From positions 29,040 through 93,039 of the forward strand of contig JAEORN010000003.1 of assembly GCA_016840825.1 (NCBI GenBank): a stretch of 64,000 nucleotides of DNA, read 5' to 3'. A program made the position numbers and the translations under genes. Source of the stretch: Candidatus Thorarchaeota archaeon (lineage in GTDB: Archaea; Asgardarchaeota; Thorarchaeia; Thorarchaeales; Thorarchaeaceae). Position 1 is the first letter of the stretch. Each line of letters starts with the position of its first letter. Of this stretch, positions 1 to 64,000 are shown piece by piece. The notes beneath the pieces were generated by a model. The model was given only the letters and a program-made list of their open reading frames with translations. It had not been told where the DNA came from and ran no database searches.

Positions 1-2
1 TT

Positions 3-110
3 AGAGATGCGCTTTATACAAAATTGAGTGATGAGGATGCATTGGTTCGAGAAATGGCCAGAAGTTGGATTGACCATCTTGAATCCAAAAATAACAAACC
101 AAGGGATTAG
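3..110 (+). CDS. C-terminal end of a HEAT-repeat-like protein (partial)
   Basis: An open frame runs in from the left edge and ends at a TAG at 108-110, giving the last 35 residues of a protein. The tail has an amphipathic helix pattern (ALYTKLSDEDALVREMA) with the spacing of a HEAT/armadillo-type helical repeat, followed by a short polar tail. The gene converges on the surface operon to its right, with a hairpin between them. Function cannot be assigned from this fragment, and HEAT is only a pattern impression. Confidence 0.5.
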   Translation, partial: RDALYTKLSDEDALVREMARSWIDHLESKNNKPRD

Positions 111-137
111 AATAATTTGCTCATAAAAACAAAGGAA

Positions 138-160
138 AGGGTAGGTGGGTTCCCTACCCT
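138..160. terminator. Hairpin between convergent genes
   Basis: The arms AGGGTAGG (138-145) and CCTACCCT (153-160) are perfectly complementary with a 7-nt loop. A pyrimidine-rich run follows on the plus strand. The hairpin fills the space between the stop at 110 and the minus-strand stop at 162, so it can serve as a bidirectional terminator. Archaea often terminate on T-runs alone, so the role is inferred. Confidence 0.55.
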
Positions 161-161
161 A

Positions 162-1979
162 TCACTTCTTTCTCTTTCGAAAGATCAATACAATCAGGAT
201 GACAATTGCAAGACCAGCAGCACCAATTGCACCGTAAAGAAGCCAGTTGATACCTTCAGGAGTAATCGCTCCGACCTTGTTTGAGTCTGCATATTGATCT
301 CCTGTCGTTACAACTCGGACTGTAAAGAAGTACGGTGTTTTCGGAGCCAAACCATCTACAACAGCAGTTACTGTATTTTGGTCAGTGATTGGTTGATTAT
401 AGAGAGTTCCTATGTCGCTGACATCATCAGAAACATAGATCTGGTATTCAACGAAGTCACTGTCATCATACCGAGTCCAATTCAGTTCAACAGCACTTCC
501 TGAAAGGATCACGGGACTGTATAGTGTAACTCCCTTCTCCACGACTGATAGGTTTGCATCCGTCATGGTCACTTGGAACTTATCTTCTTGTCCGAGCTCG
601 GTCGTACCCTCAACGACTTCAGTTTGAATCAGACCGTTCGCTGCTCTAGAGACTTCCATTCTATATTCACCAGAGTCAGTCCCAGTCAGTTCAAACTCAT
701 ATGGGATGTTCTTCATATATGGCATAAGGATGGTCTTTCGGCCATCGCGTTCGACACAGGCAGCTGGAAACTCCAAGTCAGTGATTCCGTCTTCACCAAC
801 TGTAACTTTCCGACCCATTGGGTCTGTAATGGTTATGTCGACTGGGCTGAAGATATCTATTCCCAACAGAAGATCAAGTAGCGACTCGAGAATGGTCAGT
901 ATATCTCCAATGATGCTATTGTATTCATCTCCAGGTGTGTAGTAGGAAATTCTTGACCAAGTCGCGTTGTGATCGGGAAGTCTTCCTAGCTTCGAACTTG
1001 AGAAAGTACCATCTGATCGCAGAAGGAGGTAATCAGTCGTATAGAAGTCATCGTCTGAATCATATATCTCCCAGTTGTTGTAGAAGTAGAGAGTAACCGA
1101 TCCATTGGAATTCAAATCGTAGTCATATGCATTGACAAAGTGTGCTGAAGTAGCTTCAGAGCCATCATACCATGGTTGAGTCATCAAGAATACCGCCGGT
1201 TCATCTCTAGCAAGTGCCTGAGCGATCTTCTCAAATTCTGCGAGGTTATTCCCTGAACCAGTGACATCACTGAGACCAAGGAATATCCGTAACCAGTTCA
1301 GAAGATGCTGGATATTGAAGAATGCAGCAGATCCACGCCAAAACACATACTGCTCAATAGCGGTTTCCGTCACATCTCCATGAGTCAGTCGAGATATAGT
1401 CCTATTGAAATCAGGAGCAGGCAGATCAAATGCATAGTCATAAGCCATTGGAATCTTGCCAGGATCAAAGTACCACTCTCGAGCAGCTTGAGCCATCCCT
1501 GAACAATATCCCATGAATTCCATATCCAAAGACTCAAGGATAAGCATGTCAAGAGATCTGAAGATGGCAATGTCGAGAATACTTACTTCACAAGCAGTCT
1601 CTATGTCACCATAGAGAAGCATATGAATCATGTTCTGAATGTTGCGGTCAACCTCATCTTCTGTTATGATGATCTCACCGAAGTAATCCTCACTATTCGT
1701 GAAGTTGAAGGTATTCCGCCAACCAAAATTGGTCAACGCGGTTTCAGCTTCTGTGTATTGCTTGCCAAGCTTATAATGGAGGTCTGCCATTTGCGCTGTA
1801 TAGTCCCTGTCCCCGAAATCCACAATATCTCGATACGCGGCTTCTGCTCTCTGAAGTGCAAGTTCCACCGGATCTAAGGATTGGAATCTTGGGATGTCGT
1901 CAAATGCAGGAATCACCATTGTAGTGGCTAATCCAGCTATTATCATTGCACAGAGTAGAATAATCTTTGTTCTGTTCAT
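162..1979 (-). CDS. Membrane-anchored secreted protein with papain-like protease fold and FN3-like domain
   Basis: A 605-residue exported protein. It has an N-terminal signal peptide (about residues 1-25), a long globular region, an FN3-like beta domain (about 490-575, with the pattern VELNW...YQIYVS...YFFTVRVV) and a C-terminal membrane helix with the stop-transfer tail RKRKK. In the middle, GYCSGMA (Cys159), SAHFVNAYDYD (His280) and YFYNNW (Asn301) fall in the Cys-His-Asn order of papain-like cysteine peptidases, so a peptidase or peptidase-like fold is inferred. It is the last gene of the minus-strand surface operon. A perfect AAGGAGGT (1986-1993) overlaps the upstream stop codon and lies 7 nt before the ATG at 1979. 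The ATG at 1985 would leave only 1 nt, so 1979 is preferred. The substrate is unknown. Confidence 0.75.
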   Translation of the reverse strand: MNRTKIILLCAMIIAGLATTMVIPAFDDIPRFQSLDPVELALQRAEAAYRDIVDFGDRDYTAQMADLHYKLGKQYTEAETALTNFGWRNTFNFTNSEDYFGEIIITEDEVDRNIQNMIHMLLYGDIETACEVSILDIAIFRSLDMLILESLDMEFMGYCSGMAQAAREWYFDPGKIPMAYDYAFDLPAPDFNRTISRLTHGDVTETAIEQYVFWRGSAAFFNIQHLLNWLRIFLGLSDVTGSGNNLAEFEKIAQALARDEPAVFLMTQPWYDGSEATSAHFVNAYDYDLNSNGSVTLYFYNNWEIYDSDDDFYTTDYLLLRSDGTFSSSKLGRLPDHNATWSRISYYTPGDEYNSIIGDILTILESLLDLLLGIDIFSPVDITITDPMGRKVTVGEDGITDLEFPAACVERDGRKTILMPYMKNIPYEFELTGTDSGEYRMEVSRAANGLIQTEVVEGTTELGQEDKFQVTMTDANLSVVEKGVTLYSPVILSGSAVELNWTRYDDSDFVEYQIYVSDDVSDIGTLYNQPITDQNTVTAVVDGLAPKTPYFFTVRVVTTGDQYADSNKVGAITPEGINWLLYGAIGAAGLAIVILIVLIFRKRKK

Positions 1980-1991
1980 TGTCATACCTCC

Positions 1992-4900
1992 TTATTCGAA
2001 ATCGAACCTCCGTTGTAATTGAACCGTACTAGGCTGTACAGCCACCAATATCTCAGGATTATCCGGAGCTGGAGTCTCGCTTTCATATGAAAGCGAGAAT
2101 TCAGCCAGAAGTGCCTCAGCAGTAGCTGATACATTGGGTCTGAACTCGTATGCATACACACTGCCCATCGCAGCAGAAGCAATGATCTCAAGAATATCAT
2201 CATTATCAGTATCGCCGATCTCTATGTCAGTAACATCATCACGAAGCTCGGTCGTATTCCAAACCATATCGTAATGATGCGCAGACCGTGGATATGTCAT
2301 ATTCTGTTCGAAGACTACGATATATGGACCCGCACCCACAATGAGCTCCATCCAACTGTCGCCATCAGTATTTCCAGCTTTAACAGCATGAGAGGCATTC
2401 AGAGTGGGTATAACGACACCCAAGGAATAAGCTGCACCGGGTAAAACCATTTGGATACCTGACGCATGTGCGACGAATATCTCAGACAAACCATCGAAAT
2501 CATGGTCCGCCGAATCGATATCATAAGCACCATCATTCCATTTGATGTAAAAGTACCGAAGTTCGTATACATTGTCCTCATGGTCCTTATTCTCGAAGAC
2601 GTATGCCCAGCCTTCCTCGTCGATTACATTACCCCAATTATCAAAGGTAGTGTCAGACCCTGCGACTGCGAAACCGCGGTTACCATCTCCATCAAAGTCG
2701 TTTGTATGGATAGCATGTATGATGGGCTCACCATTCTCTCTAGGCAATAAGCTGAAATCTATTCCCCATACTGCAGTGTAGTTGTTATCTCCAACACATT
2801 CGAAGATCAGAAGTAACTCATCGCCTCCTAGAAGGATTTCAGATCTACCATCGTCGTCAAGGTCCTTATCCACTGCAACTACTGACAGTTCATGGGCACT
2901 GGGACCGATATAATGCGTCATGCTCTCGCCCCAGTCAATCCAATATTGGGACCAAACTAGTTCGTACATGTCATTTTGCGTGTTTTCAAATATGAGAACC
3001 TCAACACCAGCAACCACGATTATCTCTTGTTTCCCATCACGATCTTGGTCACCTATTGCCATCGACTCCACATCATTCCAGAATGGAATCAGGTCCTTAC
3101 CGGTACTGCGGATACTGAATAGATCCGGAGAACGCCATGCTCGTCGATAGGTATTGTTGGCAACCTGTTCAAAGGTGTAGATGTTTTGATCCATGGAGCC
3201 TACAATGACTTCAGTGATACCATCTTCGTCTGTGTCTGCAATCTCAACACACATTGTCCATTGCTCAAATCTCTCACTGTTGTCCCAAGAATCATGAACT
3301 TCGAATCCATAGAATCCAGGAGCTGATTTCTTCTTCTCAACCTCGACCAAGTGGACATATGGATATGTAGCAGTGAGGAAGATATCATGATCAAGACTTG
3401 CATGATAGATAGTCAGATTCTGCTCACGCATAAGGCCAAGATCAGGAATATTATCACCGTTCATATCAATCATGTTTGGTTCAGCACATCCTAGGCCAGG
3501 ACTAATCGGAGTTCCTCTGAAATCAGGTTCGTAGATTCGCCTATTCTTCTCCCACACTGGATTCTCAACAGTACCGATGTTCTCATAGTAGGATAGCATT
3601 GATGCTTCAGGTATCTGTGAGTTGTAGGTGTAGTTTTCCCAACCATGCGATACTGTCACATCAATGTCATAGTCATAGTCATAGTCGTGGAATCCGAGCT
3701 TTCCAAATACAGTCACATTGGTCTGGTCATCATTGATATCTCTGTAGTAGTTGAAATTCTGGAGCCAGGTCATGTATGACCCTGTTGTTGTCTGCTCAAA
3801 GTATAGGAGTTCTTCAGCACCAATGGTAAGGTCTACGTCACCATCATAGTCCATATCGTAGAATGACATTCTCGAAACGAAATCTGCATTTTGGATAGCT
3901 TGAGTGACTCCAAAGAACTGGTTCGAAACCTCAGATTGTGGCCATACTCTGAAGTACTCATAGGTTTCCTTTTCGAGGAAGAGCATCCGATATGTATACG
4001 TTACACCGGTCCAATATCTCTCGACAAGTACTAAGTCTTCATCTCCATCGTCATTCACATCTGCTGCAGTAATTGATGCATAAGCAACATTTGTGAGAAC
4101 TTCTAGTGATACGTTGCAATACGTTGTGAAGTATCCATTGACTCTTGAGTAGGCTGGATTTTCATCGTCATTGTTATTCTCAAAATAGAGTAGATATGGA
4201 GTTCCAACTCTATCAATGACTGCAGCAATGTCATGGTCACCATCCTCATCAGGATCAAAGAATGTCCAACTCTGGAATCTCTCGAAGTTGATTCCAGTGA
4301 CATCTGTTCCATAGAGAAGGACCTCATCAAATTTCCATGACGGCATCCTTCCTCGTTCATTATCGAGCTGGATAATGTCACGAATGCTTCCATCCAGTGC
4401 GAATTTCGGAGTATCAGAGTAGCTCTCAAGGATTGCCACAGTTCCCAACCAAGTGTCATAGGCAATATTGTACGCAAGTATCTGACCATCAACAGTTCCA
4501 ATAATGATCTCCTCATAATTCGACACACCAGTAGATGTATGAACCTGACCAGCAATCATGCACATTGCTGTATCAACAGGACGGTCGACATTAATTCGCG
4601 CTGCGTCAATTCCAATGAGTTGATTCCCTTTCACTCCGATCTTCATATATCTTGCATTTGTCCAACCCATGGTTCTAAGAGTGTAATCAATATCGAAACG
4701 AAGTGAATATCCATATCCAGATATGAAATATGCGTAAGTATGATTGAATGGTATCTTTGCGAATGTAACTCCGTCTTGGGATATTGATATTTCAAAGGTC
4801 GCTGGATCTGGTTCTGTCAATGGTATGTATATATCGCCATCAAATGCGGGAGTGGCATCACCTGCCATCTCTTCATATATTCCGAAGTCAACGATTGCTT

Positions 4901-7859
4901 CAGCAACGAAATCCAATTTCTTTTCGGTCGTTATTCTGAGAACCTTGCCATTCGCATTATCAGGAATTATTATTGTTCCATCATCTGCAAAATCCATTAG
5001 ACATAGACGACCAGAACTAATGTCAAAGGTTTCTTCATAGTTGTAGAAGGCCTCAGGTTCTTGTTGAAGCAGAAAGTGTTCGGATGTATATGTTAGCAAT
5101 CCGTCGTATGTTGTACTAATGTGAATGTAGCCATCATTATCGAATAGTATTCCCCGAGGATATATTATTCCTGAAGGCATGTCCCATAGATCAACATACG
5201 TCCCATTCTTCATGAATATCGATACTCGATCGTTGGAGTACTCAACTATGTAAAGGAGGCCATCCGGTCCAATGGCAAGGTCACATGGACTATTCATTTC
5301 ACCGGGATTTGCACCAGAGATGCCCCAGACATCAATGAAGGTTCCATTCTTATCAAAGATCTGGATTCTGTCATTGTTGTAGTCACATATGTAGAGAAGA
5401 TTCTCTTCCGATGTCATACCCCATACACCGTTAAACTGGCCAGGACCAGACCCTGCCTCTCCAAATGAATAACGCAGAGTCCCATTGTAATCAAAGACAT
5501 GAATCATATGGGAGGTATAATCTGAGACAAAGACTCGATTATCATCTTCGACTTGAATGGTCACTGGTGCATGGTTTGATGGTAGTGTCCAATTCATAAG
5601 GTATGTTCCATTATTTGCATACTTCACCACCAAATGGGCAGGGTAATCAGTCACATAGATGCAACCGTCAGGACCTTGTCCAACATCATATGGACCACCC
5701 AGACCACCTGTTCCAGGATAAGTACCTCCAATGACATCGATAAGAGGATAACCAAGTACGCCATAGTTTTGAATCCGGACACCCAGATAGTCACAAACAA
5801 GAAGCTGACCTCTTGAGTCAATAGCAATACCTGTCGTACCAGCAAATTGATCCGGTTCGAATCCTAGTCCTCCAAATTCCCCGATGTATTCTCCATCCAA
5901 TGTGAATTTCTGAACACGCGAATTCGCCCAGTCGCTCACATAGATTATTCCATCATCAGTGATTGTGGAGTATAGGGGTTGATTGAATTGACCAGGTCCA
6001 GTTCCACCACTTCCCCATTGAACCTCGAACCAACCTTCAGGTGTGAACGCGATGATTCTATGCTTAAGGGAGTCGCAGACATAGATGTTACCTTCTTGAT
6101 CGACTGAAAGTCCAGTAGGAGTGTCCAATGCATATGCACCTGTAGGCTCGATCATATCGAGGAATTCACCAGTTGTACGGTTCAATGACACGATCCTATT
6201 GTTACCTGAATCAGCTACATATAGCAAATCGCCAGGTCCTATGGCAAGCCCCCATGCAAAGTAGAATTGACCGAATTCAGATCCATTCTCGCCCCAAGAA
6301 GCGACGAATTCACCATCTAGTGTAAACTTCTGAATCCGCGAATTCAGGGTATCTGAGATATAGACGAATCCTTCATCATCTATTGCAATTCCTGCAGGAC
6401 CATCGAACTGTCCTGTTTCGTTTCCTGTTTCACCAAAATTGAACATTGGTTCACCGTCAGCTGTTAGTCTCCTTACTCTATCATTTTGATTATCAGTTAC
6501 AAAGATCGTGCCATCTGGAGCAACTGCCATGGCAAGAGGATACTTGAAATCGTTGGTTCCATTCCCAATCTCATAATCCCAAGAACCTAGAGGAACCATC
6601 TGTTCAGATGCATTGAAGTAAGTACAGGAATCATCCGGTGGACCACCCATGGAAGTATTACCACCGATTTCAGTGGTATTCCATGGGTACAGTATTGGTT
6701 CTATCTCAAGTACACCTTGTGCGGTCCATCCGTAATCTTTCCGGTCGATATAGGGATCTACTTCATATCCAGTATATGCAAGTGGATTGGTCGCGGTAGC
6801 TCCAAGTTCCCATAGAGCTGGTTGACGGTTGATCTTCTTGACGTAGTAGTCATCTGTGGCGTAATCATAGTGGAAGACATAGAGACCTTGTCCATAAGCT
6901 GATACTGCAAACTCTCCAAAGTAATCACCATCGAAGGATGTTGAGTAGGCAATCGCATTGATGGGACGCCAGATTGCATCACCGCTGGTCCATCTGAGCT
7001 CATAGACATGATGTAGACATGGCTTCTCTTCGAAGAGATAGACCTTGCCATCTTGACTTCCTGCTATGATCTCAGATCTCATGTCTTGATCAGTATCACC
7101 AACAACCACTGTGTTGACACGATCAGAGATCACATCACCACTATCCCAGACCAGCTCGAATTCGATCCAGTGCTCTTCCTGACAATAGGGCCATGCAGAG
7201 TGATCGATGTAGTCAAAGACGTACACTTTTCCATCCCAGTTGGCAGCGATTATCTCCGTATGGCTGTCATGGTCGATGTCGTTCAGCTCGATATCCCAGA
7301 CTTGCTGGTCCATCACTGTACTACTGTTCCATACCTGTTCGAAGATGTTACAATCCTCGTAGTAATAGAACGAATCGTCCTCAATTCCTAGAGCCTCATA
7401 GATATAGATAAGACCGTCTTGACATGCCGCAACGATCTCAAGGCGACCATTGTTATCGCAGTCCATGAACTCGATGTCTGTGATATCCCCACCAAATTCA
7501 GCATCTCCGCTATCCCAAACCTGCACATACTCCTTTGAGATTTCTAACCATCGATAGATGTGCAGTTCAGCATCATTCATCCAACCTCCAGCAACAGCCA
7601 TGAAGTTGTTACTCTCGGAGACCGCTACTGCTCGTGAGGAGCCTTGAATGTTATTGGGCTCCCAGAACTTCTGGTAATCATTGGTGAGATTGAAGTCAGC
7701 TTCAAAGTTCAGAAGGGATTCGTCGATCACATCGTCAGGTAGATCCAAATCTTGCAGGATTGCATCCTGACTGAAATTGGGCAATACCTGAGGTGATAGT
7801 GACAGTAGTAGTATAGCGGCTATCACCAGTGTCGCTAATCTAAGTTCGATGCCTCTCAT
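1992..7859 (-). CDS. Giant secreted beta-propeller protein (FG-GAP/VCBS and NHL repeats)
   Basis: A 1955-residue protein with a signal peptide (about 1-28) and no C-terminal membrane helix. Residues about 70-350 hold FG-GAP/VCBS-type blades (D-x-D-x-D...SEIIAGSQDGKVYLFE). About 435-930 hold roughly twelve NHL repeats (for example GIAIDDEGFVYISD...RIQKF), enough for two six-bladed propellers. About 1120-1930 return to FG-GAP blades with Ca-binding DxDxDG loops. Such propellers usually mediate binding on the cell surface, and no catalytic motif was found. The gene starts inside the stop of the upstream stalk gene (ATGA overlap at 7856-7859) with GGAGG 10 nt before the ATG, which suggests translational coupling. 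With no anchor of its own, it may be held by the two membrane-anchored products of the same operon. Many N-x-S/T sequons suggest glycosylation. Confidence 0.85.
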   Translation of the reverse strand: MRGIELRLATLVIAAILLLSLSPQVLPNFSQDAILQDLDLPDDVIDESLLNFEADFNLTNDYQKFWEPNNIQGSSRAVAVSESNNFMAVAGGWMNDAELHIYRWLEISKEYVQVWDSGDAEFGGDITDIEFMDCDNNGRLEIVAACQDGLIYIYEALGIEDDSFYYYEDCNIFEQVWNSSTVMDQQVWDIELNDIDHDSHTEIIAANWDGKVYVFDYIDHSAWPYCQEEHWIEFELVWDSGDVISDRVNTVVVGDTDQDMRSEIIAGSQDGKVYLFEEKPCLHHVYELRWTSGDAIWRPINAIAYSTSFDGDYFGEFAVSAYGQGLYVFHYDYATDDYYVKKINRQPALWELGATATNPLAYTGYEVDPYIDRKDYGWTAQGVLEIEPILYPWNTTEIGGNTSMGGPPDDSCTYFNASEQMVPLGSWDYEIGNGTNDFKYPLAMAVAPDGTIFVTDNQNDRVRRLTADGEPMFNFGETGNETGQFDGPAGIAIDDEGFVYISDTLNSRIQKFTLDGEFVASWGENGSEFGQFYFAWGLAIGPGDLLYVADSGNNRIVSLNRTTGEFLDMIEPTGAYALDTPTGLSVDQEGNIYVCDSLKHRIIAFTPEGWFEVQWGSGGTGPGQFNQPLYSTITDDGIIYVSDWANSRVQKFTLDGEYIGEFGGLGFEPDQFAGTTGIAIDSRGQLLVCDYLGVRIQNYGVLGYPLIDVIGGTYPGTGGLGGPYDVGQGPDGCIYVTDYPAHLVVKYANNGTYLMNWTLPSNHAPVTIQVEDDNRVFVSDYTSHMIHVFDYNGTLRYSFGEAGSGPGQFNGVWGMTSEENLLYICDYNNDRIQIFDKNGTFIDVWGISGANPGEMNSPCDLAIGPDGLLYIVEYSNDRVSIFMKNGTYVDLWDMPSGIIYPRGILFDNDGYIHISTTYDGLLTYTSEHFLLQQEPEAFYNYEETFDISSGRLCLMDFADDGTIIIPDNANGKVLRITTEKKLDFVAEAIVDFGIYEEMAGDATPAFDGDIYIPLTEPDPATFEISISQDGVTFAKIPFNHTYAYFISGYGYSLRFDIDYTLRTMGWTNARYMKIGVKGNQLIGIDAARINVDRPVDTAMCMIAGQVHTSTGVSNYEEIIIGTVDGQILAYNIAYDTWLGTVAILESYSDTPKFALDGSIRDIIQLDNERGRMPSWKFDEVLLYGTDVTGINFERFQSWTFFDPDEDGDHDIAAVIDRVGTPYLLYFENNNDDENPAYSRVNGYFTTYCNVSLEVLTNVAYASITAADVNDDGDEDLVLVERYWTGVTYTYRMLFLEKETYEYFRVWPQSEVSNQFFGVTQAIQNADFVSRMSFYDMDYDGDVDLTIGAEELLYFEQTTTGSYMTWLQNFNYYRDINDDQTNVTVFGKLGFHDYDYDYDIDVTVSHGWENYTYNSQIPEASMLSYYENIGTVENPVWEKNRRIYEPDFRGTPISPGLGCAEPNMIDMNGDNIPDLGLMREQNLTIYHASLDHDIFLTATYPYVHLVEVEKKKSAPGFYGFEVHDSWDNSERFEQWTMCVEIADTDEDGITEVIVGSMDQNIYTFEQVANNTYRRAWRSPDLFSIRSTGKDLIPFWNDVESMAIGDQDRDGKQEIIVVAGVEVLIFENTQNDMYELVWSQYWIDWGESMTHYIGPSAHELSVVAVDKDLDDDGRSEILLGGDELLLIFECVGDNNYTAVWGIDFSLLPRENGEPIIHAIHTNDFDGDGNRGFAVAGSDTTFDNWGNVIDEEGWAYVFENKDHEDNVYELRYFYIKWNDGAYDIDSADHDFDGLSEIFVAHASGIQMVLPGAAYSLGVVIPTLNASHAVKAGNTDGDSWMELIVGAGPYIVVFEQNMTYPRSAHHYDMVWNTTELRDDVTDIEIGDTDNDDILEIIASAAMGSVYAYEFRPNVSATAEALLAEFSLSYESETPAPDNPEILVAVQPSTVQLQRRFDFE

Positions 7860-10800
7860 TTCTTATCATCCTCCTCTGTGGACTTGCTCTTTGTCGATTT
7901 CGTCGATTTAGTCGACTTCGTTGATTTTGTCGATTTCTTCGCTTCACCTGTCTTCTTGGTGGTCTTCGTTTCGGACTTGCCAGAACCCCTGACCTTCCCA
8001 CCAATGAATCTCAAGGTGGGCGGTAGGATGATGCCAACAAGTAGACCAACTCCTCCACCAACCAGTAGTAGTAACCAACTTGGTAAGCCTTCGGTGACAG
8101 GTACGAGAATACCTCCAAGGAAGCCAGTCTCTTCGCCATCGGGGATACCGTCCCCATCAGTATCAGGGTTAGTCGGATCGCTACCGTAGGTATAGACCTC
8201 AACGCCATCCGGAATTCCATCAAGGTCCGAATCAGGGTTGTCGAAGCCTCCTGGGTCACCCGTCCAGGTGCCGTTCGCTATCGGTAATTTCGTCTTCCAC
8301 GTTTCATATATGTAGAATTCCTCTCCATCACTCAGACCATCATGGTCTGCATCAAACTCGTATCCATCGAGTATGCCATTATTATTATCATCCGGATCGA
8401 GCGGGTCTGTACCATACAACAGCTCAAGACCATCCGGCAGGAGGTCATCGTCCGTATCAGAATCCGTCGCAGACGTTCCGAAGAACGCACTCCGTGGATT
8501 CTGCGCTAGCACATAGTCCGCCAACGCGAATCCCAGCCATAGAGACGTGTTATCCAGCGGATCCGTTCCATTCCACACCTCTATAGCATCCGGTATCTCA
8601 TCTCCGTCTGTATCATTACTTAGCGGATTCGTTCCAAGATAGAGCATCTCTTCTCCATCACTCAGGGAGTCACCATCAGTATCCCAGTCCGCAGGATCCG
8701 TGGAGTTTGCGACTTCTAGGGAGTCTATCAAGAGGTCTCCATCAGTATCATTCAGGACAGGACAGGAGCCCCACCTCAGAGTGATGATCAATCCCTCATA
8801 GGGATAGTTGATAATCGAGATATTCTCGATGATCATCTCATCACCATCAATTAGACCGTCCCCATCTGTATCATTGCTCAAAGGATTCAGTGGGACTGGA
8901 TCATGACCAGGCCAACCCATTCCCAGATAGATCTCTTGTGAGTCGGTCAGGCCATCATTATCCGTGTCAACCGTTATCGGGGAAGTACCATAGTCTAGGA
9001 CCTCGTCTCCATCTCCAAGTGGCAATGTCATGGCATGGGTAGCATTGGGATAGTCAAAGGAGTCATGATCCGTATCCCAATCGAGCGGATTGGAATTATA
9101 GATGAGCAGCTCCTCTCCATCACCAAGTCGGTCGTTATCCGTATCGAACAGACGCGGGTCTGTGTGCGATGAGAAGACCTCGTATCCATCCGAGAGACCG
9201 TCATGATCCGTATCATTGACAAGTGGGTCTGTCAGGTACATCAGGATCTCCTCTCCATCCGTCAAACCGTCATAGTCTGAGTCTCGGATATTCGGGTTAC
9301 AATAGAAGTAGAACAACTCCTCTCCATCAGTCAGACCATCAGAATCCGTGTCATTTCTGATCGGATCTGTTCCATAGATGAGATACTCGTCACCATCAAG
9401 TACCATGTCATCATCTGTATCAGGGTCTCTTGGATCAGTTGGTAGCTTCCAATCTAGATAGTCGGGGAGGTTATCATTGTCAGTATCAGGTGTGAGGGCA
9501 TCGGTACCAGAACCGCCAATTCCAATCAGCTCGTATCCGTCCTTCAACATGTCATCATCAGTATCCCCGTCTGTTGGATCTGTCGGGTATGGTTGTCTGA
9601 TGAGTTCGTAGGCATCTGTCATGTATTGGTACGGTGGAGGCGGCCAGGCAGTATCGTTGTCTGTGTCAGGATTGCAAGGATTGGTGTGCAAGAAGTGCAC
9701 GATTGGATATCCTTCTGTGTCGGGAATCGTCGCATAGAATCCGAAGACCTCGATTCCATCGTTCAAGTCCATATAGATGACAGAGAAATCAGGCTCATAG
9801 TGGTCAGTTTCCCAATTCCATCTTACAGAATCGTCATCTGTATCAGCATCAAGAGGATGCGTATACTGGAAGTATACATAGGGGATGGTCGCAAGCTCGG
9901 TCTCATTAAGGAACTCGACGCCATTGTCCCATTCCTCGCCATCCATTAGTCCATCATTATCTGTATCAGGATTCAACGGATCAGTCCTATCAGTATATAC
10001 GACACCGCCTATCTCTACGCCCTCTACGCTACCAATAGTTCCGTAGGTATGACTCACATCGTAAGTTGTAGTTACCTCATGGTAGTCACTCAAGAGGTCC
10101 TGATCAGTATCTAGTTCATGAGGATTGGTATGGTAGATGATACATTCCTCGTAATCCGTGAGCCCATCATAATCGGTATCAGGGAGCAGGAGCTCAGTCA
10201 TCCAGATCAGATACTCGTCCCCATCACTGAGCCCATCGCCATCGGAATCAGCGATATGCGGATACGTGTTCAGTATCAGCTCTAGGTTGTCCGAGATACC
10301 ATCAGAGTCGGTATCATCAGAGTTGGGATTGAGATACGTGCCGCCCCAAATCGTGTTCATGCGGGTCTCGAAATCGTCTGGAAGACCATCACGGTCGGTA
10401 TCTGTAAGGTCCGCAGACTCTGTACCGTACTCTGCTTGGCTGGTGTCATGGTAGATAGTCCAGGTCTCAGTCCAGGGTCCGCCAAAGTGCGTACCGAACT
10501 CCACGAACCACAGGTCAATACCAAGGTACAGAGAAACGTAGAGGGTGAGCCATGCACCGACCTCAGAAGTCGAGGTAGCGGCAGGGAAGAACTTGGCACC
10601 AGGCGTGATGCTCTCCTCTGCAAGAGTCATGGTAGGAGATGGCTCTTCCAGCACACCTGACGTCTGCAGGAACTTGAGACCTACCTGAAACGTCCCTTTG
10701 AAGACACATATGAGAAGCCTGATGTTCAGTGTGACACCAACTACGATGTCCAACAAGAAGGTCGAGAGCGAAGGAAGTCCTTGGCCCTGGTATTTCTTGC

Positions 10801-12556
10801 TGATCTCGAACTCTACGGAGAGAGTAAGGGTGACGGACGCTTGTAACAGTGCGTCCACCCATTCTAATATCGTACTTATCGCACCGCTCGCTCCGGGTGC
10901 TAGGAAGTCCATAATGGTAAGCGTAAAGGATGCATCCAGCTCGAAGTAAAAGCCCCATTCCCGAACTTCAATGAAAGCACGGTCAGTCTCGCTATTATCG
11001 ATTGGCGGGAAGGCTAACTGGAAATGTGCGCTTCCGAAGAAATCCAACGAGAAGCCACTCAGGATGGCTTGTGTCCATGAGCTCTTCTTCGGTAAGAACG
11101 CGCAGACACCTAAATCGATGTCCATGATGGGTACGACGTCAATGAATCTTCTGACTTCAGCGAAGGCAGTAGGAACATCCTCTGTCGCCAGGGTCTCACT
11201 GAAGTTGCCATCGCCAAGAAGTGAAGCAGTAAAGAACTCCTCAAAAAGAGTCTTGTCAAGCTGGAATTCTGGAATCAGCTTGATACGCACAACCAACCCA
11301 AAGCTGGCAAAACTCGAACCAAGATTGATGGGTGTACCAAGGCGCATCAAGAAGACGGGAGTAAGTCCCTTGAGCTCAAATTGCACAGGCGTATTCACAA
11401 GACGCTCAATGTAAGTGCTGATCCAGCCATCTAATTCATACCAAGCATCGAGGATCACTTGGTCTGTGTAAGTCCATAAGCGTAACATATCTCCGCCGCG
11501 AAGGAGAGGAATAGCGTCAGAGAAATTCGATCTAGTAACATAGATACCGGTCTCATTGAAGAAATCAATCACTTTGTAGATGCTTTCATTTATCGCATCA
11601 TCTATCCGGTTCATTATCATAGAAGCTGCGTCCACATGCAGCTCGAGGTCCTCAAACCCATGGTCAGTTATCAAATCAAGTAGGGTATCCAATATCCACC
11701 CGATCGAGCCACCAACGCCACTAGACGGGCTCATCTCTCGAAGACCAATGTAGTTCTCGTCTTGAGCCTCAACATGTCCTGCTCGCATCACAGGCTGCAG
11801 TTCTTCACCGGTATCATCATATTGTATCTCTTCTTCGATCCATGAATCGGTCAGTGCTGGATCGGTAACAGGCTCTGGAATTCGCTCCCCAGTATATGTA
11901 TCAGGTATCATTCCCTTGGAGATTATCTCATTAATCTCGTCAGTAAAATTCTGAACAACCCATATCCTGAGATTTTCACCACGCTCAGTTAGTGTATCAT
12001 CTGTTGATGCCAAGAGGGTTTCAACAGTTGCTAATAGTCCATGAAGAACAGTGATTCGGAGGTCAATAACATCAGATTCCTCAATAAGGACATTCTCAGC
12101 ACCATCCAGATAGGGTATCATTTCTTCAGCATTTCCAACTCCAAATACATGCTGAATGTGAGTCGATTCCTTGACAATCTGAGCAACTCTGCTCCATGGA
12201 GTCAAGGTCTCTCCAACAAGAAGTCCCTTTGAATTGGTCTGAAAGATATAGATTATCTCATCCCCTTGGGACATACTCACCAAGTGCTCAAGATACAAGA
12301 AGGAGTCAATTGGGACAAGACTAACTTTCAATCCATGCTTCGTCAAGGGATCTTGGATATCGCTAACAACATCATAGAAATCTTCAGAAGTAGGATCGTA
12401 GAAGATCGAAACCACGAACTCCTCTGGCAGGGATATTGCAGCATCACTTTTCATATCTAGCTCACTTGCACTAGCTGTTATCATGAATGAGGAAATAGTT
12501 AGCATTCCGATAAGCAGAGTCACAAGTATCTTTTGAGCAATTACTTTAGAATTCAA
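7856..12556 (-). CDS. Membrane-anchored surface protein with a long thrombospondin type 3 repeat stalk
   Basis: A 1566-residue protein. A signal peptide (about 1-30) is followed by an unrecognised head of about 680 residues. About 26 copies (by eye) of the calcium-binding DTDxDGLxD motif come next (about residues 715-1480), many spaced by 20-40 residues ending in xTDPxxx. A membrane helix (about 1487-1512) and a cytosolic Lys/Ser/Thr tail finish the chain. TSP3 repeats form rigid calcium-filled stalks, so the head is probably projected from the cell. The start is TTG, with GGAGG 9-10 nt upstream at 12567-12571 (minus strand). First gene of the surface operon; its TGA overlaps the ATG of the propeller gene. 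No enzyme motif was recognised in the head. Confidence 0.85.
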   Translation of the reverse strand: MNSKVIAQKILVTLLIGMLTISSFMITASASELDMKSDAAISLPEEFVVSIFYDPTSEDFYDVVSDIQDPLTKHGLKVSLVPIDSFLYLEHLVSMSQGDEIIYIFQTNSKGLLVGETLTPWSRVAQIVKESTHIQHVFGVGNAEEMIPYLDGAENVLIEESDVIDLRITVLHGLLATVETLLASTDDTLTERGENLRIWVVQNFTDEINEIISKGMIPDTYTGERIPEPVTDPALTDSWIEEEIQYDDTGEELQPVMRAGHVEAQDENYIGLREMSPSSGVGGSIGWILDTLLDLITDHGFEDLELHVDAASMIMNRIDDAINESIYKVIDFFNETGIYVTRSNFSDAIPLLRGGDMLRLWTYTDQVILDAWYELDGWISTYIERLVNTPVQFELKGLTPVFLMRLGTPINLGSSFASFGLVVRIKLIPEFQLDKTLFEEFFTASLLGDGNFSETLATEDVPTAFAEVRRFIDVVPIMDIDLGVCAFLPKKSSWTQAILSGFSLDFFGSAHFQLAFPPIDNSETDRAFIEVREWGFYFELDASFTLTIMDFLAPGASGAISTILEWVDALLQASVTLTLSVEFEISKKYQGQGLPSLSTFLLDIVVGVTLNIRLLICVFKGTFQVGLKFLQTSGVLEEPSPTMTLAEESITPGAKFFPAATSTSEVGAWLTLYVSLYLGIDLWFVEFGTHFGGPWTETWTIYHDTSQAEYGTESADLTDTDRDGLPDDFETRMNTIWGGTYLNPNSDDTDSDGISDNLELILNTYPHIADSDGDGLSDGDEYLIWMTELLLPDTDYDGLTDYEECIIYHTNPHELDTDQDLLSDYHEVTTTYDVSHTYGTIGSVEGVEIGGVVYTDRTDPLNPDTDNDGLMDGEEWDNGVEFLNETELATIPYVYFQYTHPLDADTDDDSVRWNWETDHYEPDFSVIYMDLNDGIEVFGFYATIPDTEGYPIVHFLHTNPCNPDTDNDTAWPPPPYQYMTDAYELIRQPYPTDPTDGDTDDDMLKDGYELIGIGGSGTDALTPDTDNDNLPDYLDWKLPTDPRDPDTDDDMVLDGDEYLIYGTDPIRNDTDSDGLTDGEELFYFYCNPNIRDSDYDGLTDGEEILMYLTDPLVNDTDHDGLSDGYEVFSSHTDPRLFDTDNDRLGDGEELLIYNSNPLDWDTDHDSFDYPNATHAMTLPLGDGDEVLDYGTSPITVDTDNDGLTDSQEIYLGMGWPGHDPVPLNPLSNDTDGDGLIDGDEMIIENISIINYPYEGLIITLRWGSCPVLNDTDGDLLIDSLEVANSTDPADWDTDGDSLSDGEEMLYLGTNPLSNDTDGDEIPDAIEVWNGTDPLDNTSLWLGFALADYVLAQNPRSAFFGTSATDSDTDDDLLPDGLELLYGTDPLDPDDNNNGILDGYEFDADHDGLSDGEEFYIYETWKTKLPIANGTWTGDPGGFDNPDSDLDGIPDGVEVYTYGSDPTNPDTDGDGIPDGEETGFLGGILVPVTEGLPSWLLLLVGGGVGLLVGIILPPTLRFIGGKVRGSGKSETKTTKKTGEAKKSTKSTKSTKSTKSTKSKSTEEDDKK
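7876..7931 (-). repeat. Short tandem repeat encoding a (K-S/T) cytosolic tail
   Basis: Tandem copies of a degenerate 9-bp unit (complement GTCGATTTC-like) encode a KSTKST-type run at the end of the stalk protein, just inside the membrane. The reading frame is kept and the copies differ at wobble positions. Confidence 0.7.
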
Positions 12557-12723
12557 AATCAGAGACCTCCATTTGGGTGAAAAAAGGGAGTTGAATAGAA
12601 GTGAGCCTTACACCTTGTGTATTGGAACGAGCAAGTACACCAATGGTAGAGTTAATGGCGTGCTCTACACCTACACATAGGAATTGCCTGTGGCTCATCC
12701 ATATCTCCCAGCGAATACCAATT

Positions 12724-12739
12724 ACCATTCGAGAATGGT
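12724..12739 (-). promoter_or_regulatory. Candidate promoter/operator of the surface operon
   Basis: A perfect inverted repeat, ACCATTC-GA-GAATGGT, lies just downstream (minus sense) of a T/A-rich TATA-like stretch (ATTTTTAA, about 12740-12747). That is where a repressor would sit between TATA box and transcription start. The start codon at 12556 is about 170 nt further on, so a long leader would be needed. The 325-nt gap 12557-12881 holds this site and the terminator at 12846; I see no gene in it. Confidence 0.35.
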
Positions 12740-12845
12740 TAAAAATTGTTTACCAAACTTCCATTTAATACTTCGCAATTCTCATGTCGAATGAAGATTG
12801 TACTTTTGCGCATATATGATGTTTTACAATTGAGAAGAAAGTGGG

Positions 12846-12865
12846 GACTGGGGAACCCCCCAGTC
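12846..12865 (-). terminator. GC-rich hairpin terminator
   Basis: GACTGGGG (12846-12853) pairs perfectly with CCCCAGTC (12858-12865) across a 4-nt loop. Read on the minus strand it is followed by a pyrimidine-rich stretch and lies 17 nt past the stop of the small acidic membrane protein. Confidence 0.6.
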
Positions 12866-12881
12866 GTTCAAGAGATAACCT

Positions 12882-13067
12882 TTAGTCAGAGGAGGGTATG
12901 TCTTCCTCTTCATCAGATTCCTCAGGTTCTTCTTCAGGTTCTTCTTCCTTCTCAACCTTCTTAGCGCTCGTAACAACCTTCGCTCCAGCCTTTCTGCTAC
13001 ATACAACAGAGGGTACGAAAAGCAAAGCAATGATAATTGCCAATAATGCAACGGGTAACAATATCAA
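12882..13067 (-). CDS. Small acidic single-pass membrane protein
   Basis: A 61-residue protein. A hydrophobic N-terminal helix (about residues 2-23, MILLPVALLAIIIALLFV) is followed by a short basic stretch and a strongly acidic tail (EEEPEEEPEESDEEED). The TTG start has GGAGG 8 nt upstream (13076-13080) and a good hairpin follows the stop, so this is probably a real gene rather than chance. It lies 75 nt downstream of the BtrH-like gene and may share its transcript. The family is not recognised. A tail-anchored adaptor or inhibitor are possibilities, but nothing in the sequence decides. Confidence 0.6.
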   Translation of the reverse strand: MILLPVALLAIIIALLFVPSVVCSRKAGAKVVTSAKKVEKEEEPEEEPEESDEEEDIPSSD

Positions 13068-13142
13068 ACTTCTTTCCTCCTAACAAGATTAGTAGTATCT
13101 TTGATGGAGAAGGAGTTCTTCTTAATTCTTTCTAAGGAATGT

Positions 13143-14339
13143 CTAGGCCTCGCTAGACCATTGATGCAACCTCTGCATCGCATCCATTTCTGATGAATGA
13201 AGCTCATCTAGTAGAGGAAGGATTGGTTCTAGGATCTCCTTAAATCTTGAAACTTCTTTCTCGGCGTCCTTATACAATCCTTTCAACCGTTGCGTACGCA
13301 CTCTTACGGTATCAAACGCAGCAACACCCTCTCTCTCCATCTCTTCATTGTTGGTCCATAGAATCTCTCTGATCTCCCTAAGAGCAGGTCTTTCATCTGG
13401 TAAAATTAATTTTGCTAGATTGCTCCACATATTGGATATCTTTGCATAGTCTTTGCTAGATTCCTTGAGAGTCTTATCCTTCATGATGGAGCTGGATTCT
13501 TTGAGGAAATCAGAGTAGATACGTCGGAATAGAGCTCCACCACTTCCTCCAGTTTCAATGTATACATAATGCTCACAAAGTGCACGTACGAGATTATGAG
13601 GTTCAGGCATTAGCTTAGGGTAGTTCTTTAGCTCCTTCTGCCAACGCAGGATACCTCGTATGCCAATGTTACTGATTGGCCCATTTAGCATGAAATCTGC
13701 ATTATCTTTGATTGCCTTTGGAATGATCTTGGTGAGGGGTATGGGCTCCTCAGGTAACTCAACAGTAAGCAGTTTATTCTCAGCTGGAAAAGGGTGATAC
13801 TTTGAAGCTCTAGCTTGTTGAAGAGCTGCAAGTGAAATAGTGATGGGTGTGGAGAATCTATCCGAAATGTACGCTTCATTCTTCATCTCATCGATCCCAT
13901 ACACCAATACCGTATGCATTCCGAAATGATCGTCGCCTCCAAGAGACAGATAGTCAAGGTATCCTATATCAACACAAACAAGGGCAGGGCTGTTTGCCTT
14001 CAGTACCTTCTTCAGGTGTCCGTGTGCTCTTGGCATTGAGGAGCTTTTCAGGACCTTCCAGGTTCCTCCAAGTCTCTCTGTAGCCAGTCCTAGGATTGTG
14101 GGGAATCGCCCTCCATTCATACCTCCAACAAATGGTACTGGGAGTTGCTTCATGTTCCAATAAATGAAACCCAGTCCTGATGCAATGCCAACAAGCATCT
14201 CCTCACTTATCTTGAATCCAAAATGATTGAAAAGCTTCCAGAGTGAGCTTGTCATACAATTCCTTCCTCCAGGAAGGTGTATGAAATCTAGGATGATTCG
14301 CTCATTATCAAACCCAATTAATTCAATGTCCTTTACCAT
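13143..14339 (-). CDS. BtrH N-terminal domain protein (DUF4872-like C-terminus)
   Basis: A 398-residue cytosolic protein. Residues about 20-165 match the BtrH-N fold, a cysteine-peptidase-like acyltransferase domain first known from butirosin biosynthesis: Cys28 in GGRNCMTSS, His142 in HFGMHTVLVYGID and Asp160. The rest is helical and resembles the DUF4872 extension that often follows it. BtrH itself moves an acyl group from an acyl-carrier protein to an amine; the substrate here is unknown. It sits 14 nt downstream of a PadR regulator and is probably under its control. No carrier protein or other secondary-metabolite gene is nearby. Confidence 0.75.
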   Translation of the reverse strand: MVKDIELIGFDNERIILDFIHLPGGRNCMTSSLWKLFNHFGFKISEEMLVGIASGLGFIYWNMKQLPVPFVGGMNGGRFPTILGLATERLGGTWKVLKSSSMPRAHGHLKKVLKANSPALVCVDIGYLDYLSLGGDDHFGMHTVLVYGIDEMKNEAYISDRFSTPITISLAALQQARASKYHPFPAENKLLTVELPEEPIPLTKIIPKAIKDNADFMLNGPISNIGIRGILRWQKELKNYPKLMPEPHNLVRALCEHYVYIETGGSGGALFRRIYSDFLKESSSIMKDKTLKESSKDYAKISNMWSNLAKLILPDERPALREIREILWTNNEEMEREGVAAFDTVRVRTQRLKGLYKDAEKEVSRFKEILEPILPLLDELHSSEMDAMQRLHQWSSEA

Positions 14340-14353
14340 ACATTTCCCTATCC

Positions 14354-15013
14354 TTAATCCTTTGATGTAGAGAAGGTGAATCCAGTTCCAGACTCTACCT
14401 TCTGAATGAAGTTATCTAGCCATTCGGCTTGGCACTGAATACTTCTCAAGGGTCTTTCAAACAATGCAGCCACAATCTCGATTTCTGCACTACCATCAAA
14501 ATCTGATACTTGTTGAACCCCAACCATGCTACTAGGGGAATCTCTCATTACTGCATCTATATTCCTCAGTATCTTTGCCTGTCCTGCAAGGAATGCGATA
14601 TTATCTGAAAGGCGTCTTCTGTATCTCTTCAGTGCTTCGAGGGCCTCCTCTTTTGTGAGGAACCCCATCGCTGATAGTCCTAGATCAAATACAGTATATG
14701 CTCGAGGGGGATCACTTAGGCATTGCATAATCTGTTTCCTAAGTGTGTTCGTTCCCTTCCGTGTAAGTGAATAGATTTTCTTTGAGCCTTTGACTGACTG
14801 GTCCTCCTTTATTCCTTTGATTAGTCCTTTTGATTCAAGTTCTCGTAGAGCCTTGTAGATACTTGAGAATTGGAGATCAACCCAATTCCGATATCCATGG
14901 CGATCAATGATCTCGTTGATTTCATACCCATATTTTGCACCGCGTCCAATCAATGTTAGAACGGTTAGGTATGTAGTTGGAAGTAGACCATCCATATCAG
15001 TCATATTCACCAC
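14354..15013 (-). CDS. PadR-family transcriptional regulator
   Basis: A 219-residue protein. Its first 85 residues form the PadR winged helix (YLTVLTLIGRGAKYGYEIN, SSIYKALRELESKGLI, YSLTRKG), followed by a helical dimerisation region and a longer than usual C-terminal part. PadR proteins are usually local repressors that bind palindromes in their own promoters. A perfect 18-bp palindrome overlaps the TATA-like region just upstream. First gene of a pair with the BtrH-like gene. The start is ambiguous: tandem GTG codons at 15013 and 15010, or ATG at 15004 or 14995. The nearby TATA box predicts a very short leader. Confidence 0.85.
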   Translation of the reverse strand: MVNMTDMDGLLPTTYLTVLTLIGRGAKYGYEINEIIDRHGYRNWVDLQFSSIYKALRELESKGLIKGIKEDQSVKGSKKIYSLTRKGTNTLRKQIMQCLSDPPRAYTVFDLGLSAMGFLTKEEALEALKRYRRRLSDNIAFLAGQAKILRNIDAVMRDSPSSMVGVQQVSDFDGSAEIEIVAALFERPLRSIQCQAEWLDNFIQKVESGTGFTFSTSKD

Positions 15014-15038
15014 TTGTATTACACTGGTAGAATAATTA

Positions 15039-15056
15039 TATTATACTAGTATAATA
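15039..15056 (-). promoter_or_regulatory. 18-bp palindromic operator overlapping the PadR promoter
   Basis: TATTATACTAGTATAATA is a perfect palindrome. On the minus strand it merges with the A/T-rich TATA-like stretch about 26-30 nt before the GTG at 15013. It is the obvious autoregulatory site for the PadR protein. Confidence 0.6.
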
Positions 15057-15129
15057 CTAATAAACCATACGGTTATGAGATTTCTTCAGTTGTATGGTCA
15101 TTTACACAAAAGATGCAATGATGAATTAT

Positions 15130-15138
15130 CTTATATAT
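15130..15138 (+). promoter_or_regulatory. TATA box of the TPR gene
   Basis: CTTATATAT is a good archaeal TATA box. Transcription would start near 15160, leaving a leader of about 45 nt before the TPR gene. Confidence 0.5.
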
Positions 15139-15208
15139 GAAAAAATCCGGCTGAAACGTGGACTACAAATAGTTCCTGCTGTAACTCGAATGGGGTTAAG
15201 TGTTGACG

Positions 15209-15838
15209 ATGGCAAAAGACGGTCCCGAGATGGGACTAATCCTAGACAAGGCCACGAACCTAATGAATAACTCGAAGTTCATTGATGCGATAGAAGCATT
15301 AGAGAAGGCCGTTTCAATTGATCCAAGCAATCGTTTTGTTTGGGATAATGTTGTAACATGCAATTTGGAACTTAAGCGACCGAAGAAAGCACTAGAAGCA
15401 ATGAATTCAATATTAAACATAGACCCTAATGCTCATCAGGTGTGGGCAGATAAGGCCTACCTACACTTTCTGTTACAGGAGGATAATGAGGGAGTAGAGG
15501 CTCTCAAGAGAAGTCTTAGACTCAATCCTAGAAACCATAGAGATTGGTATTTATTGGGATCGGTCTACATGGTGAATGAAGAATGGGACGAAGCCAGGGG
15601 AGCGTTCCACAATGCACTTCAACTCAATCCAAATGATTCTGCTTTATGGTATAATTTGGCAGCTGTTAATTATATGCTTGGAGATATAGGAGCAGCTCTT
15701 GGTGCGGCAGAACAAGCAACATCTATTGATCCAAGTCTTGATGATTCAGAAGACAATTGGCTTGATGAACTGAAAGAAACCTTTGAACCATCCTTAGATG
15801 ATGATGACTTCTTCATGGATCTTGCTGCTGGTAGCTAG
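15209..15838 (+). CDS. TPR-repeat protein
   Basis: A 209-residue soluble protein made of about four to five tetratricopeptide repeats (residues about 10-165; for example ALEKAVSIDPSNRFVWDNV and AFHNALQLNPNDSALWYNL), then an acidic tail rich in Asp. TPRs form protein-binding superhelices, so a scaffold role is inferred; no partner is known. The start is uncertain: ATG 15209 is used, but TTG 15203 lies 7 nt after GGGG and GTG 15200 is also in frame. Its stop codon shares the four bases CTAG with the stop of the convergent WD40 gene. Confidence 0.8.
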   Translation: MAKDGPEMGLILDKATNLMNNSKFIDAIEALEKAVSIDPSNRFVWDNVVTCNLELKRPKKALEAMNSILNIDPNAHQVWADKAYLHFLLQEDNEGVEALKRSLRLNPRNHRDWYLLGSVYMVNEEWDEARGAFHNALQLNPNDSALWYNLAAVNYMLGDIGAALGAAEQATSIDPSLDDSEDNWLDELKETFEPSLDDDDFFMDLAAGS

Positions 15839-17826
15839 CTTTCTGATTTCTTAGCTTTCCGCGTCCTACTCTTTGGTTTCTTCTCACTGGTTTCTATTTC
15901 AGTGGGAGTTTCAACCTTCTCAGGTTTTACTGGAGTAGCTGGTTCAGTACCCTTTAGCAGGTCTAATTCATTTGTTAGAAGTGCAATCTCATCTTTCAGT
16001 TTATGTGATTTTGCGGCCTCTAATGCTTGAGCAATAGCTGCAATCAGCTGATTTGTTTCACGCTCAACATCAGTCTTGTTTTCAGTTTTCGAAATGGTTT
16101 CTTTGCGTTTACTCAACACACTGAGTAATCCCTTGATTGCCGCAATAGTCTCATCCTTTGATAGAGAAACATCCTGACGTTCACTACTAGACACGCTTAG
16201 TATCTTCTCGATCTGCTCCTTTAGGTTTGTGAACTCAGATAGGGAGGTTTCAAGAATTTCAATGACCTCATCATCTTCAGCATTTTCTATACTCTTTTCT
16301 AGTTTCGAAATTGCCTCAGCAAGGAACTCATTACGTTCCTCCAGAGAGGATCGCTTGCGTTCTATCCATCGCCATTCACTTCGAATATTCTGAGTAAGTG
16401 TGAGAGCTCCTGTGATCTTCTCCTGATATAGTTCGAATTTCTGCTTGGCTTCTTTCAATTCAACCTCAAGATTATCTGTGGCGTGAGTGAGTTGATAGCT
16501 AAGGATATGTCCAGCTTGCGCTTCTGAAAGGACTCTACTTTCTTTAATGGCTCGGGATCCTGAATTCCAGAGCTTCTCGAGTTCTGCTTCATCTTTGCTA
16601 GAATGTCCATCTCGATCGAACTCATCAGATATGATCATAATCTCTTTTGTAAGGTCTTGAATCTCAGAGATCTTTGCCCTGAGAAGCGAATGTCCAAGTC
16701 TTTCATTCAAATCATTGGTCAAAGTCTCTCGTTCTTTTGGAACTTCCATTAAAGCATGAATATTGTCAATCAAAAGCTGGAGCGCCTGTTCGTAGTCAGC
16801 GACAGCATCATGAAATTCCCCTTCCTTTATCCTTTCATCTCCCCTCCGCTGGAGATCTAAAACATTCTCGAGAACATCATAGGGAGATGTCCTAAGTATG
16901 CCAGGGCCATAAAGCAAACCATCTTCAGCTGAGAGGTCCAAAGGTTGTTGACCAAGGGAGAGAGATACTGCAAGAATCTTATTCGGGATTGCAAGGAAGA
17001 CAAATTGTTTATCTGCCCGTACATGCAGAATCCTGGATCCATCAATACTAATGGAACCCACAACAACACCCTTGCGAAGATCCCAGATTGATACCTTTGA
17101 GGAATTTGACGACACGACAAGATAGAAGTTGTTAGCCCACATAGAACCCATCGCATTGTTATCAATAGGTGGAAGAGTTTTGATATGAGACCACTCGACC
17201 CGATCCCAGAGTTTGACATCTGCTGTTGTTACAGCAGTGATGATGAGATTGGCATTTCCTACAATTTTAGCTCCTTTGTCTTTCTTATCCAGTCTTTTGA
17301 GCTCGGTTGGTGCACCCTCATTTTCCAACTTCCAGATGACTGGTTCATCTTTTCCTGTTCCTGTACATATTATCTCACCGTCGCCCCAGAGATTTGCGAT
17401 ATCAGCCTTGAATAGCTGCCAACTCGAAGTATCATGAGATTCTTTCTTTATTGAAACTAACCGACCTTCTTTTGCACCGACGTAAAGCGAGTCCCCCCGG
17501 AGAGTAGATGTAACAGCTGAGTAGCTTAGTTCGAACCATCCAATCATTCCCCAAGAGTTCTTATTCCAAACGTAAACCCGCTTCTCACAAGTAGCATAGA
17601 CTTGATTCTCATCGACATGAACAGCAAGAGGAGGAGAACTAGTTTCACCTAGCTCAGCAACGAGTTGCCAGTTCTCTCTGGACCACACCCTTACCGTTAG
17701 ATCAGTACACGCGGCATATACATACTTGTCATCAACATTCAGATAGACTGCGTCGCCCTCTAGTTGAGCTTCAACATTGTGTTGGAGACGCGGTGAGGCC
17801 GCGCTACCTCCCGCAGATTTAGCCAT
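15835..17826 (-). CDS. WD40-like propeller and coiled-coil protein
   Basis: A 663-residue protein. Residues about 25-300 are WD40-like blades (YAACTDLTVRVWS, VYVWNKNSWG, VKLWDRVEWSH, VSIWDLRKG). A TPR-like helical hairpin follows (about 330-375, RIKEGEFHDAVADYEQALQL), then about 230 residues of coiled coil and a basic Lys/Arg/Ser tail. Propeller plus coiled coil is a layout common in eukaryotic trafficking and cytoskeletal scaffolds, but no orthology is claimed. The ATG at 17826 has AGGA 9 nt upstream and is preferred to a TTG at 17853. The gene is divergent from the cytoskeletal operon with about 215 nt between the start codons, which invites a functional link. Confidence 0.75.
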   Translation of the reverse strand: MAKSAGGSAASPRLQHNVEAQLEGDAVYLNVDDKYVYAACTDLTVRVWSRENWQLVAELGETSSPPLAVHVDENQVYATCEKRVYVWNKNSWGMIGWFELSYSAVTSTLRGDSLYVGAKEGRLVSIKKESHDTSSWQLFKADIANLWGDGEIICTGTGKDEPVIWKLENEGAPTELKRLDKKDKGAKIVGNANLIITAVTTADVKLWDRVEWSHIKTLPPIDNNAMGSMWANNFYLVVSSNSSKVSIWDLRKGVVVGSISIDGSRILHVRADKQFVFLAIPNKILAVSLSLGQQPLDLSAEDGLLYGPGILRTSPYDVLENVLDLQRRGDERIKEGEFHDAVADYEQALQLLIDNIHALMEVPKERETLTNDLNERLGHSLLRAKISEIQDLTKEIMIISDEFDRDGHSSKDEAELEKLWNSGSRAIKESRVLSEAQAGHILSYQLTHATDNLEVELKEAKQKFELYQEKITGALTLTQNIRSEWRWIERKRSSLEERNEFLAEAISKLEKSIENAEDDEVIEILETSLSEFTNLKEQIEKILSVSSSERQDVSLSKDETIAAIKGLLSVLSKRKETISKTENKTDVERETNQLIAAIAQALEAAKSHKLKDEIALLTNELDLLKGTEPATPVKPEKVETPTEIETSEKKPKSRTRKAKKSES

Positions 17827-18042
17827 GATATTCAGTCCTACAAGCAAATTCAACGCTATTAAGTGAGTTTTGTTTCACAAATGATTGTTTTAAGGCTTTA
17901 TTCAACCGTGCAAACAGCGAATTTTCGATGAGAACGAGCCAAAAAAGGCAATATAGACGTATGATAAAGAAATAAAGGAATAAACACAGAACACACTTAA
18001 GACATACACATTCTCATGTATCGCCATACTGGAGGTTTTTCA
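17827..18042. promoter_or_regulatory. Divergent promoter region between WD40 gene and FtsZ/tubulin-like operon
   Basis: About 215 nt of A/T-rich DNA separates two divergent starts. Plausible TATA elements are TTTTAAG near 17889-17895 for the minus gene and the A/T-rich stretch 17963-17983 or CTTAAG near 17997 for the plus operon. None is a perfect box. GGAGG at 18031-18035 is the ribosome-binding site of the plus operon. Confidence 0.35.
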
Positions 18043-20730
18043 TTGGACACTAAAAAGTGGAGACGAGAACTTGATAGAGTCTCGGAATTGAAAGGAATGC
18101 TGGTTTCATTGAATCCCAGCCTAGAAGAACAGACAAGTCATCAGATTCGTCAACTATACGATGTCTTTGCAGATCTAACTAAGACAGAGAATGAACTAGG
18201 TACAGCAGGATTCATGGCTAAAAGAAAGTTTCAGACTCAGCGCGACAAGATTGACAATGACCTTGAAGACCTATTCATGAGAATTGTTCGAGAGTTCGCA
18301 GAACTATTTCGAAGAGAGCATAGGGATATCATGGGATTAATGCCCCAGCTCCAGGAAATGAAACCAGCTGAAGCGAAGGTAATTGCAGGTATCAACCTTC
18401 CATCTGTTGGTGCAGGAGACATGGCCGACTTCGAACGACTCTTTGAATTTGGAGATAGCTTTTCGAAGAAATGCATTGCGCTCAAGAATGATATGTCCAG
18501 AGAAGTAAAAGACCTCCTTGATGAAAACAATAGAACAGTAGAAACCTTTGAACGGCATATCACAATAGACAGAGGCGAAGTGGCTACCACAGTATCGAAT
18601 GAGGATGTAATCGGCCTCTCAGTCACGGATCTAATCACAATGAATGACAGGCTCAAAGCTGAGAAAGTCTATCTTGATGGCCGAAGAGGCGAAGTTGGCA
18701 GAATGCTGGGTGTATCCCTCATCGGTGATATCGAATCACTGCAAGCATGGGTCGAAACCTCTACTAGATTGGGTTTGGAATTACCAATGGATTTCTCCCA
18801 AAAACTCAGGATTCTTGCAAGAGAAGCATCCGGTGCGGATAATCTCACGACTCTGATAAGCCTCGAGAGTCAGATGCATGCCTCAAGACTTCAGGTCGCG
18901 AATTTATTGAAAGACCGTATCATCAATATGAAACACGAGGTCACAACAAAATTCGTTGAAGCGGGTATTCCGACAACCTCTGACATAATCCCTCAAGCAC
19001 CATCAATGGTCGTTGAGAATCAGGAAGTTCCAAGTCTGTTATCATCATACCAGAAGATGGTTGAGTGGGAAGGTCAAGTGAAGATATCACTGAAGGATAA
19101 GATAGAGGAATTGCTTGACGACGTCGAAAAGGCTACTGACGCACCTAAGGATACTGGAATTAGTGATGTCGCTGCTACTAAGCAATTTGTATCTGAGTCA
19201 AATAAGATTCTGAAGAAAGGCGAACTTGATGAGATGATTGATATCTATCAAAAGGCTTCAAACATGTCCGATGAACACAAGAAATATGTCAAAGATGCCA
19301 TCAAGTCATATCTGACTCGTTTCAATGAACTCGCTACATCTGCAGATCGTGTTCTTGATTATGCTCAGCTAAGTAAGAAAGCACCAAAAATAGAGGAATT
19401 AGAGGGAGGAATAGTCTTCCATCTTCAGTCACTTGAGAATCTACGAACTGCTGTTGAGAGTGGTGTCGCAACATTCAGAGATGCTTGTCAACAAGAGATA
19501 GAAGCGATAATACAGGATTTGCAAACCATCAAGCCAGCTTATGCCGAGATCTTTATGCCAATCATAACCGAATTAGATGAAGGTGAAGTCAGGATAAGAG
19601 GACTCGATGAATTTGGCGAGATCCGTTCAGAGATGCGTACCATCAAGGAAACGATCCTGGCAAAAGCTAAGGAGTCATTGGAGAACCTCAGGTATAGATT
19701 GGGTGTCAAGATTCGGTTAGCTGCAGCTAAATTAATGGGCGCAGGAGTAGAGATTCCAAAGGAGGTCCAGGATGCTATTGCTGAATTAAATAGCATAGGA
19801 GTCGCTGCAGATACAGTATTCAGCTTGCCACAGCAAGCCAGGAAAATGATCGAGCTATACGAGAGGAAGATCACTGGCAACGTGCTTACGTCATTGAAAG
19901 AGGAGGCTACTACTCTTCAAGATTCATTTAGCAAAGCTGCATCGATTGGCGTACCACTAGATGAGGAACTAGCTATTCTCATGAATATCATTGATAGCCC
20001 TCCAACAGAGTTGGAAGATGCTGCTGATGCATTTGATAGATTAGCAGGTTTGACTACATCTAAGGACATTCAAAAGAGAGTACGTGAACGCGGCAATGAT
20101 GCATATCGTCAAATCAATGGTGCGATCTCCATATTTGAGGAGCAAGGAATGCCTGATTTCGTGAAGAGACTGAAGGCATTGCTTAACCAAGTTCCTCAAA
20201 AGATGGAAGCGGAGTCCAAGTTCATTACTGAACCATTGGAGGTCTGCCTGACACTCGCAAATGTTCAGGAAGAGATGCTTGGAGTAATGAAAAGTATCGC
20301 AAGCAAGGACAAAGAGGCGCATGATAAAGAGATTCGAGAGAGAAGCAATTACTACTCAACTATCGAACGCGTCTATGAGAAGCACCCCAAAGATTTCAGC
20401 AAGCTAATCTACCCACTTGATACTATGCATACGTTAGAGAAGGACCTTGAACAGGCAGAGCAACTCGATAAGGCACTAGAGTATTTCAATGAACTGAAAT
20501 CACTCAGGACAGAATGGATTGATAAAGCTGAGAAAATGGATGACTGGCACAAATCCATGAAGATGTTCATGACAGGATTTAGTCCAACAGCCAGTATTGA
20601 TGAGCGTGAGAAATTCCTAGATGATGCTATTAGGAAGATAAGAGAAACCTATAGTAGAGAGGACATAAGCTCTTATTTGGCATGGGCTGTTAGAGAGATA
20701 GCTCAATCTATGACTAGTAAACGAAAATAA
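18043..20730 (+). CDS. Long helical coiled-coil protein, first gene of FtsZ/tubulin-like operon
   Basis: An 895-residue, almost entirely helical, charged, soluble protein with no signal peptide or membrane helix. It reads as a chain of helical bundles with stretches of coiled coil. A short motif G-(V/L/I)-x-(I/L)-P recurs at bundle boundaries (GLELP, GVEIP, GVPLD, AGIPT), which hints at internal duplication. No family was recognised and no ATPase or nucleotide-binding loop was seen, so it is not an SMC or kinesin-type motor. The TTG at 18043 lies 7 nt after GGAGG (18031-18035) and is preferred to the ATG at 18016, which lies upstream of that site. The tubulin-like gene follows after 18 nt. 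A filament-binding or spacer role is inferred from context only. Confidence 0.75.
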   Translation: MDTKKWRRELDRVSELKGMLVSLNPSLEEQTSHQIRQLYDVFADLTKTENELGTAGFMAKRKFQTQRDKIDNDLEDLFMRIVREFAELFRREHRDIMGLMPQLQEMKPAEAKVIAGINLPSVGAGDMADFERLFEFGDSFSKKCIALKNDMSREVKDLLDENNRTVETFERHITIDRGEVATTVSNEDVIGLSVTDLITMNDRLKAEKVYLDGRRGEVGRMLGVSLIGDIESLQAWVETSTRLGLELPMDFSQKLRILAREASGADNLTTLISLESQMHASRLQVANLLKDRIINMKHEVTTKFVEAGIPTTSDIIPQAPSMVVENQEVPSLLSSYQKMVEWEGQVKISLKDKIEELLDDVEKATDAPKDTGISDVAATKQFVSESNKILKKGELDEMIDIYQKASNMSDEHKKYVKDAIKSYLTRFNELATSADRVLDYAQLSKKAPKIEELEGGIVFHLQSLENLRTAVESGVATFRDACQQEIEAIIQDLQTIKPAYAEIFMPIITELDEGEVRIRGLDEFGEIRSEMRTIKETILAKAKESLENLRYRLGVKIRLAAAKLMGAGVEIPKEVQDAIAELNSIGVAADTVFSLPQQARKMIELYERKITGNVLTSLKEEATTLQDSFSKAASIGVPLDEELAILMNIIDSPPTELEDAADAFDRLAGLTTSKDIQKRVRERGNDAYRQINGAISIFEEQGMPDFVKRLKALLNQVPQKMEAESKFITEPLEVCLTLANVQEEMLGVMKSIASKDKEAHDKEIRERSNYYSTIERVYEKHPKDFSKLIYPLDTMHTLEKDLEQAEQLDKALEYFNELKSLRTEWIDKAEKMDDWHKSMKMFMTGFSPTASIDEREKFLDDAIRKIRETYSREDISSYLAWAVREIAQSMTSKRK

Positions 20731-20748
20731 TGTGAGGAGATTAAGACA

Positions 20749-22143
20749 ATGGTAAATGGTCCACCAAGAATTGGAGAAGATGAAACAAAAGCAGCAGAGG
20801 TTTTTGCAATAGGAGTTGGAGAATGTGGATCCAACATTGTAGGTTCGTATCTAAAAGCCAGCAAGGATAGAAGGCTTCCCTCAAGAGTTAGAGGATATCT
20901 CCTCATGAATACTGATAGAGCAGACCTTACAAAAGTACGGTCGAAGTATGAGATTCCAAAAGAACACACCATGCTGTATGGAGCAAGTGAGATTGGTGTG
21001 GGTGGTAGGTTCATGGATGGCTATAATGCGATTCTTGAGTCAAAGGATATCATCTTTGACCAGTTGGGTGACCTCGGATTTGAGGGGGTTTCAGGTTTCT
21101 GTATCTTCACAAGCCTTGGTGGTGGTACTGGATGTGGAGGAACTCCCGCAATTATCGAGTTGTTGAAGCAGCGATTTCAAGAAGAGGAAGGACGAAGGAT
21201 ATTCGTATATGTCATTGGTATCCTCCCCTTCGAAGGACAATCTAGTGAAGCACTCAATAGCATCTGGGCTGTATCCAGATTACTTCGAGCTCAGCTTCAA
21301 GAGAGAGGTGCGGATCTCACAATCCTCCTTAGTAACAGGACTATGCTGAAACGCATCCTACAATCAAGAAGAGCTGATAGCGTGGACTATCTCCAGAGAG
21401 AGCTAGAGGTTGATATCGCAGATATTGATTCTATTGAAACGATGGTTCCTTCTACACTTGATGAAGGAGGAGAATTGGAGGCAAGAACCGAGCAAGCGTT
21501 CGTCGAACTTGTGAATCCACTTGCTCTTGATGTTGTGGAAGCAATGCTTTCACCAGGTGTTTATGAACCCAACAAAGATGTCTTTCCAACAACAGATCTT
21601 GCAGATTATGCTCGAAAACTCGATCCAGTAGTTGTGCCAGCACTCTATCAAGATATTGGACTTATTCCAGATGCTGGTAGTATGCCAAAGCAGCTTAGGA
21701 CCATGATTGACTATGCTGTCCAAGAATGCAGCTATGCTGATGTTGGCGACGAGCCAAATGCAGAATCGGTATACTATGTCTTCTCAGGTCCAAGACACAT
21801 AAGTAAAGCTGAGTATGGAATGCACCTTAAGGAAGCACTTGACAAGTTCATTGCGCCAGGTGCAGCTATTACACCTTGCTATGTGCAACGACACACTAAG
21901 GATCCCAAGACTGATTTATTGTTACTCTTAGGTCTACCCAAGATACCTGAGCTAGTTCAGATTATCAATGAAGCAACACAACTCGTGAACCTTCACAGTG
22001 GCGCTTCACCACTAAAACAGAGTTGGTTCATGCGATCAAAGGGTGTTCAACGGAAAGAGCTCGTTGATGCTATAGCAGATTTCCGTGAGCTTTTTAGCTA
22101 CTATATGACACCTGGATCTGGAGATATGCAACAGGGCGTGTGA
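20749..22143 (+). CDS. Divergent FtsZ/tubulin-superfamily GTPase
   Basis: A 464-residue protein with the ordered nucleotide loops of the superfamily: T1 GVGECGSN (22-29), an NTDRADL strand end like FtsZ NTDxQxL, a T3-like GASEIGVGG, the T4 signature GGGTGCGG (124-131), LPFEGQSSEALN, SNRTML (Asn196) and a T7-like TTDLADYARKL with Asp283 and Asp286 where FtsZ has NxDxAD. This predicts GTP binding and GTP hydrolysis completed by a neighbouring subunit in a filament. The T4 loop has Cys where FtsZ has Thr and tubulin has Ser, and the span from Asn196 to T7 is about 40 residues longer than in FtsZ. It is therefore neither a plain FtsZ nor a CetZ. GAGGAG precedes the ATG. It is flanked by two helical proteins in one operon. 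Confidence 0.85.
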   Translation: MVNGPPRIGEDETKAAEVFAIGVGECGSNIVGSYLKASKDRRLPSRVRGYLLMNTDRADLTKVRSKYEIPKEHTMLYGASEIGVGGRFMDGYNAILESKDIIFDQLGDLGFEGVSGFCIFTSLGGGTGCGGTPAIIELLKQRFQEEEGRRIFVYVIGILPFEGQSSEALNSIWAVSRLLRAQLQERGADLTILLSNRTMLKRILQSRRADSVDYLQRELEVDIADIDSIETMVPSTLDEGGELEARTEQAFVELVNPLALDVVEAMLSPGVYEPNKDVFPTTDLADYARKLDPVVVPALYQDIGLIPDAGSMPKQLRTMIDYAVQECSYADVGDEPNAESVYYVFSGPRHISKAEYGMHLKEALDKFIAPGAAITPCYVQRHTKDPKTDLLLLLGLPKIPELVQIINEATQLVNLHSGASPLKQSWFMRSKGVQRKELVDAIADFRELFSYYMTPGSGDMQQGV

Positions 22144-22147
22144 AATC

Positions 22148-23221
22148 GTGTCAGACTCATTCAAGACTGAAGACCTTGTGGATAGGCTTCTACTAGTAGT
22201 TACCCTCAACTCTACGCTGGTTCATTTCCTAATCAGCTCACAAGTTGAGGGATATGTGGACCCTGATAGGGTAGACTCCTTAACACAAGGGCTAATCAAG
22301 ACTAGGTCTTGGATAGAAGAAGCCACAACATCAGAAGGCATTCCTGCTTCTACATCAAACATCCTTAGTCTTATCGTCAAGAGACTCACTCAAATTGAGA
22401 GTATCTTGCCAAAGCTCTCAGAGAAAGCAAAGAAAGCAGAACAGAGCAAAACTCCTGCTGCTGAGATCCTCTCACTTCTTGAAGGTAGCGGGCCTCAGAG
22501 AGAAATGCAAGCTTCTGCGGACCAAGGCATTGTACCTGTCGTAGGAGATGATGGCGCTATTGTATCGCTTGTATCAGAAGCACCTGAAGTACCTCGTGAA
22601 CCTTACAAACGAGTTGAGATGGAGAATGACGAATGGGGGATTATCGGACAAACACAGAATCTCATTCAGCAATACAGTAAACGTTGCCACGTCTTACTCC
22701 CAACATTTTGGATGGAAGCTCTAAGAGAGATCCACAAGTATCAATCGCAGTCACAATATCTTGGAGATGTAATCGAGATTCCAGCTCGTATTCTTCAAAA
22801 GGTCATCAAAGGACTCCTGACCGAAGCACCTGGAGCAAGGTTGCTTCAGGATCTCTCAAAGAAGAGACCTCAAGAGAGCTATCTCGATCCATCAGAACAC
22901 GAACGAATCAACCGTGCTGTTAGTAAGTATTTCCAGGGACTTGAAGATGTCCTCATGGACAAGCTACCCGATCCGAAGGAGAAAATCATGGAAGCGCAGA
23001 ATGCCTTCGATGGATTTGGATGGGGAGGACCTGAGCTCGAGAAGCGCCTTATTAAAAGAATCAATCAACAATGTGAGGAAGCAATGCAAAGTGCTGAAGC
23101 ATCAACTGATGCAGCAAGATCAGCTGTATATTCAGAAACAACAAAACTCCTTTGCAAGTTGCAGCATGCAATCCTAGCTGAGCCACGACTACGAGAGCTA
23201 CTCGCCGAGATGAAACCATAA
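22148..23221 (+). CDS. Helical protein, third gene of FtsZ/tubulin-like operon
   Basis: A 357-residue soluble protein. An N-terminal helical domain (about 1-100) is joined by a flexible, acidic and proline-containing linker (about 100-160) to a C-terminal helical domain (about 165-357, including WGIIGQTQNLIQQYSKRC and AFDGFGWGGPELEKRLIKR). No family recognised. The GTG start comes 4 nt after the stop of the tubulin-like gene, so the two are almost certainly cotranslated. An accessory or regulator of the filament is inferred from position alone. Confidence 0.7.
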   Translation: MSDSFKTEDLVDRLLLVVTLNSTLVHFLISSQVEGYVDPDRVDSLTQGLIKTRSWIEEATTSEGIPASTSNILSLIVKRLTQIESILPKLSEKAKKAEQSKTPAAEILSLLEGSGPQREMQASADQGIVPVVGDDGAIVSLVSEAPEVPREPYKRVEMENDEWGIIGQTQNLIQQYSKRCHVLLPTFWMEALREIHKYQSQSQYLGDVIEIPARILQKVIKGLLTEAPGARLLQDLSKKRPQESYLDPSEHERINRAVSKYFQGLEDVLMDKLPDPKEKIMEAQNAFDGFGWGGPELEKRLIKRINQQCEEAMQSAEASTDAARSAVYSETTKLLCKLQHAILAEPRLRELLAEMKP

Positions 23222-23299
23222 ATCGTCCACCTCAACCAATCCTTGGTCATATGGTTCCGAGAACTCATCCTGTATGCCTATGCATAGTCTACAGTGTGA

Positions 23300-23308
23300 T
23301 ATATTATA
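23300..23308 (+). promoter_or_regulatory. TATA box of the SBBP-propeller gene
   Basis: TATATTATA, 52 nt before the ATG at 23352; transcription is expected near 23330. A GGAGGG ribosome-binding site at 23338-23343 follows. Confidence 0.5.
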
Positions 23309-23351
23309 AGCACTCCTTTACCTATTGATACTGAGATGGAGGGCGGATAAA

Positions 23352-25295
23352 ATGACTAAGACCACCAAGCTTACGTTACTGCTTACTACTATCTTGGTTC
23401 TAGGCATCTTGTCAATTCCCATTGCACCAAAAATAGTGGAGCATCGGATTTCGGAGTCTTCAATTCATGGAATGAGTGTCAACAACTCTAGGTTCTTGCA
23501 GCCACACCTCCTATCAACAGTAGTTTCCTCTGCATCTTTCGGGGGCGACTCTATTGATTACTGCACTGACATGACCATTGATGATTTCGGAAACGTATAC
23601 CTGACAGGTTATACGAATTCTCAAAATTTCCCCCAACAAGGGTATGGTGATACTGCTGTTATAGCTGGATACGATTGCTTTGTCATGAAATTCAATCCTA
23701 CTTGTGATGTTCTCATATATTCTGCAATCATTCGAGGCAGCGGAAGTGATGAACCATCTGCTATAGATGTTGACAGTCAAGGAAATGCATATGTTGTTGG
23801 TGAAACCACCTCGACCGATTTCCCAACTACCAACGCTTTCGATGATTCATTTAATGGAGGTAGCGATGGTTTCCTATTCAAGCTGAATCCAGAAGGTGAT
23901 ACCCTCCTCTATTCAACCTATATTGGAGGTTCGAACTATGATTCAGCAGAAGCTCTCCTTGTCGAATCATCAGATACAGTCCTTATCTCTGGCTACACAA
24001 ATTCATACGAATTTCCTGTAACTGAAGGAGCCTTTGATGAAACATATAACGCAGTAGGGGACGGATTCATTCTAAAGATAGACATCAACTCAAATGTACT
24101 GATCTTCTCCAGTTTCTTTGGAGGTTTTGGTTGGGATAGCCTGTACTGCATAGCACAGGATTCTGTAGGAGATATCTATGTGGCAGGGAGGACAACATCA
24201 AGAGACCTTCCTACAACAGCAGGGGCCTACGATAGAACGTATAATGGAGGCTCTTATGACTGTATAGCGTTCAAGATGAACGGTAACGGAAGTTCATTAA
24301 TTTACTCTACTTATTATGGTGGCTCAAGTTGGGATTACATCACCTCAATTCAAGTTGACTCCTCTGGAAATGCATATCTATTCGGAGCTACATATTCGTC
24401 AGACTTTCCTACTAAGAATGGATATGATGACAGCTTAGGTGGAAACTGTGATGCGTATGTCTTAAAACTAAATAGATATGGAAATTCGATTGAATTCTCA
24501 ACATTTGTTGGGGGTTCATCATATGATTTTGGATGTGGCTTCTCACTCGGCTCAAGCGGTAGTATTGTGATTACGGGAGAGACCAAGTCCGATGATTTTC
24601 CAATCACAACAGGGGCTATCTCAAAATCGATGAATGGTCCATCGGATATCTATGTCTTGATGCTCAACTCCAGTGGAAGAGAAATTCTTTACTCTACATA
24701 TTTCGGTGGATCGTATTATGAGGATCCATATGCAGTTGTGCTTGATTCTGATGGCAATGCCATAGTGACTGGTGAAACGGAATCCTCAGATTTTCCTCTC
24801 GAAGAGGGATATTCTGATCTTTCTAAAGGAGGTCGAGATTGTTTCCTTATTAGAATCCCAGACCTAACTGATAGTGATGGCGATATGCTTACAGATGAAG
24901 AAGAAGTTACTCTTGGAACTAACATTAACAATATCGATACAGACGCTGATACGTACTCTGATTACTGGGAATATCAAAATGGGTTTGATCCTACTGATCC
25001 GATTGTCCCATTATCTGAGCCCATTCTATACTATATGCCATTAGCGGCACCAGTTTCATTGATTCTGATTATCTCTATGCTGATCTTGTTCCGAAAACAA
25101 ATCATTATGAGTTATCGTCTTATATGGCCACAAAACCGACGAGTTCTATTGTATGAATGCCCCTCCTGCCATATGAAATTCGAAGCTCCTGTTTCAGGTG
25201 TTGGGAGTAGGAAGAGAAAATGCCCAGAGTGTGGAACGTTAGCCAAGAAAGAGAATCAGATTCAGTATATTGATGAGAATTCTCACGATTCTTAA
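23352..25295 (+). CDS. SBBP beta-propeller surface protein with cytosolic zinc ribbon
   Basis: A 647-residue single-pass protein. It has a signal peptide (about 1-25) and about eight SBBP-type propeller repeats (about 50-505; for example YSTYIGGSNYDSAEALLV and NAYVVGETTSTDFPTT). Then come one or two TSP3-like calcium loops (DSDGDMLTDEEE, DTDADTYSD), a membrane helix (about 560-582) and a cytosolic tail holding a C4 zinc ribbon (CPSC...CPEC). Propeller outside and zinc ribbon inside suggests that binding at the surface is linked to something in the cytosol. The start has GGAGGG 8 nt upstream. Monocistronic, with its own TATA box. Confidence 0.8.
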   Translation: MTKTTKLTLLLTTILVLGILSIPIAPKIVEHRISESSIHGMSVNNSRFLQPHLLSTVVSSASFGGDSIDYCTDMTIDDFGNVYLTGYTNSQNFPQQGYGDTAVIAGYDCFVMKFNPTCDVLIYSAIIRGSGSDEPSAIDVDSQGNAYVVGETTSTDFPTTNAFDDSFNGGSDGFLFKLNPEGDTLLYSTYIGGSNYDSAEALLVESSDTVLISGYTNSYEFPVTEGAFDETYNAVGDGFILKIDINSNVLIFSSFFGGFGWDSLYCIAQDSVGDIYVAGRTTSRDLPTTAGAYDRTYNGGSYDCIAFKMNGNGSSLIYSTYYGGSSWDYITSIQVDSSGNAYLFGATYSSDFPTKNGYDDSLGGNCDAYVLKLNRYGNSIEFSTFVGGSSYDFGCGFSLGSSGSIVITGETKSDDFPITTGAISKSMNGPSDIYVLMLNSSGREILYSTYFGGSYYEDPYAVVLDSDGNAIVTGETESSDFPLEEGYSDLSKGGRDCFLIRIPDLTDSDGDMLTDEEEVTLGTNINNIDTDADTYSDYWEYQNGFDPTDPIVPLSEPILYYMPLAAPVSLILIISMLILFRKQIIMSYRLIWPQNRRVLLYECPSCHMKFEAPVSGVGSRKRKCPECGTLAKKENQIQYIDENSHDS

Positions 25296-25374
25296 TTAGT
25301 TCAATCCCTGCCGTATCTCATATAAGGGATGATTATCTTCACACGGTAAAGAATCTGATAGTCGAGGGTACCAT

Positions 25375-26781
25375 ATGAAAGGTCTGGATCTAATGCTTAA
25401 TCCTAAGGTCACTGCTGTTGTTGGAGTATCAACTTCGAATCCATTTTCCCCAGGTAATGTAATCTTCAGGAAATTATGCTTTGAGAATGGATTACCAACA
25501 TACCCCATCAACCCACGAGGAGGATTTGTCGAGGGACAAACTGTCTTCAAATCGATTACAGAGGCTCCTAATGATATTGAGATGGTAGTGATATCAGTTC
25601 CTGCCAAGTATGTTCCGGGTGTCATTGAGGAGTGTGGACAAAAGAATATCAAATCCGTTGTTGTCGTTTCAGGTGGTTTTAGCGAAACAGGAGAAACAGG
25701 TGCAAGTCTCCAGGAAGAAGTCATAGACCTCTGCAAAACATACGGAATAACAATGGTCGGTCCAAACTGCATTGGGGTCTTCGTACCAGATCAATTAGAT
25801 ACATTCTTTCTACCCTCAGAAAGAGTCGCTAGAGCAAGAAAAGGTTCAGTAGCGCTGATCTCGCAAAGTGGAGGATGGCTAATCGAACGACTTGAGGAGT
25901 TCGCATCTCGGGACGTCGGGATAGCAGCTGCAATCTCAATTGGTAATGCAGCCCAAACTAAGGTCTATGATTTTATAGAGCATTTCGGACATGACAAGGC
26001 GGTCAGTGCTATCGTCTGTTATATAGAAGGCTTTGGTGCTGATGAAGGCCGAAGATTCGTTGAGATATCAGGGAAGGTGTCTCAAAAGAAACCCATTATC
26101 GTTCTCAAGGGCGGACAATCCGAAGCCGGGCATAGAGCAACACAAAGTCATACTTCATCTCTAGCCGGAAGCACTGTCATTTCCGCAGCCGCCTTTAAGC
26201 AATTCGGAGTCATAGAGGCAGAAGATGAGGATGAGGTAATGGCCTATTCCAAGGTCTTCTCATTCCCTGCTAGAACTATGGAAGGCGACAATCTTGGATG
26301 TCTAACCGTCAGTGGAGGACATGGGGTGATTGCAACAGATGAAGCAGATCACTACGGATTAGGTTTTCCACAATTCACAGAGCAGGACCAAGCTGCAATG
26401 AAAGAAACTGTTACTCCAGCATATCAGGGTATAGCATCTTTCCGCAATCCTTGCGATCTCACTGGAAGTGCTTCTGATACAGACTACGAAGGTGTACTCA
26501 AAGTCATGCTAGATATCGACTATATTGACGCAGCGCTTCTCCTCTTGCTTCCATATGCACCAGGCATCTCACTTCAAATTGGAGCACGAGTAGCAAATAT
26601 CGCAAAGACAAATAGCAAGCCAGTAGTAGCCTATGTGCCAGACCTTGATAAATATGAAGTAATTATTCGAGGGTTTGAGATTAACGGAATTCCATGCGCA
26701 GACACCATTGAAGAAGCAGTTCAAATGCTCAACGGAATTCGAAAGAGATCGAGGTATCTTCAAAGGATTGGAAAGCTTTAG
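25375..26781 (+). CDS. Acyl-CoA synthetase (ADP-forming) alpha subunit
   Basis: A 468-residue enzyme subunit. In archaea ADP-forming acyl-CoA synthetases turn acyl-CoA, ADP and phosphate into acid, ATP and CoA (or the reverse). The chain has the CoA-binding Rossmann domain (VTAVVGVSTSNP, VISVPAKYVPGVIEECG) and two succinyl-CoA-ligase-like domains. SHTSSLAG carries His259, matching the phosphorylated His of the Pyrococcus enzyme, so it should be active. The ATP-grasp beta subunit is not adjacent and not elsewhere in the window, so it must come from another locus. The stop overlaps the convergent isomerase gene by four bases. Confidence 0.85.
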   Translation: MKGLDLMLNPKVTAVVGVSTSNPFSPGNVIFRKLCFENGLPTYPINPRGGFVEGQTVFKSITEAPNDIEMVVISVPAKYVPGVIEECGQKNIKSVVVVSGGFSETGETGASLQEEVIDLCKTYGITMVGPNCIGVFVPDQLDTFFLPSERVARARKGSVALISQSGGWLIERLEEFASRDVGIAAAISIGNAAQTKVYDFIEHFGHDKAVSAIVCYIEGFGADEGRRFVEISGKVSQKKPIIVLKGGQSEAGHRATQSHTSSLAGSTVISAAAFKQFGVIEAEDEDEVMAYSKVFSFPARTMEGDNLGCLTVSGGHGVIATDEADHYGLGFPQFTEQDQAAMKETVTPAYQGIASFRNPCDLTGSASDTDYEGVLKVMLDIDYIDAALLLLLPYAPGISLQIGARVANIAKTNSKPVVAYVPDLDKYEVIIRGFEINGIPCADTIEEAVQMLNGIRKRSRYLQRIGKL

Positions 26782-27914
26782 GGGCCTACCGTCCCTCTTG
26801 CGATTTTGAGATAGTCAATATCTAGTGACTTTAGATACTCTTTCAACTCACCCTTGATAGTAAGTGGGGATCCTGCCAAGTGTTCTACCTTACTACATCC
26901 AGTAAGATACATTGCAGTTCTTAGCCCTTCTAGATGTAATTCAATTTCAGCTATTACATCATCAGTTGTACCATTAACTGCTGGTTCTAGAAATGGATAT
27001 GCCATTCCTGCTGCAGTAGCACCAAGAGCAAGGGTCTTTGCTATGTCGATCCCTGAACGTACTCCACCTGTGGCTACTACCTCTAAATCAGTCACATCCT
27101 TAACCATGATGATACTGAGTGCAGTTGGTATCCCCCAATCCCAGAAATCTAGTCCAAGCTGAGCTTTGACGGCGTCATTCTCCTTCAATGCTCGATAATA
27201 TTCTACTGCAGCCCAGCTGGTGCCACCAACGCCACCCACATCTACCGCAGAAACACCTACTGACTCAAGTGATGCTGCTACTCTTGAAGAAATTCCAGCA
27301 CCTGTTTCTTTTACCATCACGGGCACATCAACTGAGTCTACAATCAGACCAATGTTCTCTAGAACTCCTATGGAATTGCAGTCACCCTCAGGTTGGATTG
27401 CTTCTTGTAGGGGATTAAGATGTATTGCAAGGATATCAGCATCAATCATCTCGACAGCCTTTGGTGCGACGTCAACATGTGTTGCTCCTATGTTTGCAAT
27501 TATCGGAACAGTTGGAGCAGAGTCCCTTACAATCCTGAAAGTTTCTGCAAGCTTTGCATCTTCGATGCCTGCACGTTGACTCCCTACGCCAATAGGTATA
27601 TGCATCGCCTCAGCTGCTTCTGCGAGTTTTTGGTTGATACTCGTCGTGTCAGGATGTCCGCCTGTCATCCCTGCAATAACTAGAGGTGCATCTGCTCGTA
27701 GTCCAAGAAAATTAATTGTCAGGTCAATTTTATCCTTATCAATTTCAGGCAAGGCATTGTGGATGAAGTTAACATCCTCAAGAAGCGTAGATCTATTGCA
27801 CTGCACATTTTCCTGTAAACAGATTTCAATGTGCTCAATCTTTCTTCTCTTGGTCTGTACAGATTCTTCCAACAAATCAGAATCACTTAATTCGCTTGTC
27901 TTGCCTTTTGACAT
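26778..27914 (-). CDS. fni: Type 2 isopentenyl-diphosphate delta-isomerase
   Basis: A 378-residue FMN-dependent TIM-barrel enzyme that interconverts isopentenyl and dimethylallyl diphosphate for archaeal lipid synthesis. Family motifs are clear: RKIEHIEICL near the N-terminus, MTGGHP, GVGSQRAGIED, HLNPLQEAIQPEGD, VKETGAGIS, DVGGVGGTSW and ATGGVRSGIDIAK (FMN phosphate site). Length is close to the family norm plus a short acidic N-terminal extension. No other isoprenoid gene is adjacent. Confidence 0.95.
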   Translation of the reverse strand: MSKGKTSELSDSDLLEESVQTKRRKIEHIEICLQENVQCNRSTLLEDVNFIHNALPEIDKDKIDLTINFLGLRADAPLVIAGMTGGHPDTTSINQKLAEAAEAMHIPIGVGSQRAGIEDAKLAETFRIVRDSAPTVPIIANIGATHVDVAPKAVEMIDADILAIHLNPLQEAIQPEGDCNSIGVLENIGLIVDSVDVPVMVKETGAGISSRVAASLESVGVSAVDVGGVGGTSWAAVEYYRALKENDAVKAQLGLDFWDWGIPTALSIIMVKDVTDLEVVATGGVRSGIDIAKTLALGATAAGMAYPFLEPAVNGTTDDVIAEIELHLEGLRTAMYLTGCSKVEHLAGSPLTIKGELKEYLKSLDIDYLKIARGTVGP

Positions 27915-27947
27915 AGGTTAGCCCCACAACACATCCTATACTCTATT

Positions 27948-27957
27948 CAAAATAAAC
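27948..27957 (-). promoter_or_regulatory. TATA-like box of the IPP isomerase gene
   Basis: Minus-strand TTTATTTT about 38 nt before the ATG at 27914. Transcription would start roughly 13 nt before the start codon. No strong Shine-Dalgarno site is seen there. Confidence 0.4.
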
Positions 27958-28062
27958 ATAGCAGTAGGTGTACTTCTTCTTTAGTCAAAGGTTGATTAAA
28001 TTACTTGCGCAAGGCGAAGTATTTATCCAAGTAGCGAGTGCCTTTTTTATTGGTGGCAGCAG

Positions 28063-28611
28063 TTGGACGAAGAAACAAAATACCGAGTTGAAGAAGAACT
28101 AGAGAAGCAAGATGAACAACAAGAACGTAAGGGTTTTCTAAGGCCGCTACCTGAACCTATAGAGAAGCCAGTTACTGAAAGAAGAAAGAAAGGCGCGGTA
28201 ACAAAACTACTTGGAATTACTATGTATGAGAAAAATCGAGATATTCTTGTGCTTCTTCTTATGCCGTTATTTGTTGGTCTCGTTGACGCAAATGTCTTTG
28301 CACTGGTGATCATCGACGTCTTGCCGAATTCCACACTGTTTCTCTTTGCCATACCGGCTATTGCTGCAATCCCTGTTGGACTGACCGCAGGAAGAACCAG
28401 TCATGGTCTATTTGGTGGAATTGTGTGTGTCTTTTATTTCATGATATTCCTTGAATTATTCTTCATAACCCCCGCAATCATGGCACCAGATGCTCCATTC
28501 GCAGAATTCTTCCTCGCAGGATTATGGCTCAATTTCGTCTACATCTTCTTTGTAGTCTTCGCATCGTTACTTGGAGGACTTATCGGCGCAGTTGCACGAG
28601 AATTCTTCTAG
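28063..28611 (+). CDS. Four-helix membrane protein of unknown function
   Basis: A 182-residue protein. The charged cytosolic N-terminus (about 1-60, rich in Glu, Lys and Gln) is followed by about four hydrophobic segments (roughly 61-80, 85-105, 112-135, 148-178). The TTG start has GGTGG 6 nt upstream, and a TATA-like GTATTTATC lies at 28019-28027. No family recognised. It lies 48 nt before purN in the same direction and could share a transcript with the purine genes. Confidence 0.6.
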   Translation: MDEETKYRVEEELEKQDEQQERKGFLRPLPEPIEKPVTERRKKGAVTKLLGITMYEKNRDILVLLLMPLFVGLVDANVFALVIIDVLPNSTLFLFAIPAIAAIPVGLTAGRTSHGLFGGIVCVFYFMIFLELFFITPAIMAPDAPFAEFFLAGLWLNFVYIFFVVFASLLGGLIGAVAREFF

Positions 28612-28659
28612 GAACATGAGCAGAAAGATTGATATTGGAACACTCTGCGGAACGTTTGC

Positions 28660-29265
28660 ATGAGCCGTGTCGGAGTATTGATTAGCGGCAGAGGCACAAA
28701 CCTTCAAGCCTTGATTGATGCACAACTGAGAGGGGAACTCGGAGGCCAGATTGCGATTGTCATTAGTAACAAGAGCAGTGCTAAGGGTCTTAAGCGTGCA
28801 AAAGCGGCCGGGATAAAGACAGAAGTCGTTACTAAGATAAAATATCCAGACAGAGAGGAATTCGATTCGAAACTCGTGTCAATCCTAAATGAGAATAATG
28901 TTGATCTCGTTGTACTTGCAGGTTTCATGCGGATCCTATCAAGGGTTTTTATCTCAGCTTTTGAAAACAGGATAATCAATGTTCATCCCTCATTACTCCC
29001 ATCATTCAAAGGTGTAAGAGCTCAATGGCAGGCAATTGACTTCGGAGTAAAAGTAAGTGGATGTACAACTCATTTTGTAAATCTAGACATGGATGCAGGC
29101 CCTATCATTCTTCAGAAATCAGTCGAAATACTACCTGATGATGATGGCGAGTCATTGTCCATGCGTATACTTGAACATGAACATGATATCTTGGTAAAGT
29201 CAGTACGCCTGTTTAATGAAGGCAAGCTCAAGGTTGTTGGTCGAAAGGTATTGGTAATGGAGTGA
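28660..29265 (+). CDS. purN: Phosphoribosylglycinamide formyltransferase
   Basis: A 201-residue enzyme that formylates GAR to FGAR with 10-formyl-tetrahydrofolate (purine step 3). It has the SGRGTNLQALI phosphate-binding start and the catalytic triad Asn107 and His109 in NVHPSLLPSF and Asp145 in DMDAGPI, at almost the same positions as in E. coli (106, 108, 144). First clear gene of the purine operon, 7 nt before purF. It implies a formyl-folate (or analogue) donor, while PurP downstream uses formate. Confidence 0.95.
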   Translation: MSRVGVLISGRGTNLQALIDAQLRGELGGQIAIVISNKSSAKGLKRAKAAGIKTEVVTKIKYPDREEFDSKLVSILNENNVDLVVLAGFMRILSRVFISAFENRIINVHPSLLPSFKGVRAQWQAIDFGVKVSGCTTHFVNLDMDAGPIILQKSVEILPDDDGESLSMRILEHEHDILVKSVRLFNEGKLKVVGRKVLVME

Positions 29266-29272
29266 GAAAGAT

Positions 29273-30670
29273 ATGTGTGGAGTATTGGGCATACTTGGTA
29301 GTTATTCAATATCATCCGCAAGGGATCTACTATTATTACTAACTCATCGTGGACAGGATGCCTCAGGGCTTCTTTGGAAAAGAGAGGATGGATTTGAATC
29401 GAGTAAGACAATGGGAAGTCCATCTCAAATTGAAATACCTAGCTCTGAAAGTGGTATTACTATCGGGAGTACCAGATATCCGACATCAGGAAGAAAAGTT
29501 GTGTCAGAAGAAGATTTGAGAACTTTTGTGGGACCCTTCGCATCAGGAAATTTGGCTTTGACACATAATGGAAATATCACAAACATGGCACAAGTGTCTG
29601 AGAAGATATACGACTGTGACTCAGAGTTTATCACTGATAGATTGGCCTGCCACCTTCTGGAAAATGATGATGACCTTGCTCAAGCCTTTAGGTCTCTAGA
29701 TAGAGAAGTTGATGGAGCGTACAGTCTAATTGGAATCCACAGAGGAAGGATGTTTGCCTATCGAGATTCAAGAGGGTTCAAACCATTGGTCTTCGGGCGA
29801 ACACAGGATCATACCTTCATTGCATCAGAAAGTACAGTTCTGGACATGGCAGGCGCGGTTTTGGAAAGAGATGTGTACCCTGGAGAGCTCTTGGTATTCA
29901 ATCCAGATATGTCCATGGAATCGCATGCTATTGCACAGGGAAAAACCCATTCACATTGTTTCTTTGAATATGTCTATTTTGCTCATCCGGCCGCAACAAT
30001 AGAGAATAATCTCGTATATGATACCCGTTTTCGACTTGGCAGAGCTCTTGCCAACAAATTTAGAAAAATGGACCTCGAAACCCCGGATTATGTTGTTCCA
30101 GTCCCAGATACAAGTAGACCAGCAGCTCAAGCTTTGGCTGAGGATCTTGGAGTGCCCATGAGAGAGATAATCTTGAAGAATCGCTACTTAGGTCGAACAT
30201 TCATTGCAAGGTCACAACAAGAAAGAGATGCGATGGCAAAAACGAAGTACATCTATCTTGAAGATAAGATTCGAGGAAAAAGCATCCTGGTGGTAGATGA
30301 TAGTATTGTAAGAGGAACAACTGCGAAGATGATTGTAGCAGACTTGCGAAAACGTGGTGCTACAAGCGTGTTTTTTGCCGCTACTTGCCCACCCCAGACG
30401 CATCCCTGCTATTATGGAATTGATATCGCAACAGATAAGGAACTAATAGCATCAGACACTGATATCCAAGGGATCGCGGAGTACATTCAAGCTGATGCAT
30501 TAATCTACCAAGACATGGTGGGCTTGGTGAATGCAATTGGACTGAAGGATCTATGTTTAGCCTGTTTGGACGGAGAATATCCAACTGAACATGCAAAAAG
30601 AATTCGTAGAAGTATAGAGGAGAATGGGACTTCTGCAGATGGAAGAGACTATGAGAGGTCATTGGGATGA
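29273..30670 (+). CDS. purF: Amidophosphoribosyltransferase
   Basis: A 465-residue enzyme making phosphoribosylamine from PRPP and glutamine, the committed purine step. The N-terminal Ntn glutaminase starts MCGVLGI (Cys2 nucleophile, exposed after Met removal, no propeptide). The C-terminal phosphoribosyltransferase domain has the PRPP loop ILVVDDSIVRGTT. Cys229, Cys379, Cys428 and Cys431 (LCLAC) line up with the four ligands of the [4Fe-4S] cluster in Bacillus PurF, so this is the Fe-S type. Its TGA overlaps the ATG of purP1. Confidence 0.95.
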   Translation: MCGVLGILGSYSISSARDLLLLLTHRGQDASGLLWKREDGFESSKTMGSPSQIEIPSSESGITIGSTRYPTSGRKVVSEEDLRTFVGPFASGNLALTHNGNITNMAQVSEKIYDCDSEFITDRLACHLLENDDDLAQAFRSLDREVDGAYSLIGIHRGRMFAYRDSRGFKPLVFGRTQDHTFIASESTVLDMAGAVLERDVYPGELLVFNPDMSMESHAIAQGKTHSHCFFEYVYFAHPAATIENNLVYDTRFRLGRALANKFRKMDLETPDYVVPVPDTSRPAAQALAEDLGVPMREIILKNRYLGRTFIARSQQERDAMAKTKYIYLEDKIRGKSILVVDDSIVRGTTAKMIVADLRKRGATSVFFAATCPPQTHPCYYGIDIATDKELIASDTDIQGIAEYIQADALIYQDMVGLVNAIGLKDLCLACLDGEYPTEHAKRIRRSIEENGTSADGRDYERSLG

Positions 30671-31620
30671 AAATTGGTACAATAGCAAGCCATAGTGCAT
30701 TGAATATCATCTCTGGTGCGAAAGCAGAAGGTTTTGAAACAGTACTAGTTTCGACACCAGACCGTTCCGAATTCTACAGGTCATTCGATCTGGATGGGAC
30801 CATTCTTGAAGTAGACCAATTCTCAGAGATTCTAGATCTGTCAATTGATGATATTGTCTGGATTCCTCATGGTTCATTTGTAGCATATATTGGAGCCAAG
30901 AAAATCCTCGAATCAACCATTCCTCTATTTGGCAACAAGGAGCTTCTGAGATGGGAAGAAGATAGAAAGCTGAAATCCAAATTACTTCAGGAGGGAGGAT
31001 GGAATACCCCTCTAGAGTTCACCGAGGTCGAGGATGTAGACAGGCCGGTGATCGTGAAAACATATGGAGCAGCAGGTGGTGAAGGATACTTCATCGCAAA
31101 AGATAGAGAAGAAATCTATGAGAAATTGGATTCTGAAAAACAATATTCTATCCAAGAGTATATCGTAGGAACGAAGGTCTTTGTGACATACTTCAACTCA
31201 CTAGCACGAAACAGGCTAGAAGTCTTTGGAGCAGATATAAGATATGAAACAGATGCTGATGCTAATCTTAGGTTTGATGACAGACCAACCTTTGTAGTAG
31301 TAGGGAACTTACCTATGGTTCTTAGAGAGTCAACTTTACATTCCTATTATGAACTTGGGAAAAGCTTCGTCAAGGGATTCAAGAAACTCACCGGACAGAA
31401 TCTTCCCGGAGCATTCTGCATTGAAACGATAATTGACAGAAATCAGCGAATATGTGCGTTTGAGTTCAGTGGACGCATCGTTGCAGGTACAAATGTATGG
31501 ATACCGTCCTCACCCTACTCGTATCTCCAATTCGGGGAACAGATGTGGATGGGGAGAAGAATCGCAAGGGAAATTAAGGAACTTGAAAAGGAGGAAAGAT
31601 TGCATGAGGCAATACTATAA
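30667..31620 (+). CDS. purP: Formate-dependent FAICAR synthetase PurP (first copy)
   Basis: A 317-residue archaeal enzyme that makes FAICAR from AICAR, formate and ATP (step 10). Family marks are IASHSALNIISGAKAEGF, IPHGSFVAYIG, FGNKELLRWE, the Gly-rich ATP-grasp loop VKTYGAAGGEGYF and the late FEFSGRIVAGTN. It is about 40 residues shorter than the Methanocaldococcus enzyme, mainly in the middle of the ATP-grasp domain, but keeps the loop. Coupled to purF by an ATGA overlap. Confidence 0.9.
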   Translation: MKIGTIASHSALNIISGAKAEGFETVLVSTPDRSEFYRSFDLDGTILEVDQFSEILDLSIDDIVWIPHGSFVAYIGAKKILESTIPLFGNKELLRWEEDRKLKSKLLQEGGWNTPLEFTEVEDVDRPVIVKTYGAAGGEGYFIAKDREEIYEKLDSEKQYSIQEYIVGTKVFVTYFNSLARNRLEVFGADIRYETDADANLRFDDRPTFVVVGNLPMVLRESTLHSYYELGKSFVKGFKKLTGQNLPGAFCIETIIDRNQRICAFEFSGRIVAGTNVWIPSSPYSYLQFGEQMWMGRRIAREIKELEKEERLHEAIL

Positions 31621-31692
31621 CAAGACTTACAAAGCATCGCCTTTTCCCAGCCATCCCGTGGATAATGGAGTATTCAATTCTGAGGAGATTAT

Positions 31693-32766
31693 ATGACAAA
31701 GCCTACGATTGGGATGCTCGGGTCCCATAGTGCAGAAGAAATCGCAGTTTCAGCTAAGTCAAACGGATTCTCAACTGTAGTTGTCTGTCAAGAAGGACGC
31801 GACAAGCTATATTCTGTCTACAACAAGCATCTTTACGATCATATAATCATCCTAGAACATTTTAGGGATATCATCGAAGACGAAAATCAAGAGAATCTAC
31901 AAGAACTAGATACTTTATGGATTCCAAATAGATCATTCAGTGTATATGTTGGGTATGATAATATCGAGGAGCATTTCAATCTGCCAATATATGGAAATAG
32001 AAAGATCCTGCGAGTTGAAGAGCGAGGATTCCCAAGAGATCAATATTGGTTACTTGAAGAGTCAGGTGTCAGAATACCAAGGTCGTATGAACCAGACGCC
32101 ATAGATACTTTGGTAATCGTAAAGGTTCAACAAAAGAATAATCCTTTGGAACGAGCATTCTTCTACGCAACATCATCTGCTGATTATGAAGCCAAATCGC
32201 AATCTATGATAAAGAAGGGGACAATTAGCGAAGAGGATTTGAATGAAGCCGTAATAGAGGAATTTGTAATTGCTCCACGATTCAATGCAAACTTCCAAGC
32301 ATATGGATTAAGCGATATTTTCGGAGATTTGGATTTCGTGGGTTTTGATGATCGAGTCCAAACCAATCTAGGAGGACTTCTCAATCTTCCTGCAAGAGAT
32401 CAACTCAGTCTTGATCTTATCCCGATGAACGAAGAAGTAGGACATAAGGGAGTGACTATGAGAGAAAGTAAGAAACCGCTCGTTTATACAGCCGCAGAAC
32501 ATCTTATCGCAGGTGTGAGGAAACATTTCCCTCCCAAGATGCTAGGTCTCTTTTCTTTACAAGGAGCGCTTACAGAAAAATCTGAATTCATAGTCTTTGA
32601 CTTAAGTCCAAGAGTACCTGGAGCGCCATGTGTTGGCCCTACAAGTCCAGAGATGAGGAGGCTCAGCCTTAAAATGAATCAAACAATACAGTCACCTTTA
32701 GACCTATGTATGATAGAAATCAACAGAGCAGTAAAGGACCAACGTCTTGAGGAAATTACAACTTAG
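31693..32766 (+). CDS. PurP paralogue with altered ATP-binding loop (second copy)
   Basis: A 357-residue PurP-family protein next to the first copy. It keeps the family start (LGSHSAEEIAVSAKSNGF), WIPNRSFSVYVG, YGNRKILRVEE, the GTISEEDLNEAVIEEFVI segment missing from copy one, and FDLSPRVPG. In place of the Gly-rich ATP loop (GAAGGEGYF in copy one) it has QQKNNPLERAFFYA. So either ATP is bound differently or this copy has another role, for instance as partner subunit or in the missing last IMP step. PurP paralogues occur in several archaea and their roles are not all settled. GGAGATT precedes the ATG. Confidence 0.8.
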   Translation: MTKPTIGMLGSHSAEEIAVSAKSNGFSTVVVCQEGRDKLYSVYNKHLYDHIIILEHFRDIIEDENQENLQELDTLWIPNRSFSVYVGYDNIEEHFNLPIYGNRKILRVEERGFPRDQYWLLEESGVRIPRSYEPDAIDTLVIVKVQQKNNPLERAFFYATSSADYEAKSQSMIKKGTISEEDLNEAVIEEFVIAPRFNANFQAYGLSDIFGDLDFVGFDDRVQTNLGGLLNLPARDQLSLDLIPMNEEVGHKGVTMRESKKPLVYTAAEHLIAGVRKHFPPKMLGLFSLQGALTEKSEFIVFDLSPRVPGAPCVGPTSPEMRRLSLKMNQTIQSPLDLCMIEINRAVKDQRLEEITT

Positions 32767-32799
32767 ACATGAAAGAGAAACGAAAGGAGCTATGATGGA

Positions 32800-33768
32800 A
32801 TGGATCTAATTCACGAAGGAAAGGCAAAGAAAGTCTACAAGGATGAAACATCAGATGACAATGTTGTTATTGAATTCACTGATAACGTTACAGCAGGTGA
32901 TGGAGAGAAGCACGACATCATTTCTGGAAAAGGCAAGCTAGCATGTGATCTAAGTGATTTCTTCCTTCAGTTTCTATCTAAGAAGGGTGTTGATACGCAC
33001 TATATCAAAAGGTTGGATGACAATAGGTTACGTTGCAAGAAAGTGAATATCTTCCCCTTGGAAGTGGTATGCAGGAATATCGCAGCTGGTTCGTTTTGTA
33101 AGAGATATGGAGTTGACCAAGGAACTGAACTTTCCAGCCCAATGATTGAATTCTTCCTTAAAGATGACTCTTTACATGACCCTCTAATTACAACTGAAGC
33201 TGCAGTAAGGCTTGGTCTTGTTTCTCAGTCAGAGCTTGAGTTTTTAAAGTCTGTAGCATTGTCAGTGAACTATTATTTGTCAGAACTCCTAAAACAGGTA
33301 AAGCTCACCTTAGTAGATTTCAAGCTCGAATTTGGCAAGACGGCAAAAGGTACTATCTTACTTGCAGATGAAATCTCTGGAGACACGATCAGGGTTTGGA
33401 ATGAGAAAGGTGAATCATATGATAAGGACCTCTACAGGAAAGGAAAAGGAGATATCACTGTTGCATATTCATATCTCCTTGAGCAATTCGATAAGACAAA
33501 ACCAGATGAAATCAAAGCTCGAGAGGAAATTCTTCATGTCATAATCATGCCAAAAGATGGAATAAAGAACCCACCTGGGGAAGTCACCAAGAAAGCACTG
33601 AATAGACTTGGATTCTCAGATCCTTCAATTGTAAGAGTTGGCAAAGTGTTTGAAATACATCTCACAAGACCAGTTACTTCAGATATCTTGAATCAACTAA
33701 CGCTCATGAACATGAAATTGCTTTCGAACCCCATCGCAGAAAAACAACAAGTGAGGCTTGATATGTGA
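32800..33768 (+). CDS. purC: PurC-PurS fusion: SAICAR synthetase with FGAM synthase small subunit
   Basis: A 322-residue fusion. Residues 1 to about 236 are SAICAR synthetase (LIHEGKAKKVY, EFTDNVTAGDG, PLEVVCRNIAAGSFCKRYG, LVDFKLEFG, LADEISGDTIRVW), which joins aspartate to CAIR. Residues about 242-322 are a full PurS (HVIIMPKDGIKNPPGEVTKK...NPIAEKQQVRLDM), the small subunit that bridges PurL and PurQ. No stop codon separates the parts. The end overlaps purQ by GTGA and purL follows, so the fusion sits where a free purS would. PurS normally forms dimers or tetramers, so the fusion may tether step 8 to step 4. Confidence 0.93.
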   Translation: MDLIHEGKAKKVYKDETSDDNVVIEFTDNVTAGDGEKHDIISGKGKLACDLSDFFLQFLSKKGVDTHYIKRLDDNRLRCKKVNIFPLEVVCRNIAAGSFCKRYGVDQGTELSSPMIEFFLKDDSLHDPLITTEAAVRLGLVSQSELEFLKSVALSVNYYLSELLKQVKLTLVDFKLEFGKTAKGTILLADEISGDTIRVWNEKGESYDKDLYRKGKGDITVAYSYLLEQFDKTKPDEIKAREEILHVIIMPKDGIKNPPGEVTKKALNRLGFSDPSIVRVGKVFEIHLTRPVTSDILNQLTLMNMKLLSNPIAEKQQVRLDM

Positions 33769-34463
33769 CAATAGCTGTCATCAGATTCCCGGGGACAAAC
33801 AATGAGAACGATGTAATTAGAGCATTAAGTTCGATTCCCGGAGCAGATCCTTATCTAGTACCTAGTCGAGAAGGATCTAAGGCTTTGAAAGGGGCTGATG
33901 GGGTTGTTATTCCAGGAGGATTTTCCTATGGGGACTATCTGAGAGCTGGTGCGGTCGCTTCTATCGGAGATATCTTGGATGGAGTCAGAGATATTGTGAA
34001 GGGCGGCAAACCTGTACTAGGGATATGTAATGGTTTTCAAATTTTGGCGGAGGCGGGAATACTTCCCGGTGCGCTCCTAGCGAACACTTCAGCACATTTC
34101 ATTTGTAAATGGATATACCTGAAGATAAGTAAGAATACGACATGTTTTACTGAAGGATTAGAGGAAGCAGTGATTAGAGTCCCGATTGCTCATGCAGAAG
34201 GAAATTATTATTGTACTGAACAGGACCTTGAAACATTGAAAGGCGGTTGGAGGATAGTTTTCAGATACTGCAATTCTGAAGGAGTCACGGACGAGGAATC
34301 CAATCCGAATGGTTCGATATTCAACATTGCTGGAATACTGAATGAAAGAGGAAATGTCCTTGGTATGATGCCTCATCCCGAACGTGCATCAAGACCATTA
34401 TTAGGATCAGCAGATGGATTGGGAATTCTCGAGAATTTTGTGAGGACATCTAGGAAGGGATGA
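33765..34463 (+). CDS. purQ: FGAM synthase glutaminase subunit PurQ
   Basis: A 232-residue class I glutamine amidotransferase giving ammonia to PurL (step 4). It has VIRFPGTNNENDV, GGFSYGDYLRAG, the nucleophile Cys88 in LGICNGFQIL and the His-Glu pair in MMPHPERA. The GTG start overlaps the stop of purC/S. Length fits archaeal and Gram-positive PurQ. Confidence 0.95.
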   Translation: MTIAVIRFPGTNNENDVIRALSSIPGADPYLVPSREGSKALKGADGVVIPGGFSYGDYLRAGAVASIGDILDGVRDIVKGGKPVLGICNGFQILAEAGILPGALLANTSAHFICKWIYLKISKNTTCFTEGLEEAVIRVPIAHAEGNYYCTEQDLETLKGGWRIVFRYCNSEGVTDEESNPNGSIFNIAGILNERGNVLGMMPHPERASRPLLGSADGLGILENFVRTSRKG

Positions 34464-34466
34464 GAA

Positions 34467-36638
34467 ATGGTACTTACAAGTCAGGAGTTGGCATATGCGA
34501 AGAACTACCTCGGAAGAGAACTAACACAAACAGAGTTGAATATGCTAGATGTCCTGTGGTCGGAGCATTGCAGCTATAAAAGTAGTAAACGTTGGTTCCA
34601 TCATTTCAAAACAGATGGAAAGAGTGTATATCTTGGTATAGGCGAAGGAGCAGGACTTGTAGATATAGGGGATGGATATCTCGCAGGTGTGGCAATGGAG
34701 TCGCATAACCACCCCAGTCAAATTGACCCATATAATGGAGCTGCGACTGGAGTGGGCGGAATTATCAGAGATGTCATTTCTCAAGGTTGTAAAGCAGTTG
34801 GACTAATGAATTGTTTGCGTTTTGGACGTCCTGAAAAGCCAAGGAACGCGTATCTACTTGAGCAAGTGGTCAGAGGAATCTCAGAATATGGAAACAGTGT
34901 TGGGATACCTACAATAGGAGGGGAAATTGAGTTTGATGATTCATATGATGAGAATTGTCTGGTGAATGTGGTTTGTATAGGTGTGATCAAGCCGGAATAC
35001 GTGGTGAGGAGTAGCGCACGAACTCCAGGGTATCACCTTGTGATGTTTGGTTCAACAACTGGCCGCGATGGAATTGCGGGAGTAAGCTTCGCTTCAGAAA
35101 CCTTCTCAGATGAGGAGGAGGAAAATCGTTCTGCAGTCCAAATCGGTGATCCACTCTCAAAGAAGATTCTAATAGATACTTTAACTGAGCTTGTAAAAGA
35201 GAAGCTTCTTGATGGACTCCAAGATTTTGGTGGAGGCGGTGCGACCTCAGCAGCTGGCGAGCTAGCGAAACAAGGAGGGAATGGAGTTGAAGTTAATGTT
35301 GATAGATTCCCGCTTCGGGAATCAGACATGGAATCTCATGAGATCATTATTTCAGAATCTCAGGAACGTATGCTCGCGATTGTATCTCCAGAGAATCTAG
35401 AAAGGGTGCTCGCAATCCTTGAAATGAATGATACACCACATGCAGTAATCGGAAAGGTAACAGAGGAGAAATTCTACACGGTCTTAGAAAAAGGGGAAGT
35501 AAAGGCTAAGCTCCCCATTGAGCTTCTTGTTGATGGATTTCCAGAACCAGAAAGAAATGTTGGTGTTCTACCTACACGCAGTCCAGGGATGGGTTGGTTG
35601 TCAGAACCTGAGGACTATGCAAAAACAATCATTGACCTTCTCGGTTCATTGAATATATGTGATAGATCATGGGTGTATCAACAATACGACCAACATGTAC
35701 AATCGAACACTATCGTGGATATAGGTGAAAATGCAGGCGTTATAGAATTTCCATTAGGAAAACTATTAGCATTCACTAGTGACTGTAATTCTTTCCATTG
35801 CCTATTGGATCCTTTTCATGGCACAGCTAATTCTGCAGCTGAATCACTTCGCAATCTTGTATCTATGGGAGCCGCTCCGCTCTTTATTGCTGATTGCTTG
35901 AATTTTGGTAATCCAGAGAAACCAGAGGCATATGCCCAATATGTTGAATCAGTTCGTGGATTGGGTCAATTCTCACATGATTTTGATATTCCGATTATTG
36001 GAGGAAATGTCTCTCTCTACAACGAGGCAGTTGTTGAAGGAGAAACACGGAGAATCAATCCTACACCCCAAATTATGATTGCAGGAATTCTGAGGAATGG
36101 TGCAATACCAATTCGAAGGAATCTCATTACACCATGGGCGAATCTTTTCTTGATAGGTGAGACACACCCTGAATTGAATGGCACAGAATTTCAAAGATTA
36201 CAGATCGGCGAAGCGAGAGGTCTACCTCCGAGATACAGACCTCATGATGAGAAAGCCGCTATGAATGCGGTCATTGAAGCTCATTCAAAGAATCTCATTC
36301 GATCCTGTAACGATGTTGGTAGAGGTGGGGTTGGAATCAGCCTCATGAAAATGGTAATGAATAGTACCTATGGATTCAAACTTGACTTAGAAGGGACACC
36401 TGGAAGCGCTCGAAGCTATGCTGAGAGGCTATTCTCTGAGGGTGGAGGAAGATATATTGTTGAGGTCCCTGAAACGAATCAGCCAGAATTCACAGCAATA
36501 ATGGAAACAGCTGGAGTAAAGATATGTGAGATAGGACTTACAGTCCAAGAGCATATTGCAGACTTCGGAAAGTTCGTAGTTCCTATGAATAAAGCTCATG
36601 ATGCATATAGGAATGGTTTGAGGAAATATATGGAGTAG
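34467..36638 (+). CDS. purL: FGAM synthase large subunit PurL (small type)
   Basis: A 723-residue ATP-dependent enzyme converting FGAR and ammonia to FGAM, with PurQ and PurS as partners. It shows the typical opening (LDVLWSEHCSYKSSKRW), MESHNHPSQIDPYNGAATGVGG, LQDFGGGGATSAAGELA and two repeated AIRS-like halves. Length matches the PurS-dependent form rather than the 1300-residue PurL. It begins 4 nt after purQ. Confidence 0.97.
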   Translation: MVLTSQELAYAKNYLGRELTQTELNMLDVLWSEHCSYKSSKRWFHHFKTDGKSVYLGIGEGAGLVDIGDGYLAGVAMESHNHPSQIDPYNGAATGVGGIIRDVISQGCKAVGLMNCLRFGRPEKPRNAYLLEQVVRGISEYGNSVGIPTIGGEIEFDDSYDENCLVNVVCIGVIKPEYVVRSSARTPGYHLVMFGSTTGRDGIAGVSFASETFSDEEEENRSAVQIGDPLSKKILIDTLTELVKEKLLDGLQDFGGGGATSAAGELAKQGGNGVEVNVDRFPLRESDMESHEIIISESQERMLAIVSPENLERVLAILEMNDTPHAVIGKVTEEKFYTVLEKGEVKAKLPIELLVDGFPEPERNVGVLPTRSPGMGWLSEPEDYAKTIIDLLGSLNICDRSWVYQQYDQHVQSNTIVDIGENAGVIEFPLGKLLAFTSDCNSFHCLLDPFHGTANSAAESLRNLVSMGAAPLFIADCLNFGNPEKPEAYAQYVESVRGLGQFSHDFDIPIIGGNVSLYNEAVVEGETRRINPTPQIMIAGILRNGAIPIRRNLITPWANLFLIGETHPELNGTEFQRLQIGEARGLPPRYRPHDEKAAMNAVIEAHSKNLIRSCNDVGRGGVGISLMKMVMNSTYGFKLDLEGTPGSARSYAERLFSEGGGRYIVEVPETNQPEFTAIMETAGVKICEIGLTVQEHIADFGKFVVPMNKAHDAYRNGLRKYME

Positions 36639-36644
36639 AGTCTA

Positions 36645-38081
36645 ATGGTAGAAGTCTTAGTCATCTCAGGAAGTTTGAGTGATGAGAAAGTTATCAAGAA
36701 AGTAACCAACACTCTTGAAGAGCTTGGAATAGACCATACCGTAGAGATAGCTTCTGCCCATAGAGAGCCTGAACGTGTCAAATCAATTGTTGAAGCAACA
36801 GATGCCAAGGTCATTATCGCAATTGCGGGACTATCAGCAGCCCTTCCAGGGGTTGTGGCATCCTTCACATCCAAACCGGTCATTGGCGTTCCAGTATCTG
36901 CTGCACTAGGTGGTCTTGACGCACTTCTTTCAATCGTTCAAATGCCTAAAGGTGTGCCAGTAGCAACCGTTGGGATTGATAATGGTCAAAATGCGGCGTA
37001 TCTCGCAGCGAGGATTCTGAATGTCGAAGGAGGACCACAGAAAGTGCTACCTTCTACCTATGCAGAAGCAGGTGTTGATGAAGAGCTGGTAGGAAAGGGT
37101 TTGGCTATTCTAGGTAAATATGTGAAGGAATCCTTCCAATTTGGAGATGTCACTCAGGATTATGGACATTATGCCAACACCGTCAAAATCAATGATGATC
37201 TATGTATCGCCCTGTCAACGGATGGAGTCGGAAGCAAGGTTCTCATTGCAGAATTGGCCGGAAAGTACAACACAATAGGTATCGATTGTGTGGCAATGAA
37301 TGTGAACGATCTAATTTGCCTGGGAGTTACACCAGTAGGTTTTGTCGATTATCTAGCCTCTGAGAAACCATTGCCAGCAGAAATTCTCGATGAAATTGGA
37401 ACAGGATTACTCGAGGGATGCAGAGAATCTGAGATACCCATCCTAGGTGGTGAAACAGCCATACTTCCAGACATGATAAAAGGCAGTTCAGGTATCGGAT
37501 TAGACCTTGCTGGAACAGCTGTAGGAATTGCTAAACCAAATGAGTTGATAGATGGTAGGAGAATACAACCAGGAGATGTAATCATAGGAATAGCATCTAA
37601 CGGAATTCACTCCAATGGGTTTACATTAGCAAGAAAGGTTTTGCTTTCCAGATACAATGTTTCAGATAAAATGGATTGGGGGGTATGTCTTGAAGATGAG
37701 CTTCTTCGCCCTACTCGAATTTATGTTAAGCATTTCAAAGCGCTGAAAGATGCAGATGTGGATGTTCGTGGTATTGCACATATCACAGGATCAGGGTTTA
37801 GAAAGATATTGCGCCTTGGACCGCATAGGTATAGTATCGATGAGCTTCCTGATATCCAACCTATTTTCGAACTAATCAGGAAAGTTGGTAAGGTGGATTG
37901 GGAAGAGATGTTCACCACATTCAATAATGGGATTGGATTGGTCATAGTCGTACCTCAAGAGCAGAAGCTACAAGCAATGGATGTCCTTAAGGAATTTGAT
38001 CATGTCTTTGAGTTGGGGCATGTAGGTAAATCTGATGTGCCAAAGGTCGAATTGGTTCAATTTGGAGTAACAATACGATGA
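36645..38081 (+). CDS. purM: PurE-PurM fusion: AIR carboxylase/mutase with AIR synthetase
   Basis: A 478-residue fusion. Residues 1 to about 128 are PurE (GSLSD at 9-13, SAHR at 37-40, [13 protein letters not shown] at 61-73), which makes CAIR. Residues about 136-478 are PurM ([77 protein letters not shown]), which makes AIR. The two act in sequence, PurM product being PurE substrate, so channelling is plausible. No purK is present in the window, so whether PurE uses CO2 directly or NCAIR cannot be told. The TGA overlaps the ATG of purD. Confidence 0.93.
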
Positions 38082-39334
38082 CAAGAATCCTCTTAGTTGG
38101 AAACGGAGCTAGAGAACATGCGATCGCTGTAGCGCTTTCACGCTCAGAAGTAGAGATCGTAGCGCATATGGATAAACTCAATCCTGGTATAGCATCTTTG
38201 GCAAAGGAAGTGAATATCAATACACTCATGGATCCTAGAAAACTTCCTGATTTATTCGGGATTGATTATGCAGTGATCGGACCAGAAGCACCATTATCTG
38301 TAGGGGTTGTTGATTACTTAGCGAGAAATGGGATAGAAAGTATTGGTCCTTTTCAAGAAGCAGCTCGAATCGAAACGAGTAAGGCAATGGCACGAAGAGT
38401 TCTAGAGAATGTAGCTAAGGAAGCCAATCCAATATTCAAGATCGCAAGGAGTATAGATGTTCTAAGAAAGTTCGAGGATGAAATTGGTGTGGAAAACATC
38501 GTGGTCAAGCCCGATGGTCTTACCGGTGGCAAAGGAGTGAAGATTTTTGGAGACCATTTTTCGTCGAGAGAGGAATTGGAGAAATACGCAGAGTCATTAT
38601 TGATCGATCATGGAATTGTTATTCTCGAAGAGAAGGTTGTTGGTACTGAATTCACTGTGCAAGCATTTTCTGATGGAAAAAGGATTGAACCTATGCCTCT
38701 TGTTCGTGATTACAAGAGAGCCTTTGATGGAGATCAAGGGCCCAACACTGGTTCAATGGGAGCATATTCAAGAGAAGACCACAGACTTGCATATGTCACA
38801 GATGAGGATCTGAACGCTGCATTGGATATAATGCAACGTTCCATCATTGGTATCAAGAAGATGACCAAGCTTGAGTACAGGGGAATTCTTTATGGTCAAT
38901 TCATGAAAACAACAGAGGGAATAAAGGTTATTGAATTCAATGCACGTTTTGGAGATCCAGAAGCATTGAACGTCCTTTCTATACTTAGAACTCCTTTAGA
39001 TAGTGTATTTCAGAGTATGATTGATGGAAACGTTCTCCAACCAGAATTTGAGAATAAAGCTACTGTATGTGTCTATATTGTACCTCAAGGATATCCAGGC
39101 CCTGAGGTTGTTAAGGACAAACCATTGAGCATCGTTTCAGGAGTGGAGAGTGAAATCTACTATGCATCAGTATATGATAAAGAGGGTATCATTCATACCA
39201 CAGGGAGTAGGGCCATCGGTATATTAGCAAAAGGAAATACTGTTCCAGAAGCCCGAGAGATTGCCTACAAAGACGCAGAGAGAGTGAACGGAAAAATCAG
39301 ATACAGAACTGATATTGCGGAGGGTGTTGAGTAG
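38078..39334 (+). CDS. purD: Phosphoribosylamine-glycine ligase
   Basis: A 418-residue ATP-grasp enzyme making GAR from phosphoribosylamine, glycine and ATP (step 2). Motifs: [60 protein letters not shown]. Joined to purE/M by an ATGA overlap and followed by guaA, whose ribosome-binding site begins in the purD stop codon. Confidence 0.96.
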
Positions 39335-39345
39335 GAGGCTATTTG

Positions 39346-40902
39346 GTGTCAGAGCTAGTAGTTGTTATCGACTATGGAGGACAGTATACACATCTCATTG
39401 CCCGTCGATGCCGAGAACTTGGTGTTTTCGCAGAAATAGTACCCCAAGATCAAATTCTAGAGCTAACTCATTCACCTCATATAAAGGGTGTAATCATGTC
39501 TGGTGGTCCTCGGACAGCAGGTGAAGAGGACCTTGCATATCCCTTTGAACAGAACCTTGAATCGATGAAGAACCATAATGTTCCAGTTCTGGGAATCTGT
39601 TTTGGACATCAGATTCTTGCAATTGCTAGTGGTGCGAAATTAGAGGCGGGAGGTAATCCCGAATATGGTAGTACTATGATATCCATCAAAGATACGAGTT
39701 CCATTCTCCAAGGTCTGATTGATGGACAAAGGGTATGGATGTCACATAGCGACCAAGTCGCGAGTCTCCCGTCTGCGATTTCAATCCTAGCGACAACTGG
39801 TGACGGCCATATTGCCGCCTTCGAGGATTCAAACAATCGAAGATACGGCGTGCAGTTCCATCCTGAAGTATTTCATACCACCAATGGAATGTCCATACTT
39901 GAGGTATTCCTTCGGCAAATATGCAAATTCGACGATTATTGGACACCCGTAAGTGTCATTGACAATATCATAGGTGATGTCCGTGAGCAAGTAGGTGATG
40001 GACGAGTCTTAATGGGTACAAGTGGAGGGGTTGATTCAACTGTTGCCGCATTCCTGATAAAGCAGGCAATTGGAGACCGACTATACTGCATCTTTGTAGA
40101 TAATGGATTATTACGAGAGGGAGAGGAAGAAGAGGTTTCTGGTGCCTTCAAAGAAATGGGTTTCACACATTTTGAAGCTGTTGATGCAAGTTCTGAGTTT
40201 CTTGCAGGTCTAGAGGGAATAGAGGATCCAGAGGAGAAGAGAAGGGTAATTGCAGACACATTCATCAGAGTCTTTGAACGTAAAGCTCGAGAACTGGAAG
40301 AGAAATATGGTGAGTTCGAGTTTTTAGGTCAGGGTACGATCTATCCAGATAGAGTAGAAAGCGCGGCAACAGGGAAAGCAACTGCAGTAATTAAGAGTCA
40401 TCACAATGTAAGATTACCCAGTTGGATGAGACTAAAAGTTGTAGAACCTCTGAAGGATTTGTATAAGGATGAGGTCCGGCAGGTAGGAAGAGAGATGGGC
40501 ATCCCAAATGTCATGATTCATAGACAACCTTTTCCGGGTCCATCTTTGGCTATTAGAATTGGCGGTCCTATTAACAAGACACAACTGACATTGCTTAGAC
40601 AGGCCGACAAGATCCTGCAGGAAGAGATTGCAAAGGATCCGATCTACCCTTCCATATGGCAATCATTCTGTGTTCTACTTCCAGTGAAATCTGTTGGTGT
40701 GATGGGTGATGAGAGAACATATGACCAAGCAATTGCAATAAGAGTCGTGGAAAGTCTTGATGCAATGACAGCTGCAGTGTCAAGACCATCTTGGGATACT
40801 CTACTAGATGCTGCATCCAGAATTGCCAATGAAGTCAAGGGAATCAATAGGGTAGTATATGACCTAACAAGTAAACCGCCAGGAACAATAGAATGGTACT
40901 AA
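39346..40902 (+). CDS. guaA: GMP synthase, single-chain
   Basis: A 518-residue glutamine-hydrolysing enzyme turning XMP to GMP. It has an N-terminal class I glutaminase (DYGGQYTHLIARRCRELGV, LGICFGHQIL with the Cys, QFHPEV), an ATP pyrophosphatase P-loop (GTSGGVDSTVAA) and a dimerisation domain ending in TSKPPGTIEW. Most archaea split this enzyme in two genes; here it is one. GGAGG at 39334-39338 is 7 nt from the GTG at 39346 and 4 nt from a TTG at 39343, so GTG is preferred. Last gene of the purine operon; it ends in a 4-nt overlap with a convergent gene. Confidence 0.96.
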   Translation: MSELVVVIDYGGQYTHLIARRCRELGVFAEIVPQDQILELTHSPHIKGVIMSGGPRTAGEEDLAYPFEQNLESMKNHNVPVLGICFGHQILAIASGAKLEAGGNPEYGSTMISIKDTSSILQGLIDGQRVWMSHSDQVASLPSAISILATTGDGHIAAFEDSNNRRYGVQFHPEVFHTTNGMSILEVFLRQICKFDDYWTPVSVIDNIIGDVREQVGDGRVLMGTSGGVDSTVAAFLIKQAIGDRLYCIFVDNGLLREGEEEEVSGAFKEMGFTHFEAVDASSEFLAGLEGIEDPEEKRRVIADTFIRVFERKARELEEKYGEFEFLGQGTIYPDRVESAATGKATAVIKSHHNVRLPSWMRLKVVEPLKDLYKDEVRQVGREMGIPNVMIHRQPFPGPSLAIRIGGPINKTQLTLLRQADKILQEEIAKDPIYPSIWQSFCVLLPVKSVGVMGDERTYDQAIAIRVVESLDAMTAAVSRPSWDTLLDAASRIANEVKGINRVVYDLTSKPPGTIEWY

Positions 40903-41246
40903 TCCTGTTTGGGAGGAAATGAACGAACATACGAAATTGATTCTTCTAGAATTTTAGTCATTTCTTGTTTATCGGAGTAGATTGTTTCAGGAATCGTGAT
41001 GTATTCCCTCATACTTCTTCCTTTGATTGGTTGGAACTGCTCTATATCGTAGTTAGTTTTCATTAGCTCCTTTTGCTTCTCAGGAGGATACCTGATGAAA
41101 ACTTCATGCTGAAATACTCCAGCGAACATATGTCCATTTAGGAATAATGCATATTGTCCGAACATCTTCTTTTTTTGGAAAGGCACATGTCGAGCAAATC
41201 TTTCAAGCATTCCAAGAAGATTCTCAGAGGGCTTACTCCAACTCAT
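40899..41246 (-). CDS. TfoX N-terminal domain protein
   Basis: A 115-residue protein matching the TfoX-N/Sxy fold: KKMFGQYALFLNGHMFAGVFQHEVFIRYPP, followed by REYITIPE. In gammaproteobacteria TfoX regulates competence. Stand-alone N domains are widespread and of unknown function, so no competence role is claimed. ATG 41246 is used; an in-frame TTG at 41273 is possible. The stop overlaps the stop of guaA by four bases. Confidence 0.75.
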   Translation of the reverse strand: MSWSKPSENLLGMLERFARHVPFQKKKMFGQYALFLNGHMFAGVFQHEVFIRYPPEKQKELMKTNYDIEQFQPIKGRSMREYITIPETIYSDKQEMTKILEESISYVRSFPPKQD

Positions 41247-41274
41247 CGTAATCAACCAACATTCATTCCCCAAG

Positions 41275-41283
41275 GATAAATAA
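41275..41283 (+). promoter_or_regulatory. TATA box of the deacetylase-family gene
   Basis: GATAAATAA lies about 34 nt before the ATG at 41313. With no Shine-Dalgarno site before that ATG, a leaderless or nearly leaderless transcript is likely. It supports the ATG over the TTG at 41286. Confidence 0.4.
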
Positions 41284-41312
41284 GGTTGTCACACAAGAAA
41301 AATAGTTTGAAA

Positions 41313-42461
41313 ATGAGAGGAAAATTAGTCTACCCCTATACGGATGAGCTTCGTAACTATCAGTTCAACCCAGAGCATCCTCTTAAACCTGATAGACTCA
41401 AACTAACATACCTGCTCTCCGAACACCTGGGCCTATTGGATCGAGTGAAAATAATTGAGCCCTCCATAGCTACTCGTGATGATATTGAGATGTTTCATTC
41501 GCCTGATTTTATTGATGCAGTCATCAAGTGTGGAGAGACCGCTTGTGTTGATTATAGACATGGTCTAGGAACTCCGGATAATCCGGTTTTCCCCAATATC
41601 TATGAAGCTGCAGCAAGATACGTTGGAGCTACTCTAGATGGAATGCAAGAAATAATGAATGGTGCCTCTAACGCTTTTGTGATATCAGGAGGTTTACATC
41701 ATGCTCAAAGGACAGAAGCATCTGGTTTTTGCATTTTTAATGACGTCGTTCTTGCAATCATGAAACTTCAGAAGAAGAAGAAATGCAAGGTTATGTATGT
41801 GGATATTGATGCGCACCATGGAGATGGAGTGCAAAATGCATTCTATCGATCGAAAGATGTCCTGACTGTTTCAACACACCAGAATGGTCGTAACTTTTTC
41901 CCCGGAACTGGGTTTGTCTATGAGTCCGGTGCAGGGGATGCAATCGGATATTCGGTGAATGTTCCAGTTTCTGTAGGAGCTTCATCGGAGGAGCTTATCT
42001 CAGTCCTAAATGAGATAATCGTCCCTCTAATGGAATCATATAATCCTGATCTACTAGTCAGTCAACTTGGAGTAGATGGTCATTTTCTCGACCCATTGGC
42101 ACAGCTTGCATACTCTTCTCATGGTTACGAAACAGTGGTGAGAAAATTAAGAGACCTTTCTTCAGATATCTGTAAGATTGGTTGGCTTGCGGTTGGTGGG
42201 GGAGGTTATCATCCCATCAATGTTGCTAGGTTGTGGACGTTATTCCTCGCAATAATGTTGGATGAGAAGATTCCACAGGAGTTCCCAGAGGAATTCAAAG
42301 AAGAGTGCCTGAGTCTCGGATATAGTAATTTTCCTGAAGGAATACGAGATGAGTCAGAAATTGTACAGCAATATCTACCAAGATCGGTCGTAAAGCTTGA
42401 TCTTGAAAGAACAATTCGCAGGGTCAAAGAAACCCTCTTTCCCTATCACGGACTATTCTAA
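41313..42461 (+). CDS. Histone deacetylase/AcuC-family deacetylase
   Basis: A 382-residue zinc-dependent arginase-fold deacetylase. The active-site motifs are whole: GGLHHAQRTEASGFCIFND (tandem His), VDIDAHHGDGVQNAF (zinc-binding Asp and His), STHQNGRNFFPGTG, SQLGVDGHFLDPL and GGGGYHP (transition-state Tyr replaced by context GYHP as in the family). Substrates in archaea may be acetyl-lysine proteins such as Alba or small acetylated amines. Class I-like length. The stop overlaps the next convergent gene by four bases. Confidence 0.9.
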   Translation: MRGKLVYPYTDELRNYQFNPEHPLKPDRLKLTYLLSEHLGLLDRVKIIEPSIATRDDIEMFHSPDFIDAVIKCGETACVDYRHGLGTPDNPVFPNIYEAAARYVGATLDGMQEIMNGASNAFVISGGLHHAQRTEASGFCIFNDVVLAIMKLQKKKKCKVMYVDIDAHHGDGVQNAFYRSKDVLTVSTHQNGRNFFPGTGFVYESGAGDAIGYSVNVPVSVGASSEELISVLNEIIVPLMESYNPDLLVSQLGVDGHFLDPLAQLAYSSHGYETVVRKLRDLSSDICKIGWLAVGGGGYHPINVARLWTLFLAIMLDEKIPQEFPEEFKEECLSLGYSNFPEGIRDESEIVQQYLPRSVVKLDLERTIRRVKETLFPYHGLF

Positions 42462-43141
42462 TCAGCCAAATCCAAATTGCCTTCCAATTGAATATCAATC
42501 CATTTGCGTACGATTTTGATTACAAGATCAGATGCAGAGGCAAGTATAATGGCATCAGCGTCCTCGGAAAGCAGAGAAGATGGATCTACACCTGACCTCG
42601 CGACTCTCAGAAGAGGAGTGTAACATAACATACCGAGTGCTTCGACTACATTCCCGGAGTCATTACCAGTAATCTTGAATCTCTTACCCAACTCCTCTAA
42701 TGGAGAGATATCGCTATCAGCATCGAAGAGACTTATGAGAAATCGCTCTTTTCCTGATATGATGACATCAGGCTCTGCACAATCTTCGAATGCATATACT
42801 TCACTTGAATCAAAAACCATGGAGTGTGTGAGTTCAGTATCTTCAGTCTGAAAGCAAATTGTTAGATCCATAAATGATTGTTCAGTAGTGTCCATAAAAT
42901 CTTGGAATTCTGATTCAGATAAGCTATGCAACTCTCGAGCCTTCTCAACACTTAGACTCAAAGCAGCTCTTGAACCATCAACGATAGGTCCCAAGTACTC
43001 CATAATCATGAATTGATCATGATTCAGTTCACGAGCCATGGCTCTCAATGTGCCAAAGAGAGTCTTCCTTTCTGTATTATCTGACAATAGAATCAAGCCG
43101 TCGCTAAATCTGAAGGCATATAGAGATGTTGCTATCGCCAC
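42458..43141 (-). CDS. Unknown protein, possible SCP2-like domain
   Basis: A 227-residue soluble protein, acidic, with a GTG start. Residues about 120-165 (PDVIISGKERFLISLF, then EELGKRFKITGND) loosely recall the lipid-binding SCP2 fold, where a strand, a helix and a KxxGD turn follow in this order. The match is weak. The N-terminal part looks like a mixed alpha/beta sensor domain (SLYAFRFSDGLILLSDN). No catalytic motif. Divergent from the amidohydrolase-like gene with 47 nt between. Confidence 0.5.
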   Translation of the reverse strand: MAIATSLYAFRFSDGLILLSDNTERKTLFGTLRAMARELNHDQFMIMEYLGPIVDGSRAALSLSVEKARELHSLSESEFQDFMDTTEQSFMDLTICFQTEDTELTHSMVFDSSEVYAFEDCAEPDVIISGKERFLISLFDADSDISPLEELGKRFKITGNDSGNVVEALGMLCYTPLLRVARSGVDPSSLLSEDADAIILASASDLVIKIVRKWIDIQLEGNLDLAD

Positions 43142-43188
43142 AGCAAAGAAAGAAAAGTATCGATTGTGCAGGATAAGTGGTTATCTTC

Positions 43189-43944
43189 ATGACAACAGAC
43201 ATTCATACCCAACTTGGTTACAACCAAATGACAGTTCATGAAGTTGATGACAAATCATTAGGAGAGCAAGTGGATCTTCTAATCGGTCAAATGAATACAT
43301 TTGGCATCGAACGAGCTGTGCTAAGCCCAATCGAACCATTTGAAGGCAACAAGCTCTATAGAAAAGCAGCTGACATGTATCCTGATAGACTCTACTCTGC
43401 ATTCACACTGTATCCTAGACCAATCGAAAGCGCACGACAGATGTTGAAGCGTTATGTGGACTCAGGGTGCATAGCTTTAATCATGGATGAGAAGTTATAT
43501 CATCCACAGGACCCAGCTGCGGATGCCCTCGTTCAATCTGCTGTGAAGTTGGATATTGCGATATACTTTAGAAGTAGAGAGCTGAGAGGAGCAAATCTAG
43601 CATTTGTAGATAGATCGTCTTTGATCCATCCAGAGGGTAGATTCGTTGTACTCCATATGGGAGGACTCTTCTCCTTCCCAAATGTCATACCTCTAATCAA
43701 GCGTCAGAATGTCTGGCTTGAAACCTCATACACTCTTACTAAGTTGGTCGAGTCTCCAATGAGAGTCTATCTTGATGCCTTGATTCAAGATATTGGAGTT
43801 CGAAATCTTGTATTTGGTTCTGGGCATCACACTGAGTATGCTCATCAACAAGCATCATTGAATATGATTGATCTTAATTATGAACAACAGAGATTGATTA
43901 CCAAAGAGAATGCCTACTTTGTACTTGGAATAGAATTTAGCTAG
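43189..43944 (+). CDS. Amidohydrolase-like TIM-barrel protein
   Basis: A 251-residue protein with the outline of amidohydrolase-2 enzymes: strand 1 DIHTQLGY, GIERAVLSP, YSAFTLYPR, FVVLHMGG, VWLETSY and the late FGSGHHTEY. The metal site is altered: the usual HxH after strand 1 is HTQ and the late FGSD is FGSG. It may use fewer ligands or be inactive. The start may also be the GTG at 43177. It overlaps the convergent thioredoxin-like gene by 8 nt. Confidence 0.65.
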   Translation: MTTDIHTQLGYNQMTVHEVDDKSLGEQVDLLIGQMNTFGIERAVLSPIEPFEGNKLYRKAADMYPDRLYSAFTLYPRPIESARQMLKRYVDSGCIALIMDEKLYHPQDPAADALVQSAVKLDIAIYFRSRELRGANLAFVDRSSLIHPEGRFVVLHMGGLFSFPNVIPLIKRQNVWLETSYTLTKLVESPMRVYLDALIQDIGVRNLVFGSGHHTEYAHQQASLNMIDLNYEQQRLITKENAYFVLGIEFS

Positions 43945-44290
43945 TAGGTTCCAGTTTAGCCAAGTGCTCATGCAACACTTGCTCAAGCATTCGTTCGTTT
44001 GGAACACCAATAATTCTCTGATTACCAACTATTGTGGTTGGTACAACATAGACACGCATCTTTTCAAATAATTCATGATTGCGATCAACAGGAACCTCAA
44101 TGATTCTGTAATTGCCGCGTGGAAGTGTATTATTAGGATCTCTAATGATTCGATCCAATTCCCAGAGTCCATATTTTGAGAGGCCGCTGTTTGGGCTTGT
44201 GAAGATTTGGATATCGATTGGTTTCTCTGTAGGGTTCTTCTGAATACCTTCAGTTCTAATTGATTTGTCTGTGTCGTTGATTGTTCTCAC
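43937..44290 (-). CDS. Thioredoxin-fold protein lacking the CXXC motif
   Basis: A 117-residue protein. After about 25 variable residues, strand IQIFTSPNSG corresponds to the glutaredoxin/thioredoxin start, with Ser-Pro-Asn-Ser where CPYC would be. A conserved VVPTTIV carries the cis-proline, followed by the last strand and helix (RIIGVPNERMLEQVLHEHL). Without cysteines it cannot be an ordinary disulfide reductase. The GTG start has GAGAGGT 7 nt upstream. The PRC-barrel gene is next on the same strand. Confidence 0.65.
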   Translation of the reverse strand: MRTINDTDKSIRTEGIQKNPTEKPIDIQIFTSPNSGLSKYGLWELDRIIRDPNNTLPRGNYRIIEVPVDRNHELFEKMRVYVVPTTIVGNQRIIGVPNERMLEQVLHEHLAKLEPTS

Positions 44291-44316
44291 TACCTTGACC
44301 TCTCAATATTCATATT

Positions 44317-44550
44317 TCATTCAGCAAAAGTTGGCGGCTTCAACCTGACTTCTTCAGAAACCGATTCTATTGCTCGGATTGGAATCGCTTCCCATGTGCT
44401 TGTGGATCGATGATTCTTGCTGCGCTCAACAATTACCATTGGTCCCGTAGCATCATCAAGCCAAATCTTCTTGACACGCCCGATGGGAAAACCCCTAAAA
44501 TCGGTAACCACTTTGTTCTTCAATAACCAGTTTATTCGCTCATCTGTCAT
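44317..44550 (-). CDS. Small PRC-barrel domain protein
   Basis: A 77-residue protein with the PRC-barrel pattern: NKVVTDFRGFPIGRVKKIWLDD, PMVIVER, WEAIPIRAIESV. Archaeal PRC-barrel proteins bind RNA-processing or cell-division partners; some Asgard and TACK species use CdpB-type PRC proteins to link ESCRT and FtsZ systems. No such link is shown here. ATG start, 26 nt before the thioredoxin-like gene. Confidence 0.65.
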   Translation of the reverse strand: MTDERINWLLKNKVVTDFRGFPIGRVKKIWLDDATGPMVIVERSKNHRSTSTWEAIPIRAIESVSEEVRLKPPTFAE

Positions 44551-44626
44551 GTCTGTTCGTATTCATATCATTCAAGAGTATTCAAGAGGCTGTGTACAAC
44601 CCACATCAATCTCTATGTAACACTCA

Positions 44627-45157
44627 CTAGAATATCCAAAATGACATAGTTGGAAAGACAATCAATAGTCCCATTAGAAGCGGAAATAGGTACCATACAA
44701 CATAGTTGCCTGTTGGAGCTGTAAACCGATTTAGCTTCTCGGGGACAAAACGGAAATATCCATTCTGAACTGGATTCCAAATCCAGAGAGCCTTTCTCTT
44801 TGAGCAATAGGGTTCTATAAATGCAAAGTCTAGACTGACAGCCATCAAAGCTGCAAAGAAACTTGCAGAGATTCCATCAAGTCCAAGAAATATACCGACC
44901 AAGAACAGGCCTTGGATAGCAAAAAGCCACATGAATGGAATCCATGAAGCTACTTTTCCAACAAAGAAACCATTAGTTTCAGTATAATGATAGTAACCTT
45001 GACTTGATACAAAGTGCTCTCCAAATGTGCCTATGATAAGGATGGATAGGACTTGTATAGAAACAATCAATCCAAACATATGCCATAGAACACTAGTTGT
45101 GAAAGTTCCTAAAGCTATGAAGATAGCTGATAGTAAAAGACCAATGCGGCGTGACAC
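44627..45157 (-). CDS. Polytopic membrane protein
   Basis: A 176-residue protein with about five hydrophobic segments (roughly 7-25, 30-46, 70-90, 95-112, 148-172). Motifs EPYCSKRKALWIW and APTGNYVVWYLFPL loosely recall the carotenoid-biosynthesis-like DUF422/CruF family, but the match is weak. The GTG start has GAGGG 9 nt upstream, inside the end of the winged-helix gene, so the two form an operon. Confidence 0.6.
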   Translation of the reverse strand: MSRRIGLLLSAIFIALGTFTTSVLWHMFGLIVSIQVLSILIIGTFGEHFVSSQGYYHYTETNGFFVGKVASWIPFMWLFAIQGLFLVGIFLGLDGISASFFAALMAVSLDFAFIEPYCSKRKALWIWNPVQNGYFRFVPEKLNRFTAPTGNYVVWYLFPLLMGLLIVFPTMSFWIF

Positions 45158-45163
45158 AGGATA

Positions 45164-45460
45164 TTACCCTCTCCTTTTCAAACTCCTTGCTTTTGAAACG
45201 GCTTTCTTTGCCTTATCTTCAATGAATCGATAGATTTTGCTATTACCACGTTCGATTTTGATCATCTGTCGTCCTTCAAGTGAGTCCTGAATCTGATTAA
45301 TCATTTCAAGAACTTTGGTCACTGTTCGCCTATCAGCTTTAATCTTGCGAGATAGATCTGCAATTGTCATAGGGACACCTTTTGCTAATTCATTAAGCAC
45401 GGCCCCTAGAACCTCAGTTAGACCAAGACGATTTGGTGTATCGAAAGACATGATAATCAT
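45164..45460 (-). CDS. Winged-helix DNA-binding protein
   Basis: A 98-residue protein: helix-turn-helix TIADLSRKIKADRRTVTKVLEMI, then a wing (GRQMIKIERGNSKIYRF) and a basic C-terminal tail (KKAVSKARSLKRRG). Probably a small transcription factor controlling itself and the membrane gene downstream. A TATA box centred 25 nt before the first ATG means that the mRNA should begin at the start codon. Inverted repeats around the TATA box are candidate binding sites. Confidence 0.75.
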   Translation of the reverse strand: MIIMSFDTPNRLGLTEVLGAVLNELAKGVPMTIADLSRKIKADRRTVTKVLEMINQIQDSLEGRQMIKIERGNSKIYRFIEDKAKKAVSKARSLKRRG

Positions 45461-45475
45461 GCTAAACTGAGCATG
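45458..45475 (-). promoter_or_regulatory. Candidate operator at the winged-helix gene start
   Basis: CATGCT-AAACTG-AGCATG is an inverted repeat with 6-bp arms placed over the expected transcription start. A further ATGCTC at 45496-45501 makes an outer inverted pair with GAGCAT at 45469-45474, enclosing the TATA box. Confidence 0.45.
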
Positions 45476-45480
45476 AAGAG

Positions 45481-45488
45481 TATATATA
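45481..45488 (-). promoter_or_regulatory. TATA box of the winged-helix gene
   Basis: TATATATA, centred about 25 nt upstream of the ATG at 45460. This spacing predicts a leaderless transcript. Confidence 0.65.
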
Positions 45489-45516
45489 CATTATTATGCT
45501 CACTTAATTATGCCCG

Positions 45517-45541
45517 CTTTATAATGTGTACTTTATAATGT
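45517..45541. repeat. Short direct repeat in promoter region
   Basis: CTTTATAATGT occurs twice, at 45517-45527 and 45531-45541, separated by 3 nt. It lies in the 189-nt non-coding stretch 45461-45649 and may be a protein-binding site or a duplicated TATA element. Confidence 0.5.
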
Positions 45542-45649
45542 CATTATATTTGGCATATCATATCTGAAAAAGTAATGAATGTACACCTTTGTGCTTTCAA
45601 AATCTCCTTCGCGATTGTAATGCAAAAGGCAACTTAATTGCTTTTATGC

Positions 45650-46222
45650 TTATTTAGGTCTTTGATGTTCATCGAAACCCCATTCAACAATGGTTTCGTT
45701 TCCACTAGGAATGACAGATCCGCCGACGCAATAACCCATTGCACCCATAAAAAGACCGATGATGTTCATTGCCCCGCCGATAACAATGTATGTTCTGGAG
45801 TCACTTATCTGTGTTAGGGAGATATCAATATCTGCAGCTCCTATAATTGAGTCAATATAGATCGTATAATCACCAGGATCTATATTCAGTAGCTGCCTTT
45901 GCTCATACGACGCACTCTCTTCGGGTCTATCTGCTGTCGTCAAGCTCATGTTTAGAATATCGGTTTCAAGAGTCACATTTTCAATAACTCGAATATTTAC
46001 GTATACAGTACCATTGGAATCGGGATTAACGATCACTGCTATTTCCAGCTCAGGGTGATATCCAGGACGGTCCCAAATCTCAAAGGATACAGAATCACCG
46101 GGTAAAGCAACAAAACCTGTGTAATGATACGGAGCCAGTATCACAATAGCGCCTCCAAGTAACAGGACAAACGCACCTCCAAAGTAAAGAAACGCTTTCT
46201 TGCTTAACCAAGGACTACCCAT
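45650..46222 (-). CDS. Two-pass membrane protein with extracytoplasmic beta domain
   Basis: A 190-residue protein. A membrane helix near the N-terminus (about 10-32), an external region rich in beta strands and N-x-S/T sites (about 33-140), then a second helix (about 145-168) and a polar tail. The layout resembles archaeal proteins whose external part folds like a small jelly roll, but no family was recognised. ATG 46222 is chosen because it sets the N-terminal helix ten residues from the start. Confidence 0.6.
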   Translation of the reverse strand: MGSPWLSKKAFLYFGGAFVLLLGGAIVILAPYHYTGFVALPGDSVSFEIWDRPGYHPELEIAVIVNPDSNGTVYVNIRVIENVTLETDILNMSLTTADRPEESASYEQRQLLNIDPGDYTIYIDSIIGAADIDISLTQISDSRTYIVIGGAMNIIGLFMGAMGYCVGGSVIPSGNETIVEWGFDEHQRPK

Positions 46223-46342
46223 TTTAATCAACAGTATTTTCCTGAACAAGCTAGAATATAGATGTAACGAACAGGACAATCGCTCTCGAAAAATTGTTGT
46301 AATCGGCAGAAATGTAAGGATAAACCCATAATCATGTAGTCA

Positions 46343-48013
46343 ATGACGGATTTCAACGAGCTAGTAATCGTACTTGATGCCATCTCAGCAACCACAAAGA
46401 GAAAAGAGAAGTTCTCGATCATTGCTGAGTTCCTAAGAAGCATCAGAGATGATGATGTTGGAATCGCAGCTTTACTTCTTGCAGGCCGGACATCTGCTGA
46501 AAGTGATGATCGTAAGTTGAACATGTCATGGGCCGGAATACTCAATGCACTCCAACGTGCTATGCAGATAGATATCAAGGATATCGAAAAGCACTATAAA
46601 GGAGATGCAGGTGAAGCTGTCGCATCAGTGTTGGAGTCCTCAGCAGTTCCTAGACAGCAAGGTCTCTTTCAAGAGCGATTAACTCTGGAATCAGTTCAGT
46701 CGACTATAGAGAAGATATCGACAAAGCAAGGGAAGGGATCTAAAAGCGAGAAAGAAGCACTACTCTCAAAATTATTCTTGATAGCAACTCCTCGTGAGAT
46801 TAGATATCTTGTGGCATTGTTCTTAGGTGATATGAGAACGGGCGTATCGGATGCAATGCTCATAGAAGGGATATCTGAAGCCTATTTGATAGATGCCGAT
46901 CTCCTTAGACGAGCATGGAGCTTCTGTGGGGATATAGGAAAGATTGCTCAAATCGCCAACAAATCAGGAGAGAAGGGAATCGCAAATGTTGGAATAGAAA
47001 TCTTCGTTCCAATAAGACCAATGCTTGCTTCCCCTGCGGATAGAGTCGAAGATGCTCTTTCGGAGATGGGAGTCGAGTGCTTTCTTGAGATGAAGTATGA
47101 TGGTGCAAGAGTACAGATCCACAAAGATGGAGATGAAGTTAGAATATTTTCACGAAGATTGATAGAAGTAACCGAAAGCCTCCCAGAGATTGCTTCTCTA
47201 ATTCTTGAGAATGTTAATCCTCAGAAAGTTATACTTGATGGTGAAGTGATAGCTGTTATTGATGGTGTTCCAGCTCCATTCCAGGAAGTGATGAAGAGAT
47301 TTGGCAGAACCCAGGAAATCGAACAGAAGATGGAAGAAATACAAGTACAGCTTTTTCTTTTTGATATCATTTTGAAAAATGATGAAACCTATACAGATAC
47401 AGATTACAAGTCTCGTAGGGAGATACTGGAATCTTTAGTCCCTGAGGAACTTATAGCACCTCGATATGCCTTCGAGTCTCTAGATGCTTCTGAGACGCTG
47501 TTTGAGAGAAGCAAGGAGTTAGGACACGAAGGAGTGATGATCAAATCTGCATCTTCAGGGTATGTACCGGGAAAGAGAGGAAAATACTGGTTCAAGGTAA
47601 AGCACTCATTATCCACATTCGATATGATGGTCATTGCAGCTGAATGGGGACATGGCAGAAGAAGCAATTGGCTCTCCGATTATCATCTTGGTGTCTTGAA
47701 TGAAGCAACCGGCGAGTTCGTTATGGTGGGCAAAACCTTCAAGGGCCTAACAGACCACGAATTGGAAGTAATGACCAAGAGGCTTCAAGCTATTGCATAT
47801 GAGTCCAAGCGGGGTATCGTAAGAGTTCGACCAGAAATAATCGTGGAAATAATAGCCTCAGAGCTTCAGAAGAGTACCACCTATGAATCGGGAATCGCTT
47901 TGAGATTCGCTAGAATCTCAAGAATTCGAGAGGATTTAGGCCCAAGTGATGTAACTACACTAAGAGAACTTGATGAAACATACAATTCACAATTCGAGTA
48001 TAAGGCAAGATGA
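46343..48013 (+). CDS. lig: ATP-dependent DNA ligase
   Basis: A 556-residue archaeal replicative-type ligase that seals nicks with ATP. It has an N-terminal helical DNA-binding domain (about 1-215, with LFLGDMRTGVSDAMLIEG), the adenylation motif EMKYDGARVQIH with Lys251 as the nucleotidyl acceptor, motif III FSRRLIEVTESLPE, motif IV LDGEVIA, motif V EGVMIKS...YVPGKRGKYWFKVK and the OB domain. Complete and of the usual length. Probably on its own promoter. Confidence 0.97.
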   Translation: MTDFNELVIVLDAISATTKRKEKFSIIAEFLRSIRDDDVGIAALLLAGRTSAESDDRKLNMSWAGILNALQRAMQIDIKDIEKHYKGDAGEAVASVLESSAVPRQQGLFQERLTLESVQSTIEKISTKQGKGSKSEKEALLSKLFLIATPREIRYLVALFLGDMRTGVSDAMLIEGISEAYLIDADLLRRAWSFCGDIGKIAQIANKSGEKGIANVGIEIFVPIRPMLASPADRVEDALSEMGVECFLEMKYDGARVQIHKDGDEVRIFSRRLIEVTESLPEIASLILENVNPQKVILDGEVIAVIDGVPAPFQEVMKRFGRTQEIEQKMEEIQVQLFLFDIILKNDETYTDTDYKSRREILESLVPEELIAPRYAFESLDASETLFERSKELGHEGVMIKSASSGYVPGKRGKYWFKVKHSLSTFDMMVIAAEWGHGRRSNWLSDYHLGVLNEATGEFVMVGKTFKGLTDHELEVMTKRLQAIAYESKRGIVRVRPEIIVEIIASELQKSTTYESGIALRFARISRIREDLGPSDVTTLRELDETYNSQFEYKAR

Positions 48014-48073
48014 TAGAGGATTGGATGCGCCAAATGATGAAATTATATCAATCACTAACGTGAGGTACTTGCT

Positions 48074-48574
48074 ATGACAAGTCAAGCTTCCAAGTCAATC
48101 AATTCGAACAAGGCAGGAGCTATCATTGTTGTAGTGAGCATATTGACACCAATTGCCTTTCAGTTTCATCCATTGGTAGAAGGCTATCCTCCGCATTTCA
48201 CGATTATGGCACTTCTATTCTCATTCAACTACATTCACGGAGTAATGGTATTGGAGCTAGTGCAACTCTACTCATTCGTTGGCCTACTAGTAATTGCAGT
48301 TCCACGATTCATATTCTCTTTTCAAGTCCATAGATATTATTCAGGTCTATCAAATCTAAGGCAGACGAGAATCATGGGAGTAGTTGCGGAAGTAGGCATT
48401 ATCATGCTTTCCGGTTTCTTTGATTCGATGGCACTAATTACTTTGATTTCTACTGGATGGTACACATCACTAATGTTTCCACTACCATTCCCACTCATTG
48501 CATTCTTAATTGTACATGCAGCAAGAAAGCCATCATATCTAATCGGAATAGATGCTTTCACAGAACGAACTTGA
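48074..48574 (+). CDS. Four-helix membrane protein of unknown function
   Basis: A 166-residue protein with about four hydrophobic segments (roughly 15-30, 42-60, 65-85, 100-155). GAGGT lies 7 nt before the ATG. It follows the ligase gene by 60 nt and may be cotranscribed. Not recognised. Confidence 0.6.
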   Translation: MTSQASKSINSNKAGAIIVVVSILTPIAFQFHPLVEGYPPHFTIMALLFSFNYIHGVMVLELVQLYSFVGLLVIAVPRFIFSFQVHRYYSGLSNLRQTRIMGVVAEVGIIMLSGFFDSMALITLISTGWYTSLMFPLPFPLIAFLIVHAARKPSYLIGIDAFTERT

Positions 48575-48582
48575 TTGCGTGG

Positions 48583-48591
48583 TTTATATAT
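48583..48591 (+). promoter_or_regulatory. TATA box of the TGT-family gene
   Basis: TTTATATAT, about 68 nt before the ATG at 48655, giving a leader of roughly 40 nt that carries AAGGGGAG. Confidence 0.6.
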
Positions 48592-48654
48592 CTCAATCAG
48601 ACACGTACAGTGCGTAGTAACTTAGTCACTATCAATTTAGACAAGGGGAGTCTA

Positions 48655-49758
48655 ATGAGGAGGGCATATAATACAAAATCCGATATCTCGGCTTTGATTC
48701 CTAAGAATCACTTCGCTTCAATTGGAATCTTCCGAGAAGAGCCACTAATCAATTGGACATATACAAAAACTGTGCTGTTCACAGCTTATGACATCTTTCG
48801 GTCCTCTGACTTCTGGCTTGACAATGTTATCAAATCTGGAAAGACCTTGAAAGAGGAATTAGTAGAGATAGGATTTCCAAAAGAAAACGTGATGATCGCT
48901 GATACTGGTATTTTCGAGCTGGAAGCTAAGAAAGCAGGGATAGCTAGAGATCTCGGAATCTCAATTGAGATGGATCTATCCAATGACCAAATCTTCGAAG
49001 CGTATGAATTGTCTGGAGCAGATTACTATGTATCACCAGACGAGATCATACTAGCTACAGACACGAATCACGTAGCATTGGAGAAGCTACAAACAATAAA
49101 GGGGAATCTATTGGAACTGCTTGAAATCTTTCCCTCCAACAAAGTAATTGGAGTACTGCAAGGAATAGAACCAAGTCGAGTTGAGAATTTATTTGATTTC
49201 TATCGCAGCAATGGCGTGGATAAATTCGCCATCGGAGGTATAATCCCATTATATTGGTATGATACAACATTATTCGAGCGAGTGCTGGCTTTTACACGAA
49301 ATCTTACTCAAGGACATTGGCTCCACACCTTTGGCTTGCCATTGACGAGATTGATTCCATTCTACCTACAAAAAATGGAAATGGATAGTGTTGATACATC
49401 GATGCTGTTGTATCTTACTGCGAAACGGAGATACCTAGTAGATGTTGAATCCAGACCAGTAAGATTAGCTGATTTTGAAAGATGCTCCTGTGAGGGTTGT
49501 AAAAAGCTTCGAGAAGGCCTTCATCCAAGGCAAACTGAGTTCTTCATCAATCTCTACATCCATAATATTCTGGAAGCTGCTAAAGTAGCTGAGAAATGCG
49601 AGAAAAGAATCTGGACTCCGACCAGAGTAAATAGTGATTCAGGGGATATCAAGAGAAAGAAAGAGTATGCCAAGAGATCGGAGAAGAGATATCAGACCCC
49701 AACTAGGAAACATCAAGGAGATTGGTCTACAGCTGATGTATTATTGGATGATAAGTGA
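48655..49758 (+). CDS. tRNA-guanine transglycosylase family protein, catalytic domain only
   Basis: A 367-residue TIM-barrel protein of the TGT family, which exchanges guanine in tRNA for a 7-deazaguanine. Asp83 (IADTGIFELE) and Asp244 (MDSVDTSMLLYLTAKRRYL) match the two catalytic aspartates in their usual setting; FAIGGI is the barrel Gly motif. Cys277, Cys279, Cys282 and His303 form the zinc site (CSCEGC...YIHN). Archaeal TgtA normally adds C-terminal PUA-type domains; here only a basic tail of about 60 residues follows. It could be a free catalytic subunit, or a relative acting on another nucleic acid, as DpdA does on DNA. Start chosen from AAGGGGAG before ATG 48655. Confidence 0.8.
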   Translation: MRRAYNTKSDISALIPKNHFASIGIFREEPLINWTYTKTVLFTAYDIFRSSDFWLDNVIKSGKTLKEELVEIGFPKENVMIADTGIFELEAKKAGIARDLGISIEMDLSNDQIFEAYELSGADYYVSPDEIILATDTNHVALEKLQTIKGNLLELLEIFPSNKVIGVLQGIEPSRVENLFDFYRSNGVDKFAIGGIIPLYWYDTTLFERVLAFTRNLTQGHWLHTFGLPLTRLIPFYLQKMEMDSVDTSMLLYLTAKRRYLVDVESRPVRLADFERCSCEGCKKLREGLHPRQTEFFINLYIHNILEAAKVAEKCEKRIWTPTRVNSDSGDIKRKKEYAKRSEKRYQTPTRKHQGDWSTADVLLDDK

Positions 49759-49885
49759 TAAACATCATCCAGAAGTATCAATCATCTCGTACCAATCTCT
49801 AATTTTGCATAGGAATGACTTGAACGACAACTTTTATAGGTCAATCAGTAGGGAATCGAAGCATACGCACAGGGAGCAATTGACC

Positions 49886-50281
49886 ATGTTCTGGGTATAT
49901 ATATTCCTGATTCCATTCCTGCTAATCATCTTGCTGTTCTTCATATTTTGGATCGTGCAAGAGGGATCGCGCTGGCAAAAACACAGGGTCCTCGGAGGCT
50001 TCGCTAGATTGATTCAAGCTTCCGCGGGTAGAGCTTTTGGAATTTTCTTGATATTGACAGTATTGATAATTCCTGCTGACCTCATGCTAATGGTTGGCGT
50101 ATGGTGGGATCTGCTTGAAGCAGGCGGACCTCCAAGTAATACGACTCCGGTTGTAAACTCACTTCTAATCATGTTTGTCTTATTGGCTGCTATGGTTCCT
50201 GTCCTATGGAGTAGCTTTAGAACCTGGAGAAATGCAGTCAGAAGTGCTGCTGAAGTAAGAGTGAGAACCACTCAAGGTTAG
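49886..50281 (+). CDS. Membrane protein with three hydrophobic segments
   Basis: A 131-residue protein: hydrophobic segments at about 3-24, 50-75 and 90-110, with a basic tail. GGGAG lies 9 nt before the ATG at 49886. The frame is open further upstream, but those codons lie in the end of the TGT gene and lack a ribosome-binding site. Not recognised. Confidence 0.55.
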   Translation: MFWVYIFLIPFLLIILLFFIFWIVQEGSRWQKHRVLGGFARLIQASAGRAFGIFLILTVLIIPADLMLMVGVWWDLLEAGGPPSNTTPVVNSLLIMFVLLAAMVPVLWSSFRTWRNAVRSAAEVRVRTTQG

Positions 50282-50322
50282 ATCTAAGAATCGGGAATTA
50301 TACCCGAATATCATCAGAATGG

Positions 50323-50342
50323 ATGTCCGATCTGTCGGGCAT
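50323..50342 (+). terminator. Hairpin terminator
   Basis: ATGTCCGA pairs with TCGGGCAT (one G-T wobble) over the loop TCTG, followed by a pyrimidine-rich run. It lies between the small membrane-protein gene and the MBL gene, and argues against an upstream start for the latter. Confidence 0.5.
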
Positions 50343-50382
50343 CCTCTTCCTACTATTTCTGTTGAAAAATGAGGCTGGCTTT

Positions 50383-51294
50383 ATGAGGAGTGTAGACCTC
50401 GGAAATGGATTGCATATTGTGATTGGTGGTGAGTTCCCACTCTGCAATACACCTATTGTCCTATCAGACGAGATTACTATCATTGATCCGGGTTGTAGAT
50501 TGGAGGACCTGAGGGTATTTCTGAAATCAAAGTCATTGGATATACATGATATTGATAATGTAATCATATCGCATATACATCCGGATCACATCACTCATGC
50601 AGCAAGAATCCAACGCCTAGCAAAAGCAAAAGTCATTGCAAATGAAATCACTGCACCATGCTTCAATGACAAGGAAGAAATGAAACGATTTCTTGGATTC
50701 CATCCACATCAAAAGGTACGACCCTTCTGGGAAGAGCTTGTGAATGAGAAGATGTATGGCGCGCTGGATGAGGGAAGCGTCGATATTGTGGTGCACGATG
50801 GAGAATCAATAGCTCTTGGAGATGTGGTCATGAGAATATTGTACACACCAGGACATCTACCCGATCACATGTGCGTCATCTTTCCTGAAATGGAATACGT
50901 CTTTGGAGCAGACATAGATTGTACGGACTTCGGTCCATTCTATGGCCATCCCAATTCGTCGATACCATTGTTCAAGGAATCTATTCAAATGCTCAGGGGA
51001 ATGGACTTCAAAGGACTGATTAGTGGTCATCTTGCTGAACCTCTTGTGGAGAATTATCGTGCTGCTTTGAAGTCGTATGAATTGCAAATCGATATGAGAG
51101 ATGATTTTGTATTGATGGCGATATCTGGTGGTGCAGGAACGATTGATGAGATTACTATGTCACCCATTATCTACAAATCGCTCTCGAATTTCGTCTTTTT
51201 GCAATTTGAGAAATGGATGATTGAACATCATGTGAACTCCCTTGTAGTCAAGAAGCAAGTTGAACTCGAGAACGACCGATTTGTGGTCCCATAG
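50383..51294 (+). CDS. MBL-fold metallo-hydrolase
   Basis: A 303-residue metallo-beta-lactamase-fold enzyme. Metal ligands are in place: HIHPDH (HxHxDH-type), the third His in TPGHLPDH, Asp in FGADID and His in SGHLAEP. The substrate class cannot be told from the fold: thioesters, glyoxalase-type and RNA substrates are all known. GAGG lies 8 nt before the ATG at 50383. Confidence 0.85.
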
Positions 51295-51370
51295 AACTAA
51301 TTGTACGCAACTTGGTCATGCCCACAAACTTAAATCAATTAACAATAGTAAATATTCGGGGCATCATATT

Positions 51371-53473
51371 TTGAGAGATGATTCAGATGGCAGTCCAAAT
51401 AGGTTGATAGAAGAAAAAAGTCCATACCTTTTACAACATGCATACAATCCAGTAGAATGGTTTCCGTGGAACGAAGAAGCATTTGAGAAAGCAAGAAACG
51501 AGGATAAACCAATCTTTCTGTCTATTGGCTATTCTACATGTCATTGGTGTCACGTCATGGCTCATGAATCATTTGAGGATAAAGAAGTTGCAGATTTGAT
51601 GAATGAATCATTCGTCAATATCAAGGTTGATCGGGAGGAAAGACCAGATATTGATATGACGTATATGCAAGTTGCTCAAATGATGACAGGAAGGGGAGGT
51701 TGGCCTCTTACAATAATTATGACTGCTGATAAGAAGCCATTCTATGCTGATACTTACATCCCTAAGACTACAAGGTATAACAAACCGGGTATGTTAGAAC
51801 TTATTCCCAGGATCATCCATCTCTGGAATACAGATAGAGGGAACATCGATGATGTCACTAAGAGAGTCATGGAAGCATTGAAGTCAAAGGACAATCAGGA
51901 AAAAACTGAACTGGATGCGGCAGTCTTAGAAACAGCATTCAATGTCTTTGAAAACCGATTTGATAAGATACAAGGGGGATTTGGAAGCGCACCAAAATTT
52001 CCATCCCCGCACAATCTGTTGTACCTGATGCGATATTGGAAACGTACTGGTAACGACCAGGCACTATTCATGGTTGAGAAGACACTTCAGAAGATGAGGA
52101 TGGGAGGAGTTTATGATCAGGTCGGATATGGATTTCATAGGTATTCAACTGATGCGAATTGGCTCCTACCCCATTTTGAAAAAATGCTCTACGATCAAGC
52201 AATGCTCCTTATGGCATATACTGAAGCATATCAGATAACAAAGAACAACGAGTACAAAGAAGTAGTCGATGAAATCATCACATATGTGAAGAGAGACCTC
52301 TTCAGTCCCGAGGGGGGGTTCTACTCAGCAGAAGATGCAGATAGCGAGGGAGAGGAAGGCAAATTCTATGTTTGGAGTATGGATGAAATCAAACAACACT
52401 TAGATGAAACAGATGCGCAGTTATTTGCTAAATACTTCAATATCCTCAGTGAAGGGAATTTCCTTGAGGAGTCGACCGGACACAGAACAGGTCAGAACAT
52501 TCCATACATCAATGATTCCTTGGACGGGTTCTCAGAGAAGGAAAAGATTGGCAAGAAGAAGTTAGTCAAATTACTTGAAATATCACGTAAGAAACTACTT
52601 GAGATTCGGTCCCTACGGATTAGGCCTCACCTAGATGATAAAATTCTAGTGGATTGGAATGGGCTGATGATTGTTGCACTGGCAAAAGCTGCCCGAGTTT
52701 TCAATGACAAGGGATACCTATCCTTGGCACAAGATGCTCTAGACTTTATTAATCGAAATATGCATGATGAAAAAGGAATCTTATTACATAGATATAGAGA
52801 TGGCGAGGCAACAATTCCAGCATTCCTGGATGACTATGCATTCCTGACTTGGGCATTAATGGAACTGTATCAAACGACCTTTCGAGTTGATTATCTTCAA
52901 CAAGCTCTCCAGTACACCGATACACTTCTCACAGAATTCTGGGATCCAATGAACAATGGATTCTATTTCAGTGGTCGCTCAAATGAGAAGATACTAACTA
53001 GACAAATGGATGCATATGACGGAGCTATTCCATCAGGTAATTCGGTGGCTATGTATAACCTGATTAGATTAGGTCGAATGCTGGGTATAAACGAATACGA
53101 AGAGAAAGCTAGTAAAATCTCTGAAAGATTCTCAAACTCCATCATGAATGCTCCTTCTGCTTTTAGTATGATGCTCGTTGCACATGACTATGCCATTGGC
53201 CCAACTCATGAAATCGTTATTGCTGGGAATGAAGAGGATGCTGATACCAAAGCTATGATAGGTATGATCTCTCAGGAGTTCCTACCTAACGCCACAGTTC
53301 TTCTTAGAGGTACAAGTAATCAAAAAGCAGTGCTATCTAAATTAGCACCCTATACCAAGTTTCATGAACCAATTAAAAAGAAAGCAACAGCATTCGTTTG
53401 TGTTCAGAAGAACTGTAAGCTCCCCACAACCGAGATAAATCAAATTCGGGATCTTCTCAAAACTAGTGTTTGA
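51371..53473 (+). CDS. YyaL/DUF255 thioredoxin-domain protein
   Basis: A 700-residue protein of the YyaL/SSP411 (spermatogenesis-associated 20) family. It has [21 protein letters not shown], then a thioredoxin-like domain with CHWC (Cys57-Cys60) and [15 protein letters not shown], followed by an (alpha/alpha)-barrel like that of N-acylglucosamine epimerases ([39 protein letters not shown]). The biochemical role is unknown across the family. The start is uncertain; TTG 51371 has GGGG 9 nt upstream and gives the usual family N-terminus. Confidence 0.9.
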
Positions 53474-53555
53474 TGTGGCGCCTTCCCATAGCCTTATTTT
53501 GCAGTTAGAAAGCCCTCGTTCTAAGAGGAAAAAAGACTCTGGAGATAATAGGTCT

Positions 53556-55709
53556 ATGAAATCGCACACCTCGAGACTATTGACTTCAATTACAATACTT
53601 TGTTGCATTATCTTTTCATTGTCATCACAACCCTTAGCTGGACCTATAACAGCGCAGGGCTTGTCCTCCAATCCTGCACAATTATCTCAAGTAGATGAGT
53701 TTCAAATCTATCACAGTGGCAGTATTGAATCAATACGAGTTGTTGAATATAATACCATAGAAGATGCATTGGATGCGATAGACAATGGTGAAGCAGATCT
53801 CTTTGGGCAGAGAATCAACCAATCAGATTACAGCTTGATATCTAGCTATTCGAACATAGAAGAGCAATGGGCCTATGACAATCAAGCATTTCTCTTAGCC
53901 CTAAACACGAAGTATTATCCTTTGAGTAATCAACATCTACGTCGAGCAATTGCATTCGCTGTCAATAAAACTGATATTTCTGAGAATGCCATGAACGGAC
54001 TTGTGGATAAACTCGATTTTGTTCTTCCAATATTTAACGAATATTCAATTGAGGAAGAACAAGGAGGTGTGTTCTATGATTCCAACGTATCACGCGCAGT
54101 CCATGAACTGGCCTTGGCAGGGATGCTTGATGTAGATGATGACGGAGTAGTCGAAGGGCCTGATGGAAGCGAAGTGAATATACCGATCTGGTATCCTTTT
54201 GATATAATAGGTTTGAATGAAACAGCAGATATCGTTTCAGATAATCTACTGGATGCAGGAATTAACAACACTCTGATTCCAATGAATTTCACCGACCTGC
54301 AAAACGAAATTGCTAATCATAATCTTACGTATGGCATTGCACTCTATCAGCAGGAGTTAGATCAATATGGATACCTATGGGCGGCTGTTGCATTTCATAC
54401 ATCTCTCCAATCATACCCAGGTTACAACATCGCAAACATCAATTCGGAAGAATTGAGTGATCTAGCAGAAGAATATCTAGATGCCATCTATCTTACAACT
54501 GCGGAGTCAAAAGGGTATCAAGCAATGATGACAATCTATGAATCTTGCCCAGTTATCCCTCTTTTTGAATATCGATGGCTATCATTATACTCTGAGTTGA
54601 ATTTTAACAATTGGCCGAATGATACATATGCTGGGGCATTCTCAGTTTGGAGTCCGGTTACCGTTACTGCGACAGGATCTTCTACAGAGCTTGTCGTTGC
54701 TGTTCTTCCTAGTTATTTTGATAATTTCTTTAAATCCCTCAATCCATTCTATGAGAATACAACAATCGATCCTGATTGGCTTGAGAGATATTATTTCAAT
54801 CCATACCTATTGGTGTACGATTCGCCAATAGCAACAGCTCCCGACGGACATGCAGTTCCTCGTCATTCAACATCTTGGGAAATGGAATTTCTAGGTATTG
54901 TCCCAGACCTTACTAATGATGAATCAAGGGCGAACTTCTACGCAGATCCAGCAGCTAATTGGACTGATGGAACTGTGATGGATGCTCAGGACTATCGTTT
55001 CACTTTCGAGTACTATGAGAATAACTCACTTACAATCTATGCAAATAATCTTGATGAAGTGAAGGTAACAGGGAATTATCTCGCAGGAGTAGAGTACTCC
55101 TCTCGAGACATGTTCTTGTTTAGAAAGTTGGGAGCATTACCTATTCTACCTGAACATATCTGGACTGGGCAAAATGCCATTGAATGGAATCCGTCAGTAT
55201 CTCAGGTCATTGGTTCAGGACCATTTGTGTTCAATTCATTCACTCAAGGAAGCGAAATCGTACTTGATGCCAATAATCAGTATTACCCTGAGATTGATAC
55301 TGAACCACCAACACTACGGTCACTCAGCATTGTCCCTGAGAATCCAATCCCAGCTGAGAGCGTAGTATTTCGTATCTTTATTGATGATAGAAGTAGAGTT
55401 GAGAATGTCTCGATTTATTATATCTATAGAGTTGGCAAGATTAATTTCTCAGATTCGCAATTAATGATAGAGGACGCTTCTGGATTTCAAGCTACAATTC
55501 CAGCTAGAGTAACGGCGAATGCAGTTATCTGGGAAATCCATGCAACAGACATCTGGGGTAATTCGGCTAAGATAGCAAATGGCTCATACAGTATATCGAC
55601 AAGTGCGATGGATGGCACCTTTGACATTACCATACCTCTATTGATCGGTAGTGGGATTGGTGTTGTGGTAATAGCATTCGTTATAGCACGAAGACGCAGA
55701 AAGGCATAG
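53556..55709 (+). CDS. Membrane-anchored family-5 solute-binding protein, circularly permuted
   Basis: A 717-residue exported protein: signal peptide (about 1-32), binding domain, an Ig-like region (about 585-670) and a C-terminal membrane helix with RRRRK. Family-5 (peptide/nickel) binding-protein motifs are present but in reversed order. The part that is normally C-terminal comes first (HLRRAIAFAVNKTDI, ELALAGMLDVDDDGVVE, CPVIPLFEY). The part that is normally N-terminal comes second (NWTDGTVMDAQDYRFTFEY, LPILPEHIW, VIGSGPFVFNSF, VLDANNQYYPEI). No permease or ATPase genes are adjacent. It converges on the C39-like gene with 5 nt between the stops. Start from GGAG before ATG 53556. Confidence 0.8.
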   Translation: MKSHTSRLLTSITILCCIIFSLSSQPLAGPITAQGLSSNPAQLSQVDEFQIYHSGSIESIRVVEYNTIEDALDAIDNGEADLFGQRINQSDYSLISSYSNIEEQWAYDNQAFLLALNTKYYPLSNQHLRRAIAFAVNKTDISENAMNGLVDKLDFVLPIFNEYSIEEEQGGVFYDSNVSRAVHELALAGMLDVDDDGVVEGPDGSEVNIPIWYPFDIIGLNETADIVSDNLLDAGINNTLIPMNFTDLQNEIANHNLTYGIALYQQELDQYGYLWAAVAFHTSLQSYPGYNIANINSEELSDLAEEYLDAIYLTTAESKGYQAMMTIYESCPVIPLFEYRWLSLYSELNFNNWPNDTYAGAFSVWSPVTVTATGSSTELVVAVLPSYFDNFFKSLNPFYENTTIDPDWLERYYFNPYLLVYDSPIATAPDGHAVPRHSTSWEMEFLGIVPDLTNDESRANFYADPAANWTDGTVMDAQDYRFTFEYYENNSLTIYANNLDEVKVTGNYLAGVEYSSRDMFLFRKLGALPILPEHIWTGQNAIEWNPSVSQVIGSGPFVFNSFTQGSEIVLDANNQYYPEIDTEPPTLRSLSIVPENPIPAESVVFRIFIDDRSRVENVSIYYIYRVGKINFSDSQLMIEDASGFQATIPARVTANAVIWEIHATDIWGNSAKIANGSYSISTSAMDGTFDITIPLLIGSGIGVVVIAFVIARRRRKA

Positions 55710-55714
55710 ATAGA

Positions 55715-57205
55715 CTATTGAGATGGTTTTGCGCGTATCTTTGAGAATGCGAAAATCACAATCACTCCAGCTACCACAGATCCGACTAGAATAACGGGAC
55801 CATACATGATCAGAGGATTATTGGTCCAAATCTCAGATAGAGCATTGCCTGCGGCAAGCCATCCTTCTGCGACTCCTAATAGATGGTTAGAGATTTCATT
55901 CAGTTGTGTAGAGAATTCTGCTAAAGTATTCTCCATATCTCCGGTTTCATTGTATTCGGTACTCATATCATAGAACGTTTGGGATACAAGTCCCTCTATC
56001 TTCTCAAGGTCACCCGGGTAGATGAGTGTAGCATTTGATGAGAGGGCATCCATGTGAGGTATCGCAGCTTCTGCAGCATCCACGAAAGAAGACAAATCCA
56101 CATCCGTAATTAACGTTGGGAGTTTCTCAACAGCCTTCCTAAATGAGAGGTATTGCAATGTCATCGCAGACTCAATGCCAAGTCCCATAAACAAAAGAAC
56201 TGAAGCTTTGAACTCGACTTCATTATCAATTCCGTCAAAGATGGAGAAATAATCTGTTAATCCTGCTACTGAGAAATCTTCACTCATCTTCCTAAAGGCT
56301 TGTTCTCCATAATCCCAGAGAAAAGCACTAGAACTACCTGGTGAGTAAACTGCTCCTACACCTAGCAATTTGTCACGTATCATCGTTCCCAGTCTATCAG
56401 AAAAATCATCAACTGCGCCATCTACTGGTACAAGTAAGTTGCTGATGTAATACCGTTGAGACCATGCGTTATTCAAAGCAGTATAAGTTATCTCAGTGTA
56501 ATTGCCTCGACCATCTTCCGGATATCCAAAAAGTTCACCAAATGAACCTACCCCAGGATCGATGATTATTGCTGTCCCACTAGTATCGTTATATCCTACC
56601 ACGACAACTCCATGAGCTCCACCTGTTGCACTCTGAGCACGCAAGATGTCATAATCTTCAGGAGGAAGCCATATGGGATCCACGCTAATGACCAGTGGGT
56701 ACCCTGCATCAATCGAGTTTCGCAACAGTGTGAAAGCTTCTGCCTCGCCACTGAGCAATCCGACATTGATTCCCAGTGATTCCCAATACTGTTCATACTC
56801 CATTGCGCCAGTTAGTTCTTCGGACAGATAGATGGTGTAGTTGACACCATACAGATCAGCTAAGAAATCTAAAGGCTCGGCTTGCGTATATATGGCACCC
56901 GGATATGTGAGAATCGTGTCGTTATAGTGAATATATGCATAGGAGAATCCAATTGTCGAAGCGGCAAACACATCGTGTAAATCTAAATCAACATCAATAT
57001 ACTGCAACGCTATGGAAGCAGCGGCCCATCCACAGAAGCCATTCATCTCTTGCCAAACATAGGGAACACCTTCTAAGAGACCTTCACTTGAAACTGTATT
57101 AGTTTGGTAAGAGAATGTGACAAAAGAGGGAGATGAAACATTGGAGCTAATTGGAATAAGAAGAAATCCTATTAGAAAGACAAAGATAAGTGCAGTTCTC
57201 TTCAA
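55715..57205 (-). CDS. Membrane-anchored C39-like cysteine peptidase
   Basis: A 496-residue protein: signal peptide (about 1-22), then a C39/papain-like domain with Gln52, Cys58 (NGFCGWAAAS), His198 (GGAHGVVVVGYND) and Asp216 (IIIDPG) in the right order for catalysis. A helical region (about 260-465) and a C-terminal membrane helix (about 468-488) follow. It should cut or bind peptides outside the cell. C39 peptidases process bacteriocin leaders in bacteria, but no such substrate gene is visible here. Confidence 0.8.
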   Translation of the reverse strand: MKRTALIFVFLIGFLLIPISSNVSSPSFVTFSYQTNTVSSEGLLEGVPYVWQEMNGFCGWAAASIALQYIDVDLDLHDVFAASTIGFSYAYIHYNDTILTYPGAIYTQAEPLDFLADLYGVNYTIYLSEELTGAMEYEQYWESLGINVGLLSGEAEAFTLLRNSIDAGYPLVISVDPIWLPPEDYDILRAQSATGGAHGVVVVGYNDTSGTAIIIDPGVGSFGELFGYPEDGRGNYTEITYTALNNAWSQRYYISNLLVPVDGAVDDFSDRLGTMIRDKLLGVGAVYSPGSSSAFLWDYGEQAFRKMSEDFSVAGLTDYFSIFDGIDNEVEFKASVLLFMGLGIESAMTLQYLSFRKAVEKLPTLITDVDLSSFVDAAEAAIPHMDALSSNATLIYPGDLEKIEGLVSQTFYDMSTEYNETGDMENTLAEFSTQLNEISNHLLGVAEGWLAAGNALSEIWTNNPLIMYGPVILVGSVVAGVIVIFAFSKIRAKPSQ

Positions 57206-57256
57206 AGTGATATCCCTACTTGAATTGATACAGAATCAGAACATAAGGATAACGTT

Positions 57257-57276
57257 GGGGGAACTACAAGTCCCCC
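57257..57276 (-). terminator. GC-rich hairpin after DUF3160 gene
   Basis: GGGGG (57257-57261) and CCCCC (57272-57276) pair, extended by ACT/AGT with one bulged A. It lies 11 nt beyond the minus-strand stop at 57287. Confidence 0.5.
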
Positions 57277-57286
57277 TTCATACCTA

Positions 57287-59530
57287 CTACAGATCATCCT
57301 TTCTCTTGGTGTCAAGGGAAGCCGCTGAGATTCCATCATAAGAGCTTATGAACGAGCTGGTCCAGTCTGGAAAAGCAGGTGCTGATCCAGTCTCTAATAT
57401 TTCTCTCCAATCCTCATCTGTCAACCTAGAATCCATGGGTTGTGAGAATTCATAGTAGGAGAAAGTCCCACCTCGTGTTAGAACAATCTGACCATCGACT
57501 GTTACCGCTACAATGATGATGAGAGGATCTCCTACACCTTCTTCAAGAACATTTCCTGAATTGGGATCAGTATGAACATCTGCGATCAGAGACATATACC
57601 TATCAGTATCAGTTGAAATCAGTTCTTCAGTCGGAATTGATGAAACAGTCCTCAAGGTAGAGTATGAATATTTGATGATATCCCAATCTGTCGAATTCAG
57701 GGGAACACCGGTGAGCTCCTTTATAGAGATGTCACGCAAATTCAAACAAAAATCTAGGAGTGTGTTTAGTTTTAATTCTACTACAGAGCTGAGCAGATTC
57801 CGTACTCCTAATCCATCAAGAGTCATTGCGCATAGAGAAGCCAGTCTGGAGTATAATTCAGGTATAGGTTCAACATACCCGTGACGATCTGGGTCAAATG
57901 TGATACCTCCACGAGCTGTATAGGATTGCTTTGCATAAAGAATAGTATCATGTCGAAGCTCAGTCCAGGATGCGAGAGCTGTGTTTAGCTGCTTATCGAT
58001 CCATGCTTGATTCTGCATAAAGTAAGGATATCCTTCTCCAGGAGTTGCTAGGAGTGGGAGAAGTGAATACATCCATAGATAATACAGATTCTGTGTCCAA
58101 TTACTTGGAGTCATACTCTTGACATAATCTCTCAGCATCTCCATCTGCGATTCATAATTTGCATATTCTTTCTCGTCTTCCAAGAGGTTGTAAGCTCTTT
58201 CAGATCCAAATGCTGACATTACATCTAATCCCATCGGCATCAAACGCGGATTACTTGCTGTACCTACATTATCATACACAAGTTGACCAAGAATATAGCT
58301 ATCAGGGATGAATCTCTGGCCCATGAAATGCATTCCCTTGGTTACATTATCACTTTCATCATCACCGACTGGAGAACCCAAGATCAATGGATCTCTCAGA
58401 TTCGATGCAGCTTGAATGAAATCATCTAAAAGATCCTCATTTTGTAGTAATGCCCAATTTGGTGTTTCACCATATATCTCATCAACTAGCTGTTTATACT
58501 CGGGAGGAGTAAGATCATCCGAGAATCCAACAAAGAATGCTGTGGGTTCATAGAGAGCGTCCCAGACATTATACCCAGTTACTAGATCCAATAGACCATC
58601 AACGATATTTGACAAAGAGAGCGCGATCAATATTGCCTGTTGTGTAGGGAGTCGATCCAATTCTGAAACTAGTCGAAATTGAACACGTCCATACCACATC
58701 ATCGCCAGGAAGTACTTCTCCAATGTTTCAGATCTTGTATAATGCCCACGTGGTATGAATTGTGAGAAGTCCTCCTCATAGTTCATGAACCATTCTCCAG
58801 TGATTCCTTCAGCGGATTCGATGAGACTTAATGTGTCCATCACCTCAGATGCCACATCAGAATGCACAGCTGTAGTATTATCAATCAGATATGATGCAAC
58901 TGTGAAGAAGATGATATTCATGCGCGCTGCTTCTTTCCAATCTCCCGCGGGTGCTACATTATATTGGTCAATTGAATCCTGTAGCATTGATTTACTCAAA
59001 TTACCAAGGAGATCCCAGAAAGTATAGACCTCTGTTTCTCGAAGAGCTAAATCATAGCATATGTGAAACGCATGCAGGACAGAATCACTCGTCACAAACT
59101 GAGGGATCCCATTTTCTTTGTTAGCCTCCAAGATTTCATAGATTTGATCATACGTACTTTGACGCCTTACAACAAAGCCATTGGTTTCAAGTAGTAGTAG
59201 CTCTTCTGAGGTCAGATATGAGAACTCATTAAGATTGACGACATTTGATAAACCACGTGAAATAGTATAGCTCGGTGCATTGGGTGTAAAGTCTTCTGAA
59301 TAGGGATTGTAGGTACCAAATGAGGTTGAAACACTTTGATTGATTGTAAGAAGATCTCCACCTATCATCTCACCATTGAAAGTTGAGGGTGGTCGTAGTG
59401 GAAACACACCCATGAAGAATCCAAGCATTACGACCATGCTTGAAGCTATAAGCGTTGCTGCGATGCTACCGCTGAGCATTTTTCGTTTGGTGTTCGAATC
59501 GATAGCCCTAACAAACCCTACGTGGAACAT
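57287..59530 (-). CDS. DUF3160 surface protein
   Basis: A 747-residue protein with a short cytosolic N-terminus, a signal-anchor helix (about 20-43) and a large external helical domain. It matches the DUF3160 family: LTSEELLLLETNGFVV, PQFVTSDSVLHAFHICYD, VYDNVGTASNPRLMPMGLD, YLWMYSLLPLL and the late GNVLEEGVGDPLIIIVAV. The function of the family is unknown; it is common in archaea and bacteria with many surface proteins. An internal Met at residue 18 could also be the start. Confidence 0.8.
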   Translation of the reverse strand: MFHVGFVRAIDSNTKRKMLSGSIAATLIASSMVVMLGFFMGVFPLRPPSTFNGEMIGGDLLTINQSVSTSFGTYNPYSEDFTPNAPSYTISRGLSNVVNLNEFSYLTSEELLLLETNGFVVRRQSTYDQIYEILEANKENGIPQFVTSDSVLHAFHICYDLALRETEVYTFWDLLGNLSKSMLQDSIDQYNVAPAGDWKEAARMNIIFFTVASYLIDNTTAVHSDVASEVMDTLSLIESAEGITGEWFMNYEEDFSQFIPRGHYTRSETLEKYFLAMMWYGRVQFRLVSELDRLPTQQAILIALSLSNIVDGLLDLVTGYNVWDALYEPTAFFVGFSDDLTPPEYKQLVDEIYGETPNWALLQNEDLLDDFIQAASNLRDPLILGSPVGDDESDNVTKGMHFMGQRFIPDSYILGQLVYDNVGTASNPRLMPMGLDVMSAFGSERAYNLLEDEKEYANYESQMEMLRDYVKSMTPSNWTQNLYYLWMYSLLPLLATPGEGYPYFMQNQAWIDKQLNTALASWTELRHDTILYAKQSYTARGGITFDPDRHGYVEPIPELYSRLASLCAMTLDGLGVRNLLSSVVELKLNTLLDFCLNLRDISIKELTGVPLNSTDWDIIKYSYSTLRTVSSIPTEELISTDTDRYMSLIADVHTDPNSGNVLEEGVGDPLIIIVAVTVDGQIVLTRGGTFSYYEFSQPMDSRLTDEDWREILETGSAPAFPDWTSSFISSYDGISAASLDTKRKDDL

Positions 59531-59655
59531 GGATTACATATCACATCCTCTGTACTTAGTACCATGCACTAGAACAGCTCGTTCAGGAATTAGAACAATT
59601 CTCGTATCGAAGATGTTATCAGTTTTGTTTAGACTGAATATCTAGGCGCTTTGGC

Positions 59656-60108
59656 ATGGGAGAAAAAGATGAACAGGATATATTGGATCATGATCTCAGA
59701 GGTAATACTCTACGAGTCTATTGGTATATGATTCAAGAAGGGATACCAGTCGGTGTTCGAGAAGTCCAAAGAGCATTAGGAATGTCAAGTCCTTCCGTCG
59801 CAGCGCATCACCTGAGTAAGCTAACGAGTCTTAATCTGGTCGAGAAGCGCTCAGATAACAGCTATGAGCTTGCACGAATTGTGAAAGTAGGCGTACTCAG
59901 GAACTTTGTTGGGTATCGAGGTGTATTGCTTCCAAGATACACATTCTTTGCAGTCTTCTTCACCATCTTCACGGTGGTCTATGGAATAATGGCAATGATA
60001 TCCTGGATAAGCTTGTTCGATAGAATAATTGCCCTTACCTTAGGAGTGATAGGAGCATTATTTGGTTGGTTTGAAACCTATAGACTTTGGAAGCTAAAGC
60101 TAGCATAG
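59656..60108 (+). CDS. Membrane-bound winged-helix regulator
   Basis: A 150-residue protein. Residues about 12-75 are a winged helix (LRVYWYMIQEGIPVGVREVQ, SSPSVAAHHLSKLTSLNLVEKR). Two membrane helices follow (about 93-115 and 120-140) with a short basic tail. The N-terminal DNA-binding domain is cytosolic, so this is a one-component membrane regulator. It lies 83 nt before the propeller/TSP3 gene in the same direction and may control it. Confidence 0.8.
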   Translation: MGEKDEQDILDHDLRGNTLRVYWYMIQEGIPVGVREVQRALGMSSPSVAAHHLSKLTSLNLVEKRSDNSYELARIVKVGVLRNFVGYRGVLLPRYTFFAVFFTIFTVVYGIMAMISWISLFDRIIALTLGVIGALFGWFETYRLWKLKLA

Positions 60109-60191
60109 AAGATGATTACTCGCTCTAGAAACAATTAACTTCTATCGTGAGTGTAAAAACATGCATTGACTACAGCCTTTGAGGTTTCTTG

Positions 60192-63100
60192 ATGGTTCAA
60201 AAAAAGACAGCAGCTGTTCTCTTCATAGTTCTAATGGGAATTGGCTATTTCTCATTCCTCATATTTGCAGATCTTACTAGCCAACCTACCACTAGTACAC
60301 AAAGCATCATCAATACTTGGACGTTTGATACTGATGATGATATCTATTCGTCACCAGCAATTGTTGATGTTGATGGTGACGGAAACCTTGAGGTAATAGC
60401 TGGAAGTGATGATAATACAATTTATGCAATCAATGCAGAAGATGGGAGTCCATTGTGGTCATTCGTGACGATGGGAGATATTACAACTGCTCCAGCAATT
60501 GCAGATCTTGATAATGATCATATTCCAGAAATAGTAGCCGCAGGAGCAGACGGCTCGATTCATGTCTTGAATGGTGAAGATGGCTCAAGACTCTGGACTC
60601 CACCACAGCAAAATTACTTCTATGAAGGTAACATGGCATATGAAGGCGAGGAACACCGATACCAAGTTTCAGTTGATTCTGGTGCAGAAGAAATGCGTCT
60701 ATTATTAGGGTGTGGAAATAATGATTACGACCTCTATGTCGGCTATGGGTATGAACCTTCAACAGGAGATTATGACTATCGAGGATACACTACGACTGGG
60801 GAAGATATCACAATCGCAGCTCCCAATGAAGGTATTTGGCATTTTATGGTTCGATCATATAGCGGAACTGGTGAATATCAATTTAGTATCTCAATTAACT
60901 ACGAAGGAGAAACTGAAGACAAGTCGTTTCAATTTCAAGGCACTCTAGAAAATGAAGGAGATGTTGAGTATCATAACTTGACAATACCAGATGGAACCAC
61001 CTATGTAAATATGATACTTAGCTGCGGAGAGAATGATTTTGATCTCTATGGTGCTCTTGGATATACTCCCACTACCTCAAACTACGATTTTAGAGGATTT
61101 TCATCGGGAGGGGAAGACTTGACCTTTGAAACCTTAGATCCCGGTGATTGGGTCTTGATGGTTCATGCTTACGATGGAACTGGGCCCTATCGCATAGTGA
61201 TTTCAATGACGGTTAGCACAAGCGTCATGTCAGGAGTTACTGGAAATCTGGTTGGAGATCCAGTAATTGCAGATATCTTGGGAGATAATGACCAGAAGGT
61301 CATACTAGCCACAAAGGAAGGTAATGTCTATTGCATGGAAGGTGAAACTGGAGAGGTCTTCTGGACTCACCACCTACTCTCAGAGATTAGTTCCTCTCCT
61401 GTTGTCTCAGATGTAAATGGGGATGGCATCTTAGACGTTATTGCAGCAACACACGATGGATGGCTTATTGCGATTGATGGTCAGAATGGTACTGAGATAT
61501 GGTACAATGGCGAAATCCCGGTTGCATCTCAAGGATTCCTAACAGCAGATGCAAATGATGATGGCACCGAAGATGTAATCCTCTCTGCAGGAGGAAGGCT
61601 CCTCGCAATTGATGGAAGTACGGGCACTGAGATTTGGAGCACAGTACTATCGACATCAGAACTTACAGTACCATCAGTGATCATTGGTTATACTGGAGAA
61701 GTTGAGATAATCGTAGGAGCAGCTGATGGAAGTTTGTATAAGGTTGGGATAGATTCAGGTGATACATTGTGGGTATTCTCAAACTCTGGAGGGATTGCAT
61801 CAGCTCCTTGTGTTGCAGATGTCTCAGGGGATGGTTTTCTCGACATTATCTTCACAGACACCTCAGGAAAAATAAAGGCAATCGATTCGAGCACACGAGA
61901 GTTATTCTGGGAAGTATCAATTCCAGGGGCGAACTCTACATATTTGGCAATAGCAGATATCGGGCATGATAGTAACTTGGATATCGTTGCATGCAGTGAT
62001 ACCAACAAGATCTACGCATTCGAAGTGGCTAATTCAGGACAAAGAATATTCTGGCAGGGATCCGGAGGTGACTCGTTGTTCACTCGGGCAGCTTCTTTGA
62101 GAATCGTTGATGCGGATGGTGATATGCTCTCAACCTACTCAGAGGCTTTCTATGGATGTTCCCCCAACAACAATGATACAGATTCCGATCAGATACTAGA
62201 TGGAATAGAAATCAGCATGGGTCTATCTCCGATATTGCCAGACACAGACTTCGATACATTGAGCGATTTTGAGGAAACTTACATCTACCTTACTTCAGGA
62301 AATAACCCTGATACAGACAATGACCTCTTGACAGATAATCTTGAGATACTCGTATACTTAACTGATCCACTATCGAATGACTCGGATCATGATAATCTCT
62401 CAGATGGTTTGGAAGTCCTTGTATATGGTTCATCACCTCTTTTAGTGGATTCTGACAATGACACCATACTTGATGGCTTGGAAGTTAATGTCTATGGAAG
62501 CTCACCTGCCGCTGTGGACACTGATCTGGACACAATTTCTGATTATGATGAGATCTTCGTGCATCACACAAATCCTAATGCAACAGATACTGATCAGGAC
62601 TTGCTATCTGATGCAGCCGAGTTGAATGTCTATCTATCGAATCCCTTGGTCGCAGATTCGGACTCAGACGGCGCAATAGATGGAGTAGAGGCCTATACAA
62701 TTGGCTCAGAGGTTCTCATTGCTGACACAGATGGGGATTCCTATCTTGATGGCTGGGAATATGCATGGGGATTCGATCCACTTGATGGCAATGTAGTCAT
62801 CACGGAACCTCTACTATTCTATGGACCATATCTATTGGTAGCAGTGGCTGTTGGGATAATTGGATACATAGTAGTACGGTGGGAACGATCAGACAAGGAT
62901 GAGGATGATGTTTCGGTAGACCAAGATGACCAAGGCGTCCCTGATATCCCAAAGGATACAGTCTACGACTTAATGGACGGGGTAGAGAAACCCTGGTTGT
63001 ATGATGGCAGAGATCCTCTAATGCAAGAAGGAGATATTCACGACTTCATGCAGTGGCTAGTCAAAGAGGAAAACTATGCAAATGCACTTATCGATGGCGG

Positions 63101-63257
63101 AGCACTCAGGGAAGGGGTAGCACGTCTTGAGAAGCTCTTGGGGTATGTTGAGCAGGAGAGAGATTTGCTAACACATAGTAGAGGTCCTGACACATACAAT
63201 AGGACTTGGGAAAGAATAGCCAAGCGTGTGGATGAGCTTCGGACTGTACTCAACTAA
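60192..63257 (+). CDS. Surface protein: beta-propeller with two PPC domains, TSP3 stalk and cytosolic helical tail
   Basis: A 1021-residue single-pass protein. A signal peptide (about 1-30) leads to PQQ/FG-GAP-type blades (IVDVDGDGNLEVIAGSDDNTIY). After about residue 140 the propeller is interrupted by two PPC domains (about 145-235 and 250-345; each with NDYDLYVG or NDFDLYGA), then resumes to about 630. About ten TSP3 calcium motifs follow (640-866), then a membrane helix (about 876-896) and a cytosolic helical domain of about 120 residues. PPC and propellers usually bind carbohydrate or protein. GAGG lies 7 nt before the ATG at 60192. Confidence 0.85.
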   Translation: MVQKKTAAVLFIVLMGIGYFSFLIFADLTSQPTTSTQSIINTWTFDTDDDIYSSPAIVDVDGDGNLEVIAGSDDNTIYAINAEDGSPLWSFVTMGDITTAPAIADLDNDHIPEIVAAGADGSIHVLNGEDGSRLWTPPQQNYFYEGNMAYEGEEHRYQVSVDSGAEEMRLLLGCGNNDYDLYVGYGYEPSTGDYDYRGYTTTGEDITIAAPNEGIWHFMVRSYSGTGEYQFSISINYEGETEDKSFQFQGTLENEGDVEYHNLTIPDGTTYVNMILSCGENDFDLYGALGYTPTTSNYDFRGFSSGGEDLTFETLDPGDWVLMVHAYDGTGPYRIVISMTVSTSVMSGVTGNLVGDPVIADILGDNDQKVILATKEGNVYCMEGETGEVFWTHHLLSEISSSPVVSDVNGDGILDVIAATHDGWLIAIDGQNGTEIWYNGEIPVASQGFLTADANDDGTEDVILSAGGRLLAIDGSTGTEIWSTVLSTSELTVPSVIIGYTGEVEIIVGAADGSLYKVGIDSGDTLWVFSNSGGIASAPCVADVSGDGFLDIIFTDTSGKIKAIDSSTRELFWEVSIPGANSTYLAIADIGHDSNLDIVACSDTNKIYAFEVANSGQRIFWQGSGGDSLFTRAASLRIVDADGDMLSTYSEAFYGCSPNNNDTDSDQILDGIEISMGLSPILPDTDFDTLSDFEETYIYLTSGNNPDTDNDLLTDNLEILVYLTDPLSNDSDHDNLSDGLEVLVYGSSPLLVDSDNDTILDGLEVNVYGSSPAAVDTDLDTISDYDEIFVHHTNPNATDTDQDLLSDAAELNVYLSNPLVADSDSDGAIDGVEAYTIGSEVLIADTDGDSYLDGWEYAWGFDPLDGNVVITEPLLFYGPYLLVAVAVGIIGYIVVRWERSDKDEDDVSVDQDDQGVPDIPKDTVYDLMDGVEKPWLYDGRDPLMQEGDIHDFMQWLVKEENYANALIDGGALREGVARLEKLLGYVEQERDLLTHSRGPDTYNRTWERIAKRVDELRTVLN

Positions 63258-63261
63258 TATG

Positions 63262-63274
63262 GAGGAGTTTCCTC
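63262..63274. terminator. Weak hairpin between convergent genes
   Basis: GAGGA-GTT-TCCTC, 5-bp stem, followed by an A/T-rich stretch, in the 39-nt gap between the propeller/TSP3 stop and the minus-strand gene. Confidence 0.3.
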
Positions 63275-63296
63275 GTAATTATAGAGAACCATTGGT

Positions 63297-63971
63297 CTAT
63301 GGCTCTATCTCTATTGTGGCACTACCCTCAGGAGTGCAGGTCAGTGTACCACCAAGGATGACGTTCTCAAGTCGCACCCAAGAATGACCTGTTGAAACAT
63401 TGCATGTGATATCTCCATAGACTGTGGAATTTGCTATGTATATCCCATTGTTTCCTGCACAATTGATTCCATGAATGAAGTTTATGTTTTGAAATGTGGC
63501 ATCGATGGCAGTCAAGTTCATATTTCCATCCCCAGCGTAAGCATCAATACCAATAGTATATGCTCGATTGATTGTGACACTTACAGTCGCTTCTGCATCC
63601 CCAGCATGCAATGCACAAATATCGGATGGATTCTCTTTCAAAATCTGGATATTCACATGTCTACCATATGTGCTATTGGTTACTTGCAGATTCGTATTCT
63701 TCCCAACTGCCCCCTCAACGAGCACAGTCAATTTCCATTCAATCTTGATCATAAAACCAGGATCATCAACAACGTTGAAGGTCACATTATGAAAACAGAC
63801 ATCATAATATATTGAGATATTTTGTGCAGTTGGATTGTAATCCTCATAGAAAACCAATGATTCGTCATACTCCGTCAATGGTGTTTGAGAGAGTATTGTG
63901 TACAGAATACCTACGACAAGCGCGCTAACTAGTAGAAGAACGAATAGTATGCACATTGACCTCTTTCTCAT
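63297..63971 (-). CDS. Small secreted beta-rich protein
   Basis: A 224-residue protein with an N-terminal signal or anchor helix (about 4-26) and an external part full of short beta strands and N-x-S/T sites. The last 100 residues (TIGIDAYAGDGNMNLTAIDAT, ANSTVYGDITCNVSTG, LENVILGGTLTC) read like a small right-handed beta-helix of the DUF4097 type. No function assigned. ATG 63971 is used; the frame stays open to a TTG at 63995 near the window edge. Confidence 0.6.
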   Translation of the reverse strand: MRKRSMCILFVLLLVSALVVGILYTILSQTPLTEYDESLVFYEDYNPTAQNISIYYDVCFHNVTFNVVDDPGFMIKIEWKLTVLVEGAVGKNTNLQVTNSTYGRHVNIQILKENPSDICALHAGDAEATVSVTINRAYTIGIDAYAGDGNMNLTAIDATFQNINFIHGINCAGNNGIYIANSTVYGDITCNVSTGHSWVRLENVILGGTLTCTPEGSATIEIEP

Positions 63972-64000
63972 ATTCAGGCCCCAACCAGTTTCCAAGAGGA

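Follow-up and report, generated by a model that had tools for sequence, protein, structure and literature searches.

In Asgard archaea, a GTPase of the tubulin/FtsZ superfamily is encoded in a conserved order between a long protein predicted to be a helical repeat (here A) and a smaller one (C). We propose, with a probability of about 0.5, that this trio is a cytoskeletal module separate from FtsZ, in which the GTPase would form GTP-dependent filaments, A would be a rod and C an adaptor. The locus was analysed in a 64,000-nucleotide stretch of Candidatus Thorarchaeota DNA (the window). The origin of the eukaryotic tubulin cytoskeleton, and what accompanied tubulin, is still an open matter, and the published Asgard work drawn on here treats FtsZ, and tubulins found in few genomes. 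The present module occurs in 72 of 227 Asgard genomes and adds two dedicated partners to a conserved GTPase. It is not wholly new, for the Asg.Tub group (PMC9871819) and the family fam15271, which sits beside a tubulin/FtsZ protein (PMC9258230), are in print.

Results

Conservation of the three-gene order

The three open reading frames were found where the preliminary description had placed them, co-directional on the + strand of a Thorarchaeota-like window (Table 1), and the gaps it reported, 18 nt between A and the GTPase (20731-20748) and 4 nt between the GTPase and C (22144-22147), are as claimed. Gene A could also start at an in-frame ATG (18016; 904 aa instead of 895), but the TTG at 18043 is the better start because a GGAGG ends 7 nt upstream of it. 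A scan for sigma-70 promoters and terminators, not designed for archaea, gave results at or below chance. The highest 19-residue hydropathy is 1.27 in A, 1.35 in the GTPase and 1.58 in C, and by this measure none of the three has a clear membrane span.

Table 1. Coordinates of the trio and its features in the window.
Feature	Position	Strand	Remark
Gene A, 895-aa helical-repeat protein (predicted)	18043..20730	+	TTG start
A unit, residues 226-356, ~130 aa	18718..19110	+	unit HMM; tandemly multiplied in other lineages
Tubulin/FtsZ-superfamily GTPase, 464 aa	20749..22143	+	
GTPase T1 loop, residues 22-29, GVGECGSN	20812..20835	+	pattern GxGECGSN in 112/113 proteins
GTPase T4 loop, residues 124-133, GGGTGCGGTP	21118..21147	+	glycine-rich signature GGGTGCGG in 109/113 proteins
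GTPase proposed T7 loop, residues 280-287, PTTDLADY	21586..21609	+	pattern P[TN]TD..D in 111/113 proteins
GTPase C-terminal helices, residues 400-449, tubulin H11-H12-like	21946..22095	+	DSSP of model; HMM alignment to Asgard tubulin
Gene C, 357-aa protein	22148..23221	+	downstream of GTPase

The same gene order recurs in the Thor, Sif, Borr, Hermod and Heimdall/Hod lineages and in one further Asgard lineage, with the GTPase about 48 to 61% identical between lineages. Across Asgard genomes the flanking genes proved to be kept: at 62 of 64 loci a homologue of A shares the strand of the GTPase and lies no more than 700 nt upstream of it, and at 59 of 62 a homologue of C lies no more than 700 nt downstream. 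Among the 72 genomes with the GTPase, 69 have A and 68 have C, while each partner occurs without the GTPase in a single genome of the 227 (for C, by a marginal match). In HMM-HMM comparisons every lineage pair compared proved homologous for A and likewise for C, and nine A-versus-C controls did not. Chance association is ruled out by this homology together with locus adjacency and co-occurrence, and at the level of sequence the comparisons show that A and C are inherited together with the GTPase in a fixed order. Two genomes titled Lokiarchaeota (L011 and L028) were treated as Thor-like by identity (88% and 85%) and gene order. Because the protein searches with A and C scored only about 8,000 candidates, those sharing most words, and listed the best 120 of each, homologues beyond Asgard archaea may exist.

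All eight Thor-type genomes searched encode three PF00091 proteins each, two matching at E 1e-43 to 4e-49 and the module GTPase at about E 3e-19 to 4e-21; the four proteins of the strong type that were scanned all pass the FtsZ cut-off. As two FtsZ-type proteins are kept in each of these eight genomes, the module is separate from FtsZ, which agrees with the original suggestion.

A divergent GTPase with a tubulin/CetZ-like fold

Membership of the tubulin/FtsZ superfamily, claimed from loop motifs, holds: PF00091 (Tubulin) matches the GTPase at 71.8 bits (cut-off 33), the T1, T3 and T4 loops are present, and T3 (GVGG) and T6 (SNRTML) align with FtsZ and tubulin. Motif counts refer to the 113 proteins of at least 430 aa, the window's own included, among the 120 best GTPase homologues. 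For T7 the outcome is divided. The proposed loop, matched to NLDFAD of FtsZ by motif, sits between predicted H7 (242-267) and H8 (286-290) in the AF2 model, so motif and position fit, but MAFFT and HMM alignments place the FtsZ T7 elsewhere; D283 and D286 are accordingly only proposed as the catalytic acids. An earlier reading, with NPLALD from residue 256 as T7 and the catalytic acids lost, was given up in view of P[TN]TDLADY and, later, of the extent of H7 in the model.

As modelled, the GTPase fold is tubulin/CetZ-like, and its structural alignment to OdinTubulin covers residues 14-456. DSSP of the model gives three helices at the C-terminus that resemble tubulin H11-H12, and in an HMM alignment the last of them, SWFMRSKGV...LFSYY, pairs with an Asgard tubulin. 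FtsZ is not among the 50 fold matches listed for the model, which carries no weight against FtsZ.

In three trees, one of them built on the GTPase domain, the family forms a clade of its own (100/100 in the first, where its stem measures about 2.2 changes per column). None of the reference groups sampled (Asgard FtsZ, haloarchaeal CetZ, Asgard tubulins) includes it, in line with the separate standing first suspected. The references were 13 Asgard FtsZ, four haloarchaeal plasmid CetZ and, as the only tubulins, four from Asgard archaea; one row from a wrong ORF (div_L161) was left out of all trees, the second tree was built without div rows and without the TubZ-like row, and the GTPase-domain tree without div rows. 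A branch supported at 100/100 in the second tree, and at 99/98 in that of the GTPase domain, separates the 13 FtsZ from the rest; in the first tree it is a divergent row (div_L142), and not the module family, that enters FtsZ. The four CetZ group without the GTPase family in two trees (97/97 and 99/99), with no resolution on the GTPase domain, and the four Asgard tubulins cluster without it at 100/99. One Bacillus pumilus plasmid protein, which matches Tubulin_2 and to which the TubZ label is our own, branches elsewhere (branch 2.5). The trees fix no sister group for the GTPase, and CetZ as sister was not rejected (p 0.157).

Domain models give a consistent picture. The GTPase reaches 33 bits against the cut-off of 295.2 of the NCBIfam FtsZ equivalog TIGR00065, on which four of four Asgard FtsZ scanned score 403-423 bits. 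At E <= 1 it has no match to FtsZ_C (PF12327, present in both Asgard FtsZ scanned), CetZ_C (PF21011, 219 and 271 bits in the two haloarchaeal CetZ scanned) or Tubulin_C (PF03953, present in the Odin-type and Atub proteins scanned), and for Tubulin_2 (PF13809) it scores 18.2 bits where the cut-off is 27. A plasmid search with a homologue of the GTPase returned one match, at chance level.

The partner proteins

Both partners had been described as matching no familiar family, and neither has a Pfam or NCBIfam match above cut-off. The helical character given to A is reproduced in its AF2 model (82% helix, pLDDT 85.6, pTM 0.39). The protein has a period of 131 residues, and 0.7% of segment shuffles show a periodicity as strong. 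The unit HMM finds a single full copy in Thor A and three contiguous copies in A of L060 (227-357, 359-482 and 485-603), so copy number varies between lineages. Predicted helix, a period of about 130 residues and multiplication of the unit in some lineages suggest that A is probably a rod. A profile search of the PDB with A gave a best E of 0.21, a search of a viral structure library a best E of 0.0086 (none at E <= 0.001), and a comparison with EzrA and PRC1 no sequence kinship and a weak structure match at noise level. Its Pfam matches below cut-off include PhageMin_Tail and Baculo_PEP_C, the latter the commonest across members (5 of 33 A). Basic helical stretches occur in A, for example at 296-313 in L126.

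In the alignment of C, the N-terminal part and linker are variable and the C-terminal ~200 aa conserved, and homologues of different lineages were matched by cross-lineage HMM. The best PDB profile match has E 0.041 (designed coiled coils). Sub-cut-off Pfam matches are to LPD1 and Med11, with DUF3972 the commonest across members (2 of 21 C), and amphipathic helical stretches are present. The idea that A and C are diverged copies of each other found no support in the nine A-versus-C comparisons (E 0.035 to 0.5).

Discussion

How might the three proteins work together? We infer that the GTPase forms filaments and that A or C binds it. GTP would be bound through T1-T6, subunits would stack head to tail, and D283 and D286 of one subunit would complete the active site of its neighbour, giving dynamic protofilaments. 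A, its length set by the number of ~130-aa units, would cross-link or space the filaments by binding alongside or between them, in the manner of EzrA on FtsZ or PRC1 on microtubules; these long helical-repeat rods, EzrA being a spectrin-like FtsZ regulator (PMC4243239), serve as a working analogy that implies no kinship. C, small and soluble, may serve as an adaptor or regulator by which the filament or the rod is connected to some other structure. Since FtsZ-type proteins are also present in the genomes, the module more likely acts in cell shape or inner organisation than in division. More tentatively, and on balance doubtfully, the module may be an ancestral Asgard cytoskeleton in its own right: a tubulin-side GTPase lineage that branched near the tubulin root and evolved alongside an adaptor and a spectrin-like rod of adjustable length. 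Such a system of filament and associated proteins would be independent of eukaryotic microtubules and of the proteins that go with them, and would belong to Asgard lineages in which true tubulins were not detected. As three co-expressible proteins without clear membrane spans, the trio invites a direct test, the prediction being GTP-dependent filaments cross-linked by A.

Other readings share some of this evidence. The presence of the GTPase beside FtsZ-type proteins would suit a scaffold for membrane remodelling or trafficking in place of a stand-alone cytoskeleton, with the GTPase as a nucleotide-gated platform and a tether-like A acting with C at membranes or vesicles, much as membrane work has been proposed for FtsZl1 and for other members of the tubulin superfamily whose operon partners are unknown (PMC2875224). 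The basic stretches in A and amphipathic stretches in C would fit such a scaffold, yet the lack of a clear membrane span, the low Tubulin_2 score and the absence of FtsZl1's vWA, OmpA and kinase neighbours among the 16 window proteins scanned make it rather unlikely. The same co-occurrence with FtsZ could mean that the GTPase is a third division factor, working in one ring with the FtsZ proteins under an EzrA-like A, a comparison for which the helical rod offers a weak match. This is unlikely: 155 of 227 Asgard genomes, which may be incomplete, have no family member, while 219 have some PF00091 protein, and, the GTPase itself excepted, no division gene was recognised among those 16 proteins.

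Segregation systems are known in which a filament gene comes with two partners, and TubZ-like segregation of a chromosome or element, with A and C as DNA adaptors, would account for the layout. The trio, however, is widespread in Asgard genomes in fixed order, Pfam scans recognised no DNA-binding domain in A or C, and of 26 stretches of viral contigs that fit a pattern none is a relative, so we regard this as very unlikely. Hardly credible is an adhesion system in which an integrin beta 4-like A is coupled to the tubulin-like GTPase. Such a link was suggested for fam15271 (PMC9258230), and the matches of the A profile include, with E 0.49, a chimera of integrin beta-3 and alpha-L, but A is predicted to be mostly helix, has no clear membrane span, and in none of the 33 members scanned matches an integrin Pfam model at E <= 0.01.

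The cytoskeletal module can be set against systems already described. Likened by description, its GTPase is probably Asg.Tub, a CetZ-like Asgard group whose placement between CetZ and tubulins is unstable, whose C-terminus matches no other group and whose neighbours are unknown and mostly coiled-coil (PMC9871819); host, intermediate position, C-terminus and neighbours are alike. In the parts of PMC9871819 drawn on here, only Heimdallarchaeia and Lokiarchaeia are named, and neither the fixed three-gene order nor the repeat structure reported here appears. By description again, our guess is that fam15271, which always adjoins the tubulin/FtsZ family fam00241 in five genomes of Thor and Heimdall archaea (PMC9258230), is A, or perhaps C. 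Unlike OdinTubulin and Asgard AtubA/B, the module GTPase is a separate clade without Tubulin_C, flanked by helical partners and not part of a tubulin pair; it also lies outside the CetZ clade and lacks CetZ_C. With FtsZ1 and FtsZ2 it shares superfamily and genomes, but it scores far below the FtsZ cut-off and has no FtsZ_C. FtsZl1 and Tubulin_2 proteins resemble it in occurring in FtsZ-bearing genomes within operons of unknown genes (PMC2875224), whereas the module GTPase is below the Tubulin_2 cut-off, has other neighbours and keeps a recognisable T6 and H7.

Conservation of the three-gene module

The tubulin-superfamily GTPase and its two partners, hereafter A (upstream) and C (downstream), are encoded by three open reading frames on the forward strand of the window, separated by gaps of 18 nt and 4 nt, and both coordinates and spacing agree with the preliminary description (table). 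A has two possible starts. The GTPase matches PF00091 with 71.8 bits in the Pfam scan and lies far under the FtsZ cut-off of the NCBIfam scan (33 bits vs 295.2 required). Neither A nor C has a Pfam or NCBIfam match over cut-off, as anticipated; in the Pfam scan, at most 5 of 33 A members and 2 of 21 C members shared any one family at E <= 0.01, and a PDB profile search with C returned no significant match. Complete members of C comprise 293-380 aa; about 200 aa at the C-terminus are conserved, the N-terminal part and the linker vary, and the protein is predicted from its sequence to be helical. Hydropathy gave no clear membrane span in any of the three window proteins.

Features of the window and of related loci
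Feature	Location	Strand	Length (aa)	Remark
Gene A, start option 1	18043-20730	+	895	TTG start; GGAGG ending 7 nt upstream
Gene A, start option 2	18016-20730	+	904	ATG, alternative start
GTPase gene	20749-22143	+	464	
Gene C	22148-23221	+	357	
Giant protein	1992-7859	-	1955	NHL/FG-GAP-type repeats
Giant protein	7856-12556	-	1566	TSP3 match
TPR protein	15200-15838	+		
WD40-plus-helical protein	15835-17853	-		
SBBP beta-propeller protein	23325-25295	+		weak zinc-ribbon match near end
Succinyl-CoA-ligase-like/CoA-binding protein	25375-26781	+		
FMN-dependent dehydrogenase	26778-27914	-		
Tandem DUF1246/DUF1297 proteins	30667-31620, 31693-32766	+		
Gene immediately upstream of A, second copies	L053:5562-6497, L055:2403-3335, L059:309-1247		~311	
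Protein downstream of C, Heimdall-type loci	L042:12532-13425, L045:12508-13338		276-297	coiled-coil by eye

Gene order is strongly conserved. Across 69 loci, with a partner counted when on the same strand and within 700 nt of the GTPase, A lies upstream in 62 of the 64 loci with room and C downstream in 59 of 62; gaps exceed 30 nt in 6 of the 62 A-GTPase and 4 of the 59 GTPase-C pairs. Neither outcome that would have refuted the preliminary description was observed: the neighbours are conserved beside the GTPase, and the GTPase falls outside the FtsZ and CetZ sampled. A is missing from its expected place in L046 and L047; in L046 a 1202-aa open reading frame adjoins the GTPase there and an A-like frame lies farther out. 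Three second copies in Heimdall/Hod-type genomes (L053, L055, L059) carry A and the GTPase without C. The gene immediately upstream of A in these loci is possibly a replacement partner, and nothing in Pfam matches its L053 product at E <= 0.001.

HMM-HMM comparison supports homology of A across six groups (Thor, Hermod, Borr, Heimdall/Hod, the second copies and loci L124-L127; Sif was left out), with E of 2e-20 to 2e-102, and of C across the five groups having it (1.5e-9 to 9e-41), while nine A versus C controls gave 0.035 to 0.5. In Sif, an incomplete A matches at 31% and C at 27%.

Superfamily loops of the GTPase

Loops were counted in the 113 proteins of at least 430 aa among the best 120 of 156 GTPase homologues. 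The T1 and T4 patterns claimed for the window protein recur in 112 and 109 of them, respectively. The T7 pattern is likewise present in 111, but MAFFT aligned the T7 of FtsZ elsewhere, to residues 243-268, a stretch over which HMM alignments have no confidence. We propose a T7 placement based on the motif and its position between predicted helices 242-267 and 286-290.

Distribution among Asgard archaea

Among the best 120 of the 156 homologues, all named ones are Asgard and the nearest are from Thorarchaeota. Scanning one genome per species yielded 63 loci. Their titles name Thor, Sif, Borr, Hermod, Heimdall and Hod; two are called Loki but are Thor-like in their identity values, and a few are given simply as "archaeon". 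L124-L127 form a further group within the same phylum, three of which cluster in the tree with P0059, a homologue named Asgardarchaeia (support 100/99). In a profile search of the open reading frames of the collected loci, family members score at least 253.9 bits, followed at 26.6 bits by an Odin-type tubulin.

The GTPase profile matched 75 of 227 Asgard genomes. Weak matches in three of these (G182-G184; frames of 378-403 aa) are probably FtsZ, because the sole PF00091 match of each genome is strong, and were left out of the co-occurrence count. Among the remaining 72, A occurs in 69, C in 68 and all three genes in 65; in the seven genomes short of one gene, the GTPase match is itself fragmentary. 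One genome has A without the GTPase, at a contig end, and another C without it, on a marginal match (E 7.8e-4). No family member appears in 155 of 227 genomes.

Possible role and earlier reports

At the level of sequence comparison, the trio is a conserved and co-inherited unit, composed of a GTPase that retains the superfamily motifs, a partner A predicted to form helical repeats, and C. The GTPase may form GTP-driven protofilaments, which A would cross-link or space, and C could couple the filament system. Division is a less likely role than cell shape or internal organisation, since FtsZ-type proteins are also present and most Asgard genomes show no member.

Earlier papers describe Asg.Tub, a CetZ-like Asgard group with mostly coiled-coil neighbours of unknown kind (PMC9871819); fam15271, termed integrin beta 4-like, which in five Asgard genomes adjoins a tubulin/FtsZ gene (PMC9258230); non-canonical superfamily proteins from Asgard and other archaea (PMC9856176); and AtubA/B/C, Heimdall and Odin tubulins (PMC13394414, PMC13371889). 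The first two probably each saw parts of the module. Among the papers listed in literature searches on Asgard tubulin, FtsZ, CetZ and integrin, whose coverage leaves out most subscription papers and preprints, no title or abstract opening describes the trio.

Surrounding genes and other divergent proteins

Most Thor loci of sufficient length carry the convergent TPR and WD40-plus-helical genes upstream of the trio; loci of other lineages gave no match to them. The CoA-ligase-like and dehydrogenase genes are kept downstream in Thor, the former also in Sif and Borr (31-33% identity). Between C and the CoA-ligase-like gene, the SBBP beta-propeller gene is probably an insertion in the window's lineage, as none of the 63 loci has a match as far as they extend. 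Of the proteins that follow C in Heimdall-type loci, the one from L042 matched nothing in Pfam at E <= 0.001.

Elsewhere in the window, the two giant proteins adjoin each other, and the DUF1246/DUF1297 pair, presumably PurP-like, is preceded by a formyltransferase and a phosphoribosyltransferase-amidotransferase-like protein. Further divergent tubulin-superfamily proteins occur in a few Asgard genomes (L144, L153, L154 and L160, in G056, G057, G060 and G062); in G056 and G060 the contig carries a second, weak PF00091 match close by, and L144, L153 and L160 form a single clade distant from the trio GTPase family.
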